DNA of 50,523 nt, from assembly GCF_002260525.1 (NCBI RefSeq), contig NZ_MRYI01000027.1:1-50523 (forward strand), given 5' to 3'. Shown one piece after another: positions 1-50,523 of the stretch. The stretch is from Hahella sp. CCB-MM4. Lineage in GTDB: Bacteria > Pseudomonadota > Gammaproteobacteria > Pseudomonadales > Oleiphilaceae. Both the position numbers and the translations under genes were made by a program. The notes under the pieces were generated by a model. The model did not search any database. It had not been told where the DNA came from and saw nothing but the letters and a program-made list of their open reading frames with translations. Position 1 is the stretch's first letter. Each line of letters begins with the position of its first letter.

Positions 1-70
1 CACTAACTCAAGACTATTCTGTGTCTCCACAACCGTCTCAGCTAGCGCCCACAACAAATTGCTTGATTAA

Positions 71-83
71 CTTGTTAAAGATC
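71..83 (-). promoter_or_regulatory. rRNA leader boxA antitermination site
   Basis: The minus-strand sequence GATCTTTAACAAG closely matches the core CTCTTTAACA of the rrn boxA, and the bases after it (TTAATCAAGCAATTTG) resemble the conserved leader or spacer segment near 16S and 23S genes. Proteins NusB and S10 bind boxA RNA to make rRNA transcription termination-resistant. The 16S gene itself must lie to the left of the window; none of it is seen here. Confidence 0.75.
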
Positions 84-118
84 TTCTCGCCCGGGCATTC
101 ATCCCGATGAGGCGCGCC

Positions 119-146
119 ATTCTACAGCCTTGATTCTCAATGTCAA
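119..146 (-). promoter_or_regulatory. rRNA operon promoter P2
   Basis: On the minus strand there is a consensus -35 TTGACA (141-146), a 16-base spacer and a -10 TAGAAT (119-124), followed by a G/C-rich discriminator (GGCGCGCC). It sits about 170 bases downstream of the stronger P1, giving the tandem P1/P2 arrangement known from bacterial rrn operons. The GC-rich start region is consistent with ppGpp-sensitive control, which is inferred from the motif only. Confidence 0.75.
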
Positions 147-290
147 TCTGTTTTTTTAACTCCCTGTTTGGCGCTGACAATCTGATGGAAAAATTCGCTC
201 TCATATTGTCGTCTCATCCTTGAGTTCTGCTTACCCGAAGCCCTTGTTTCTCACCCCTTTCGGGTGGGCTCCGCTGCAGAAGTGGGGCGC

Positions 291-318
291 ATTATACGTC
301 CCTCCTGATCCTTTGCAA
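291..318 (-). promoter_or_regulatory. rRNA operon promoter P1
   Basis: Read on the minus strand, a -35 TTGCAA (313-318) is followed after 16 bases by a perfect -10 TATAAT (291-296) and then a GC-rich discriminator (GCGCCCC). The stretch just upstream (about 319-345) is A/T rich and resembles an UP element. This combination is typical of stringently controlled rRNA P1 promoters. Transcription would run toward position 1 and out of the window. It lies about 115 bases downstream of the purT stop in the same direction, with no obvious terminator between them. Confidence 0.8.
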
Positions 319-432
319 CACCTTTTTGGAAAAAAGTTTAAATTGGATGAAATCACCTGATTCAAACCATCAGGAAGAACTCATTTCAGAATCTGCGGGT
401 AACTTATAAGTGAAGCAAATCCCGGCTGGATT

Positions 433-1617
433 TCAACCCAAATCCACTTCAATTAATGATACTTTCTCCTCTGCCAGTCCTCGAGCAGACTCGGTGCTTT
501 CTGAACGAACCAAAACCACCCCCATTCTTCTTTTACCCGAGACTTCAGGTTTACCGAATAACCTGAGCTCAACTCCCGGACTACTAACCACCTTATCTAA
601 AGCAGAAAAGGAAATGCTTCTAGACTCACCTTCTACTAATAACGCAGCAGAAGCAGATGGGCCATAGAGTTGAATATTGGGCACGGGCAACCCAAGAAGC
701 GCTTTTACGTGCAGGCAAAACTCAGACTGATCCTGAGAAATGAGAGTTACCAACCCAGTATCATGTGGCCGGGGAGATACTTCGCTAAAATAAACATCAT
801 CGCCTTTAACAAATAACTCAACCCCAAACAGACCGAAACCACCCAACGCACCGGTCACGGCTTCTGCGATTTCTCTGGCTCGTGTCATTGCCAGCGTAGA
901 CATCGCCTGAGGCTGCCAGCTTGTACGATAGTCTCCATCAATTTGCTGATGCCCTATAGGCTCACAAAACGAAACCCCACCACTATGCCTGACCGTCAAC
1001 AGAGTGATTTCATAATCAAAATCGACAAATCCTTCGATAATGACTTTACCTTGGCCCGCTCTGCCGCCTTCCTGTGCATATGTCCATGCGATTCCAATAT
1101 CGTCGTCAGATTTAACGACACTCTGCCCTTTACCTGAAGAGCTCATAATTGGCTTTACCACACAAGGAAAACCAATCTCTGCAACAGCGCTGGAGTATTC
1201 CGCCTCAGTCAGGGCAAAACGGTATGGCGATGTTTTTAGACCAAGCTCTTCAGCAGCCAGTCGCCGAATTCCCTCCCGATTCATCGTCAGGTTTGCAGCT
1301 TTTGCCGATGGGACAACATTAAACCCTTCCTCTTCCAAAGAAATCAGCTCGCTTGTCGCAATAGCCTCGATCTCAGGAATGATAAAATGAGGACGCTCTT
1401 CTTCCACCACGCGCCTTAACTGCTTTGGATCCAGCATATTAATGACATGTGACCGGTGAGCTATCTGCATGGCGGGAGCATTCGGGTATCGGTCTACAGC
1501 AATCACCTCAACTCCCAGGCGTTGCAATTCGATTGCTACTTCTTTACCCAACTCTCCGCTACCCAATAACATCGCCCTGGTAGCAGATTCAGTCAACGGC
1601 GTACCAATTGAAACCAT
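433..1617 (-). CDS. purT: Formate-dependent phosphoribosylglycinamide formyltransferase
   Basis: PurT makes formyl-GAR from GAR, formate and ATP, the folate-independent version of the third step of purine synthesis, in the cytosol. The 394-residue product has the usual length. It shows an N-terminal nucleotide-fold start ([14 protein letters not shown]), the acidic segment [13 protein letters not shown], and an ATP-grasp core ([57 protein letters not shown]). The last motif carries the metal-binding Glu and the Arg-Pro-His typical of the family. It is the last gene of a minus-strand run (NUDIX, carbonic anhydrase, DUF1289, purT), starting 24 bases after the DUF1289 stop. Purine synthesis is thus encoded right upstream of an rRNA operon. 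Confidence 0.95.
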
Positions 1618-1641
1618 ACTTTTGATTCCTATTCTTGATTC

Positions 1642-1818
1642 CTAAACCAGATACTTTTCTTCTCGTTGAGCAACCAGGATCAACACCCGGCGTTTATCCT
1701 CATCACTTAAACCTGACCAGGCTGCGATTTCCGCTGCACTTCTATGACAGCCGACACATATATCCTCTTCATCCAACGCGCAGATGTTGACGCATGGAGA
1801 TTTAACCGCTTCACTCAT
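1642..1818 (-). CDS. DUF1289 family small cysteine protein
   Basis: This 58-residue protein begins [20 protein letters not shown] and continues with CVGCHRS, then a helical tail ([22 protein letters not shown]). The pattern SPCVxIC...CxGCxR followed by E.xxW is the hallmark of DUF1289 proteins, small bacterial proteins of unknown function with four cysteines that probably bind a metal. The start codon overlaps the end of the carbonic anhydrase gene (shared ATGAGTGA), which suggests translational coupling. The stop lies 24 bases before purT. The start choice is fixed by this overlap and by the family's conserved N-terminus. Confidence 0.88.
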
Positions 1819-2341
1819 CTGATTGCTCCTTTAAAGAGGCAGAATATCGACGAGCATTTTCCACATAGTGGAGAGCACCAGACTCCAGCGCCTTCCTTTC
1901 CTGTTCATTCAACGACCTTTTTACCTTTCCGGGAGAGCCTACAACCAGGGAACCATCAGGAATCACTGCATTTTCGGGAATCAGTGCATTGGCACCGATA
2001 ATGCAATACCTGCCAATTCGGGCATTGTTGAGTATCACAGCATTGATTCCAATCAGGCTATAGTCCCCGACTTCACATCCATGCAAGATCGCATGATGGC
2101 CGACGGTTACACCTTTACCGATCTTCAGTTTTATACCTGGATCTGTATGCAAAACTGCCTGATCCTGAATATTGGATTGAGGACCGATCAATATGACGTC
2201 ATTATCTGCCCGGACAACAGCACCAAACCAAACACTAGCCTGATCCTCAAGAACGACTTCACCAATGAGAGTGGCGGTGTCAGCAATAAAGTGCCCGGCG
2301 CCATTGAGGCTAATTTTTTTATTCCCTAACGAATAAAGCAC
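1811..2341 (-). CDS. Gamma-class carbonic anhydrase family protein (YrdA/PaaY-like)
   Basis: A 176-residue left-handed beta-helix protein built from hexapeptide repeats, with the length and motifs of the YrdA/PaaY group. Three zinc-type histidines are visible: one in VLHTDPG and two in [10 protein letters not shown]. The Q.N.QD segment ([12 protein letters not shown]) is also conserved. Members of the family either hydrate CO2 or act as thioesterases or chaperones, and the sequence does not decide between these. The gene lies 49 bases after the upstream NUDIX gene and overlaps the following DUF1289 gene by 8 bases. Placement between metabolic housekeeping genes suggests constitutive expression. 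Confidence 0.9.
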
Positions 2342-2390
2342 GCTTCATTCTCCAGAATGTCTAAAGTTATCCAGAACGGAAAAACAAGGA

Positions 2391-2954
2391 TTATTCAGTC
2401 AGATCTTTACTAAAGACGACTCGATAGAAGTCCACGAGGATAATGGCTGACATCCCCCAAATCTCATAGCCTTCATAAAACCAGCAAGGAACTGTGCGAG
2501 AGTGGCCTCTATATGTCAGATGGTCGAGCCTGTCAGGTCGACTATTCAGAAAGTAGCTGACAGGAACCTTAAAGACACTATCCAGCTCAGCTGGATCAGG
2601 CACCAGTCTGACCTCAGGATCCACCAGCCCCACGTATGGTGTCACCCTGATCTCATAACGGGAAATCACCTGACTTAGAGAGCCCAATACTTCCACTTGA
2701 GATGAACGGATTCCTACTTCTTCTTCGGTTTCCCTTAATGCGGTCATCAACAGGTCCGAATCATGGTCTTCTCTCATTCCACCGGGGAATGCCACCTGCC
2801 CACTATGAGTCTTGAGTTGATCCGATCTGCGGGTCAGGATGATCTGAGGCTCATCTTCTCTGGTCACGGGAACAAGCACTGCAGCGTCTTTGAAGTCAAC
2901 ACTCAGGGTTGTTGGTTCATGCCGCTCAATTCGAGAAATAATCCGCTCTAGCAC
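2391..2954 (-). CDS. nudL: NUDIX hydrolase, coenzyme A pyrophosphatase type
   Basis: This 187-residue protein has the NudL/YeaB signature: HSGQVAFPGGMRE directly before the NUDIX box, which reads GG(x5)...ALRETEEEVGI. The box ends in the REtxEEvG core whose glutamates bind the metal. NudL enzymes cleave CoA or oxidised CoA to phosphopantetheine and adenosine 3',5'-bisphosphate. The downstream region (VTPYVGLVDPE; VPVSYFLN) also fits. It is the first gene of the minus-strand run toward purT. The start region is divergent from another NUDIX gene, with 137 bases between them that must contain both promoters. The substrate is inferred from the family. Confidence 0.88.
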   Translation of the reverse strand: MLERIISRIERHEPTTLSVDFKDAAVLVPVTREDEPQIILTRRSDQLKTHSGQVAFPGGMREDHDSDLLMTALRETEEEVGIRSSQVEVLGSLSQVISRYEIRVTPYVGLVDPEVRLVPDPAELDSVFKVPVSYFLNSRPDRLDHLTYRGHSRTVPCWFYEGYEIWGMSAIILVDFYRVVFSKDLTE

Positions 2955-3091
2955 TGAAATGAATTACAACCATCGATAAGTTAAAAGTTGACGCACAATA
3001 ACACACCTGCCATTTTTTAGGCACCCGTCGCTGTGCAACCATTTATACAGCGTTATACTGTCCAATCACCTACTCAATCAGTCGAATTTAT

Positions 3092-3637
3092 ATGAAGTTT
3101 TGCAGCCAGTGCGGCAACCCCGTAGAACAGCGCGTCCCTGATGGTGATAACAGACATCGCCATGTCTGCCCCACTTGCGACACCATTCACTACATCAACC
3201 CTAAAATTGTCGCAGGAACCATCCCCGTTTACGAAGACAAAATCCTCCTCTGCCGCAGAGCGATTGAACCAAGACTTGGCTACTGGACATTGCCGGCCGG
3301 ATTCATGGAAATGAACGAAACCACTTCTCAAGCTGCTATTCGGGAAACCTGGGAGGAAGCCGAGGCCAGGGTCAACCTGGAAGGTTTATACACGATGATC
3401 GATGTACCTCACATCGGACAAGTTCACATTTTTTATCGAGCCACAGTCATAAATGGAGAATTCGGCATCGGACCTGAGAGCCTTGAGACAAAATTATTCA
3501 GGGAAGAAGACATTCCATGGGAGGAAATCGCTTTTCCGACAGTCAAATACACACTCGAGCATTACCTTGAAGATCGGCAATCAAGGTCCTTCCCTGTGCA
3601 TGTGAAAGACATTACTTACGAGAGAATTAAATCCTGA
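3092..3637 (+). CDS. NUDIX hydrolase with N-terminal zinc ribbon
   Basis: The 181-residue protein opens with MKFCSQCGNPV and a second Cys pair in HVCPTCDTIHYINP, which together form a four-cysteine zinc ribbon like that in NudC NADH pyrophosphatases. A NUDIX domain follows: LPAGFMEMNETTSQAAIRETWEEA, where RETWEEA is the catalytic core. It lacks the large N-terminal domain of true NudC. This short form is common in Proteobacteria and its substrate is not established; ADP-ribose, NAD(H) or FAD are candidates. It is transcribed alone, divergent from the nudL-like gene and convergent with the NIF3-like gene. Confidence 0.88.
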   Translation: MKFCSQCGNPVEQRVPDGDNRHRHVCPTCDTIHYINPKIVAGTIPVYEDKILLCRRAIEPRLGYWTLPAGFMEMNETTSQAAIRETWEEAEARVNLEGLYTMIDVPHIGQVHIFYRATVINGEFGIGPESLETKLFREEDIPWEEIAFPTVKYTLEHYLEDRQSRSFPVHVKDITYERIKS

Positions 3638-3694
3638 CCCGGTATAAACCGACACAGGACTTTCAGACCACACCAGCCCGCACATTACGCCTAA

Positions 3695-4006
3695 TTAAAA
3701 GTCTTCCACTTTTAACACATGATATGCGGGCTCTTCATATGGGTGCGACGCCTTAAGAGCAGCAATCACCGCTTCTATATAAGGTCTGTCCACAACCAAC
3801 TCCACCCTAAATTCATCCACCTTCTCGATATTACCAAGACTCCCGATGAACGGCGTGCTATTCGTCCCCGGCCTGAATTGCCCCAAACCTTTCACTTGCC
3901 ATGCACAGCAGTCATAGTCACCTATACGACCTCCTCCCGCCTCAAATATTGCTGTTTTTACTTGTTCAACATGGCTCTCAGGTACATAAAAGCAAAGGTG
4001 ATACAT
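3695..4006 (-). CDS. Short NIF3/YqfO-type domain protein
   Basis: The 103-residue product begins MYHLCFYVPE and ends with the diagnostic SHPYEEPAYHVLKVE, seen in the insert domain of YqfO/NIF3 proteins and in their stand-alone relatives. GxGQFRPGxxSxPFIGSxG is also present. This PII-like fold is about 100 residues and its role is unknown. I chose the ATG at 4006 because AAAGGAG lies 8 bases upstream; an open frame continues further upstream but has no family similarity. The gene is convergent with the zinc-ribbon NUDIX gene. Its promoter region contains the DnaA-box-like cluster described separately. Confidence 0.85.
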   Translation of the reverse strand: MYHLCFYVPESHVEQVKTAIFEAGGGRIGDYDCCAWQVKGLGQFRPGTNSTPFIGSLGNIEKVDEFRVELVVDRPYIEAVIAALKASHPYEEPAYHVLKVEDF

Positions 4007-4032
4007 GTATAAGTCTCCTTTTCGGTGTTTTT

Positions 4033-4293
4033 TTATCCACAATTTTCCGCATTTGTCACACAAACACAACAAAACTGAAACTTCTCCACAGAATCTGTGG
4101 ATATCTCTGGGGATAAAGTTTGGGAAAGTGCTGGAATGCCTTGTTTTTACTAGGTTGCGCTCAGATTGGCGAGTAATTAGGCAAAATTTAAAGTCTTTAT
4201 TTTTCAATAAGTTAAATAAGTCAACAGGTAAAACGGTAGATTCAATACTGAAAATTGACACAGTATTGACACACTAAAAACTAATGTGAATAA
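4033..4293. promoter_or_regulatory. Cluster of DnaA-box-like sequences
   Basis: The 568-base gap between the NIF3-like gene and purL contains TTATCCACA (4033-4041, the perfect E. coli R-box), TTCTCCACA (4082-4090, one mismatch), and, on the other strand, ATATCCACA (4096-4104), TTATCCCCA (4108-4116) and TTATTCACA (4285-4293, a full TTWTNCACA match). Four lie within 84 bases, in both orientations, and are followed by an A/T-rich stretch (about 4150-4450). This could be a DnaA-regulated promoter, a DnaA-titrating locus or chance. A canonical oriC is not supported, since no dnaA, rpmH or gidA neighbour is seen. Confidence 0.45.
4242..4269. repeat. Inverted repeat with internal direct repeats, operator-like
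   Basis: TCAATACTG (4242-4250) and CAGTATTGA (4261-4269) form a perfect 9-base inverted repeat with a 10-base spacer. Overlapping it, ATTGACACA occurs twice (4254-4262 and 4265-4273). The second copy contains TTGACA, so the structure could be an operator at a promoter reading rightward, but no gene follows on that strand before purL's 3' end. Its function is unknown. Confidence 0.4.
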
Positions 4294-4519
4294 CCATCAT
4301 TCGGCGTCCAAAGAATGACGGATTTTAGAGCCATTTTTCACCCCAAATATGTACAAACCGTCATAATGTCGTCTATTTATTAGACAAACCATCATGCTGG
4401 GCACGGCATCGTTAACATTTCGTTACATTAATTTACATTATATTAAGCTGGAATGGTGATGTTTTATCCCAATACCAAAAGACAGACAGGGGCAGAACCA
4501 AAAACAGATAAGAAGAGAA

Positions 4520-4553
4520 AAGAGGAGAAAGGCCCTGCTTGAACAAGCAGGGC
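4520..4553 (-). terminator. Rho-independent terminator after purL
   Basis: GCCCTGCTTG (4532-4541) and CAAGCAGGGC (4544-4553) are perfectly complementary. Read on the minus strand the hairpin is followed by a pyrimidine-rich, T-rich tail (CTTTCTCCTCTTTT). It lies just 22 bases past the purL stop and is the expected terminator of that gene. Confidence 0.75.
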
Positions 4554-4574
4554 ACGAAGAGTTATGGAGTCAAA

Positions 4575-7500
4575 TCAATCCAGCCAGACACGGGCATTAC
4601 GGAATATCCGCATCCAGGCTCCATCTTCAGCCCAGTCATCAGGCCGCCAGGAGTTCGAAACTGCCCGGAATACGCGTTCCGGATGTGGCATCATAGCCGT
4701 TACGCGGCCATCATCATTACAAATCCCGGCAATCCCCATAGGTGATCCGTTTGGATTGAATGGATAGCCACTGGCAAGATTTCCATAGTTATCGACAAAT
4801 CTCAGCGCCACTCGGGCATTCTTCGCCAATTCTTCCCCATCATTGCCGGTAAACTCAGCACGACCTTCGCCATGTGCCACAGCAATTGGCATTCTTGACC
4901 CTGCCATTCCCTGCAGAATGACTGACGGTGAATCCATGACCTCAACCATTACTTGGCGTGCTTCGTATTGTTCTGACAGGTTACGGACAAAGCGCGGCCA
5001 ATGAGCTGTTCCTGGAATCAGATCTTTCAGTGTGGACAACATCTGGCAACCATTACAGACACCCAGCGCCAAGGTATCCTTGCGATGGAAAAATGCCTCA
5101 AACTGATCTCTGGCACGAGCATTGAACAAAATAGACTTTGCCCAGCCTTCGCCTGCACCAAGTACATCCCCAAAGGAGAATCCACCACAGGCGGCCAAAG
5201 CTTTAAATTGATCAAGTGCAATTCGACCAGACAGGACATCACTCATATGGACATCCACCGAGGTGAATCCGGCACGATTGAAGGCTGCAGCCATTTCAGT
5301 CTGACTGTTGACGCCCTGTTCGCGCAGAATCGCAACTTTCGGCTTGGCTCCAACATTCAGGAATGGCGCAGTAATATCTTCGGAGACATCATAGGTCAGT
5401 GCCGCCGACAATCCGGGATCTGAGTCATCCTTAATCGCTGCATATTCTTCAGCAGCACAGTCACTATTGTCCCTTAGGCTCTGAATGCGATAGCTGGTTT
5501 CAGTCCATTTCTGCTGCAGGTCTGCTCTGGAATATCCCAGTACCTGTTGTCCCTGGTAACTCAACTCAATACGCTGCTCAGTCGTCGGACTTCCCACGAT
5601 AACCAGGTCTTCAGCCAGTCCTGCATCAATGATAGCTTTCTGGACATAGTCCAAATCCTTTTCAGCCACCTGGATGACCGCACCCAGTTCCTCATTAAAC
5701 AGCTCCCGGGCGAAATGGCTTGGATCCTTAATCCACTGATCAAGAGCGATCTGCAAACCGCAACGCCCGGCAAAAGCCATTTCCACCAGAGTGGCGAATA
5801 ACCCGCCATCAGAGCGATCATGGTAAGCCTTGATCTTGCCTTCACGGTTGAGCTTCTGGATACAATCAAAGAAAGCGGCCAGCTCTTTCGGGTTATCCAG
5901 GTCTGGAGCAACTGCGCCGATCTGGCGATACACCTGAGCCAATGCTGAGCCACCCAGACGATTTTTACCGGCTCCCAGATCAATCAGGATCAACTTGGAT
6001 GGTTCATCCAATCTTAATTGTGGCGTCAAAGTCCGGCGAACATCTTCAACCGGTGCAACCCCTGTGATAATCAGAGACAAAGGCGCAGTGACAGATTTCT
6101 GCTGCTCGCCTTCTTCCCAGACTGTCTTCATGGACATGGAATCTTTTCCGACAGGAATCGTAATTCCCAACTCGGGACACAGCTCCATACCAATTGCCTT
6201 TACGGTGTCGAACAGCGCCTCATCCTCACCCGGATGCCCGGCAGCGGCCATCCAGTTAGCGGAAAGGCTGATCTGTCCCAATCTGGAAATTGGAGCTGCA
6301 GCGATATTGGTAATCACCTCACCAACAGCCATTCGACCGGACGCCGGTGCGTCAATCAGGGCAATCGGAGTACGCTCTCCCATTGCCATGGCTTCGCCGG
6401 CATAAGTGTCATAGCTGGCAGTAGTGACGGCGACATCAGACACCGGCACCTGCCAGGGACCTACCATCTGGTCCCTTGATACCATACCGGTTACTGAACG
6501 GTCACCAATCGTTATCAGGAAGCCTTTACTGGCCACACTTGGCAACCGCATAACGCGTTCTACAGCGTCTTCCAGATCAATGTTGGAAGATTCAAATATC
6601 GGTTTGGCAAAACTCTGACGCTCAATCGCCCTGTGCATCTTGGGTGGTTTGCCAAACAGGACTGACATAGGAAGATCTACGGGATTGTTCGCAAAATATT
6701 CGTCTGCCAGCACCAGTTTTTCTTCCTCTGTTGCGCTACCAACCACTGCATAAGGGCAGCGTTCACGACGACAGATCTGATCAAAAAGCTCGAGGTCTTC
6801 TACTGCAACCGAGAGGACATAACGCTCCTGGGACTCGTTACACCAGATTTCCAGCGGGGACATCCCAGGCTCATCGTTGGGAATGTCACGCAGCTCAAAC
6901 TGACCGCCACGACCACCGTCCTTGACCAATTCAGGCAGTGCGTTGGACAAGCCACCGGCACCAACATCGTGGATAAAAAGAATGGGGTTGTTGGAACCCA
7001 TCTGCCAGCAGACATCGATGACCTCCTGACAGCGGCGCTCCATCTCCGGGTTGTCCCGCTGCACAGAAGCAAAATCCAGATCTTCATGGCTGGAACCGCT
7101 ATCCATTGAGGAAGCAGCACCGCCACCCAATCCGATCAGCATCGCCGGGCCACCCAGTACGATGAGTTTCGAACCAACAGCGATTTCGCCCTTTTCTACG
7201 TGATCCGCCCGGATATTCCCAAGGCCGCCCGCAATCATGATCGGCTTGTGGTAGCCCCGCATTTCTCGGCCGTTGACACCAGGGACTTCTTCTTCAAATG
7301 TCCGGAAATAACCACACAGGTTTGGACGACCGAATTCGTTATTGAAAGCAGCGCCTCCAATGGGAGCTTCAAGCATGATCTGCAGAGGGGAAACGATTCT
7401 CTCGGGCTTGCCATAGTCCCCTTCCCATGGTTGACGATAGTCAGGGATATTCAGGTTGGAAACGGTAAACCCGACCAATCCGGCCTTTGGCTTGCCTCCT

Positions 7501-8471
7501 ATCCCTGTCGCACCTTCATCTCGGATCTCTCCACCGGAACCGGTTGAAGCGCCTGCAAACGGGGAAATAGCCGTGGGGTGATTGTGGGTTTCAACTTTCA
7601 TCAGGATATGAATATCCTCGACGTTGTACCCATAGACCTTGCTGTCAGGGTCTGGGAAGAAGCGCCCGCTCTGACTTCCCTGAATGACGGCAGCGTTGTC
7701 TCTGTATGCGGACAGTACAGTCTCTCCGCCAACGTCGTAGGTGTTCTTAATCATGCCAAACAATGATTTCGGCTGAAGCTCACCGTCAATTTCCCAGCTG
7801 GCATTGAAGATCTTGTGACGACAATGCTCAGAGTTAGCCTGCGCGAACATCATCAATTCCACATCATTAGGATCACGCCCTAATTGTGTGAATGCTTCCG
7901 TCAGGTAATCGATCTCGTCTTCCGCCAGCGCAAGTCCCATGTTGCGGTTAGCATCAACCAGGGCCTTGCGCCCTTTTTCCAACACCGGAACACTGTTGAT
8001 CGGCTTTGGCTCAGCATGTCCAAATAACAACTCAGCTCCAGCAATTTCATGGAATATTGCCTGGGTCATGCGATCATGCAGCATCTCCGCCAGCTTTGCC
8101 CTTTGTTCAGATGACAATTGTTGGCTTCCACGCACATAGTAGGCGATTCCCCGCTCTATACGGCGAACTGCATGAAGCCCACAATTATGTGCGATGTCCG
8201 TCGCCTTGCTGGACCAGGGCGAGATAGTACCGGGTCTGGGAACAACCAGGAATAATGTTCCTTCTGGAGATTCGGTCTGTTCTGTTGGTCCGTAGGTCAG
8301 CAGCTTGTCCAACACTGTGCGTTGATTGGCAGACAAATTACCGTCCAACTCGACAAAATGCATGTACTCCGCATAAAGCGATTGGGTTTCAGGCACAACA
8401 TCCTGCAAAGTGGCCAATAACTTCTTACGACGAAAAGGAGAAAGAGCGGGAGCACCACGAAGTTCAAACAT
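4575..8471 (-). CDS. purL: Phosphoribosylformylglycinamidine synthase, single-chain
   Basis: PurL converts FGAR, glutamine and ATP to FGAM, the fourth step of purine synthesis, in the cytosol. The 1298-residue product matches the large gammaproteobacterial form (about 1295). The N-terminal domain has [21 protein letters not shown]. The first synthetase half has [13 protein letters not shown] and [21 protein letters not shown] second AIRS-like half contains [11 protein letters not shown]. The C-terminal class I glutaminase has [16 protein letters not shown], the nucleophile elbow [10 protein letters not shown] and MPHPERVF. It is transcribed alone, with a terminator directly after it and a long (455-base) divergent region shared with mltF. 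Confidence 0.97.
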
Positions 8472-8627
8472 AACGTTGACTATCTGCCTCTGAACTGGGG
8501 GAGAAAAAAAGAGGCGTAATGATAATAGAAAACCGCCTTCCGGGCCACTTCACCTGCCAAATTCATTGATTCGACCCGGTATCATTTTGTCGATTGATTT
8601 AAAAAGGGTTTTTACGTCTTTTGGACT

Positions 8628-8673
8628 AAATTTCCCGCATCCGCACATATAAATTTCCAGCATCCGCACATAT
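8628..8673. repeat. Perfectly abutting 23-bp tandem repeat in the purL-mltF gap
   Basis: Two 23-base units lie end to end at 8628-8650 and 8651-8673. Both share AAATTTCC then GCATCCGCACATAT and differ at a single base (C or A at unit position 9). They lie about 155-200 bases upstream of the purL start and about 65 bases before the proposed mltF promoter. Two head-to-tail copies could be tandem regulator sites for either gene or a recent slippage duplication. Confidence 0.7.
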
Positions 8674-8738
8674 AAAAAGCTACACCCCGGCAACGAACAG
8701 CCACCGACAGCCTATTAATTGAACCAATATTAAGGGTG

Positions 8739-8767
8739 TTACTTTCCAGGGCAAACCTGAGTAAAAT
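8739..8767 (+). promoter_or_regulatory. Candidate promoter upstream of mltF
   Basis: TTACTT (8739-8744) and TAAAAT (8762-8767) are separated by 17 bases on the plus strand. The -10 box matches the consensus at five of six positions, the -35 at four of six. It would give a leader of about 150 bases ahead of mltF, containing the small ORF at 8862. This is pattern-based only. Confidence 0.35.
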
Positions 8768-8861
8768 GCGCCGCAAAAATGAACAACATGTCCGCTAATT
8801 TGACATTCTTTTGCAGCTAGGGACATTTCACAACTTGATTCCTGACTGAAAACCCAAGAGG

Positions 8862-8942
8862 ATGAGCGCCATGGAATCGGTATTGCATAAAACCAGGGAC
8901 ATCCTCACAGACAAGGAAACATCTGCTTGCGAAATCTCATGA
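8862..8942 (+). CDS. Candidate 26-codon upstream ORF overlapping the mltF start
   Basis: An ATG preceded by AAGAGG opens a frame beginning MSAMESVLHKTRD and ending ...SACEIS, with its TGA inside the sequence ATGATG where mltF may start. Its stop overlaps the in-frame mltF ATG at 8939 by the classic ATGA junction. That arrangement would couple mltF translation to the short ORF. The peptide has no recognised family, no signal sequence and no obvious regulatory codon run, so it could also be chance. Confidence 0.3.
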   Translation: MSAMESVLHKTRDILTDKETSACEIS

Positions 8943-10429
8943 TGCTGGTTGATTGGTCAAATCCCAAAAGGATATTGGTTCTTTTGGCGGCGGTGCTTAT
9001 TGTCGCGCTGACCGGCTGCAGCCGTCCAACCGTGTTGGAACGCATCGAGCAGGAAGGTGTACTTCACGTCATCACTCGCAATGCTCCCACCACCTATTAT
9101 GAAGACCGAGATGGAGCTGCGGGGTTCGAGTATGAACTCTCCCGGTTATTTGCTGAGCAAATTGGCGTGGAACTTCGACTTAGAGTTGCCACAGACCTCG
9201 ACGAAGCCTATTCAGTTCTGGAACAGAATTATACCCACTTTGCCGCCCTTGGATTGAGTCAGCAAGCGGCACATGATCGGGCCAGCAATCTTAATTTCAG
9301 CTCAGACTATCTGACGTTTCAGCCGGTGGTATTGTTCGCCAACGGTAAGCCTAAGCCAAAAACCGTTGATGACCTTATTGGCCGGAGTATTGTTGTCCCC
9401 GCCTCCACGGCACAAGCGGCTTTTCTTGACCAATTGAAAGATGCAAGGCTGCCGAACCTGGTATGGGAAGAGGCTGATGGTATTGAAACACCTGACATGA
9501 TGCGGATGGTCGACGAAGGTCAAGTCGATATTGCAATCGTAAACTCCGCGGAATATGCCATTCACAAGGCGATGTTCCCCAAAGTCCGCAACAGTTTTGC
9601 CCTTATGGAACCGCTTAAAGTGAGCTGGATATTCCCTCCTGGCAAAGACAACAGCCTGCTGGAACAGGCCAACCTGTTTCTGGAAAAAATTTCACAGGAC
9701 GGCACTCTGACTTATCTCCAGGAAAAGTACTTCGGGCATGTCGACCAGTTGAATTATGTTGGCGCCAGAACGTTTATCAAACATATCCGCGACCGGCTTC
9801 CTAAGTTTGAGGATACATTCAAGGCCGCAGCAAACGACTTCGAACTGGATTGGCACCTTCTGGCCGCCATTGGCTATCAGGAGTCTCATTGGCGTCCTTA
9901 CGCCACGTCACCGACAGGCGTTCGCGGATTGATGATGCTGACTCGAACAACTGCCAAGGAAATGGATATTCGCAATAGACTGGATCCGGAACAGAGCATT
10001 CTTGGTGGTGCAAAGTACTTCAGCCAGATTCACAAGCGCATGCCTGAGAGAATTCCCGAGCCCGATCGCACCTGGATGGCATTGGCTGCCTACAATGTGG
10101 GTATGGGACACCTGGAAGATGCCCGGATTATCACTGAAAACCAGGGCAAGGATCCGGATAAGTGGATTGATGTGAAAGACGCCTTACCGCTTCTACAGCA
10201 AAAGAAATGGTATAAAAAAACCCGCTTTGGATACGCCAGAGGCTGGGAACCAGTACATTATGTACAGAACATCCGCCGCTACTACGATGTTCTGGCCTGG
10301 ATGAAACAACCTGGAATCAATGACGGCACTGTTGCCCAATCGGCAACATCAACGACAACCAGCGACGATTTCAGTGACACCACGCCGGATATGCCTCAGC
10401 CTTTCAGAGTGGCTCCTCCCATGCTTTGA
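8927..10429 (+). CDS. mltF: Membrane-bound lytic murein transglycosylase F
   Basis: MltF cleaves peptidoglycan glycan strands, forming 1,6-anhydromuramic ends, at the inner face of the outer membrane. The product (500 residues) starts with a signal segment ending in the lipobox ALTGC. A family-3 solute-binding-like regulatory domain follows (about 40-265). The transglycosylase domain has the catalytic Glu in GYQESHW and then SPTGVRGLMMLT, ALAAYNVGMGH and FGYARGWEPVHYVQNIRRYY. The start is uncertain: TTG at 8927 has AAGGA nine bases upstream, while ATG at 8939 would be coupled to the upstream ORF. The tail past residue 470 is Thr/Ser rich. The gene is convergent with recX, with the stops four bases apart. 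Confidence 0.93.
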   Translation: MRNLMMLVDWSNPKRILVLLAAVLIVALTGCSRPTVLERIEQEGVLHVITRNAPTTYYEDRDGAAGFEYELSRLFAEQIGVELRLRVATDLDEAYSVLEQNYTHFAALGLSQQAAHDRASNLNFSSDYLTFQPVVLFANGKPKPKTVDDLIGRSIVVPASTAQAAFLDQLKDARLPNLVWEEADGIETPDMMRMVDEGQVDIAIVNSAEYAIHKAMFPKVRNSFALMEPLKVSWIFPPGKDNSLLEQANLFLEKISQDGTLTYLQEKYFGHVDQLNYVGARTFIKHIRDRLPKFEDTFKAAANDFELDWHLLAAIGYQESHWRPYATSPTGVRGLMMLTRTTAKEMDIRNRLDPEQSILGGAKYFSQIHKRMPERIPEPDRTWMALAAYNVGMGHLEDARIITENQGKDPDKWIDVKDALPLLQQKKWYKKTRFGYARGWEPVHYVQNIRRYYDVLAWMKQPGINDGTVAQSATSTTTSDDFSDTTPDMPQPFRVAPPML

Positions 10430-10432
10430 TCG

Positions 10433-10888
10433 CTACCTGATCACCTCCATGGCAGCTTTTATCGCATCAAAATCAAACCCTTTCTGTTGAAGAAACTTTT
10501 GGTATTTTTGAATCTCCAACGGACTCTCCGGTGGACTTCTGAACTTTTTCTGTAATGTCGTGACTGCCACATCAATCCAATCTATATTCAGCTCCTCAAG
10601 GGATGTTTGAATATCATGACGGCTCACCCCCTTCCCGGACAACTCGTAGGAAACCTTGCGAAGTCCATATCCCTGAGAAGCTCGCCTGCGAATGATCATT
10701 TCAGCATAGCGAACATCACACAGATACTTCCCCTCGATTAAATAAGCGATTACCTGATCCAGATGTTCTGCCGTGGCGCCACGCTGAGCCAGCTTTTCCC
10801 TGAGCTCCTGCTCGGAGTGCTCTCTTCGGGCCAATAATCGGAGAGCGGAGTTTCTAACGTCCTGAAGACTGATCTGTGCATCGGTCAT
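10433..10888 (-). CDS. recX: Regulatory protein RecX
   Basis: RecX binds RecA filaments and limits recombination and SOS activity. The 151-residue helical protein has the usual length and motifs: NSALRLLARREHSEQELREKL at the N-terminus, then YLCDVRYAEMIIRRRASQGYGLRKVSYEL with the conserved R.....GYG..ki..eL block, and a C-terminal YQKFLQQKGFDFDAI repeat. In many relatives recX sits just downstream of recA; here recA is not in the window and the gene stands alone, convergent with mltF. I saw no clear LexA box in the 265 bases upstream. Confidence 0.92.
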   Translation of the reverse strand: MTDAQISLQDVRNSALRLLARREHSEQELREKLAQRGATAEHLDQVIAYLIEGKYLCDVRYAEMIIRRRASQGYGLRKVSYELSGKGVSRHDIQTSLEELNIDWIDVAVTTLQKKFRSPPESPLEIQKYQKFLQQKGFDFDAIKAAMEVIR

Positions 10889-11153
10889 GATGGTCTAACA
10901 TTTTTCCTGCAAGCGTTCTTAGGTCGACCAGTATCCTACTGACTCAAATAATATTTATGAGTTTTCATATTCTGATCGGAGTAGCGGCAATCCCCTATAC
11001 GGAGTAGACTATGCCGTCGTCAACAAAATGTAATCAAGATTTCCCGCCTGAAAACCGTTCCCAAGGTCATCTCGGGCAAGAAGGGATAGTATATTACAGC
11101 CTAGGATCTGTTGGCGTTAAGACGTAAAACGAGCTTCCAGGATCATTCACTTC

Positions 11154-13967
11154 ATGCTTTTAAAAAAAATTTTTAAGCCCAAATGGCAGAGCAATAACCC
11201 GGACGTCAGAAAAGAAGCCATCACCCAACTGGATTGGGGAAAATCAGAAGATAAGGCGATTCTGGAACAACTAATCAAGCATGAAACAGACGATACTGTT
11301 CTCAAGGCAGCGCTGAAACGAGTACTTTCAGTGACGGACCTGATCGATCTGGCTCAATCCACAGATAAAGCCAGACAAGCCGCACATAATCGGGTTCTTG
11401 AAATTCTGGCGGAGACCTCCACTAATTTCGATAGCTTCCTGGGACAACATCTACAACGCATATCCCAGGATCTGGCTTTTGATCTCGCCACAGGCCTTAA
11501 GAGTTCAGACAATCTGCACCTCTTCCTGCAAAGCCTTCACCTGCACGCACCGGACACTGTTCTGGAGCTGGCAATCAACCATCCACTCAGCCTTATTCGA
11601 CAAAAGGCGGCGGAACTGATCGTCGATCCAGAGAAATTATCGATACTGGTCAGCCGAACCAAGGGTAAAGACAAAGGGGTGTTTCAGAAGGCTAAGTCTC
11701 GACTGCAGGCATACAAGGACCAGGAGCAGGCAAAACTGGCCCATGAAAGAGAACTCCAATCCCTGTGTGACAGCCTGGAACAACACGCTGCGACCGAAGC
11801 GACCAAGTACTACACAGAAAAGCTGGAAGCGCTGATCCGTTCACTCGCTAAATTTGATCTCGGCCAGCATCAGGAACATCAGGACCGAATCGAGCGCGCA
11901 CTGCAAACCTGTAAAAGTCGGGCTAATCAAATTGCAGAGCAGGAAGCTCGAGAACACCAAATTGTTGAAGAAGCCAGACTTCAAAGCGGCGAACGAGAGG
12001 AAACCTGTCAGGAACTGGAGAAAACCAGGGAAAAACTTAAGTCCACTCCCCTGACCCAGCAGTCAGAGCTTTCGGCTCTCGACGCCCTCATTAAGACTCA
12101 GGAGAACCGTTGGCTGGAGGCCACCCGTCATCAGAGAGTCGATAAAACAGAACAAAAGCGCTATCAGCATGTGATGACGGAAATCCGCCACTATCATATA
12201 GCCCTTCAGCGCCTGTTTTCTCATCAGAGTGAACTGTCAGATAAACTGGAGCAGGCAAGATCTGCGGCGGACGCGGATCCTGTAGAGAGGAAAACGCTGG
12301 TCAAGTCCCTGCGCCAGATGGTTACTGATATTGAGTGGCCCTCAGATTACAACCTTCATCCCCTATTGCAGGCAGTATCCGAAGCCGTCGGCGAAATCCA
12401 AACACTGCAAACCCGGCATATTGAGGATATTGGTAAGTTCAAAGATAAGGTCCGTAAAGACCTGGATGAACTTGAAAAAGCCATATCTCAGGGTGAAGTT
12501 AAAAAAGCACAGCGCCTGACCAAAGACGCCAACCGAGACCTGGAGCACCTCCCTGGAAAACAAAAACAGGACTTGCAGGCCAGGCTCAAAATGTTGCTGA
12601 GCCAACTGGATGAACTCAGGGACTGGCAGGGCTTTGCCACCAGACCAAAGCAGGAAGAGCTGTGCGAGCATATGGAACATCTCGCGGAGCAACATCTGGA
12701 ACCGCATATCAAAGCCAACAAGATCAAGGAACTGCAGAAAGAGTGGCGTGATCTCGGGGGATCTTCGGATCAGCACCTCTGGCAGAGATTCAAACATGCA
12801 TCGGACAATGCCTACGCCCCCTGTAAAGCCTATTTTTCAGAAGAGGAAAAGCTTAAGCAGGTGAACCTGGATAAGCGGGAGTCCATCTGCACCGAACTTG
12901 CCACCTTTATTGAAGCCATCGATTGGGACCAACCAGACTGGAAGCTGGTGGATAAAATCAATCGTAAGGCCCGTGAGGAATGGCGTCAGTACTACCCTGT
13001 GGATCATAAGAAAGGCAAACCGGTCCAAACCAGATTCAATGAGCTTCTCACAGAGCTGGATACCAAGCTGAATAAGGAAAAAGAGCGCAATCATAAGCTC
13101 AAGCAGGAAATCGTTTCACGCGCAGAAGCTTTGGTGTCTGAAGAAGACTTGAAACAGGCGACCCATCAAGCCAAGGATTTACAGAAAGAGTGGCAGCAGG
13201 TCGGCATTACTGACCACAAGACAGATCGCCAGCTGTGGGGGCAATTCAGAAAAGCCTGCGACGAGATTTTTGGCCGCATTGGTGAACAACGCAAGCAGCA
13301 TCAGGAAGAAATCTCCCATAACCAGGATAAGGCCAATGAGTTGATCACTGCTGTTGAAGCTTTGGCTGCTTCGCCAGACAGCGGAACAGATACCGCCTTG
13401 TCCACGCTTATTGATCAATACCGCAGCTTGGGCTCTTTGGGAGATCAGACCAAATCTCTCGGACAACGTTTCCACAAAGCCATCGATACGGTAGAGAAAG
13501 GCCTACAGCAGTTGAGAATCAGCGGTTTTGTCGACTACTACAGCCAATTGCTTGAGTGCGCCAAATCCTTCGGCGCTGGCGGTACAATCGAATGGCCGGC
13601 CTCGATTGACGAGCTGGATCAGCATCACCACGAATTACTTGCCTCCCGGCAGAATGCGGAAAGCGGGAAGGAGAAAGCTTCTGCTGACACGCTGAAAGAC
13701 ATCGTTATCCTGGCAGAGATTTTGGCTGAAATCGATAGCCCGCAGGAAGACAAAGAACGCCGCATGGCGCTACAGGTTGAACGACTGACCGCAGGCTTAC
13801 AGCAAAGCGCCAGTGACGCCTCTTCGCCAAGCAGCCGATTTGATGGTCTGATTCAACAATGGCTGACGGCAATACCGGATGAGCAGGCGGCATCTGATCT
13901 TAATGAGTTGACAGAACGCTTCAAGCGAACCTTGAACAACATTGCTCAGACAGTCGCCCGTTCCTGA
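11154..13967 (+). CDS. DUF349 repeat coiled-coil protein
   Basis: A 937-residue, highly charged, mostly helical protein. The first 180 residues look like HEAT-type helical pairs. The remainder is coiled coil interrupted by several repeats of the DUF349 type: a Trp-containing core such as KELQKEWRDLGG...LWQRFKHASDNAYAPCKAYF (about 525-565), and again KDLQKEWQQVGI...LWGQFRKACDEIFG. No signal peptide or membrane helix is seen, so it is probably cytoplasmic. DUF349 proteins are widespread in Gammaproteobacteria but their role is not established. It is transcribed alone, with a terminator hairpin shortly after its stop. Confidence 0.88.
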   Translation: MLLKKIFKPKWQSNNPDVRKEAITQLDWGKSEDKAILEQLIKHETDDTVLKAALKRVLSVTDLIDLAQSTDKARQAAHNRVLEILAETSTNFDSFLGQHLQRISQDLAFDLATGLKSSDNLHLFLQSLHLHAPDTVLELAINHPLSLIRQKAAELIVDPEKLSILVSRTKGKDKGVFQKAKSRLQAYKDQEQAKLAHERELQSLCDSLEQHAATEATKYYTEKLEALIRSLAKFDLGQHQEHQDRIERALQTCKSRANQIAEQEAREHQIVEEARLQSGEREETCQELEKTREKLKSTPLTQQSELSALDALIKTQENRWLEATRHQRVDKTEQKRYQHVMTEIRHYHIALQRLFSHQSELSDKLEQARSAADADPVERKTLVKSLRQMVTDIEWPSDYNLHPLLQAVSEAVGEIQTLQTRHIEDIGKFKDKVRKDLDELEKAISQGEVKKAQRLTKDANRDLEHLPGKQKQDLQARLKMLLSQLDELRDWQGFATRPKQEELCEHMEHLAEQHLEPHIKANKIKELQKEWRDLGGSSDQHLWQRFKHASDNAYAPCKAYFSEEEKLKQVNLDKRESICTELATFIEAIDWDQPDWKLVDKINRKAREEWRQYYPVDHKKGKPVQTRFNELLTELDTKLNKEKERNHKLKQEIVSRAEALVSEEDLKQATHQAKDLQKEWQQVGITDHKTDRQLWGQFRKACDEIFGRIGEQRKQHQEEISHNQDKANELITAVEALAASPDSGTDTALSTLIDQYRSLGSLGDQTKSLGQRFHKAIDTVEKGLQQLRISGFVDYYSQLLECAKSFGAGGTIEWPASIDELDQHHHELLASRQNAESGKEKASADTLKDIVILAEILAEIDSPQEDKERRMALQVERLTAGLQQSASDASSPSSRFDGLIQQWLTAIPDEQAASDLNELTERFKRTLNNIAQTVARS

Positions 13968-14003
13968 CCCCTCACCTATTCCATCATCCTCCCATCTTCA
14001 GGG

Positions 14004-14026
14004 AAGCCCCGGAACTCGGGGTTTCT
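14004..14026 (+). terminator. Terminator after the DUF349 gene
   Basis: CCCCG (14007-14011), loop GAACT, CGGGG (14017-14021), followed by TTTCTC. Flanking A/T pairs extend the stem. It lies about 40 bases after the DUF349 stop, and on the other strand it could also stop transcripts leaving the ComFB-like gene. Confidence 0.6.
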
Positions 14027-14061
14027 CAATAGCGGGAAGCATCGCATATTACTGAGGTAAT

Positions 14062-14331
14062 TTACTTGTCTCTGGAAGGATCCTTCATATAAGCGAGTGC
14101 GTCTTTTACGGCCTTAGTGACCTGCTTTTTCATATCCACATACTCATCAGAGGTCAGATAAAACGCCATATCCACTCCGTGCCTGAAATAACGTCCAGGC
14201 AAATGGTTCAGCGCCACACATACTGTATCCGTCAGGAAGTCATCATCCTTCTGATCTTCCCCTAGCTGAGTGGCCAACTCTTCCAAAACCAGCTTTTCAT
14301 AATAATTGTAAACATTATCCAGTATGGACAT
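14062..14331 (-). CDS. ComFB-like protein
   Basis: This 89-residue protein matches the ComFB (late competence development) pattern: N.YE.LV.EEL at the start (NVYNYYEKLVLEELATQL), the central DTVCVALNHLPGRYFRHGVDMAFYLT, and the helical tail with V..AV..AL. ComFB proteins are small; in cyanobacteria the family binds cyclic di-nucleotides, and in Bacillus it lies in the comF operon without a clear role. No competence gene is adjacent here. The gene stands alone, convergent with the DUF349 gene. Its promoter must lie in the 285-base region shared with the thiolase gene. Confidence 0.8.
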   Translation of the reverse strand: MSILDNVYNYYEKLVLEELATQLGEDQKDDDFLTDTVCVALNHLPGRYFRHGVDMAFYLTSDEYVDMKKQVTKAVKDALAYMKDPSRDK

Positions 14332-14616
14332 AGAGACTCCTTAGCACGTGCCATAGCCATAAAAACCTATAAAGTATGCTTAAGAATAGTCCACCTCCCG
14401 GACAGCGCCATAACCTGATACCAGAACCGTTCCTCACATCATATGATCGTTTTCGCCAACCTGATTGGGGCTTCCTGTCATTTCTCCCTCCAATCCATTG
14501 AATTATCGTGAGCGTACTCTCATCGCTTAATACGAGCTGGAATCCCCCAAATATCGATGATTCACCCATATATCTATAACGACACATACAAATAACAATC
14601 AACCCGGTAGACCGAC

Positions 14617-15831
14617 ATGAGTAATGAAGCCTACATTTTTGACGCCGTCCGCACCCCCAGGGGAAAAGGTAAGAAGGACGGCTCCCTGCACGAAATCAAA
14701 CCCGTCAACTTGCTGGCATCCACGCTGAAGGCGCTGCAACAGAGGAATGGCCTGGATACGGCAGAAGTGGACGATATTGTCATGGGTTGTGTCACCCCCA
14801 TTGGTGATCAGGGCGCAGATATTGCGAAAACGGCCGCACTGGTAGCTGACTGGGACACCCGTGTCGCCGGGGTCACACTCAACAGGTTCTGTGCCTCAGG
14901 TCTTGAAGCCGTCAACCTGGCAGCCATGAAAATTCGTTCCGGCTGGGAAGATCTTGTCGTGGCCGGTGGTGTGGAGTCCATGTCCAGGGTTCCCATGGGC
15001 AGTGACGGCGGTGCCTGGGCCCTTGATCCCGCCACGAACCTACATACCGGGTTTATCCCACAAGGCATCAGCGCTGACCTGATCGCTACCATTGAGGGCT
15101 TTTCCCGTGAACAGCTGGACACATTTGCCCTTCACTCACAGCAAAAGGCAGCCGCCGCCAGACAGGAAGGCTTATTCTCCCGCTCAATCATCCCCGTCAG
15201 GGATCAGAACGGACTGACCATCCTGGATCATGACGAATTTATTCGCCCTGACACCTCTCTGGAAGGTCTTGGACAGCTGAAGCCTTCCTTCCAGATGATG
15301 GGTGACATGGGCTTTGACGTGGTCCCCCGGGAAAAATATCCCTTTGTAGAAACTATTCATCACATGCATACCCCAGGAAACTCTTCGGGCATTGTCGATG
15401 GTGCTGCGGCCCTTCTCATTGGCAGCGCCGAGAAGGGGAAAGCCCTTGGCTTGAAACCCCGGGCACGATTTGTGGCTACGGCGGTGACCAGCACAGACCC
15501 CACCATCATGCTCACAGGACCAGCACCCGCCACCCGCAAGGCACTACAGAAAGCCGGCTTGTCGGCAGAAGATATTGACTTGTATGAAGTCAATGAAGCC
15601 TTCGCAGCTGTCGTACTCAAGTTTCAGCGTGAACTGGGAATTCCCGATGAAAAAATCAACGTCAATGGCGGCGCGATAGCCCTGGGCCATCCTCTGGGAG
15701 CTACTGGGGCAATGATCCTTAACACTGTGCTGGATGAGCTTGAACGCAGGAATCTGCGCTATGGGCTGGCAACACTATGCGTAGGTGGAGGCATGGGAAT
15801 AGCAACCATTATCGAGCGTCTCCCGGCCTGA
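14617..15831 (+). CDS. Acetyl-CoA C-acyltransferase (thiolase)
   Basis: A 404-residue thiolase with all catalytic residues: nucleophile Cys92 in [10 protein letters not shown], His358 in [11 protein letters not shown] and Cys388 in LCVGGGMG, plus NEAFA. It would cleave 3-ketoacyl-CoA in beta-oxidation, or work in the condensing direction. The next gene, 74 bases downstream on the same strand, encodes the hydratase/dehydrogenase, so together they form a two-gene beta-oxidation unit. The order (thiolase first) resembles fadIJ rather than fadBA, but the protein is shorter than E. coli FadI (436 residues), so I give no symbol. Confidence 0.93.
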
Positions 15832-15917
15832 CCACTCAGGCGCCCCTATAGAACCGTTGACGCTGCGGATGGACTATCCGCAGCGTCATAACAAGAACAG
15901 TTTCAGTGAGAATGAAC

Positions 15918-18071
15918 ATGAGCGCGATTCATTACACAAAAGACCAGGACAACATTGTCACTCTGACCCTCGACATGCCGAATCAATCAGCCAATACCAT
16001 GAACGCTGATTTTCGTGCTGCCTTTGCATCAGTTATATCCCGCCTGACAGAAGAAAAAGAGCAGATTACAGGGGTCATCATAACGTCCGCCAAAAAGACG
16101 TTTTTCGCCGGCGGAGATCTTCGGGAATTGATACAGGTCGGACCCGAAAACGCCGAAGCTTTCTTCAATATGCTAACCAGAGACATTACCCTTCCCCTGA
16201 GAAAGCTGGAGACGCTTGGGCGTCCTGTCGTCGCCGCGATCAATGGCACAGCGCTTGGCGGTGGATGGGAGTTGGTCCTGGCCTGCCACGCCCGGATGGC
16301 AATCTCTGACGACAAGATCCGCCTCGGCCTACCGGAAGTGACGCTGGGACTGCTGCCCGGAGGCGGAGGTACCACCAGACTGCCCAGATACCTGGGCATC
16401 GAAAAGGCATTGCCTTTCCTGCTGGAGGGAAAACAGATATCGCCCTCCAAAGCCAAGTCTCTGGGGCTCGTGAATGAGCTGGCCGGCACCAGCGACGAAA
16501 TGCTGAGCGCGGCCAAAGCATGGATTAAGGAACATCCTGATGCGGCGCAGCCCTGGGACCAGAAGGGTTACAAGATTCCAGGAGGAACGCCGACCACGCC
16601 TAAAGTTGCTCAAATGCTGGCAATTGCCCCCGCCATGCTGAAAGCCAAGACCAAAGGATGCTACCCCGCTCCCGAGGCCATTATATCGGCTGTCGTCGAA
16701 GGTACCCAGGTCGACTTTGACACCGCGCAAAGAATAGAGAGTCGATATTTTACTCAACTGGTGACCAGCCAGATTGCCAAAAATATGATCGGAACCTTCT
16801 GGTTTCAACTAAATGACATTAAGGCAGGCCATTCACGCCCGGACATTCAATCAACAAAAGCTGTCACCAAGGTCGGAATTCTCGGTGCCGGCATGATGGG
16901 GTCGGGCATTGCTTACTCATGTGCCAACAGCGGCATAGATGTTGTGCTGAAAGACATCAGCCAGGAAGCGGCAGAAAAAGGAAAATCCTACAGCGAGGGC
17001 CTACTGAAGAAAAAGGTCAGCCGGGGACAAATCTCAGAGCAGCACAAAGAAGCGGTATTGGAGCGAATTCTTGCTACAGATAACCACCAGGATCTTGAAG
17101 GATGCGATCTAATTATTGAGGCCGTGTTTGAGGACAGTGAGCTGAAAGCAACCGTCACCCGTGAGTCAGAGCCCTTCCTGACGCCGGACGGAGTATTTGC
17201 ATCAAACACGTCCACCATTCCCATCACACAGCTGGCGGCAGCATCGACAGCCCCTGATAAGTTCATCGGCCTGCACTTTTTCTCTCCAGTGGACAAAATG
17301 CAATTGGTCGAAATTATCGTTGGCCAGGAAACCTCAGAGGAAACGCTTGCACTGGCCTTCGATTTTGTACTTCAGATCAAGAAAACGCCAATCGTGGTGA
17401 ACGACAGCCGTGGTTTCTTCACTTCCAGAGTGTTTGGTAAGTTTGTGAACGAAGGTATCGCCATGCTGGCGGAGGGCATTCATCCGGCCGCTATCGAAAA
17501 CGCAGCAGAACTGGCAGGCATGCCCGTTGGGCCTTTAGCCGTCTCTGATGAAGTCAGTCTGAGCCTGATGAGCCACATCCGGGACCAGAGTAAAAAGGAT
17601 CTAGAGGAATCTGGATTCCCCTGGGTACCGCATCCGGCAGAAGCTGTCATCGACCAGATGCTGGCAGAGTTCAAGCGACCCGGTAAAGCCAAGGGTGCCG
17701 GCTTCTATGACTATCCGGCCAATGGGAAAAAGAGTCTGTGGCCGGGGTTAATCGAACATTTCACCGATATCACCAAAACCAAAGCCGCATCATTACAGGA
17801 ATTGAAAGATCGCCTATTGTTCGTACAGGCAATAGACACCGTCAAATGCCTGGAGGAAGGTGTACTGACATCCGTGAAAGACGCCAATATAGGCAGTATT
17901 TTTGGTATCGGGTTTGCTCCCTGGACAGGGGGCGCCATTCAGTTCATTAATCAGTATGGACTTAAATCCTTTGTCCAACGTGCCGAAGAACTGGCAGAAC
18001 GATACGGAGACCGCTTTGCTCCTCCAAAATTGCTGATAGAGCACGCTGAGAGTAACCGAAAGTTTGAATGA
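15918..18071 (+). CDS. Bifunctional enoyl-CoA hydratase / 3-hydroxyacyl-CoA dehydrogenase
   Basis: A FadB/FadJ-type fusion of about 717 residues. The N-terminal crotonase domain carries both catalytic glutamates, Glu118 (LGGGWELVLAC) and Glu140 (LGLPEVTLGLLPGGGG). The NAD-binding dehydrogenase domain begins VGILGAGMMGSGIA near residue 310 and has NTSTIPI and HFFSP with the catalytic His. The C-terminal helical domains follow. It hydrates trans-enoyl-CoA and oxidises the product, feeding the thiolase encoded just upstream. I chose ATG 15918 because GTGAG lies seven bases before it; ATG 15912 and GTG 15906 are in frame. Confidence 0.93.
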   Translation: MSAIHYTKDQDNIVTLTLDMPNQSANTMNADFRAAFASVISRLTEEKEQITGVIITSAKKTFFAGGDLRELIQVGPENAEAFFNMLTRDITLPLRKLETLGRPVVAAINGTALGGGWELVLACHARMAISDDKIRLGLPEVTLGLLPGGGGTTRLPRYLGIEKALPFLLEGKQISPSKAKSLGLVNELAGTSDEMLSAAKAWIKEHPDAAQPWDQKGYKIPGGTPTTPKVAQMLAIAPAMLKAKTKGCYPAPEAIISAVVEGTQVDFDTAQRIESRYFTQLVTSQIAKNMIGTFWFQLNDIKAGHSRPDIQSTKAVTKVGILGAGMMGSGIAYSCANSGIDVVLKDISQEAAEKGKSYSEGLLKKKVSRGQISEQHKEAVLERILATDNHQDLEGCDLIIEAVFEDSELKATVTRESEPFLTPDGVFASNTSTIPITQLAAASTAPDKFIGLHFFSPVDKMQLVEIIVGQETSEETLALAFDFVLQIKKTPIVVNDSRGFFTSRVFGKFVNEGIAMLAEGIHPAAIENAAELAGMPVGPLAVSDEVSLSLMSHIRDQSKKDLEESGFPWVPHPAEAVIDQMLAEFKRPGKAKGAGFYDYPANGKKSLWPGLIEHFTDITKTKAASLQELKDRLLFVQAIDTVKCLEEGVLTSVKDANIGSIFGIGFAPWTGGAIQFINQYGLKSFVQRAEELAERYGDRFAPPKLLIEHAESNRKFE

Positions 18072-18093
18072 TTGAGTTTTTTTAACCTATATT

Positions 18094-18185
18094 CAAAGCG
18101 TTTTTTAAACTAAGTCCAAAGCGTTTTTAAGCTATCTCGAAAGCATAGGGCAAGTTGCTGAAAGGGGGCACTCTCTCCCTTTCAG
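18094..18185 (+). repeat. Short direct repeats and hairpin after the beta-oxidation unit
   Basis: In the 420 bases between the dehydrogenase gene and prc, CAAAGCGTTTTT(T)AA occurs twice (from 18094 and from 18117), and a degenerate third copy (GAAAGC) follows. Then CTGAAAGGG (18158-18166) pairs with CCCTTTCAG (18177-18185) across a 10-base loop. The hairpin probably ends the upstream transcript, although no strong T-run follows. The remaining 300 bases show no gene; a prc promoter must lie there but I could not pick a convincing one. Confidence 0.45.
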
Positions 18186-18491
18186 CCTATTACGTCCTTG
18201 CCCCCTGCCTGAGTAAAATGCTTACTCACATTTAATTTCAATGTTTCTGCCCCCATATATTTTTTGGAAACCACGACTACATAGGGAAATCCCCTTGCAA
18301 TTCAGGTATAAAAACTGTGTTCCAATCCCATTTCCTGCAAATCTTTACAAAGTTGTCAGAATCTAACTCTGGTTGGAACCCTTTGCTTGGCCTAGAATCA
18401 ATAGGTATAACGTATAGGTGATGGATGTAGTCAGCAGTCGTCTAAATCTGATGAGAGTAAATCCCGGTTGAATGGCCGGCGAAAGAGCGTG

Positions 18492-20651
18492 ATGTCAATG
18501 AGCCAAATCAGTACCGCAATATCCCCCCCTCAGAACGGATCCCTGAAGTTTCAATTAGTATTCCTGTTTTTGATAGGAGTCGCCCTGAGCACCGTCTCTG
18601 CGGCCAACCTCCCCTCCAAAACAGCCGATGGGACCCTCCAGCAGATCGCACTCACGGAGTTGCAGCCGACCCCCGAACAGGCAAAGGCCAGCCGTGATAT
18701 TGCAAGACAGCTTCAATATGCCCATTACCGCAGTCTCAAGATTGATGGGTCACTGTCCTCTGTTGTGCTGGATAACTTTATCAAGTATCTGGACCCTCAA
18801 AGGGTTTACTTTACACAGGGCGATATCGACGGCTTCGAGCAATACCGCTATCGGTTGGACGGTGCCATTAAATCCGGCCAGCTGGAACCTGCCTTTGATA
18901 TTTACAACCAGTTCCAAGAGCGTATTGCCGGTCGCCTGACCTACGTCATCGAGACACTGGACAAAGGCCTCGACAAACTGGATTTCAGCAAAGACGAAAC
19001 CCTGCAGATCGATCGAGAAAAGGCCAAATGGCCTGCTGATGAAAAAGAGCTGGATGTGCTTTGGCACAAACGGATCAAAAATGCGGTGCTCAATCAAAGG
19101 CTTTCCGGTAAGACTGACGAAGACATCGCCAAAAGCCTGAGAAAGCGCTATGAAAGCCAGCTGAACCGAATCAGCCAGGCACGCTCAGAAGATGCCTTCC
19201 AGGCTTATATGAATGTGGTCACCAACGTCTATGACCCGCATACCCAGTATTTTTCGCCCCGCAATTCTGAGAATTTCAATATCAACATGTCCTTGTCTCT
19301 GGAGGGCATTGGTGCCGTATTGCAGTCGGATAACGAATTCACCAAAGTGGTACGTCTGGTTCCGGCAGGTCCGGCAGACAAACATGGCATTTTGCAGCCC
19401 GCTGACCGTATTGTCGGTGTCGGCCAGGGAGCTGACGGAGACATCGTGGATGTCATCGGCTGGAGACTGGAAGAAGTCGTCGACCTCATTCGGGGCCCCA
19501 AGAAGACCGTCGTACGTCTTGAAGTGATTCCCGCTCAAGCTTCCAACGACAACGAAACCCGTGTGATCAATATTGTCCGTGACCGTGTGGATCTGGAAGA
19601 TCAGTCTGCCCAAAAGAAAATTCTGAAGGTGAATAGAGGCGGCCAGGACTACACCATCGGAATCATTGATATCCCAACCTTTTACGCCAACTTCCAGGCC
19701 ATGCAGGCCGGCGACCCTAACTACCGCAGCACTACCCGTGATGTATATCGGTTACTGAGTGAACTGAAGAAAGAGAACATCGACGGTCTCGTCATCGATC
19801 TGCGCAACAATGGTGGCGGTGCCCTGCAGGAAGCCATCCAGCTGACGGGTCTGTTTATTCAGGAAGGTCCTACCGTACAGGTCAGGACAGCGGACAACCG
19901 TGTCAGGGTCTATGACGACCCCGATGACAGCACCGCCTACTCCGGACCATTGGCGGTTCTGGTAAACCGTATGAGCGCATCGGCCTCTGAGATTTTTGCT
20001 GCGGCGATCCAGGATTACGGTCGCGGTGTCATCATCGGTGACCAGACATTTGGCAAGGGTACCGTCCAATCCGTCAGAGGACTGAGCCACGGCCAGCTAA
20101 AAATCACCGAAGCGAAGTTTTACCGGGTATCCGGTGGAAGCACTCAGCACAAAGGCGTTATTCCCGATATTCTGCTGCCATCAGCGATCGATAAGAAGGA
20201 AGTCGGCGAAGATGCTCTTCCTGAAGCACTTCCCTGGGACCAGATCGATCCTGTGGCTCACCGTAATTACGGCGAGGTGGCTCCGCTGGTGGAAGCCCTG
20301 AACCAACATCATCAGGAACGCATGGACAAAAATGTCGAATATCAGGCTCTGCTGAAAGAAATCGAGTTCCTGAAAACGTCCAAAATGCAGACAGAAATTT
20401 CGCTGAATATTGAGACCCGTAAAAAAGAACTCGATGCGATCCGTAAGGAAGAGCTCGATTACGTAAATCTCAGGAGGAAGGCACGTAGTGAAAAAACTTT
20501 TGCCTCCTACGACGAATATGAAAAGTTCCAGGAAGAACAGGCAGCCTTGCCGGAGACAAATAAGGAATTGGATTTCGTTGTCAAAGAGTCAGGAGAAATT
20601 CTTGTTGATGTACTGACAAATGAACCAAAAGTTGCAACAACCGAGGGCTAA
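18492..20651 (+). CDS. prc: Tail-specific protease Prc (C-terminal processing peptidase)
   Basis: Prc is a periplasmic serine protease that degrades proteins with nonpolar C-termini and processes penicillin-binding protein 3 and lipoproteins. The product has a signal segment (FQLVFLFLIGVALSTVSA), the N-terminal Prc domain (YLDPQRVYF; DPHTQYFSPR), a PDZ domain (VVRLVPAGPADKHGILQPADRI) and the catalytic domain. There, Ser497 in the SASASEIF motif and Lys522 in FGKGTVQS form the dyad, 25 residues apart as in E. coli. A long coiled C-terminal domain follows. I chose ATG 18492 for a normal signal peptide; a TTG at 18468 is also in frame. Its downstream neighbour begins 49 bases later. Confidence 0.95.
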   Translation: MSMSQISTAISPPQNGSLKFQLVFLFLIGVALSTVSAANLPSKTADGTLQQIALTELQPTPEQAKASRDIARQLQYAHYRSLKIDGSLSSVVLDNFIKYLDPQRVYFTQGDIDGFEQYRYRLDGAIKSGQLEPAFDIYNQFQERIAGRLTYVIETLDKGLDKLDFSKDETLQIDREKAKWPADEKELDVLWHKRIKNAVLNQRLSGKTDEDIAKSLRKRYESQLNRISQARSEDAFQAYMNVVTNVYDPHTQYFSPRNSENFNINMSLSLEGIGAVLQSDNEFTKVVRLVPAGPADKHGILQPADRIVGVGQGADGDIVDVIGWRLEEVVDLIRGPKKTVVRLEVIPAQASNDNETRVINIVRDRVDLEDQSAQKKILKVNRGGQDYTIGIIDIPTFYANFQAMQAGDPNYRSTTRDVYRLLSELKKENIDGLVIDLRNNGGGALQEAIQLTGLFIQEGPTVQVRTADNRVRVYDDPDDSTAYSGPLAVLVNRMSASASEIFAAAIQDYGRGVIIGDQTFGKGTVQSVRGLSHGQLKITEAKFYRVSGGSTQHKGVIPDILLPSAIDKKEVGEDALPEALPWDQIDPVAHRNYGEVAPLVEALNQHHQERMDKNVEYQALLKEIEFLKTSKMQTEISLNIETRKKELDAIRKEELDYVNLRRKARSEKTFASYDEYEKFQEEQAALPETNKELDFVVKESGEILVDVLTNEPKVATTEG

Positions 20652-20700
20652 ACTTCTCACAAGTCAGTAGATCAGCAGTCGAGCACTGGAACTCGCAATT

Positions 20701-21561
20701 ATGGCATCAGATCACCGGACATCAGGTTCAACGCCGGCAGAAACAGGAAAAAGCAGTAAAAAGCCGAACACTCAGAAGGGTGTTAAAAGCAAGGCAGGCG
20801 GTTCCAGGCAGCCAAAAAGTTCAGCCAAATCCCAAAACCAACCGTCATCCAAGGATGACGGTTGGTTCCAACGTATTTCAGAGATTACCAACTCAGCTTT
20901 CAGAATAGCTCGCAAGACCACAGATGGGTCTTTACGCGTGGGGAAAACCATCCTACGCAATCAGGACCAGCTGAAAGTGATGGTGGCAGCAGGACAGTCA
21001 CTCAAAGACCTTCGAGAGGTTGCCGGGTTGACCATCCATGAACTGAGCGATGCCATTAATCTGAAAGACAAAAGCTTTTGGGAAGCCGTGGAAAACGGCA
21101 CCGCCACCATTTCCTTCGAGTTGATTCTGAGGCTGGCCGCCTTGCTCGCCCGCAACGATCCGGTTCCATTCATTCTCAAGTATACCAGAACCTATAATCC
21201 GGAATTGTGGCGTCTGCTTAACGACTGGGGCTTGGGCAGGCTCCCGCTACAGTACGAGCGTGAGCGCGAGTTTATTAATATCTACCGACGCCACGATGCC
21301 GCCAGACAGCTATCTGACGAGGGCTTTGCCAAAGTATTGGGGTTTACCCAGAACGCCTTTGAAATGGCGATGCATTTTATTGCTGAAAATGAGGATATCC
21401 CGGTTTCCTCAAAGGAATCCTCAAGTCGAAGGCAGGCAAAGGAAATGGAGGGAAATGCCCCTGATGGGCAGCAAAGGGAAAGCAGGGATAGCGATGCCCG
21501 ACAGGAAAACAGTGACGGGGGCGAACCAGTCAAAGCGTCAGCTCAGTCCCTCAAATCCTGA
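20701..21561 (+). CDS. Helix-turn-helix domain protein downstream of prc
   Basis: A 286-residue protein in three parts. The first 55 residues are Lys/Ser/Gln rich and basic. Residues about 95-150 form an XRE-type helix-turn-helix (LKDLREVAGLTIHELSDAI...WEAVENGTATISFELILRLAALL). A helical region (YNPELWRLLNDWGLGRL; EREREFINIYRRHD) and a charged tail follow. It has no signal peptide and probably stays in the cytoplasm as a DNA-binding protein. It starts 49 bases after prc with no terminator between, so they are probably co-transcribed. The target is unknown; autoregulation of prc or an envelope response is conceivable but unproven. Confidence 0.75.
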   Translation: MASDHRTSGSTPAETGKSSKKPNTQKGVKSKAGGSRQPKSSAKSQNQPSSKDDGWFQRISEITNSAFRIARKTTDGSLRVGKTILRNQDQLKVMVAAGQSLKDLREVAGLTIHELSDAINLKDKSFWEAVENGTATISFELILRLAALLARNDPVPFILKYTRTYNPELWRLLNDWGLGRLPLQYEREREFINIYRRHDAARQLSDEGFAKVLGFTQNAFEMAMHFIAENEDIPVSSKESSSRRQAKEMEGNAPDGQQRESRDSDARQENSDGGEPVKASAQSLKS

Positions 21562-21605
21562 CGGGAAACCACCAAGGGTAACCCGCTTCTTTTACTTCCA
21601 CGAAT

Positions 21606-21968
21606 TCAATTAATGTAGTTTGCTTCCGGAGCATAGAAACTGCTTCCCAGAGTCTGGAACTCCAGCAGATACGGAGGCTCTACGCCGTCAGGTACGGCAA
21701 AGTCCAGCTGCGCTTCGGGATCGGTGATCTCAGAGTGCAACAATTTGCCTTTGAAATCCGCATTACTGGGATCCACCGCATAGACATTCACCATCACCCC
21801 GTCACCTGGCTCTGCTTTCGCCTGGTCATTGGATTCCAGAGATGCACCGCTTCGATGGCTAAGCATCAGGCTGGACGAAATGATCAAACCGATACCGCCC
21901 AAAATTACAATAAATAAAGATGCCATAACTCTTATATTTTCCTTTACCCATTTCTTCTGGTCGTTCAT
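21606..21968 (-). CDS. Hypothetical single-pass membrane protein
   Basis: I do not recognise a family. The product of about 120 residues begins MNDQKKWVKENIRVM, has one transmembrane helix (ASLFIVILGGIGLIISSSLML, about 16-36) and then a periplasmic-type domain (GDGVMVNVYAVDPSNADFKGKLLHSE...) that resembles a small beta-sandwich. It is convergent with the helix-turn-helix gene. The ATG at 21968 is preferred over an upstream TTG because GAGAAG lies before it. The 325 bases between this gene and the response regulator hold no gene; I note only a small CTAAAC-GAAA-GTTTAG hairpin (22075-22090). Confidence 0.7.
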   Translation of the reverse strand: MNDQKKWVKENIRVMASLFIVILGGIGLIISSSLMLSHRSGASLESNDQAKAEPGDGVMVNVYAVDPSNADFKGKLLHSEITDPEAQLDFAVPDGVEPPYLLEFQTLGSSFYAPEANYIN

Positions 21969-22293
21969 GGTGTTTCTTCTCGCCAACCGGCATTCTTATA
22001 TGGGAAGACTTTGTCGCAATTTCAGCCCTGATAATGTATTCCTGTTGTTGAAGAAATGGGATCCGGCGTTTAACCTAAACGAAAGTTTAGTTGAGGGATA
22101 AAACGCCTCATCCATTGAGCCGGTCTTTGACCTCAGTTATCCTTGGTTTTTCAATAAAATCAATATGTAATAGAACCCAGCAGCAGAGTGTGGCAGAGAG
22201 ATGACATAGGCTCTCTTCATTATCTGTACGGCAAGCCATTTTTTTGCAATCGCTGACGGAAAGCAGCGGATAGACAAACAGCGACGGTAAATT

Positions 22294-22953
22294 GTGAAAG
22301 ACAGCAACCTGAAAGCCCTGCTAGTAGACGATCACCCAATCGTAACGGAAGCCATAACCACGGCCCTTCTGGCCCTCAATATTTTTTCTGAAGCGACTGC
22401 AGTACGCAGCCTCGCGGAAGCGACGGAGTTTCTGGAGAGTAGTCCCTCTGTCGATCTGGTGATGCTCGATCTTCACCTTGAAGACACTCAGGGTGTCGAA
22501 GGCATGAGCACTTTGCGTGAAAAGTATCCGGATCTTCCCATTGTCATATTCTCAGGCGAAGAAGATCCTGCCATCATCGCCCAGTCCTTTGAATATGGTG
22601 TGAGGGGGTTTATACCCAAAAGCTCGAATGTGGACATTATTGTCAACGCGATTCGAATGGTAATGGCCGGAAGCAGCTATATTCCGCCAAACGCCATCCG
22701 GTTACTTGGTTTTGACCTTCCCCCGACAACGGTCAAACCCACTCCCCCACCTATGGAGAAACCGACATTCACACCCAGGCAGGAAGAAGTGTTGCATTGC
22801 CTGCTGAAAGGCATGCCCAACAAGGTTATTGCGGATCGGTTGGATATGGCGGAAGGTACGGTAAAAACTCATCTTGCCACGGTATTCAGAGTTCTCGGTG
22901 CCAAAAGCCGGGCTCAGGTTATTCTGAAAGCCCGGCAACTGGGAATGATCTAG
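22294..22953 (+). CDS. LuxR/NarL-family response regulator
   Basis: A 219-residue two-domain regulator. The receiver domain has the acidic pair Asp12-Asp13 (LLVDDHPIV), the phospho-acceptor Asp59 (VMLDLHLED) and the Lys in FIPKSS. The C-terminal LuxR helix-turn-helix reads FTPRQEEVLHCLLKGMPNKVIAD...GTVKTHLATVFRVLG. The start is GTG 22294. It is tail to tail with a hybrid histidine kinase gene (42 bases between stops), a likely partner. The kinase in turn is divergent from the large oxidoreductase-hydrolase-phosphatase gene, which is a candidate target. That link is inferred from position only. Confidence 0.92.
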   Translation: MKDSNLKALLVDDHPIVTEAITTALLALNIFSEATAVRSLAEATEFLESSPSVDLVMLDLHLEDTQGVEGMSTLREKYPDLPIVIFSGEEDPAIIAQSFEYGVRGFIPKSSNVDIIVNAIRMVMAGSSYIPPNAIRLLGFDLPPTTVKPTPPPMEKPTFTPRQEEVLHCLLKGMPNKVIADRLDMAEGTVKTHLATVFRVLGAKSRAQVILKARQLGMI

Positions 22954-22960
22954 CCTCACT

Positions 22961-22999
22961 CTGATTCACGGCCGGACATGGGTTCCAGCAGTGAATCAG
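22961..22999. terminator. Bidirectional hairpin between response regulator and kinase genes
   Basis: CTGATTCAC (22961-22969) pairs perfectly with GTGAATCAG (22991-22999) across 21 bases. It overlaps the kinase stop codon and follows the regulator stop by eight bases. A convergent terminator is plausible, although neither side has a long T-run. Confidence 0.4.
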
Positions 23000-24798
23000 T
23001 CCTGATCTGAGGGTTCAGGCTGTGCTATACGCGCAGAACGACCCGCCGTCATCATCCAGTAGATCAACCAGTCAAGGGATATTGGTTTACGAGCGTAGAT
23101 AAACGGGCTGCTGTCCAATGTCTGCAGCCGTTCAGGATCAGAGTTCCCAGTCATCAACAATATTCGTTTGGCTCCGATGAGAGGCATCAATTCTTCGGCC
23201 AGGTCCAGGCCACTTTCGTCATGACTTAACATATCATCCAGAATGACCAAATCAGGCAGGTTCTCAAATCGACCTTTTTTCTCCATGAAATCCTGCCGGG
23301 ATTCAAACATTTCAGCAGGACAATTCCATGCCTGGAACTGATGCCTAAGTGCATCACGCACCAAAGGTTCGTCTTCAAATATCCAAACTGACAATCCCGA
23401 TACCATTTCCGTTGATATTTGCGGTTGTTTTTCTTCCTTCACCGGCTTGATTAGCAGTGAGGCCGGACATTCAAAACTGAACTTTGTTCCCTGGTTCACT
23501 TTTGACGACATGTTCAGTTTCAATCCGAGCAGCTGGTTGATATGTTTGGTGATCGCCAGACCCAGACCCACACCCTTGGTTCTCAACCGATTGCTGTTAT
23601 TCAGTTGAACAAAGTCATCGAATACCCTTTTCTGATCAGCTTCAGCAATTCCACATCCGGTATCCGCCACTTCAAAGTAAGCCTTGTCGTCACGAAATAT
23701 GATATTCAGGCTCACTCCACCTTCATCGGTGAAATTGGTGGCATTGGTCAGCAGGTTTCTAACCACCCTCTGTAACAGATCCCGATCCGTCTGAACCGCC
23801 ACTGATGGATACTTCAGGGTCCAGGATATACCACGATTCGCACATATCACCGCAAACTCTTCATCGATGGGTGACAGAATCGATTCCAGCGAATAGCTTT
23901 CGATCTTGGGATCGATCTGACCGGAATCAAACTTGGAAAGATCCAGCAGATTATCAAACAGGCTCCTCAGTGCAGCGATGGAGGATTTCTGTTTTTCAAA
24001 TATCAGCTTTGCAGAATCGGGTAATGGCTGCAGCCCGAGAGTGTCGGTCAATATGGATAGCGCAAACAAGGGCTGTCTGAGGTCGTGGCTGGCTGCCGCC
24101 ATGAAGAAAGAGCGGGTCTGGTTAGCCTTCTGGGCAACGGTCAGGGCTTCTTCGGTTTTGGCTCTTTCGGCTTCGACCTGTTGCAGTAATCGTACATTCT
24201 CAAAACGCATCTTGAATGTGTCTTTCAGGCTGGCTTCTGAGCGCTTTACCAGATTCAGCATCATGAAAGACAGAAGAACGATTGAGGCAGAAATAATACT
24301 GCCCTGCCCCTCTTTCACCACCCAGAATATGAACGGTGGAATCATCAGCATGGGGAGTGAGTATTTGAACGATTTATAGTCATAGGAGAGATTGATCATA
24401 CACCCCATGCCGTGAAGCAACTGGGCCGCAGTGATAATATAGGCAGCATCTGTTGGAATCTCCCCCCAGCAAAGGGCTACCCCCAGCCCAACGCCCAATT
24501 GGGTCATCACACTACAAATCCTCAGATTTCTGTCTGCCGCCTTGATTTCTCCATTGCCTCGACGCTCAAAGTTCTTCATTATTCGAGCGCTTATCAGGTA
24601 ACGCCATCCTACCGTCAGCAGGATACCGCTTACCCAGAACAGCACGATGTGCACCGGGATATATTGCTCAAGCGCAAACAACATAATAAGAGCAATGAGG
24701 AACATGCTGAACAACGACGACCTGGTCTGCAGCGCTCTGATCTTGACAGACTCCCGCAACCAGGCGTTTTCAATCGAATGTGAGAAATGATTTTGCAT
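22996..24798 (-). CDS. Membrane hybrid histidine kinase with C-terminal receiver domain
   Basis: About 600 residues. The N-terminal third contains five to six transmembrane helices with short loops (e.g. SLFSMFLIALIMLFALE, IVLFWVSGILLTVGW, ASIVLLSFMMLNLV). A short coiled coil leads to the dimerisation domain with the phospho-His near 238 (AAASHDLRQPLFALS). The ATPase domain has N, G1 and G2 boxes (NLLTNATNFTDEG; DTGCGIAEAD; GVGLGLAIT). A receiver domain with Asp521 (LVILDDML) ends the protein. It probably senses a membrane or lipid-phase signal. I chose ATG 24798; upstream in-frame codons lack a convincing ribosome site. The 326-base gap to the next, divergent gene must hold both promoters; I saw no other feature there. 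Confidence 0.88.
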   Translation of the reverse strand: MQNHFSHSIENAWLRESVKIRALQTRSSLFSMFLIALIMLFALEQYIPVHIVLFWVSGILLTVGWRYLISARIMKNFERRGNGEIKAADRNLRICSVMTQLGVGLGVALCWGEIPTDAAYIITAAQLLHGMGCMINLSYDYKSFKYSLPMLMIPPFIFWVVKEGQGSIISASIVLLSFMMLNLVKRSEASLKDTFKMRFENVRLLQQVEAERAKTEEALTVAQKANQTRSFFMAAASHDLRQPLFALSILTDTLGLQPLPDSAKLIFEKQKSSIAALRSLFDNLLDLSKFDSGQIDPKIESYSLESILSPIDEEFAVICANRGISWTLKYPSVAVQTDRDLLQRVVRNLLTNATNFTDEGGVSLNIIFRDDKAYFEVADTGCGIAEADQKRVFDDFVQLNNSNRLRTKGVGLGLAITKHINQLLGLKLNMSSKVNQGTKFSFECPASLLIKPVKEEKQPQISTEMVSGLSVWIFEDEPLVRDALRHQFQAWNCPAEMFESRQDFMEKKGRFENLPDLVILDDMLSHDESGLDLAEELMPLIGAKRILLMTGNSDPERLQTLDSSPFIYARKPISLDWLIYWMMTAGRSARIAQPEPSDQD

Positions 24799-25124
24799 AA
24801 TGTGGTTGTTCAACTTAATGTTAGTCCCTATTGCCGACAGGCAGTCATTATCCCAGATCAGGCCTTCAATTTTGGTATCGGCATATTCGCCCGATGAATA
24901 ACTCGTCCAAATGGACAAGGCCTTATAAAAACTAAAACGTAATACCTTGCCGGAAACTCATAAATCGATAAACGGACTGTCGCCAGTGAACAACCGGTCG
25001 ACAGGCGGTTTTGTCGTTACCCTGTGGTTTCGACAAATCCATTAGGCATGGCAGAAAATCAACCGGGTACTGGCCTTTAAGAAGAACCATTCACATGGCA
25101 GCCAGTGAAAACAAGGAAACCACC

Positions 25125-28100
25125 ATGGAGTTATCTGACACTCAGATAAGTACTCCCGTAGAGTCATTAATTACCGGTCATAAATCCGGAGACATCATAC
25201 ACCAAGTCGACGTCCTCATCATCGGTTCAGGATATGGCGGATCCGTCGCCGCTTTCAGGCTTGCCCATCCGAATCGATCCGTGCTGGTACTGGAACGCGG
25301 GCAAGAATATCACCCTGGAGATTTTCCAAATGACCTGGGAAATATTCCTTCCCACATCAGACTACAATCCAATAACCGCAACGAACTGATTGGATATCCT
25401 GACGCACTCTTTGACATTAGACAGGGAGAAGGTCTGGACATTCTGGTGGGAAACGGCCTGGGAGGAACCTCCCTGATCAATGCCAACGTTGCGAAAAAGC
25501 CTGACTCTGCCTTATTCAAGCAGCCTCGATGGCCGGAAACGTTCAGGAAGGATCCTGAGATACTCGACGAAGCATTTGAACAAGTCAGTCATTGGTTAAG
25601 CGTTAAACCTGCACCAACAAATGTCTTCTATCAGCAAAAACAGGAAGACATTCAGAAATACCAGGCACTCAAGACTCTGGGCAAGGCACTGGAAAACAAC
25701 TGCCAGGTCAATCTGTCGCCGGCGGATCTATGTGTAACCTTCTCTGATGAAGCCCAACACCACTCCAACTCACCTAACGCCACAGCTGATGGATTGATTC
25801 GCAATAACGCCGGTCTTCATCAGCCTCCTTGTACCCACTGCGGCAATTGTGTGACCGGCTGCAATGTGGGCGCCAAAAACACTTTGATGACCAACCTGAT
25901 TCCCCTGGCCAGGACTCGCGGAGCTCAATTCTGTACCGGCGCAACCTGTCTCAGTATTCAACCCAGTGGGGACGACTCACATCGCTGGAAAGTTGAAATC
26001 GGCCGAACTTCCACGGCAAAACATCACTATCATCAGGAAACCTTTTACATTGCGGCAAATCGGGTCATTCTATCCGCTGGTACACTGGGTAGTACGGAAA
26101 TCCTTCAGCGGTCCCAAAAGGCCGGCTATCTCGCGCTATCGGATCAATTGGGCAAACACTTCTCCACCAATGGCGATGGCATTGCCTTTAGCTTTGGTCG
26201 TGCACATGAAGTCAATGGAATAGGTTCCCCTGACTATGCCGAAAATCAGCGGATAGGGCCAACGATTAATGGCGTCCTGCAGGTATGGTCCAATCCGGAC
26301 ACTCTTCCTATTACTATTGAAGATGGCGCGATTCCGTACAGCATGAGCAAAGTCTTCGGTGAAATTTTGACAACCTCTGCGCAGCTGCATCGGATCGGAA
26401 GCCGGGAAGTTCCCGAATTCTACCGCCGACATCGCGAGCAGGATATCCTGTCTTCGTCCTCTCTGGTGAAAGACCACTCTCAACTGCTACTGATCATGGG
26501 CGATGATGGTGCCAAGGGTGAGCTAAAGTTTTCACCAATGGAAAACTCCGCGGACGATCGCCAAGAGCCAGAGCTAAGCCAGTGGCATATCTACCCTTCC
26601 TGGCCTGAGGCTGCACTGAACCCCGCCTCGGTCAACGCGGACCATTATCTGAGAGAACTGAGCTTTCAGGCCGGATTTGACGGTGGACAGTATGTCCCGA
26701 ATCCTTTCTGGCAGATCATGCCCCTCTCAGCGAGCTCAGTGATGAGTGGAAAAATTCCGTCAGGACGGGCTATATCCGTTCATCCTCTGGGAGGATGCGG
26801 CATGGCGGATAATATATCAGATGGCGTTGTTAACGCTGACGGACAGGTTTACCGGGCAGACGGGAAACCCACCGAGATATATGAAGGACTCTACGTCATG
26901 GATGGTGCAATGCTGCCAACAGCAATTGGCGTCAATCCATTCCTCACCATATCTGCGCTGAGTTGGCGGGCTGCCACCGGGATTCTGCAAGAGGCAGGCT
27001 GGGAAGAGTCCTCCACCAGTCAGGCGAACAAAGCTTTTGATACTCTGAAGTTTCCCGTCCCAGTTAAGGCTGAAGAACAATCACCCACCATACTGCAATT
27101 CCGGGAACAGCTTGTCGGTCATTTTGATTCGGATTCAGACATCCCGGCGTGGCTGATTCAACAATTTGGGCCGGAAATAAATATTCTGCCCGACCGGATT
27201 ACCCAGTATCAGGGTCTCATCTTGAACCTTCGTTTTGATGTCAATGTTAACCAGTGGCTGGAAAATCCCGGGGATTTTGAACTGCCCGTCGAAGCCGAAT
27301 TACATGCCAACCGTATTCCAGCGGATGACATCAGCTTGATGCAAAGAGTCCTTGTTGATCAACAGCTGTGTGACTCAACCACACTGCTGACTCGACTTTC
27401 CGGAAAAGTAAAATTGCTGGAGCGACATGATATCAATCCGGTTAAAAAGACGTTCAGGGCGCTTAATGCCCTGGCGGCCTATCATGTCCGGCGCAAAAGC
27501 TTTTTTGACTATTTTGGCGACTATAGAGAAAGATCCGGCAGCCTAGGAAAGACATCCGGCAACGAGCGCCTTTCCCTGAAAGAATTGAATCAGCAGGCAA
27601 AAGGGTTCATCAACGTTGCGCTAATGCACACCGATTACCGGTACATGTCCTATGTGATGGAAAACAAGGACAGAAGTCTCATCCTTTCCGGTCAGAAAGA
27701 ACTAGCCTGGAGGTTGATGGGGAAATCCCTTTGGAACACCCTGCTTGAGCTTCCCATCAGTCTCAGTTCCCCCGGCAAACGAGGTAGGTTATCCGGTCAG
27801 CTCAGAGTGAACAGTGTCTCGATGCTTGAAGATATGTTGCCTCAGGTAAAGAGCATGCAGAATGGTCCGGAAATGTTCATGGACCTGGTTTCCCTTGGCG
27901 GTCTTGTTACCCGATCGATTCTTCAAACACATTTCTGGAGTTTCGGATCGCCGACATATCCCTTATCAAAGTTGCCCGTCGACACTATGCCCCAGGCACT
28001 TAGACTCGAAAATGGCGAAGAAATAGCGCCAACAGTCACTACCGTCGACGTTCAGATCAGCCGCACAAACCCTTCGTGTTTTCCCATGCGCCTCTGCTGC

Positions 28101-30728
28101 TATCGTCAAAACGCAGACAGCATGAGACCGGCCCCTGCAATACTTTTGGTCCACGGGCTCGCCCAAGGCAGCAGAATTTTTACGACCAATACCCTGTCCA
28201 ATAATATGGCCGCCTATTTCTACCAGCACGGATACCACGTCTGGACGGTAGACTATCGCCTGAGTAATGCACTGCCTTCGAAGGTTCCCCAAGGAGACTG
28301 GGCCATCGATGAAATTGCTGCATTGGATATGACGGCGGCAGTGAATCACATTTATCAGCAAACAGAACAACCCATACACATTTTTGCCCACTGCGTCGGC
28401 GCGACGGCTGTTGCCATGAGTATGCTAAAAGGGAATCTCGATAAAGAACGGGTGAAAAGCGTGACATTTAACGCCATACATCCGTGGGTGATTCCGTCCG
28501 CAGCAAACAGAACCAAAGCGAAAATAGGCACAGCCGTCAAATATTGGTTCGATGACCAGTTTCTTGATCCCCTTCCCTGCCAGGAAGACAGTGTCGCCAG
28601 ACAGCTCCTGGACCGTCTGGCGTTCACCGTTGCCAGACTCGACGAAGAAGCGAGCGATATCCACTCCCCTCAGGGAGGAGATGATCAGGACCAGGCCATC
28701 TGTGATCGTATGACCTTCTTCTACGGCCGCATGTGGCGACATTCCAACCTGGCCTGCCACACCCACGATGACTTCAGCAATATTGTGGGGGCAGCTCCCG
28801 GAGACGTATATCGCCACCTGTTCTATTTCGCCAGCCGCTATCAAATCACAGACAAACGTGGCGCTAATGTTTACCTGAAAGGCGATAACCTCAAGAAGTT
28901 TTCCGGCATTAAAACCCTGTTTATCCATGGTGAAGACAGTCAGGTATTCAACCCTTACTCGGCAACCATTTCTGCCGTACGGTTCAGTGAGGCGAATCCG
29001 GAGACAGATATTCGCCTAAAACGAATTCCAGGCTATGGGCATATGGACATTGTTTTCGCCAATAAAGCGGATAGAGATGTCTTCCCGGTAATTCGCAGTT
29101 TTATGGAACGAAATTCCAGTACGGAAAGCCTGCAATCAGATCAGGTTGAGTTTGACCCGCTGTTGCTGAGCCCTTTTCATCGTTGGCTGAGTCCACCAAC
29201 CGTCACTGTCGGACCTATTCTGCGTGGTGCCCGAAAATCAGGCCAGGCCATCAGCATTCGCTTATGGGCGGAAACCAATGATATTGATCAGGCAACGCTT
29301 CCAGGTCTTTCGGTAGTCTGTGAACACGGAGAGCGGGAATTCCCTCACTTCCAGGAAAGAAGTACGGCCCATCTGGCCTACATATTTGATATCGAAAACT
29401 ACAACGACATGGATTTTCAGCTAACAACCATGGGCAACCAGGATAAAGGTCCCGAAACCGTTGCCCGCCTGAACCTCCATACTGACTGGCGCTGGCTTGA
29501 GCGCATGAGACAACCAGATGCCACCCGGAATTCCTTTAATTTTCTGGTAGGTTCCTGCCGATATCCGGGTACACCATTTGAACGCGAGATCTCTGACCGG
29601 ATTTTTGACGTGATGTACCGCCAGCTTTCAGCGGCGGATGGACCCGACAAGATATTCTTCATTGGTGATCAGATTTACGCCGATGCCACAGCCAATCTGC
29701 TACCGGCAGAGCCCGCGTCTGAATATTACACCGGCCGCTATCGTAGTGCGCTGTCGAGTCCCAATATCAGAAAACTGCTTGGCGCAATTCCGACACACTT
29801 TGCGATTGATGACCACGAGTTCAGCGACAATTGGTCGGGACATTGGCCAGACAGCATGCCTGATCAGAAACTGGCCTTTGAGGATGCCCGCTCTGCCGCC
29901 CTTTATTTCCTTGGGGATTACCGGCAGGTAGACAGCAGTTCATCAGAGGATAATCTCCAACAGTCGCTGGTTAATCATCGACCAACACTCTGGTATCCGC
30001 TGCAGACAGGCGATGAATCCGTTTGCCCCGTGTTTATTACCGATACCCGCAGCGAGCGCCAGTTTCGCCAGATCGGCAGCGAAAGAACCGCACACATGAT
30101 CAGTGAAGACAGACAACTTCCTGAGCTGATTAACTGGCTGATAGAAAGTCAGGCGAGCTATCCGGCCCATCCCAAATTTATCTTCTCCGGGAGTGTGATG
30201 GCTCCTCTTAGTAAAAAGCTGTGCACCTTCCCCGAATTGTGGCTCGACCAGGATGACTGGCTGGGATATCCCGCCACTCTCGCCAGAGTGATCGAGACCA
30301 TTGTAGAAAACCAAATACAGAATGTGATCTTTGTGGGCGGAGATCTGCACATATCCTCCATCTCCCGCCTATCTTTCCATCATACCGGCCATAAGTCCGT
30401 AACAGCCTGGCAGCTGGTTTCCTCAGGGCTCTATGCTCCACTCCCCTTCACTGCGACAAAACCTGCTGAAGTAGACTGGGACGGTTGCAGTCGCATCGAG
30501 CTCCCGGGGTATCCTGATATCCGCCTGGACTGTGAGTCAACACTTCTGACCACGCATTTCTCCCACTTCGTCAGCGTCAATGCCTGGCTGGGCGATTCCT
30601 GTCGTTGGAATCTGCGGCTTAAGACCGTTAACCATGAAGATCATTTGCTGTCCCCTGAGAGTTCACTGCATGAGTGGCTAATCCCGGGTAGTGACGGGAG
30701 CTATGAAATTCACCTGAGCGCACCTTAA
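25125..30728 (+). CDS. Three-enzyme fusion: GMC oxidoreductase, alpha/beta hydrolase, PhoD-like phosphatase
   Basis: One uninterrupted frame of 1867 residues. The N-terminus is a cholesterol-oxidase-type GMC flavoenzyme: FAD motif GSGYGG (34-39), a Cys cluster C236-x2-C239-x2-C242-x3-C246, catalytic His553 in HPLGGCG and Asn604 in GVNPFLT. About 650-1000 is an unassigned linker domain. An alpha/beta hydrolase follows: LLVHGLAQGS, nucleophile elbow AHCVGA with Cys1090 instead of Ser, Asp1271 and His1306 (PGYGHMD). The C-terminus is PhoD-like: GSCRYPGTPF (Cys1478), GDQIYAD (Asp1515), IDDHEFSDN (1562-1564) and VGGDLHIS. No signal peptide is seen. ATG 25125 has AAGGA seven bases upstream and is preferred over 25095. 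Substrate unknown; a sterol, other lipid alcohol or phospho-ester is suggested by family only. Confidence 0.9.
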   Translation: MELSDTQISTPVESLITGHKSGDIIHQVDVLIIGSGYGGSVAAFRLAHPNRSVLVLERGQEYHPGDFPNDLGNIPSHIRLQSNNRNELIGYPDALFDIRQGEGLDILVGNGLGGTSLINANVAKKPDSALFKQPRWPETFRKDPEILDEAFEQVSHWLSVKPAPTNVFYQQKQEDIQKYQALKTLGKALENNCQVNLSPADLCVTFSDEAQHHSNSPNATADGLIRNNAGLHQPPCTHCGNCVTGCNVGAKNTLMTNLIPLARTRGAQFCTGATCLSIQPSGDDSHRWKVEIGRTSTAKHHYHQETFYIAANRVILSAGTLGSTEILQRSQKAGYLALSDQLGKHFSTNGDGIAFSFGRAHEVNGIGSPDYAENQRIGPTINGVLQVWSNPDTLPITIEDGAIPYSMSKVFGEILTTSAQLHRIGSREVPEFYRRHREQDILSSSSLVKDHSQLLLIMGDDGAKGELKFSPMENSADDRQEPELSQWHIYPSWPEAALNPASVNADHYLRELSFQAGFDGGQYVPNPFWQIMPLSASSVMSGKIPSGRAISVHPLGGCGMADNISDGVVNADGQVYRADGKPTEIYEGLYVMDGAMLPTAIGVNPFLTISALSWRAATGILQEAGWEESSTSQANKAFDTLKFPVPVKAEEQSPTILQFREQLVGHFDSDSDIPAWLIQQFGPEINILPDRITQYQGLILNLRFDVNVNQWLENPGDFELPVEAELHANRIPADDISLMQRVLVDQQLCDSTTLLTRLSGKVKLLERHDINPVKKTFRALNALAAYHVRRKSFFDYFGDYRERSGSLGKTSGNERLSLKELNQQAKGFINVALMHTDYRYMSYVMENKDRSLILSGQKELAWRLMGKSLWNTLLELPISLSSPGKRGRLSGQLRVNSVSMLEDMLPQVKSMQNGPEMFMDLVSLGGLVTRSILQTHFWSFGSPTYPLSKLPVDTMPQALRLENGEEIAPTVTTVDVQISRTNPSCFPMRLCCYRQNADSMRPAPAILLVHGLAQGSRIFTTNTLSNNMAAYFYQHGYHVWTVDYRLSNALPSKVPQGDWAIDEIAALDMTAAVNHIYQQTEQPIHIFAHCVGATAVAMSMLKGNLDKERVKSVTFNAIHPWVIPSAANRTKAKIGTAVKYWFDDQFLDPLPCQEDSVARQLLDRLAFTVARLDEEASDIHSPQGGDDQDQAICDRMTFFYGRMWRHSNLACHTHDDFSNIVGAAPGDVYRHLFYFASRYQITDKRGANVYLKGDNLKKFSGIKTLFIHGEDSQVFNPYSATISAVRFSEANPETDIRLKRIPGYGHMDIVFANKADRDVFPVIRSFMERNSSTESLQSDQVEFDPLLLSPFHRWLSPPTVTVGPILRGARKSGQAISIRLWAETNDIDQATLPGLSVVCEHGEREFPHFQERSTAHLAYIFDIENYNDMDFQLTTMGNQDKGPETVARLNLHTDWRWLERMRQPDATRNSFNFLVGSCRYPGTPFEREISDRIFDVMYRQLSAADGPDKIFFIGDQIYADATANLLPAEPASEYYTGRYRSALSSPNIRKLLGAIPTHFAIDDHEFSDNWSGHWPDSMPDQKLAFEDARSAALYFLGDYRQVDSSSSEDNLQQSLVNHRPTLWYPLQTGDESVCPVFITDTRSERQFRQIGSERTAHMISEDRQLPELINWLIESQASYPAHPKFIFSGSVMAPLSKKLCTFPELWLDQDDWLGYPATLARVIETIVENQIQNVIFVGGDLHISSISRLSFHHTGHKSVTAWQLVSSGLYAPLPFTATKPAEVDWDGCSRIELPGYPDIRLDCESTLLTTHFSHFVSVNAWLGDSCRWNLRLKTVNHEDHLLSPESSLHEWLIPGSDGSYEIHLSAP

Positions 30729-30806
30729 GTCCGGGCCACGGTGTATTTCTTTATAACGATGTAAATCCTGGTCACGATGAATTTCATGGCCACGGCATAA
30801 AGCAAG

Positions 30807-30845
30807 AGAGGCTCTGAGCTGCCTGGATCAGGGCCTCTTTTTCTT
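30807..30845 (+). terminator. Terminator after the three-enzyme fusion gene
   Basis: AGAGGCTCTGA (30807-30817) pairs with TCAGGGCCTCT (30828-30838), with a single G-T wobble and a 10-base loop, followed by TTTTTCTT. This is a strong intrinsic terminator about 80 bases after the stop. It separates the fusion gene from the purine cluster. Confidence 0.85.
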
Positions 30846-31069
30846 ATCCTCCGTTAATTCCGAATATTTCGGCCTCATTTCTTCACAAGGGCTATTTTTG
30901 CCCGAGCTATCCTCCCCCTCATGCAGTTCCGTTCCTCATTGCTTTATTGGTTCGGGTTCCAGATCAATTACGGTCTTTCATACCATGCGTCAAAGCACTC
31001 CAAACCCACTACCGAAGAGGCTAATAACTTTCAGGCATATCCCTTCAATAATAAGGACAACATAATTAG

Positions 31070-31123
31070 TTGACACTTATGTCAGCTTCATTGTACTTTA
31101 ACCACATCTTGACACTTGTGTCA
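31070..31123 (+). promoter_or_regulatory. Tandem palindromic operators and promoter of the purine cluster
   Basis: Two near-identical 14-base palindromes lie 39 bases apart: TGACACTTATGTCA (31071-31084) and TGACACTTGTGTCA (31110-31123, a perfect inverted repeat TGACAC-TT-GTGTCA). The first contains TTGACA (31070-31075), which with TGTACT (31092-31097) 16 bases later forms a promoter, so a protein bound here would block the -35 box. The second palindrome would lie near or just past the start of transcription. A GntR-, MarR- or similar dimeric repressor of purine catabolism is the natural candidate, but no such gene is in the window. The rest of the 454-base gap shows no gene. Confidence 0.65.
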
Positions 31124-31182
31124 GGTTTTAAGGAGCAGATATCTGTTCCATCCAACCTGCAACAACCAGTGGACTGAGCACA

Positions 31183-32637
31183 ATGACACAAACAACAATA
31201 AAATTTTTACTGAATAATGAGCTACATAGCGTCGAAAACTTCGACCCGAACACCACTGTACTCAACTACCTGCGTAACGATTTAAACCGCTGTGGAACCA
31301 AAGAAGGCTGCGCCTCCGGTGACTGCGGCGCCTGTACTGTCGTGGTGGGGGAATTGGAGAACGGCAAAGTCAGATACAAGTCGATCAATTCCTGCATTAC
31401 TTTCCTGCCAGCCTTACACGGCAAACAGCTTCTCACGGTAGAAGATCTGAAACAGGGTGACCAGCTACACCCGGCACAGCAAGCCATAGTGGACTGTCAC
31501 GGTTCACAGTGCGGATTCTGCACTCCCGGCTTTGTCATGTCCCTGTATGCACTGAACAAAAACCACCCTTCCCCGTCAAAAGATGAAGCCATGGAAGCCT
31601 TGTCAGGGAACTTGTGTCGTTGTACCGGATATCGCCCCATTGTCGATGCTGCCCTCAATATGGGTAGTTATCCCAGTTGCCAGACCACCGAGCCCTCAAC
31701 CACTGAACAGCTGCAAGCCATCAATGACGGTTGCACCGCAACACTCTCCAATAGTGTTTCACATTACTTTTCGCCAACCTCCATTGATGAACTGGCTCAA
31801 CTACTGATCGATTATCCAAAAGCCCGACTGCTTGCCGGGGGAACCGATCTGGCGTTGGAGGTCACCCAGTTTCATCGGGATTTGAGTACCATTGTTTATG
31901 TCGGCAATGTGGCTGAACTTAAGACGGTCACTGAAACCGAAAGCTCCCTGGTTATCGGTAGCGCGGTAACTTACAACCAGTGTGTTGAAAGATTAGAGCA
32001 GGAATACCCTGAACTGGGCGAGATGATAGAGCGCTTGGGCTCACTGCAAATCCGTAACCAGGGAACCATCGGCGGCAACATTGGCAACGCCTCCCCGATA
32101 GGCGATATGCCACCGGTCTTAATTGCCCTGGACGCCACAATGACTCTTCGCCGGGGCCATAACACCCGCACCATAAAAGTGGCTGACTATTTCCACGACT
32201 ACAAAGTCACTGACCTGAAACCAAACGAATTCATCCAGTCCATAGAAGTTCCCAAAGCCAAGCCCGGACATGTGTTGAAAATCTATAAGATTTCCAAGCG
32301 AATCGATGACGATATCTCCGCCATACTGGGAGCACTCTATTTCCACATCGAAAATCAAAAAGTACAAACATTCACCGCCGCATTTGGTGGCATGGCCGCC
32401 ATCCCAAAACGGGCTCTTCACTGTGAGGCCGCTTTACAAGGGCAACCCTGGAATGAGCTCAATGTCGAATCCGCTATGCAAGCCCTGGAGCTGGATTTCA
32501 AACCACTGAGCGATGTTCGTGCCTCCGCCGAATATCGTATGGACGTGGCAAAAAACCTTCTGATGAAGAGTTTCCTTGAAATCAATCAATCCGTAGGACA
32601 ACAAAAAACAGCAACAAGGGTGACCGGCTATGCGTAA
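31183..32637 (+). CDS. xdhA: Xanthine dehydrogenase small subunit (2Fe-2S and FAD)
   Basis: XdhA carries the electron-transfer cofactors of xanthine dehydrogenase, which oxidises hypoxanthine and xanthine to urate with NAD. The 484-residue product has the first 2Fe-2S cluster ligands Cys43, Cys48, Cys51 and Cys71 (EGCASGDCGAC), the second cluster Cys110, Cys113, Cys145 and Cys147 (QCGFC; LCRC) and a FAD domain (LLAGGTDLALEV; IRNQGTIGGNIGNASPIGD). This is the standard bacterial two-subunit XdhA layout. Its last 8 bases overlap xdhB. It is the first gene of the purine cluster, directly behind the palindromic operators. Confidence 0.96.
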   Translation: MTQTTIKFLLNNELHSVENFDPNTTVLNYLRNDLNRCGTKEGCASGDCGACTVVVGELENGKVRYKSINSCITFLPALHGKQLLTVEDLKQGDQLHPAQQAIVDCHGSQCGFCTPGFVMSLYALNKNHPSPSKDEAMEALSGNLCRCTGYRPIVDAALNMGSYPSCQTTEPSTTEQLQAINDGCTATLSNSVSHYFSPTSIDELAQLLIDYPKARLLAGGTDLALEVTQFHRDLSTIVYVGNVAELKTVTETESSLVIGSAVTYNQCVERLEQEYPELGEMIERLGSLQIRNQGTIGGNIGNASPIGDMPPVLIALDATMTLRRGHNTRTIKVADYFHDYKVTDLKPNEFIQSIEVPKAKPGHVLKIYKISKRIDDDISAILGALYFHIENQKVQTFTAAFGGMAAIPKRALHCEAALQGQPWNELNVESAMQALELDFKPLSDVRASAEYRMDVAKNLLMKSFLEINQSVGQQKTATRVTGYA

Positions 32638-35017
32638 TCTGACTGACCTCAACCGCATCACGAAAATGTCAAAGGAACAGCACAAGGGCGGTGTCGGCGC
32701 TTCGAGCAAACATGAAAGCGCCACCAAACATGTGACTGGTGAAGCTATCTATGTGGACGACCGCACCGATCACGTCAATCAGCTCCATGCTGCGATCGGG
32801 AAAAGCCAAATCGCCCATGGGCGGATCAAAAATCTTGATCTGTCTGCAGTGTTGGCCGCACCTGGTGTTGTCAAAGTCATTACAGCCGAAGATGTGCCTG
32901 GCCACCTGGATATTGGCCCGGTATTCCCCGGTGATCCGGTTTTGGCGAAGGACCTGGTTGAATATTACGGTCAGCCGATATTTGCCGTGGCTGCCAAGAC
33001 CCATGAACAAGCCTGGCGCGCAGCTCAACTGGCAAAGATTGAATATGAAGAATTGCCGCCGGTCTTGGATGTAGAAACGGCTCTGGCACAACAAAATTTC
33101 GTCCGTCCTCCCCATTCTATGCAGCGCGGCGATGCGGACCAAGCCATCGAAGATGCGCCTCATGTATTGGAAAGTCATTTGTCGGTTGGTGGTCAGGAGC
33201 ACTTTTACCTGGAGGGTCAGGTTTCCTCAGCCATTCCCACAGAAGACGGCGGAATGATGATCTATACCTCCAGCCAGCACCCATCTGAAGTTCAGAAGCT
33301 GGTCGCTGAAGTTCTGGGCATTCCGTTCAATCTGGTAACCATCGATATGCGTCGTATGGGAGGTGGTTTCGGCGGCAAGGAAACCCAGGCAGCTCCCTGG
33401 GCCTGTATTTCCGCCCTGTTGGCACACATCACCAGACGACCGGTCAAGCTGCGCCTCAACCGAGGGGATGACATGGTCATGACAGGCAAACGTCACCCCT
33501 TCGAAAATGGCTACCGTATCGGGTTTGATGACGACGGTAGAATTCTGGGGGCAGATATTATCGTCAATGGTTTCTGTGGTTACTCGCCGGATTTATCTGA
33601 TGCGATTGTTGACCGCGCTATGTTCCACTCTGATAACGCTTATTATCTGGATCAAGTCAAAATCGTCGGCAACCGCTGTAAGACCAATACGGTTTCCCAC
33701 ACAGCATTTCGCGGCTTTGGCGGACCTCAGGGCATGATGACCATTGAATATGCCATGGACGATATTGCCCGCTATCTGGGCAAAGATCCTTTGGAAATCC
33801 GCAAGCTCAACCTTTACGGCCAGGACTCTCGCAATGTCACGCCTTATCACCAGGTGGTGGAACACAATGTACTGCCGGAGATGATCGAACGGCTGGAGCA
33901 GACTTCCAACTATCAGCAACGCCGCCAGCAAATTCGCGAATTCAATCAGAATAACCGCATTCTGAAACGAGGCATTGCTTTGACGCCGGTGAAATTCGGT
34001 ATTTCATTTACCGTGCAGCACCTGAATCAGGCCGGCGCGCTCATCCATATTTACACCGACGGCAGCATCCACCTGAACCATGGCGGCACCGAAATGGGCC
34101 AAGGCCTGTTTACCAAAGTGGCTCAGGTCGTGGCAGAAGAGTTCCAGGTGGACCTGGACACCATCAATGTGTCTGCTACACGGACAGACAAGGTTCCCAA
34201 TACTTCACCAACAGCGGCCTCCTCCGGCACTGACCTGAACGGTAAAGCCGCCCAGAATGCCGCCAGAAACATCAAACAACGGTTAATAGATTTCATCGTC
34301 CAACATCATGGTGTAGAAGCCTCAGAAATTGTTTTTGCGGACAACCGGGTTCACTTCGGTGATCAATCCATAAGCTTCGCGGAGCTGGCACAGCTAGCCT
34401 ACGTTAATCGGATATCCCTCTCCTCCACCGGTTACTACCGGACCCCAAAGATCCATTACGACCGCAACAAAGCTTCCGGACGTCCGTTTTTTTATTTTGC
34501 CAACGGTGCGGCAGTGTCCGAAGTCATCGTCGATACGCTGACCGGAGAATACAAATTGCTGCGCACCGACATCCTTCACGATGTGGGCCACTCATTGAAT
34601 CCGGCGATCGATATCGGCCAGATTGAAGGAGGCTTCATCCAGGGCATGGGCTGGCTGACGTCTGAAGAACTGTCCTGGGCCGACAACGGCCGCTTACAGA
34701 CCACAGGACCTGCCACCTACAAAATCCCGGCCGTCAGCGATATGCCGGCAGATTTCCGGGTACAGCTGTTCGATCAACGTAACCGTGAAGCCACCATCTA
34801 CAACTCCAAAGCCGTGGGAGAGCCGCCTTTTATGCTCGCTATGTCGGTATGGTCTGCCTTGAGAGATGCGGCTTCCAGTGTGGCGGACTACCGCTTCAGC
34901 CCTCCTCTGGACACTCCTGCAACACCTGAACGGGTATTAAAAGCGGTCAAGGCCACCAAGCAATTCCAGACGAATGCAACCACCAGGATTCAGGCTGAGG
35001 AAGAGGTAACGGCATGA
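32630..35017 (+). CDS. xdhB: Xanthine dehydrogenase large subunit (molybdenum)
   Basis: The 795-residue subunit binds the molybdenum cofactor and the purine. Visible family motifs are GMGGGFGGKE-type (RRMGGGFGGKETQAAPWA), AFRGFGGPQGM, GGTEMGQGLFTKVAQV and the catalytic glutamate in GEPPFMLAMSVWSALRDA. The start ATG overlaps xdhA (AAGGGTGA lies upstream at a good distance) and the stop overlaps the allantoinase ATG by four bases, so the three genes are probably translationally coupled. The usual third gene, xdhC (cofactor insertion), is missing here; allB follows directly. The enzyme should be cytoplasmic. Confidence 0.96.
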   Translation: MRNLTDLNRITKMSKEQHKGGVGASSKHESATKHVTGEAIYVDDRTDHVNQLHAAIGKSQIAHGRIKNLDLSAVLAAPGVVKVITAEDVPGHLDIGPVFPGDPVLAKDLVEYYGQPIFAVAAKTHEQAWRAAQLAKIEYEELPPVLDVETALAQQNFVRPPHSMQRGDADQAIEDAPHVLESHLSVGGQEHFYLEGQVSSAIPTEDGGMMIYTSSQHPSEVQKLVAEVLGIPFNLVTIDMRRMGGGFGGKETQAAPWACISALLAHITRRPVKLRLNRGDDMVMTGKRHPFENGYRIGFDDDGRILGADIIVNGFCGYSPDLSDAIVDRAMFHSDNAYYLDQVKIVGNRCKTNTVSHTAFRGFGGPQGMMTIEYAMDDIARYLGKDPLEIRKLNLYGQDSRNVTPYHQVVEHNVLPEMIERLEQTSNYQQRRQQIREFNQNNRILKRGIALTPVKFGISFTVQHLNQAGALIHIYTDGSIHLNHGGTEMGQGLFTKVAQVVAEEFQVDLDTINVSATRTDKVPNTSPTAASSGTDLNGKAAQNAARNIKQRLIDFIVQHHGVEASEIVFADNRVHFGDQSISFAELAQLAYVNRISLSSTGYYRTPKIHYDRNKASGRPFFYFANGAAVSEVIVDTLTGEYKLLRTDILHDVGHSLNPAIDIGQIEGGFIQGMGWLTSEELSWADNGRLQTTGPATYKIPAVSDMPADFRVQLFDQRNREATIYNSKAVGEPPFMLAMSVWSALRDAASSVADYRFSPPLDTPATPERVLKAVKATKQFQTNATTRIQAEEEVTA

Positions 35018-36381
35018 TCTCAGTGACAGACAGAATCGCCTTGCGCAGCCAGAGAGTCCTGACACCTCAGGGTATCAGGCCCGCTATTGTGGAGATCAAC
35101 AATGGGCGCATTGTGGCATTACATGATGTTGATAGCACCATGGAATGTCCGGTGAAGGATCTCGGCAACCTGGTCATCATGCCCGGTCTGGTGGATACCC
35201 ATGTTCATATCAATGAACCAGGACGTACCGAATGGGAAGGCTTTAACACTGCAACTCAAGCCGCTGCTGCCGGAGGCATCACCACCCTGGTGGACATGCC
35301 CCTGAACTGCATCCCGGTCACAACAACCAAAGCAGCGTTTGAGGAAAAGCTGGCATCTGTTGAAGACAAGCTCTGGGTAGACTGTGGCTTTTGGGGCGGT
35401 GTGACTCCCGACAACCTGGATGATCTGGACGAACTATTGGCAGCCGGCGTTCTCGGGGTTAAATCATTCCTGATAGATTCCGGTATTGAGGAATTTCCGC
35501 CGGTCACAGAAGGCGATATCAATCGTGCCATTCCAATTCTGGCAAAGTACCAGGCGCCTTATCTGATTCACGCGGAACTGGACCAGGATCACTCTCCTGC
35601 TCCTGAAATCGGTAATGCCTATCAAAGCTTTCTACAATCCCGCCCTAAACACTGGGAGAACGAGGCCATCAACTTGATGATCCGTCTGGGTCAGGAAGCC
35701 AGAAAGCAAGGATATGACGGCCATATCCACATTGTGCATCTGTCTTCTGCCGAAGCATTAAAGGCCATCTCTGAGGCAAGAAACTCGGGCCTCAAATTCA
35801 CGATTGAAACCTGTCCACACTACCTGACGTTATTCGCCGAAAGTATTCCAGACGGTAAAACCCTGTTCAAATGCTGTCCGCCAATCCGGGAAGACAGCAA
35901 CCGTGAACAACTGTGGCAAGGCCTGAAAGACGGTTTGATTGATTTTATCGTCTCGGATCATTCGCCATGCACACCACAGCTTAAACACATCGACAGCGGC
36001 GATATCGAAAAAGCGTGGGGCGGAATTTCCGCGCTGCAATTTGGCTTACCCCTGATCTGGACAGAAGCACGCCAGCGTGGAATGAGCCTGGAAACGGTTT
36101 CCCACCTGATGGCCACTGCTACGGCGGACTTTATCGGCCTGGGACACAAGAAAGGGCGAATCGCTCCAGGATATCAGGCAGATCTTCTGATTTTCGATCC
36201 GGAAGCGGAATACGAAATTACAACGGACATGATCAAACATCGACACAAGATCACGCCTTATGAAGGGAAAAAAGTCTTTGGAGAAATCCAGCAGACCTAC
36301 CTTCGCGGGGAGATAGTGTATGACCAGGGGCAGTTTTCGCAGGGACCCATGGGGAAACCGATCCTGAGAGATCAGCGATAG
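35014..36381 (+). CDS. allB: Allantoinase
   Basis: Allantoinase opens the hydantoin ring of allantoin to give allantoate. The 455-residue amidohydrolase has the metal site VDTHVHINEPGRTEWEGF, the Lys to be carboxylated in GVLGVKSFLIDSG, further ligands in HLSSAEAL and TCPHYLTL, and the Asp in IVSDHSPCTPQLK. The length is normal. AllB-type features (NEPGRTEWEG; DSGIEEFPPV) separate it from dihydroorotase and hydantoinase. It overlaps xdhB by four bases (ATGA) and is followed after 57 bases by alc. Confidence 0.95.
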   Translation: MISVTDRIALRSQRVLTPQGIRPAIVEINNGRIVALHDVDSTMECPVKDLGNLVIMPGLVDTHVHINEPGRTEWEGFNTATQAAAAGGITTLVDMPLNCIPVTTTKAAFEEKLASVEDKLWVDCGFWGGVTPDNLDDLDELLAAGVLGVKSFLIDSGIEEFPPVTEGDINRAIPILAKYQAPYLIHAELDQDHSPAPEIGNAYQSFLQSRPKHWENEAINLMIRLGQEARKQGYDGHIHIVHLSSAEALKAISEARNSGLKFTIETCPHYLTLFAESIPDGKTLFKCCPPIREDSNREQLWQGLKDGLIDFIVSDHSPCTPQLKHIDSGDIEKAWGGISALQFGLPLIWTEARQRGMSLETVSHLMATATADFIGLGHKKGRIAPGYQADLLIFDPEAEYEITTDMIKHRHKITPYEGKKVFGEIQQTYLRGEIVYDQGQFSQGPMGKPILRDQR

Positions 36382-36438
36382 ACAATATGCGAGAAAGAAA
36401 ATTTCTTGAGTTTAGCTAATACGAATATCGGAAAAATT

Positions 36439-37467
36439 ATGACAAACCACACCACTCCAACTAATGAATACTCCAGCCAATATATCGACCTGGTATCCGA
36501 AAGAGTCGGCGGCGAAACCATCGCCTGTAGCGATGACTTTTTCGCCGAGATGGAAAACCTGATCAAACCCGGTCGCGGTGTGTTCATCGATGACAAATAT
36601 ACCGAACGCGGTAAATGGATGGATGGCTGGGAATCTGCCCGCAGCTACGGTCGTGATAATGGCCGTGACCATGACTGGTGTATCCTGCGCCTGGGAATTC
36701 CTGGTGTCATCCGCGGTATCGATGTGGACACCAACCATTTCCGCGGAAACGCTCCCCTGTCCGTCTCCATGGAAGCCTGTGCTTGTGATGGTGAGCTGAC
36801 AGACAACGCCGAGTGGGTAGAAATCCTAACTCAATCTGATGTCGAGCCCCACAGCCAGAACCTGTTCAAAATTAAGAGCGATTCTGCCTGGACACATGTT
36901 CGTCTGCGTATTTATCCCGACGGTGGCGTTGCCCGCCTGCGCATTTACGGCGACCCACAAATTTCCTGGAACAATTTCCTTCCCGGTGAGCTGATCGACC
37001 TGGCCTCAATCAAAAACGGCGGCCGCGCAATTCTATGCAGCGATATGTTCTTCAGCGACAAAAACAACCTGCTGATGCCGAACCGTGGCGTCAACATGGG
37101 AGACGGCTGGGAAACCAAACGCCGTCGCGACGGCAAGAATGACTGGGTGATTGTGAAACTTGCTGCCGCCGGATCAGTCAACAAAGTGCTCATCGACACC
37201 AATCACTTTAAGGGTAACTTCCCGGATACTTTTTCCCTGGAAGGTATCGTCAGTAGCGATGACAACTTCGGTGACGGCGCGGAAGGAAAAAATGCGGAGT
37301 GGCAGACCATTATTCCCAAGACCAAACTGCATGCTCACCGGGAGCATCTATTCATCAACGAAATTCAATCCTCCTCTGAACAACAGTTTACGCACGTACG
37401 CTTGAATATCTTCCCTGACGGCGGTGTCAGCCGTATGCGTGTTTACGGATACCGTAAGGAGGACTAA
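36439..37467 (+). CDS. alc: Allantoicase
   Basis: Allantoicase splits allantoate into S-ureidoglycolate and urea. The product of about 342 residues consists of two tandem copies of the family's jelly-roll domain. Each copy shows CSD(D/M)FF near its start, a NLxxPxRG segment, DGWE(S/T)xR, a DW block (HDWCILRLGIPG; NDWVIVKLAAAG), DTNHF(R/K)GN(A/F)P and a closing VRLxIxPDGGVxRxRxYG. I chose ATG 36439 with GGAAAA before it; an in-frame TTG lies 33 bases upstream. The uraD gene starts three bases after its stop and its ribosome site (AAGGAGG) lies inside the end of alc. Use of allantoicase rather than allantoate amidohydrolase means nitrogen leaves as urea. Confidence 0.95.
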   Translation: MTNHTTPTNEYSSQYIDLVSERVGGETIACSDDFFAEMENLIKPGRGVFIDDKYTERGKWMDGWESARSYGRDNGRDHDWCILRLGIPGVIRGIDVDTNHFRGNAPLSVSMEACACDGELTDNAEWVEILTQSDVEPHSQNLFKIKSDSAWTHVRLRIYPDGGVARLRIYGDPQISWNNFLPGELIDLASIKNGGRAILCSDMFFSDKNNLLMPNRGVNMGDGWETKRRRDGKNDWVIVKLAAAGSVNKVLIDTNHFKGNFPDTFSLEGIVSSDDNFGDGAEGKNAEWQTIIPKTKLHAHREHLFINEIQSSSEQQFTHVRLNIFPDGGVSRMRVYGYRKED

Positions 37468-37469
37468 TC

Positions 37470-37970
37470 GTGGGACTCGAAACAGTTAATCAACAATCCA
37501 TGGAAGAAGCACGTCACACCTTTATGCAGTGCTGCACGTCTTCCGCCTGGGTTGAACGCATGGCTGCCAGCCGGCCATACATGGGCGCGGAGAGCCTTTT
37601 CAAGATCGCCGATCGACACTGGGCTGAACTGGGAGAATCCGATTTTCTAGAAGCCTTTGAAGGCCACCCCAAGATTGGTGACGTCAACAGTCTTCGCGCC
37701 AAATATGCCAATACCAAAGCGCTGGCTGGAGCCGAACAGTCAGGCGTGAACGTCGCAACGGATGAAACTCTGAAAGCACTCGCGGACGGAAACACAGCCT
37801 ATGAAGAAAAGTTCGGCTTTATCTTCATCGTTTGCGCCACTGGTAAAAGTGCCGAAGAGATGCTGGAACTGCTGAACCAGCGTCTGCCAAATGACCGTGA
37901 CACCGAGCTGCGTAACGCCGCAGAAGAACAACGTAAAATCACTCGAATTCGTTTGGAAAAATTAGTATGA
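37470..37970 (+). CDS. uraD: OHCU decarboxylase
   Basis: UraD decarboxylates 2-oxo-4-hydroxy-4-carboxy-5-ureidoimidazoline to S-allantoin, the last step of the uricase branch. The 166-residue helical product has the key block FEGHPKIGDVNSLRAKYA with the catalytic His, SxxEQxGV-type (GAEQSGVNVA), YEEKFGFIFIVCATGKSAEEML and R-rich closing RKITRIRLEKL, all typical. It begins at GTG 37470 with AAGGAGG eight bases before it and overlaps uraH by four bases (ATGA). It is a stand-alone protein here, not fused to UraH or PuuE. Confidence 0.95.
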   Translation: MGLETVNQQSMEEARHTFMQCCTSSAWVERMAASRPYMGAESLFKIADRHWAELGESDFLEAFEGHPKIGDVNSLRAKYANTKALAGAEQSGVNVATDETLKALADGNTAYEEKFGFIFIVCATGKSAEEMLELLNQRLPNDRDTELRNAAEEQRKITRIRLEKLV

Positions 37971-38308
37971 GCCAGATCACGACCCATATCCTGGATACTA
38001 CACGCGGCTGTCCCGCCTCCGAAGTGCCGATTGTTTTAAGTCAGATGACGGATGACGGTTGGAAGCAAATTGCCGAAGGACATACCAATCACGATGGTCG
38101 AATTGGTAAGTTATTGGAAGTGGGGCGAGTGCTGGATTCAGGCTGCTACCGTATGCACTTCGATACCCAAGCCTATTTCAAAAGCAACGGTGATCCGGTG
38201 TTTTATCCCTTCGTGGATATCGTCTTCCAGATAACCGGTAATGGGCAGCATTACCATATTCCGCTCCTGCTAGCCGCTTACGGCTACTCCACCTATCGGG
38301 GGAGCTGA
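37967..38308 (+). CDS. uraH: 5-hydroxyisourate hydrolase
   Basis: UraH (transthyretin-like protein) hydrolyses 5-hydroxyisourate, the product of urate oxidation, to OHCU. The 113-residue protein starts with ITTHILDTTRGCPA, contains the conserved DGRI (NHDGRIGKLLE), FYPFVDIVF and HYHIPLLLAAYGYSTYRGS, ending in the YRGS motif that defines HIU hydrolases as opposed to vertebrate transthyretin. It lacks a signal peptide, so it is cytoplasmic. It overlaps uraD by four bases and is followed after one base by allA. Confidence 0.96.
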   Translation: MSQITTHILDTTRGCPASEVPIVLSQMTDDGWKQIAEGHTNHDGRIGKLLEVGRVLDSGCYRMHFDTQAYFKSNGDPVFYPFVDIVFQITGNGQHYHIPLLLAAYGYSTYRGS

Positions 38309-38309
38309 A

Positions 38310-38819
38310 ATGACCGGTCGCGTTGTTACTCCACAACCCCTCACCCGCGAGGCATTTGCACCTTATGGTGATGTGATCGAAATTCACGATCAGGCCAAAG
38401 TCCTGGAGATCAACCAGGGCTATACCCAACGCTTTCACGATCTTGCCAATGTTGACGTGGCGGCTCAGGGTGGCAGGCCCTTGATCAACATTTTCCGTTC
38501 CACTCCACTTCCAAGTCCCCTTTTATTGGAAGTGATGGAACGGCACCCTCTATCCAGCCAGGCGTTTATTCCGCTGAACCAGCGCCCTTATCTGGTGGCA
38601 GTGGCTGCGCCGGGTGAGCTGGATCCCCGGGAAATCCAGGTCTTCCTGGCAGGCCCGAATCAAGGGGTCAATTATCACAAAGGAACCTGGCACCACTTCT
38701 GCCTGGCATTGGATGAAGTCAGCGATTTTCTGGTGGTCGACCGGGGTGGTGAAGGTGACAACTGTGACGAAGTCATACTCAGTCTCGATCAAGTCATAAC
38801 GATAAATCTGGAGGACTAA
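38310..38819 (+). CDS. allA: Ureidoglycolate lyase
   Basis: AllA converts ureidoglycolate to glyoxylate and urea, completing the path. The 169-residue cupin-type product begins with PLTREAFAPYGDVIE, and has F..HDLANVDV, NIFRSTP, MERHPLSSQAFIPL, YLVAVA, FLAGPNQGVNYHKGTWHHFCLAL and LVVDRGGEGDNCDE, which are the family's signature blocks, including the GV.Y..GTWHH segment. The start lies one base after the uraH stop (TGAA-ATG) and the stop one base before the guaD ribosome-site-linked start, so it is in the middle of a tight operon. Confidence 0.95.
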   Translation: MTGRVVTPQPLTREAFAPYGDVIEIHDQAKVLEINQGYTQRFHDLANVDVAAQGGRPLINIFRSTPLPSPLLLEVMERHPLSSQAFIPLNQRPYLVAVAAPGELDPREIQVFLAGPNQGVNYHKGTWHHFCLALDEVSDFLVVDRGGEGDNCDEVILSLDQVITINLED

Positions 38820-38821
38820 AC

Positions 38822-40147
38822 GTGAGCCAATCATTGAAAGCCATTCGCGGCGCTATTCTTCATTTTCTGGATGACCCGACCAAAGTGGGCAATACCGGAG
38901 GCCAGGTTTCAGATTGTTATGAATACTTCGAAGATGGCTTGTTGATCATCAAGGACGGCCATGTGGAACAAGTCGGCCATGCCGGGGATCTTCTTCCGAC
39001 GCTCCCTGCCCTGTTTCCGATTGAAGAATACTCCGACAGTCTGATCGTTCCAGGCTTTATCGATACTCATATCCACTATCCACAGACTGAAATGATCGCT
39101 TCTTACGGAGAGCAGTTGCTGGAATGGCTGGAAACTTACACTTTTCCTACCGAAAAGCAGTTCCACAATAGCCAGTATGCGGGCGAAATCGCCGACTTTT
39201 TCCTGGATCAATTACTCAACAACGGCACCACCACAGCTCTGGTCTTCGGTAGCGTGCATCCTGAATCCGTTGATGCGTTCTTTACCAAAGCCGAGGCCAA
39301 AAATCTTCGGATGATTTGCGGTAAGGTGCTGATGGATCGCCATGCTCCGGAAGATCTGACCGATACACCTGACACCGGATATGAAGACAGTAAAGCACTG
39401 ATCGAGAAATGGCATAACCGGGGCCGCCTGCAATACGCGGTCACTCCCAGATTCGCTCCCACCTGCACACCGGCTCAACTGGATAAAGCTGGCGAATTAT
39501 TGCGTCTGCAGCCGGATCTGTACATGCACACCCACCTTTCCGAAAACACCAACGAAGTGGCGTGGGTGAAAGATCTGTTTCCGGAAAGTGAAAACTATCT
39601 GGATGCCTACGATCAGTTTGGTCTGCTGACAAAACGCAGTGTCTTTGCTCATGGCATTCATTTGTGTGACCAGGAATACCAGCGTCTGCATGACACGGAA
39701 TCCGCTATCGCCTTCTGCCCTACTTCCAATCTGTTCCTGGGTAGTGGTCTGTTCAATCTGAAGAAAGCAGAAGAGTTCGATGTCAAAGTCGGCCTGGGCA
39801 CCGATGTTGGTGCGGGCACCAGCTTCTCCATTTTGGAAACCCTGAATGAAGCCTATAAAACCCAGCAGCTTCGTGGGGAAAAACTGACTCCTCTCAAATC
39901 TTTCTATCTGGCCACACTGGGAAGCGCCAGAGCGTTGGACCTGGAAGACAAAATCGGCAATTTCGAATCCGGCAAAGAAGCTGATTTTGTGGTGCTGGAT
40001 CTGAAATCCACGCCACTGATTTCCATGCGCCTGAAGCACAGCAAAGACCTGGAAGAAACGCTTTTCGTATTGGCCATGTTAGGTGACGACCGCTCCGTCA
40101 AAGCCACCTACATCATGGGCGAAAAAGCCCACGAGAAAACCAATTAA
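38822..40147 (+). CDS. guaD: Guanine deaminase
   Basis: Guanine deaminase converts guanine to xanthine and ammonia, feeding xanthine dehydrogenase. The 441-residue amidohydrolase has the zinc site PGFIDTHIHYPQTEM, YTFPTEKQF, RFAPTCTPAQL, MHTHLSEN, FAHGIHLCD and the metal Asp in GLGTDVGAGTSFS, all diagnostic of guanine deaminase rather than cytosine deaminase or TRZ/ATZ enzymes. The start is GTG 38822 with GGAGGAC upstream. A hairpin lies between it and puuD, so puuD may have partly separate mRNA levels. Confidence 0.95.
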   Translation: MSQSLKAIRGAILHFLDDPTKVGNTGGQVSDCYEYFEDGLLIIKDGHVEQVGHAGDLLPTLPALFPIEEYSDSLIVPGFIDTHIHYPQTEMIASYGEQLLEWLETYTFPTEKQFHNSQYAGEIADFFLDQLLNNGTTTALVFGSVHPESVDAFFTKAEAKNLRMICGKVLMDRHAPEDLTDTPDTGYEDSKALIEKWHNRGRLQYAVTPRFAPTCTPAQLDKAGELLRLQPDLYMHTHLSENTNEVAWVKDLFPESENYLDAYDQFGLLTKRSVFAHGIHLCDQEYQRLHDTESAIAFCPTSNLFLGSGLFNLKKAEEFDVKVGLGTDVGAGTSFSILETLNEAYKTQQLRGEKLTPLKSFYLATLGSARALDLEDKIGNFESGKEADFVVLDLKSTPLISMRLKHSKDLEETLFVLAMLGDDRSVKATYIMGEKAHEKTN

Positions 40148-40150
40148 CCT

Positions 40151-40177
40151 GTAGGGGCGAACCTATGTGTTCGCCCT
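40151..40177 (+). repeat. Palindromic hairpin element between guaD and puuD
   Basis: GGGCGAAC (40155-40162), loop CTATGT, GTTCGCCC (40169-40176), with the flanking GTAG(G) on the left. No T-run follows on the plus strand. The sequence resembles the dispersed GTAGGGGCGAAC-type palindromes I recall from intergenic regions of many bacterial genomes. It may be a mobile palindrome, an mRNA-stabilising hairpin or a partial terminator in the operon. Confidence 0.6.
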
Positions 40178-40225
40178 AAAAAACGAACAAGAATAAGTCT
40201 AACAAGAAACCCGGAGGTAGCCGCT

Positions 40226-41437
40226 ATGGACCCCTTTATCAATGAAGTGCTGAACCTGTTACTTCGCTTCTTCCACGTCATCACCGGCATCGCCTGGATC
40301 GGTGCTTCCTTCTACTTCATCTGGCTGGATAATTCCCTGGAAAATCCACCTAAGTGGAAAGCAGATAAAGGTATACGCGGTGATCTATGGGCTATCCATG
40401 GCGGAGGCTTCTATGAAGTCGCCAAATACCGTCTGGCGCCCCCGGAAATGCCGAAACATTTGCACTGGTTCAAGTGGGAAGCCTACACGACTTGGATCAC
40501 CGGCTTCTTCCTGCTGTCTTTGATGTATTACGTCGGTGCTGAGGCTTACCTGATCGATAAAAGAGTCGCCGATCTCAGTCAAGGTCAAGCCATTGCTATC
40601 GGGCTGAGCGTGATCATTGGTGGCTGGTTCTTCTACGACTTACTGTGCAAATCTCCTCTTGCCAAAAACGGAACACTGCTGGGAATCGTGCTCTTTGCCG
40701 GTGGGACTGGTCTGGCCTATTTCCTCACCCAGGTTTTCAGCGCCAGAGGGGCCTACATCCATATGGGGGCCGTCATCGGCACCATCATGGCCGGAAACGT
40801 TTTCCGGGTCATCATGCCAGGACAGCGAGCACTTGTTGATGCCGTAAAAGCCGGCGGCGCTCCGGATCCTAGCTGGGCTGAAAAAGCCAAGCTGCGCTCC
40901 ACTCATAACACTTACACCACGCTGCCTCTGATCTTCATCATGATCAGCAACCACTATCCTATTACTTACAACCATGCCTACAACTGGGCTGTGTTGATGG
41001 CCATCGTCGTGATTACCGCCGCTATCAGACGTTACTTTGTCCTTCGTCACACCAACAAGGAAACCCCATGGATTCTGGCGGGTGCAGGCGTTGCTACCCT
41101 GGCTCTGGTGGTCATGATCGCACCTAAATCCATCTCCGTCCCAGCCCAGGCAGAAGCTGCTGATGTCGTCGCATCCGTGAACGTCAACAAAGTAGAAAGC
41201 GTCCTGCAGTCCCGCTGTGCCGTATGCCATTCGTCCTCCCCGACAGACGACATGTTCGGAACAGCACCGGGCGGTGTGATGCTGGATGATATCGCTCAAA
41301 TGAAACAATGGGCTCCGAGAATTCAGGCCCGTGCAGTTGATTCCACAGATATGCCGTTTATGAATAAAACCGGTATGACAGATGATGAACGTGTGCTGGT
41401 AGGTGAGTGGATCGCCGCCGGCGCGCCTGAGAGTTGA
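40226..41437 (+). CDS. puuD: Membrane-bound urate oxidase with cytochrome c domain
   Basis: PuuD oxidises urate to 5-hydroxyisourate in the inner membrane and passes electrons to its own C-terminal cytochrome c, so it makes no peroxide. The 403-residue product has the N-terminal multi-helix domain (FFHVITGIAWIGASFYFIWLD; LHWFKWEAYTTWITGFFLL; HMGAVIGTIMAGNVFRVIMPGQ; THNTYTTLPLIFIMIS) with about eight transmembrane helices, then CAVCH at 331-335 and a likely heme Met in MPFMNKTGMTDDER. AGGAGGT precedes the start. It supplies the urate step between XdhAB and UraH, for which no uricase or HpxO is present. A strong hairpin follows. Confidence 0.95.
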   Translation: MDPFINEVLNLLLRFFHVITGIAWIGASFYFIWLDNSLENPPKWKADKGIRGDLWAIHGGGFYEVAKYRLAPPEMPKHLHWFKWEAYTTWITGFFLLSLMYYVGAEAYLIDKRVADLSQGQAIAIGLSVIIGGWFFYDLLCKSPLAKNGTLLGIVLFAGGTGLAYFLTQVFSARGAYIHMGAVIGTIMAGNVFRVIMPGQRALVDAVKAGGAPDPSWAEKAKLRSTHNTYTTLPLIFIMISNHYPITYNHAYNWAVLMAIVVITAAIRRYFVLRHTNKETPWILAGAGVATLALVVMIAPKSISVPAQAEAADVVASVNVNKVESVLQSRCAVCHSSSPTDDMFGTAPGGVMLDDIAQMKQWAPRIQARAVDSTDMPFMNKTGMTDDERVLVGEWIAAGAPES

Positions 41438-41472
41438 ATCTCGCCTTGGCAGGGATGCCTTCTTTATTGGAT

Positions 41473-41506
41473 AACCTAAACGGGTCAGTGAACCCGTTTA
41501 GGTTTT
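41473..41506. terminator. Bidirectional terminator after puuD
   Basis: AACCTAAACGGG (41473-41484) and CCCGTTTAGGTT (41493-41504) form a perfect 12-base stem with an eight-base loop, followed by TT on the plus strand and preceded by A/T on the other side. It lies between the stops of puuD and of the convergent small gene and closes the purine cluster. Confidence 0.8.
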
Positions 41507-41510
41507 GCGA

Positions 41511-41831
41511 CTAACTATTAATACGGAAAGATTCGTCTTTCCACACATCACCGTATCCCAAGGATGTCAGATATCCGATAGTGATGTTCATCAGCTTTTC
41601 CATCCAAAATTCGAGATCATACTGATTTGATATTTCACGATCCTCAGCATGGTCTTCCGCAGCATCGTCGCTCATAGACCAAAAGAATTCAGTTAAAGTC
41701 TTTGCCTCTTCAGCATTTCGAACGTCCATCTGGCCACCATAAACCATGCTCGCCAAAGAATTCTCTGCCCTAGATGCATAATGAAGAGCGATGGTTTTAG
41801 CTGGTTGCTGGTATTCTGAAAACTCCATCAT
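41511..41831 (-). CDS. Hypothetical acidic protein
   Basis: A 106-residue acidic protein that I do not recognise. It begins MMEFSEYQQPAKTIALHY and includes a long acidic helix (SMSDDAAEDHAEDREISNQYDLEFW). No signal peptide, membrane helix or cysteine is present, so it is probably cytoplasmic. TTGGAGG lies before the double ATG. It is convergent with puuD. The 327 bases between it and the rsgA leader ORF hold no supported gene. Confidence 0.6.
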   Translation of the reverse strand: MMEFSEYQQPAKTIALHYASRAENSLASMVYGGQMDVRNAEEAKTLTEFFWSMSDDAAEDHAEDREISNQYDLEFWMEKLMNITIGYLTSLGYGDVWKDESFRINS

Positions 41832-42158
41832 GATTTAAAGGCCTCCAACTGAAGATCGCTCATCACAGCCATTCTCTGTGCAAGACGAGTTAATTTACCA
41901 ACAAGACTTTCGACTGTCATCACTGAACAGGGGACCGTCTGAAGCAATTACCTTCATATCAATTACCCAAAAAGCTTTCATCAAATTCCCTTCAACTCCT
42001 GTTAGACAAGTGGCCATGGACGCCCATAGTTATGTATCAAAATGTAGACAACCAATCCCCTTATAGGTCTTTCAAGGCCTTTTCTTGCAAATAGGATTTC
42101 TTTAATCCAATGAAATGCTATATTACCTGCTCCCAAAAAACGGTTAGGAGAATATTTG

Positions 42159-42197
42159 ATGATTGTAATGACGCCTGACCGGGCAAACGCTCACTAA
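42159..42197 (+). CDS. Candidate 12-residue leader peptide upstream of rsgA
   Basis: AGGAG (42146-42150) is followed after eight bases by an ATG that opens the frame MIVMTPDRANAH and stops at TAA 42195-42197. The spacing and strength of the ribosome site are those of a real translated gene. The stop is 116 bases before the rsgA start. The frame's second half (ACCGGGC, 42178-42184) can pair with GCCCGGT at 42240-42246, so a ribosome on it would change downstream folding. This is the classic layout of a regulatory leader peptide. I know of no named counterpart. Confidence 0.5.
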   Translation: MIVMTPDRANAH

Positions 42198-42273
42198 GGA
42201 TTCTTTCGGCAGCCGCCTAATTCCCTGAGACGTCACTTCGCCCGGTGTTTAACCGGGGCTTAAAGCTAGCCCC
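42178..42273 (+). promoter_or_regulatory. Mutually exclusive hairpins in the rsgA leader (attenuator-like)
   Basis: Three overlapping pairings are possible: ACCGGGC (42178-42184) with GCCCGGT (42240-42246); CCCGGT (42241-42246) with ACCGGG (42252-42257, loop GTTTA); and GGGGCT (42255-42260) with AGCCCC (42268-42273, loop TAAAGCT). The second shares bases with both others, so they cannot all form. A last stem-loop (ACGC-ATTT-GCGT, about 42291-42302, flanked by ACAAA and TTTGT) lies just before the GTG start and encloses its AGGGG. The leader could thus control transcription or rsgA translation in response to leader translation. Confidence 0.5.
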
Positions 42274-42313
42274 AGAGGTTTTACAAATTTACGCATTTGC
42301 GTAGGGGTTTGTC

Positions 42314-43357
42314 GTGACTCATCATTTATCTTTAGCCGACTTAGGTTGGCAGCCATTTTTTCAACAACAACTCAGTCTTGAAGACTGGGAACATCTCATT
42401 CCCGCTCGTATTGTGGAGCGTCATCGCTCAGAAATTGAGGTTTTGACGGAGTCAAACCTGTTCTCCCTTGCCATCACCCATTCAATGCCAGACTTAACGG
42501 TTGGGGATTGGCTGTTATTGTCACAAGATGGAAGCTTTGTCCGTGCACTGGAACGTAAAAGTTGCTTTAGACGTAGAGCCGCAGGAAACAAAGCCGACGA
42601 ACAGTTAATTGCCGCCAATGTGGACACTGCATTTATTGTCTGCTCTCTTAACGATGATTTTAACCTGAATCGTATTGAGCGATATCTGGCTGTGGTCAAT
42701 GAAGCAGGCGCAGAGCCGGTCATCGTCCTGAGCAAAATGGATTTGTGTGCTGACCCCGACTCTTTCAAACAGCAAATACATCGAATTGACCCGATGTTAA
42801 GCGTTGAACTGGTCAATGGGCTGGATATACATAGCGTTGATTCACTCAAGAGCTGGTGTGGGAAAGGCAAGTCAGTTGTCCTGTTGGGTTCTTCCGGCAC
42901 CGGTAAGTCCACCATTACCAATTCCCTGCTGGAAGAAGAGCGACAACAAACGGGGGGCATCAGAATGTCAGATGACAAAGGCAGGCACACAACAACCCGT
43001 CGCTCATTATTGCCAATAGCAAATGGAGGTTTGCTGATCGATACCCCCGGAATGCGTGAGATCCAGTTAACCAATTGTCAGGAAGGTATTGCATCAACCT
43101 TCGCTGAGATTGAAGCCTTGGCTCAAAATTGCCGATTTAGTGACTGTTCACACTCCGGTGAACCCGGCTGTTATGTCACTCACTCAATTCAGCTCGGTGA
43201 GCTGAGCCAGAGAAGGCTGGATAACTATCAAAAGCTTTCCCGGGAACAGGCATATAACTCTGCCAGCCTGGCAGAAAGACGTGCCAAAGATCGTGAACTA
43301 GGCAGGTTCTATAAGCGCATACAGCGAAAATCAAAAATTAACAAAAGAGGAGAATAA
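42314..43357 (+). CDS. rsgA: Ribosome small-subunit GTPase RsgA (YjeQ family)
   Basis: RsgA is a circularly permuted GTPase that checks late 30S maturation, releasing RbfA. The 347-residue product has an N-terminal OB-type domain (GDWLLLSQDG), the G4-first order SKMD, then G1 GSSGTGKST, G2 region GRHTTTRR and G3 DTPGMRE, and a C-terminal zinc knuckle (CRFSDCSHSGEPGC). It begins at GTG 42314. The N-terminus (LADLGWQPFFQQQL) is that of the longer RsgA variant found in many marine gammaproteobacteria, often as a second copy beside the housekeeping gene. No psd, orn or other usual rsgA neighbour is near, which supports a paralogue. A 14-base hairpin follows the stop. Confidence 0.92.
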   Translation: MTHHLSLADLGWQPFFQQQLSLEDWEHLIPARIVERHRSEIEVLTESNLFSLAITHSMPDLTVGDWLLLSQDGSFVRALERKSCFRRRAAGNKADEQLIAANVDTAFIVCSLNDDFNLNRIERYLAVVNEAGAEPVIVLSKMDLCADPDSFKQQIHRIDPMLSVELVNGLDIHSVDSLKSWCGKGKSVVLLGSSGTGKSTITNSLLEEERQQTGGIRMSDDKGRHTTTRRSLLPIANGGLLIDTPGMREIQLTNCQEGIASTFAEIEALAQNCRFSDCSHSGEPGCYVTHSIQLGELSQRRLDNYQKLSREQAYNSASLAERRAKDRELGRFYKRIQRKSKINKRGE

Positions 43358-43363
43358 CCAAAC

Positions 43364-43415
43364 CACCAGAACAAGCGAACGGACCTCGCACCTGACCGCT
43401 TGTTCTGGTGTTCTC
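43364..43415 (+). terminator. Terminator after rsgA
   Basis: CACCAGAACAAGCG (43364-43377) and CGCTTGTTCTGGTG (43397-43410) form a perfect 14-base stem with a 19-base loop, followed by TTCTCT. It lies directly after the rsgA stop and is separated from the next gene by about 120 bases. Confidence 0.7.
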
Positions 43416-43537
43416 TAATGATTTCAAGGTATCAGATTATCCATTCGTTGAATGAGCACCTATCGCAAGTGATGACATGCGGGATGAACTCTGACGTGTC
43501 AGATAGCTAAATTCAGCCTTGGGAAGATACATAGTCA

Positions 43538-44443
43538 TTACAACTGTTCCCGCTCTCGTGCATACCGCGCGGGAGGAATCCCAACATGACGGGCGAAGGC
43601 AACACTGAACGTGCTTGCAGAACTGTAGCCAACACGCTCCGCCACCTCGGCGACAGCAGCATCTTTTTCCCTCAAGAGTTTCTTTGCCAAAGCCATGCGC
43701 CAGGATAGCAGGTAGTCCATAGGAGTCATTCCCACAGCACGGCTGAAACGCTCGAAAAACGCGGATCTGGATAACGCTGCCTCTCTTGCAAGTTCAGCCA
43801 TGGTCCAGGATTTGGACGGACTCTCATGCATTCGTCTCAGGGCAACGGCAAGGCGTTCATCCGCAAGCCCATTGAGAAGCCCTGGTGACGAAGCGGTCTT
43901 TGGTGTAAACCTGAACACTTCGATCAATAGAACCTCTAAAAGACGAGGTAAGATAAGATCACGAGCCGGTCGCATGGCGCGCGATTCATCCGCAACCAGC
44001 TGAACCAGTGTAGTAAGTCGCTTCTCGCCGCGAACATGAACCAGTTGAGGCAGTAGAGAAACCAGCAGCGAGGCATCCGATGAACCAAAAGCACAATAAC
44101 CTACCAGCATCCTGACATCAGGGGGTCCGCTTTGGAGGCCACACCTGACTTCACCACTGGGCAAGGGAACAATCAAAGGATCGATATGTTCGGGAGGTAC
44201 CTGCTCCAACCCGGACATGGTGAATCCTTCGGCCGAAGGTATCAGGACAAAATCACTCTCCTTGAGAATAAGTGGCTCATGTCCGTCGACAGCAAGCTGG
44301 CAGGAGCCCTCAACCACCACACAGAAAAAAGGTCGGCCGTATTCAGAACGACGAACCTGCCAATGACCTGCGCATGTAACATTTTTTGAAAACGGGGCGG
44401 CGGGTTGTAGCAGCGTGACGACCTCTGCCAGTGGATCTATCAT
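43538..44443 (-). CDS. AraC-family transcriptional regulator
   Basis: A 301-residue regulator. The N-terminal cupin half (VEGSCQLAVDGHEPLILKESDFVLIPS) is of the kind that controls divergent oxidoreductase genes. The C-terminal AraC domain has two helix-turn-helices, WTMAELAREAALSRSAFFERFSRAVGMTPMDYLLSWRM and VAEVAERVGYSSASTFSVAFARHVGIPPARYAR. It is divergent from an SDR gene across 99 bases, so that gene is the likely target, perhaps with autoregulation. The inducer is unknown. Confidence 0.92.
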   Translation of the reverse strand: MIDPLAEVVTLLQPAAPFSKNVTCAGHWQVRRSEYGRPFFCVVVEGSCQLAVDGHEPLILKESDFVLIPSAEGFTMSGLEQVPPEHIDPLIVPLPSGEVRCGLQSGPPDVRMLVGYCAFGSSDASLLVSLLPQLVHVRGEKRLTTLVQLVADESRAMRPARDLILPRLLEVLLIEVFRFTPKTASSPGLLNGLADERLAVALRRMHESPSKSWTMAELAREAALSRSAFFERFSRAVGMTPMDYLLSWRMALAKKLLREKDAAVAEVAERVGYSSASTFSVAFARHVGIPPARYAREREQL

Positions 44444-44542
44444 TCCCGGACTCTTACCAAAGTTTTATGGACTAGTGATTGTAGAAAGTCCGACTATGAA
44501 AATCTATCGTTTCCATTCTGCAAACCAACTGAAGGTATTCAT

Positions 44543-45286
44543 ATGAAAACGATTCTTATTACTGGATGCTCATCCGGATTCGGCCTGGAAACCGCACGTC
44601 TCTTTCTTGATCGCGGATGGCAGGTGATTGCCACGATGCGCACACCACGAAATGATGTTCTACCGGAATCTGAACATCTGCGTATTCTGGCGCTTGATGT
44701 CACAGACCCGGAAAGCATTCGCAAGGCAGTCAATGCCGCAGGACCAATTGATGTCCTGGTCAACAATGCCGGTATCGGCATGCTGGGAGCTTTGGAAGGC
44801 ACTTCACAGGAAATCACCCGAGAGGTTTTTAAAACCAATACGATTGGTACGATCGCAATGACCCAGGCGGTGGTGCCTCATTTCAGGCAACAAAAGTCTG
44901 GCGTCATCGTGAATGTCACATCGAGCGTCACGTTGAAGCCGCTTCCACTGCTTTCCGTATACACGGCAAGTAAAGCAGCAATTAACGCATTCACTGAGTC
45001 TCTGGCTTTCGAACTTCAGCCATTTAACATTCGAGTGAATCTGGTGTTGCCGGGACGATCCCCGGAGACCCGCTTCGGCGAAAACGCTAGGCCTCGAATG
45101 CAGGATGCGTTTCCGGAGGCGTACGCGGATTTGACGCAGAAAGTATTTGCAGGTTGGGAAGACTCAACTGAAATTACTCAGGCGCAGGAAGTGGCCGAAG
45201 CTGTGTGGAGGGCCGTAAACGAACCGGCCAGCCCAGTTCGCATAGCTGCCGGAGCTGATGCTGTTGCGTTAGCCGAATCGCTTTAA
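44543..45286 (+). CDS. Short-chain dehydrogenase/reductase
   Basis: A 247-residue classical SDR. It has the cofactor motif TGCSSGFG, NNAG (VLVNNAGIG), the catalytic Ser in VTSSVT and YxxxK (YTASK), and a variable C-terminal substrate region. The Arg residues after beta 2 (MRTPRND) suggest NADPH preference. It probably reduces a carbonyl or quinone-like compound; the substrate cannot be read from sequence. It is divergent from the AraC-type gene, a regulator-reductase pair common in Proteobacteria. Confidence 0.9.
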   Translation: MKTILITGCSSGFGLETARLFLDRGWQVIATMRTPRNDVLPESEHLRILALDVTDPESIRKAVNAAGPIDVLVNNAGIGMLGALEGTSQEITREVFKTNTIGTIAMTQAVVPHFRQQKSGVIVNVTSSVTLKPLPLLSVYTASKAAINAFTESLAFELQPFNIRVNLVLPGRSPETRFGENARPRMQDAFPEAYADLTQKVFAGWEDSTEITQAQEVAEAVWRAVNEPASPVRIAAGADAVALAESL

Positions 45287-45321
45287 ACGGCGTTCATCGA
45301 CTTAATATAGTCAACTATGTC

Positions 45322-45347
45322 AATCGCCCTTTATCCCAAGGGCGATT
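45322..45347. terminator. Hairpin after the SDR gene
   Basis: AATCGCCCTT (45322-45331), loop TATCCC, AAGGGCGATT (45338-45347) is a perfect 10-base stem between the convergent SDR gene and the small membrane protein gene. It is likely a two-way terminator, though T-runs are short. Confidence 0.6.
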
Positions 45348-45388
45348 CATACTCAGGTACACTTAATTTCTACGATTTAAAGGTTGAT

Positions 45389-45589
45389 CTATTTCTGGCG
45401 GAACAGGCGGGCATATACAATCGTACTGATTAAAATCAATATACCAATCAAAGCGATAACCCTTACGGTACCTTCGCCCTCATCGCATTCAATTTGGCAG
45501 CCTACAATTCTAAGCAACAACCTGAGTACTGCAGAAAATATGGGATCTAAAAAATCTCCCAGGAGACTCGCAACTTCCAATTGAGACAC
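45389..45589 (-). CDS. Hypothetical small membrane protein
   Basis: A 66-residue protein with a C-terminal transmembrane helix (VIALIGILILISTIVYARLF) and an amphipathic N-terminal half containing a CxxxC pair (VGCQIECDEGEG). The GTG start at 45589 has AAGGA nine bases upstream. It is not a family I recognise. It follows another small membrane protein gene on the same strand by 18 bases, so the two are probably co-transcribed. Confidence 0.5.
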   Translation of the reverse strand: MSQLEVASLLGDFLDPIFSAVLRLLLRIVGCQIECDEGEGTVRVIALIGILILISTIVYARLFRQK

Positions 45590-45607
45590 TCTACAGGGTC
45601 CTTTTAT

Positions 45608-45907
45608 CTACCTACGATCATTTTCGGGCAAACTTGATGCACTACTTTTAAATATCAGATACATCTTGCCACACAATAGAACAACCCCTAGCAGCGCTGC
45701 AGCCCAGTTTTCGCCTTGTTCTTTAAACCATATCAATATGAGCACACCAGATACGCCAACTACTGTCTCTAGTGCATCCCTTCTTGAGATACGAACTTCT
45801 TGTTCCGCTCTAATTTGGCGGATAAAGAGAATTCTTACTAGAAAAAACAATACACCGACTGTAACGACGGCAATAAATGCTAAGAATATGATCGAGGATA
45901 TGTTCAT
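45608..45907 (-). CDS. Hypothetical small membrane protein, two helices
   Basis: About 99 residues with two transmembrane helices (IIFLAFIAVVTVGVLFFLVRI and, after a charged loop EQEVRISRRDA, VVGVSGVLILIWF and ALLGVVLLCGKMY). No known family. The ATG at 45907 is chosen to give a normal membrane start; a TTG/ATG pair at 45961/45958 would add another hydrophobic stretch. The 18-base gap to the next gene on the same strand suggests a two-gene unit. Confidence 0.5.
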   Translation of the reverse strand: MNISSIIFLAFIAVVTVGVLFFLVRILFIRQIRAEQEVRISRRDALETVVGVSGVLILIWFKEQGENWAAALLGVVLLCGKMYLIFKSSASSLPENDRR

Positions 45908-46014
45908 TGCTGCCCAGAATAATATGAAGCACAAACTTTTAATAGATATCAGAAGCATCAATACTCAGGAAAGCGAATATTGGCATGAAGAAGCACACTG
46001 ATTATATCGACCGT

Positions 46015-46782
46015 TTATTCATCCCAAACATACTGATGGATAATCTTATCAAAAGTACCATCCTGCTTTATTTTTTTTAGGCCCTGGTTAAAGTCTTCTG
46101 TTAATTTCACATAGTTGGGCTTCTTTTTGGAAAAAGCCACATACAGTTCATAGGTTTTGTAGGGCGGTTCAAGAATCTTTATTTGGGGGCGCTTGAAAAT
46201 ATTCGGATCAAGCTGGGTAACGTAATAGGAATAAACGATTCTTGGAAGTAAAACGGCATCAATTCTTTCCCTGGATAACATTCTCACGCCGTCAATCAGC
46301 CGATATACCTGCACCGTATTCAGTCCCGCAGCATTTAGCTCATCCGCTTCGAGAGAACCACGCAATACACCTATCGACAGTTTGCCCAGGTCACGTAGTT
46401 TTCCGGTATATGTAACAGCCCGATCTTTGAGAACAATAAACTCTTCCTTGACGTGTAATACAACATCAGGATAGGCCAGATACTTCTCCCGCTCTGCCTG
46501 CCGGTAAGCTACCATCACTCCATGAACCTTCCCTTCCCGGGCATCTCTTAATGCCCGGGTCCAAGGGCGAAAACTATATTGGACTTTGTAGTTTTCTCTC
46601 TTGAAAGCTTCGGTAACGATTTCTGAAAAGAACCCATAGTTGGCCAACTGTTCCCCTGCATAAGGTTCCCAGTCGGTCGAGGAAAGCTCGACAAGTTCCT
46701 CTGCCATTCCCTTTTGCAATGGGAAGAGGGAGAGAAAAAGAAGAAGAAAGTAGGAAACACCTTTCTGTAACCAACAGCCCAT
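46015..46782 (-). CDS. Family-3 extracellular solute-binding protein, stand-alone
   Basis: A 255-residue periplasmic protein. It has an N-terminal signal segment (YFLLLFLSLFPLQKGMAEE) and then the family-3 binding pattern WEPYAGEQLANYGFFSEIVTEAF...RPWTRALRDAREGKVHGVMV and a second lobe (LSIGVLRGSLEADEL; FNQGLKKIKQDGTFDKII). GGGAGG precedes the ATG. No permease or ATPase gene is adjacent, so it may sense a ligand or be an orphan rather than an ABC transport component. Such orphan family-3 proteins with a FF.EIV.EAF start are common in marine gammaproteobacteria. Confidence 0.82.
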   Translation of the reverse strand: MGCWLQKGVSYFLLLFLSLFPLQKGMAEELVELSSTDWEPYAGEQLANYGFFSEIVTEAFKRENYKVQYSFRPWTRALRDAREGKVHGVMVAYRQAEREKYLAYPDVVLHVKEEFIVLKDRAVTYTGKLRDLGKLSIGVLRGSLEADELNAAGLNTVQVYRLIDGVRMLSRERIDAVLLPRIVYSYYVTQLDPNIFKRPQIKILEPPYKTYELYVAFSKKKPNYVKLTEDFNQGLKKIKQDGTFDKIIHQYVWDE

Positions 46783-46983
46783 TCAACGCCTCCCGATGAA
46801 AGCTCACATCACTCCGGGGCAATAAAATGGATATATCCCTTTATCAACATCAGGTTAGCCCATTCTCGAATCACCGTTATTCAACTACCGAAAAAAGAGG
46901 CTTTCCATGAATATTAGTACTATAAAAGAAGTTTTGGCAAAGTCTGTTCTTATTGAGTACTTGTGGAGTCAAACCCGGACAAC

Positions 46984-47508
46984 TCATATCGCTTTCTTCA
47001 TTTTCTCCACTAACTTTATACAGGACTTGCAAAGCAATATTTGAATATCCTCTTTATCAAATACGGGCCGAAACCGAAAGAACGCCCGCAAAGACATCAT
47101 CTTGCGCCAATACTCCCCCCACTTCATTTTCTCCTTTGAAGTGAATACCGCTAATGTTTTCCCGCTAGTTAATTTATAGAGTCTGGCCCTAACCTCGACT
47201 TTAGGCCTCCAAAACCAAAATAGTGGAATTTCGTGTAGACCAATATCCACAATGTCGCCGGACTGATATTTAACAACAGCAACGTCAACCACCAAGTCAG
47301 TTTTCTTCGGGTCATCAACATTATTGGCCAACGGTAACTGAAAGATATCCGTGATCACTTCATTCAAGGCTTCGCCAAGATTCTCCTGATGGAAAAAGCC
47401 CCATTCGTCGATATCTTTGAAACTATTCCTTGGCACAACAAGTATGTTGCCAAGAAAGACCCGGGGTTTTTCTTTTTTAAACCATTCTTTAAACACCATC
47501 ACAACCAC
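46984..47508 (-). CDS. Hypothetical protein
   Basis: A 174-residue protein that I do not recognise. Its middle (VVPRNSFKDIDEWGF...LGEALNEVITDIFQLPL) followed by a beta-rich stretch with DLVVDVAVVKYQSGDIVDIGL resembles the layout of envelope accessory proteins that form a mixed alpha/beta fold, but no signal peptide or lipobox is visible, so this is only a loose likeness. The GTG start (47508) and an in-frame ATG at 47499 are both possible. It is basic at the ends and sits in a series of same-strand unknowns. Confidence 0.5.
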   Translation of the reverse strand: MVVMVFKEWFKKEKPRVFLGNILVVPRNSFKDIDEWGFFHQENLGEALNEVITDIFQLPLANNVDDPKKTDLVVDVAVVKYQSGDIVDIGLHEIPLFWFWRPKVEVRARLYKLTSGKTLAVFTSKEKMKWGEYWRKMMSLRAFFRFRPVFDKEDIQILLCKSCIKLVEKMKKAI

Positions 47509-47577
47509 TACAGACTTCGGGCTTTCACAAAAATAGGTCCGCCTGCTTGATCAAATATTTCCAGCTTCAAGCACTCT

Positions 47578-48066
47578 TCAACTATCTAGCAACGCTTCCA
47601 TTTCCTGCCATAATTTTTCACATAGACCGGATCTGTATGCCGCCTTTCTAAATATGGAGTGCTCACTTTCATACATGGTCAGCAGTTCATTATTTTCGTG
47701 ATCGGTGCAAGCCCTAATATTCGCTAATCGGTCTGCCGCTTTAACAATCAGTGCCAGCTCAAGCTCACCCGAAACCTTTGACATTTTTTCGTAAGTCTTT
47801 CGCTTCCTTTCCTGGCGATTTTGCCCAGGCTCATCTGTCAGGATACCCACGCATTTAGATACTAAAGAACCAAACTCCATTTCTATCTCGTCCAGCGTTG
47901 TGTCGGTGTCTTCGACGACATCATGCAGGTAAGCAACGACCGTTGCCGTGTCTCCGTATTGAGAGGCGTACTTAGCCACCTGATCCAGATGAACAGAATA
48001 CGGAAACGCCCCATATTGCTGCTCCCCATGACAACGAATGGCAAACTCTCTAGCCTTATCAATCAT
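47578..48066 (-). CDS. Stand-alone HD-domain hydrolase, RelA/SpoT-hydrolase-like
   Basis: A 162-residue protein with the HD phosphohydrolase layout of the SpoT hydrolase half: H in MIDKAREFAIRCHGEQ, PYSVHLDQVA, the metal motif YLHDVVEDTD and the later KAADRLANIRAC, close to the SpoT KLADRLHNMR element. There is no synthetase, TGS or ACT domain, so it is a small single-domain enzyme like MESH1-type (p)ppGpp hydrolases; related HD proteins act on other nucleotides. AGGAGG precedes the ATG at 48066 by four bases; the open frame extends upstream without a better site. The next upstream gene (48113) is also on this strand. Confidence 0.8.
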   Translation of the reverse strand: MIDKAREFAIRCHGEQQYGAFPYSVHLDQVAKYASQYGDTATVVAYLHDVVEDTDTTLDEIEMEFGSLVSKCVGILTDEPGQNRQERKRKTYEKMSKVSGELELALIVKAADRLANIRACTDHENNELLTMYESEHSIFRKAAYRSGLCEKLWQEMEALLDS

Positions 48067-48112
48067 ATGACCTCCTTCCACTACTGACATATGAAAAGAT
48101 TCATTACCGCAA

Positions 48113-48379
48113 TTATGATCTTCTTTTACGCTTAGGATCACGATCGCCTGACGAGACAACCCACGTCCACACACCGACAGCAATCACCCCACTCCAGAAG
48201 AACAGGTTCAGAACCAATATACCGACAAAGAGAAACGGACTGTTTTCATAGGCGATGCCAAAGTTTGAATATGATCGGGGCCCGTCAATTGTCAGATCCC
48301 AGGCATCCCAGATAACCGATGCTAATGCGATTACTCCGACGAGAATAATAAACAAGGAAAATCTTACTGCATTTTTCAT
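48113..48379 (-). CDS. Hypothetical two-helix membrane protein
   Basis: An 88-residue protein with two transmembrane helices (FSLFIILVGVIALASVIW and FLFVGILVLNLFFWSGVIAVGVW), an intervening loop (DGPRSYSNFGIAYENS) and a strongly basic end (RDPKRKRRS) that should face the cytosol. It is of no recognised family. The ATG at 48379 is preceded in frame by a GTG at 48382. It lies 46 bases upstream of the HD-domain gene on the same strand. Confidence 0.55.
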   Translation of the reverse strand: MKNAVRFSLFIILVGVIALASVIWDAWDLTIDGPRSYSNFGIAYENSPFLFVGILVLNLFFWSGVIAVGVWTWVVSSGDRDPKRKRRS

Positions 48380-48420
48380 CACTGCTTGCCGAATTATTGA
48401 CCGATGGGTAACTCTTTAGT

Positions 48421-48478
48421 CCCTGGGGTAAATCTAGATCTCTGGGGTAAATCCAAGCCTCGGGGGGTAAATCTATAG
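48421..48478. repeat. Three imperfect 19-20 bp tandem repeats
   Basis: Three units at 48421-48439, 48440-48458 and 48459-48478 each contain GGGGTAAATC preceded by a C/T-rich base run (CTCTGG, CTCGGG) and followed by a variable eight-base end. They sit just upstream of the two-helix membrane protein and downstream of the Sel1 gene. They could be regulator sites or slippage repeats. Confidence 0.6.
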
Positions 48479-48525
48479 TCTCGGAGACAACGCCTATCAG
48501 AATTTTTGCGGCTTCCTTTGGGGTC

Positions 48526-49197
48526 TCACTCGCAATAGACGGGTTGATCTTCACAGATAAATTCAATTCCATATTTGGCATCAGAAATCCCTTGATCGCT
48601 GGCCAGTCGATACCACTTCACTGCCTCTTTCAGATCTTTGGTAGCAAAGTCACCATTTTCATATATCCGTCCAAGCGCCAGCTGTGCATAAGCATGCCCA
48701 TTCTCCGCAGACTTTTTATATAGTTGAACTGCCCTGACAGGGTCTTTCTGAACACCATCTCCACGTTCGTATATCCGTGCCAGTTCATAGAGTCCTGTCG
48801 GATTATCCTTCTCTGCCGAAGCCTGATACCACTCGAGGGCTTTCGCGCGATTTCTCTCTACCCCATAACCATAGGTATACAACCTTGCCAACCTACTCAT
48901 TGCCTCAGCATGTCCCAGGTCAGCTGATTTCCTGTACCACTTTGCCGCCTCTGCCCAGTTCAGCTTTACCCCGGAACCACTCTCATACAATGCACCAATT
49001 AGAAATTGCAACCTGGCATCGCCTTTTTCCGCCTGGGCTAACAACACCCTGAATGACTTCTCGTAATCTCCCGCATCATAAGCAAACCGCGCCCGATTGT
49101 AGGCTTTCAACAATTCATAATCTGGAGATTTGGTTGCGCAGGCGGCAAGAGTGGCACTCAGTATTACAACAGCAAATAGTTTCAAATCCGGCTCCAT
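48526..49197 (-). CDS. Sel1-repeat lipoprotein
   Basis: A protein of about 220 residues. It has a lipoprotein signal (LFAVVILSATLAAC) and four to five Sel1 repeats, each with the pattern A...lG.lYe.G.GV..d...A..wY..AA..G. Examples are FLIGALYESGSGVKLNWAEA, RLYTYGYGVERNRAKALE and LYELARIYERGDGVQKDP. Such proteins act as scaffolds in the periplasm. The ATG at 49197 lies before the signal; a TTG four codons in with GGAG upstream would give a more standard MKLFAVV-type start. No partner is visible nearby. Confidence 0.85.
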   Translation of the reverse strand: MEPDLKLFAVVILSATLAACATKSPDYELLKAYNRARFAYDAGDYEKSFRVLLAQAEKGDARLQFLIGALYESGSGVKLNWAEAAKWYRKSADLGHAEAMSRLARLYTYGYGVERNRAKALEWYQASAEKDNPTGLYELARIYERGDGVQKDPVRAVQLYKKSAENGHAYAQLALGRIYENGDFATKDLKEAVKWYRLASDQGISDAKYGIEFICEDQPVYCE

Positions 49198-49261
49198 CCG
49201 TTTAGACGTTTTTTAGACCGCTAATATTGTTTGGTTCAAATGACCGAATTTAGCCAGACAT

Positions 49262-49294
49262 AAAAAAGCACCTGACAAGATTATGACAGGCGCT
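49262..49294 (-). terminator. Terminator after the 180-residue hypothetical gene
   Basis: On the minus strand, AGCGCCTG (49287-49294) pairs with CAGGTGCT (49267-49274) with one G-T wobble, followed by TTTTTTAT. It lies just past the hypothetical gene that ends at 49343 and just upstream of the Sel1 gene. Confidence 0.75.
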
Positions 49295-49342
49295 CATTGA
49301 CTATAATGGCCAGCCCATTCAGGCGGCCAATTCTAAAGCTTT

Positions 49343-49885
49343 CTAGGACGGATAAGGAAGACAAAAAGTGATAGCAAGTTCCGCATGTATTTCCACATGG
49401 CGGGTGAACATGGGTAACGCGGGATTGCCTGCGGCTTGGTAAGCATCAATGATTTGCTGCTTTGTCCAAACCATAGTGGGGTTATCCCCCATATTCTTGT
49501 TGGACGGACGAACCCGGCCATCAGGGAAAATCCATAACCAGGCAAGACGGCGACCGTCAACCGTACGACGACCTTTATCAACGCAAAAATGCTCGTTCTG
49601 GTTTCGACGCCCCATAAGTCCAGTCTTGGGCAAAGGGCAATAGGTACCAAATCGCGCCCTGTTGTCGACGAAATTGACTAAATCGTCCAGATTAATCAGG
49701 TCCATATTTGCTTCATACCCCAGCGTCTGATTCACCTCACTCATCGGTACCGCCAATCCACCGCGAGTGCAGCTTCTTGGACTTGACGCCTGAATATTAT
49801 TCGATGGCGCGTGCCTCACATAGGGATAGTTCACCTGGCACAGACCACTGTGCCTGGCATTGGGCTTTGTGCTGCTACATGTCAT
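49343..49885 (-). CDS. Hypothetical protein with repeated cysteines
   Basis: A 180-residue protein that I do not recognise. It has Cys at several positions in the first third (MTCSSTKPNARH; LCQVNYPYV; PRSCTRGG) and again in TYCPLPKTGLMGRRNQNEHFCVD, then a Trp-rich WLWIFPDGRVRPSNKNMGDN and WTKQQIIDAYQAAGNP. No signal peptide or membrane segment is present. An AAAGGT lies seven bases before the ATG, and a strong terminator follows its stop. The cysteines could form a metal or disulphide site. Confidence 0.6.
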   Translation of the reverse strand: MTCSSTKPNARHSGLCQVNYPYVRHAPSNNIQASSPRSCTRGGLAVPMSEVNQTLGYEANMDLINLDDLVNFVDNRARFGTYCPLPKTGLMGRRNQNEHFCVDKGRRTVDGRRLAWLWIFPDGRVRPSNKNMGDNPTMVWTKQQIIDAYQAAGNPALPMFTRHVEIHAELAITFCLPYPS

Positions 49886-50087
49886 GTCGTTTACCTTTTT
49901 GTTGTTTGATGTTCCATTCGATCTTTCACCGCTAAACCAGCGGCTATATGGTTACGCGACAGCAAAAACGAAAACTCTTTACTAAAGAAATGGACATAAC
50001 AGGAAGGCAAACCGCCAGACTGATAGTCCGTTATCAGGTCATGGCACAGATACAGATTATATCCTTGGATGTGGTTGTTTATTTCTA

Positions 50088-50264
50088 CTAACTATCCGAG
50101 CGAAACACACAGCTCTTGGTGTAGTCTGCCATTTCGTTAGCTGTCCAATCTCCTTTTGGTTTTTCCTCCATGTCCTCACACCAGGCTTTGCTACCTACTT
50201 CGGGAGAGCAGCCATTGAGAAATATCAATGTAGCCAGCAGGCTAAGGCATAGGGTCTTTTTCAT
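50088..50264 (-). CDS. DUF3012 small lipoprotein
   Basis: A 58-residue lipoprotein: signal MKKTLCLSLLATLIFL, lipobox NGC, then CSPEVGSKAWCEDMEEKPKGD and WTANEMADYTKSCVFRSDS. The block CSPEVGS.AWC..M..KPKGDWT.NE..DY...C is the complete DUF3012 signature. The two further cysteines are spaced for a disulphide. Function is unknown. AGGA precedes the ATG by nine bases. The gene stands alone in a stretch otherwise free of genes (about 49886-50461). Confidence 0.88.
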   Translation of the reverse strand: MKKTLCLSLLATLIFLNGCSPEVGSKAWCEDMEEKPKGDWTANEMADYTKSCVFRSDS

Positions 50265-50461
50265 TCTTGAATCCTGAGAGTATCATTTGGGTTAGAAAAT
50301 AACTTTGCTGAATCCCCTCGAACCTTAACCAGGGAACCTAGCGATTTTTATCTTCTCATAGATTTCCATTGGAAACGAATAACCCCAACACTCTTTATAT
50401 GTAGAAGTTCAGATCTGATCTGACAGTGACCGGTTTTTAGGAGGTGTCTGTCAGGTCAAGT

Positions 50462-50523
50462 TCAGCCTATGAACTTTTCCTTCCAGATTCGCTGCCCTTC
50501 CTCCAGGGTCGCCATGGGGGTTC
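50462..50523 (-). pseudogene. Partial transposase C-terminus at the window edge, IS481-like
   Basis: The last bases of the window, read on the minus strand, end a frame with TPMATLEEGQRIWKEKFIG and a TGA stop (50462-50464). The segment TPM.TL..G..IW.EKFI is the C-terminal end seen in IS481-family transposases (after a THQGK-type motif that would lie outside the window). The bases past the stop (GACCTGACAGACACCTCC region, about 50440-50461) could be the inverted repeat of the element. Only 20 codons are visible, so the family and intactness are uncertain. Confidence 0.45.

Follow-up and report, generated by a model that had tools for sequence, protein, structure and literature searches.

Why should a single bacterial gene encode three unrelated enzymes, and do the enzymes so joined work together? 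The question is raised by a gene of the marine bacterium Hahella sp. CCB-MM4 (genome size 6.66 Mb), located in the 50,523-nucleotide stretch of contig NZ_MRYI01000027.1 that was analysed here and is called the window. An earlier note on this DNA, made from the sequence alone, read one frame as a cholesterol-oxidase-like GMC flavoenzyme, an uncharacterised linker, an alpha/beta hydrolase and a PhoD-like phosphatase, suggested that the three activities are functionally linked through substrate channelling, and held the combination to be undescribed. In agreement with the last point, no paper on a protein joining GMC, hydrolase and PhoD domains was found in the literature searched, which covered few subscription papers. 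New in the present work are the recurrence of the gene set as neighbouring genes, the recognition of the linker (LINK) as a family of its own, the adjacent kinase, and a single clade of fused hydrolases.

Domain layout of the fusion protein

The fusion gene and its parts are located as follows, all on the plus strand:

25113..25117, plus strand: AAGGA, likely ribosome-binding site, 7 bases 5' of the ATG at 25125
25125..30728, plus strand: fusion gene, 1867 aa, in the order GMC, LINK, alpha/beta-hydrolase, PhoD
25200..26987, plus strand: GMC flavoenzyme domain, residues ~26-621, with GSGYGG and HPLGGC; PF00732 and PF05199 above cut-off
25830..25862, plus strand: CX2CX2CX3C, candidate Fe-S cluster site, residues 236-246 within the GMC domain
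27087..28079, plus strand: LINK domain, residues ~655-985, without a Pfam name; a beta-barrel in models and a stand-alone gene elsewhere
28080..29144, plus strand: alpha/beta-hydrolase domain, residues ~986-1340, with nucleophile C1090 and His H1306
29145..29528, plus strand: N-terminal part of the PhoD unit, residues ~1341-1468 (GPI...RLWA)
29529..30704, plus strand: PhoD metallophosphoesterase domain, residues ~1469-1860, with C1478, D1515, Y1518, D1562, D1563, H1564, D1740 and H1742

Reading-frame analysis of the window gave one stop-free frame of 1867 residues on the plus strand at 25125-30728, with translation starting at ATG 25125 and the stop ending at 30728. An alternative start, TTG 25011, is possible 38 codons further 5'; the ATG is favoured by the AAGGA at 25113-25117, the ribosome site that the earlier note had recognised, and by alignment with the starts of relatives. 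From N to C terminus the Pfam families GMC_oxred_N, GMC_oxred_C, Abhydrolase_1 and PhoD were all found above their cut-offs, in the order proposed for the three fused enzymes, and the motifs GSGYGG, HPLGGCG, AHCVGA, GSCRYPG, GDQIYAD and IDDHE were all read. Simple hydropathy revealed no membrane segment, and no export signal was apparent from the N terminus by hydropathy and inspection. The fusion protein should therefore act in the cytosol.

Among the fetched loci, 57 non-duplicate three-domain frames were classed; L108, L131 and L145 are copies of L032, L081 and L084, and were dropped from the kinase, residue, tree and motif counts. Catalytic residues were followed in an alignment of the C-terminal halves of 43 of the 57 fused frames (left out were L032, L034, L075, L084, L121, L123, L132, L134, L173, L182, L183, L184, L189 and L190).

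The GMC domain and its cysteine motif

GMC_oxred_N (42.7 bits, cut-off 23), GMC_oxred_C (39.2 bits, cut-off 24.6), the FAD motif and HPLGGC together place the first domain among the GMC oxidoreductases. The nearest solved chains are cholesterol oxidase-like GMC flavoenzymes (PDB 3cnj, 1b4v). The best NCBIfam model, cholesterol oxidase NF058674, gave 164 bits where its equivalog cut-off requires 850, and a sterol (cholesterol) oxidase was rejected. Unlike cholesterol oxidases, the GMC part of the fusion contains a CX2CX2CX3C motif, is fused, and shows no export signal.

This motif is present in 54 of 57 fusions, in all 17 two-domain proteins and in all 9 separate GMC frames. Three fusions lack it in the frame read: in L084 and L111 the GMC frame is split and the motif falls on its second fragment, not the one counted, and in L134 the frame read has none. 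As it also occurs in 9 of 10 other GMC frames from the window's genome and related genomes, it marks a GMC subfamily and not the fusion. A report on the GMC enzyme BcGDH, which acts in complex with a hitchhiker subunit, gives Cys212, Cys218 and Cys222 of the alpha subunit as the 3Fe-4S ligands (PMC6719666). A C-X5-C-X3-C with the spacing of these ligands lies inside the motif of the fusion, which differs from BcGDH in holding a fourth cysteine, C239, within it. Judged by cysteine spacing, the GMC part may bind an Fe-S cluster, with the motif as the candidate site.

The alpha/beta-hydrolase domain

Assignment of the second enzyme to the alpha/beta-hydrolase fold is based on Abhydrolase_1 (35.6 bits, cut-off 25.8) and on Foldseek matches. 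The best structural matches of the hydrolase model are gastric and lysosomal acid lipases (1k8q, 6v7n), which share its fold; acetyltransferases are also among the matches. These lipases carry Ser at the nucleophile place, where the fusion has Cys. C1090 and H1306 are kept in 43 of 43 aligned fusions, which sets the domain apart from Ser lipases and esterases. By pattern, Cys occupies the nucleophile site in 57 of 57 fusions, preceded by His in 55 and by Gln in L085 and L184, and the separate hydrolases of split gene sets show HCLG or HCQG (HCIG in the Cytophagales one). The catalytic acid is uncertain: D1163 and D1068, both invariant in the 43-row alignment, are candidates, and the usual position, 1271, varies. 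Taken with the four-Cys motif of the GMC part, the invariant Cys nucleophile suggests chemistry different from that of a plain Ser lipase or oxidase.

The PhoD unit

The C-terminal domain belongs to the PhoD family (PF09423, 86.3 bits, cut-off 27), and PhoD alkaline phosphatase 2yeq was the best structural match of the C-terminal model. The eight listed residues, C1478, D1515, Y1518, D1562, D1563, H1564, D1740 and H1742, are kept in 43 of 43 aligned fusions, including all candidate positions that we take to bind metal. GDQxYxD and DDH(E/A) were found together in 56 of 57 fusions by pattern, the exception being L084. The earlier reading of most active-site residues as in place holds, the named motifs being intact and the listed hydrolase and PhoD catalytic positions invariant in 43 of 43. 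The GPI...RLWA stretch ahead of the domain resembles the GPIVGHTT...RLWIR with which separate PhoD genes begin. With 23.4 bits against the 1000 required by NF058638 and a chain without a hydrophobic start, the protein falls outside the exported PhoD alkaline phosphatases, from which it differs in having PhoD as the last unit of a longer chain in which no export signal was seen.

LINK is a conserved domain

The Pfam scan gave no match for residues ~650-985, so that the earlier reading of this region as an uncharacterised linker holds; in addition, the region is conserved and occurs elsewhere as its own gene. A LINK profile grown from four separate LINK genes matched the inter-domain region in 16 of 16 two-domain rows and in 57 of 58 three-domain rows, counts in which three of the 58 rows are duplicates (L108, L131, L145) and the profile was iterated on the same rows. 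Of the 398 genomes in the phylum sample, 9 contained LINK. As a stand-alone protein in Halomonas it has about 200 residues.

The stand-alone LINK of L171 gave a model of high quality (pLDDT 94.8, pTM 0.89), and the strand order of this model lets us read it with confidence as a predicted beta-barrel with a C-terminal helix. The LINK of the fusion protein, modelled jointly with hydrolase and PhoD (pLDDT 83.8, pTM 0.84), has the same strands and a helical insert. A Foldseek search of the PDB returned no match at E <= 0.001. The 50 Foldseek rows listed, of 630, contained only weak matches to MppR, lipocalin and others with TM-scores of at most 0.36, which were not used to assign a fold. LINK is a conserved domain forming its own family, without a clear PDB match; the lack of a reliable Foldseek match makes a function as carrier barrel a guess.

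The window's own genome holds a second, weaker LINK frame (L219) adjoining a GMC gene. The start of this GMC gene resembles a twin-arginine signal.

Distribution of the fusion

A full-length frame was found in five of six other genomes of the genus, at 42-69% identity, and the sixth (G003) had partial matches only. Another family contributed a version of 2008 residues with 26% identity (G056). In a sample of 390 genomes from the order, 11 (the window's own included) had frames of at least 1880 residues with this match; the class sample gave 4 of 369 (own included, and one with PhoD partly in another frame), and the phylum sample 1 of 398, the window's own. A wider locus scan, using PhoD peptide patterns, gave at least 444 relatives (at least 589 stretches); named carriers among the best 80 loci included Halioglobus, Acidovorax, Polaromonas, Ramlibacter, Massilia, Undibacterium, Pseudacidovorax, Pseudohongiella and Granulosicoccaceae, as well as a Nitrospirae MAG whose GMC part is spread over two frames. 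Since these loci were found through PhoD, the share of PhoD neighbours among the best 80 is biased. The fusion is scattered across lineages and not common.

Seven plasmid records cover at least 80% of the fusion protein, all from Ensifer and on megaplasmids, and the Ensifer annotation names just one part, 'alpha/beta fold hydrolase'. A phage origin was considered and rejected, the whole protein having no relatives on viral contigs and the C-terminal half a single weak one. No Pfam match to mobile-element families was found in the 20 window frames scanned, of 41 with at least 150 aa.

An assembly or frameshift join of neighbouring genes, or a chain with dead domains, could be suspected from the split frames in a few relatives (L084, L111, L075). 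None was seen in the window: no frameshift splits the gene, the frame is intact here, in five of six sister genomes and in many other families, and the catalytic residues are invariant, which refutes an artefact and leaves it with virtually no probability. The fusion is confirmed as a real, conserved multi-enzyme protein.

Unfused versions of the gene set

Two-domain GMC-LINK-hydrolase proteins of 1131-1491 aa have the same domain order as the fusion, but are without PhoD; the phosphoesterase, where present, is a neighbouring gene. Such a gene adjoins a PhoD gene in L128, L130, L159, L160, L181, L146 and L204, and weakly in L104. Further division gives a three-gene form (PhoD, GMC-LINK, hydrolase; L170) and a four-gene form (PhoD, LINK, GMC, hydrolase) in Desertibaculum (L150), Halomonas, H. 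elongata included (L156, L165, L174), and two MAGs, one alphaproteobacterial (L161) and one deltaproteobacterial (L171).

At other loci a calcineurin-type phosphoesterase (PF00149) is found. It adjoins the GMC-LINK-hydrolase gene, above cut-off, in L087, L088, L091, L106 and L202, lies one gene further, behind a RoxA-like cytochrome gene, in L089 and L168 (L168 having a PhoD gene beyond it), and is beside the two-domain gene as a weak match in Azospirillum (L191). In a five-gene form (L207, L221), the order is hydrolase, ADC-like, patatin joined to LINK, GMC and a phosphoesterase-like gene, the last scoring 21.4 and 18.0 bits, under the cut-off of 21.5. L220 has a hydrolase, a frame with a start like that of the ADC-like one, and patatin joined to LINK, which brings the genomes with a patatin-LINK fusion to three. 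That PhoD can be replaced at its site by a phosphoesterase from a different family suggests that the phosphoesterase step, and not PhoD itself, belongs to the module.

To reduce this bias towards PhoD neighbours, the association was also counted in 13 genomes where the two-domain gene was hit by the hydrolase portion of a profile that contained PhoD as well (both parts matched in G826). A phosphoesterase was beside the two-domain gene in eight (G470, G440, G312, G408, G1088, G826, G543, where it sits behind a cytochrome gene, and weakly G257) and in none of the other five (G216, G379, G109, G991, G1061). These genomes, of 2.8-7.8 Mb, have 3-15 PF00149 matches (12 genomes) and 0-4 PhoD matches (13 genomes), lists from which the phosphoesterases of G440 and G543, above cut-off as proteins, are absent for PF00149, and that of G257, below the Pfam cut-off, for PhoD. 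Set against so few matches per genome, 8 of 13 looks, on simple comparison, far above chance.

Further neighbours of the split forms were considered as pathway genes and rejected: exonuclease VII, AbrB, MFS and TRAP DctM genes differ by lineage, and RoxA-like cytochrome, glycerophosphate-oxidase-like and DUF6765 genes are likewise inconsistent. These neighbours disagree across lineages and point to no shared pathway. The occurrence of the fusion's own parts as neighbouring separate genes indicates that they probably work together.

A sensor kinase and a response regulator adjoin the fusion

Two regulatory genes lie 5' of the fusion gene:

22294..22953, plus strand: LuxR-type response regulator; ErdR is the closest NCBIfam model, matched below cut-off
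22996..24918, minus strand: hybrid sensor histidine kinase, divergent from the fusion gene, with HisKA, HATPase and receiver after an input half

By simple hydropathy, the first 230 residues of the kinase contain three hydrophobic segments. The best NCBIfam model for the kinase core was the NahK/ErcS-type kinase (239.4 bits, cut-off 400), whose match begins at residue 264 and does not cover the input half; for the regulator it was ErdR (132.2 bits, cut-off 390). Both scores place the pair outside these families. Papers on NahK/ErcS-type kinase and ErdR systems concern ethanol and acetate metabolism.

Neighbours were scored at loci with at least 3.5 kb of flank on both sides (evaluable loci), with thresholds of at least 150 bits within 2.5 kb for the kinase and at least 100 bits within 3.5 kb for the regulator; L084, whose GMC frame is split, and L111, whose GMC spans two frames, were scored as fused in the kinase count. 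The kinase was found at 41 of 45 evaluable fusion loci, and kinase and regulator together at 31, the regulator being undetected at 14. Loci without the kinase were L115, L186 and the near-identical Ensifer L189 and L190. Two-domain loci had both genes in 3 of 12 evaluable cases and no kinase in 9, and no kinase above 150 bits was listed at three- and four-gene loci. As a control, unfused PhoD loci, which include the PhoD genes of split sets, had the kinase in 5 of 37 and both genes in 0 of 37. The kinase profile was seeded with 20 kinases from the window and L029-L107; outside this seed set, 25 of 29 evaluable fusion loci had the kinase, though some of these belong to genomes that nearly duplicate a seed genome. 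In L204 and in Ensifer L189, nucleotide-cyclase proteins occupy the divergent place of the kinase. The shared neighbouring kinase and the separate-gene versions of the set both support the functional linkage of the three activities that had been suggested. Other elements of that suggestion stay conjectural: a sterol or lactone as substrate, channelling, and the sequence from oxidation through cleavage to dephosphorylation.

History of the fusion

In a tree of 85 hydrolase domains, 59 fused rows fell in a 61-row clade (SH-aLRT 100), a count in which L086 and L129, truncated by contig ends, were scored as fused and L125 was left out. Two members of the clade are not fused: L146, which has the two-gene form, and L172, where a LINK-hydrolase gene from the Cytophagales adjoins PhoD. 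The remaining two-domain, three-gene and four-gene forms lie on the opposite side of the tree, which was computed by a quick method with SH-aLRT as sole support and midpoint root, and has nine long branches and five rows of odd composition. For the hydrolase part, this topology would fit a single fusion event, after which the gene was rarely split again and spread from lineage to lineage.

Possible function and alternatives

Four modules with invariant catalytic residues thus occur in fused and in two- to five-gene forms, with a neighbouring kinase and one main fused clade. From these observations we infer which reactions take place and in what order, and likewise an Fe-S cluster, a substrate of lipid nature, a role for LINK and control by the kinase pair. 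We give slightly better than even credence to the view that the fusion is a multi-gene module in a single chain, likely processing a hydrophobic phosphorylated or acylated alcohol in the cytosol, with the kinase pair as switch. On one chain handling such an alcohol, the PhoD unit would cleave a phosphoester, the Cys hydrolase would form a covalent acyl-Cys and so break or transfer an acyl group bound as ester or thioester, and the freed hydroxyl would be oxidised with FAD by the GMC unit, with electrons leaving through the putative Fe-S cluster. The hydrophobic intermediate may be accommodated in the LINK barrel, and the kinase and LuxR-type regulator probably turn the gene on in response to a substrate or membrane cue. 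A lipid is suggested as substrate by the lipase-like fold, the patatin-LINK fusions in three genomes, the RoxA-like cytochrome in two, and the hydrophobic input of the kinase.

The strongest competitor is a biosynthetic and not a degradative role, in which the Cys hydrolase would be an acyltransferase building a membrane or storage lipid and PhoD would dephosphorylate an intermediate. PHA synthases are Cys-nucleophile acyltransferases. The Cys nucleophile, seen in 43 of 43 aligned fusions, by pattern in all 57, and also in those separate hydrolases that were read, would suit such a role, as would the acetyltransferases among the structural matches and a weak match to class III PHA synthase (TIGR01836; 16.3 bits, E 0.0036). 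However, this score is far under the 365.3-bit cut-off, which leaves the domain outside that family, and the top structural matches are lipid-ester hydrolases; we regard a biosynthetic role as unlikely, though by no means negligible.

Still less probable is a fusion for dosage, with three activities needed together under one regulator and neither a common substrate nor channelling. It would be compatible with the parts being also separate genes, and with the different gene order in operons and fusion, but recurrence of the set with a PF00149 phosphoesterase replacing PhoD, and the position of LINK, which separates GMC from hydrolase in 57 of the 58 fused rows, fit one pathway better. The same low probability is given to a signalling role, in which the enzyme would make or destroy a signal sensed by the adjacent kinase and would not be catabolic. 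The proximity of kinase and regulator, the hydrophobic kinase input and the nucleotide-cyclase proteins that take the kinase's divergent position in L204 and in Ensifer L189 agree with it; yet a catabolic gene would equally be expected to have a dedicated regulator, the kinase is missing at 9 of 12 evaluable two-domain loci, and none above 150 bits was listed at three- and four-gene loci.

Significance

There is good evidence that the parts of the fusion form one module. A bolder reading is an undescribed pathway that processes or makes lipids by means of a phosphoesterase, an Fe-S GMC dehydrogenase, the LINK barrel and a Cys acyl-hydrolase. It would be multi-gene in many bacteria and here condensed into one self-contained enzyme with a membrane sensor of its own, LINK being a new fold family that moves the hydrophobic intermediate from one active site to the next. 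We propose this tentatively, at distinctly less than even confidence. Through the fusion, three enzymes (PhoD-type phosphoesterase, GMC dehydrogenase and Cys alpha/beta-hydrolase) can be seen as a likely functional unit, and in its fused form the whole set can be tested from a single clone or a single gene deletion. It also provides a handle on the conserved LINK domain, which has no Pfam match, and on the adjoining kinase and regulator pair.

Genomic neighbourhood and variant forms of the module

Immediately downstream of the fusion gene lies a cluster for purine/urate breakdown:

Window 31183-41437: molybdopterin dehydrogenase subunits, amidohydrolases, allantoicase, OHCU decarboxylase, ureidoglycolate lyase and urate oxidase N-terminal family.

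At locus L030, the frames behind the fusion are similar to those of this cluster in length, the property compared. On the divergent side, the position that the hybrid sensor histidine kinase occupies in Hahella is taken in Ensifer (L189:4603-8613) and in genome G826 (L204:13386-17465) by a large nucleotide-cyclase protein, which in L204 also carries an AAA ATPase domain.

In relatives, the fusion is found in two pieces at L084:8121-13540, L111:6056-11876 and L075:6-6765, and a Hydrogenophaga MAG has a 3763-residue open frame (L125:3-11294) that ends C-terminally in LINK-hydrolase-PhoD and is without a GMC match. LINK, the conserved domain between GMC and hydrolase, also forms the terminal part of an additional 543-residue frame behind the three-gene set of L170 (8558-10186), and is followed there by hydrolase-like pieces on the opposite strand. 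Another GMC and LINK pair is present in the window's own genome (contig 74, L219:6714-9225); its GMC protein has an apparent twin-arginine motif, RRTFLK, in its start region, and the gene after the pair has a tocopherol-cyclase match under the cut-off. L207:6844-13723 and L221:3315-10237 share a cluster that runs from a hydrolase gene through an acetoacetate-decarboxylase-like gene and a patatin-LINK fusion to a GMC gene and a phosphoesterase-like gene; a single literature search on this cluster returned no paper.

At L089:9209-11140 and L168:4442-6331, a RoxA-like cytochrome c gene separates the GMC-LINK-hydrolase gene from its phosphoesterase gene, and this cytochrome is a possible electron acceptor.
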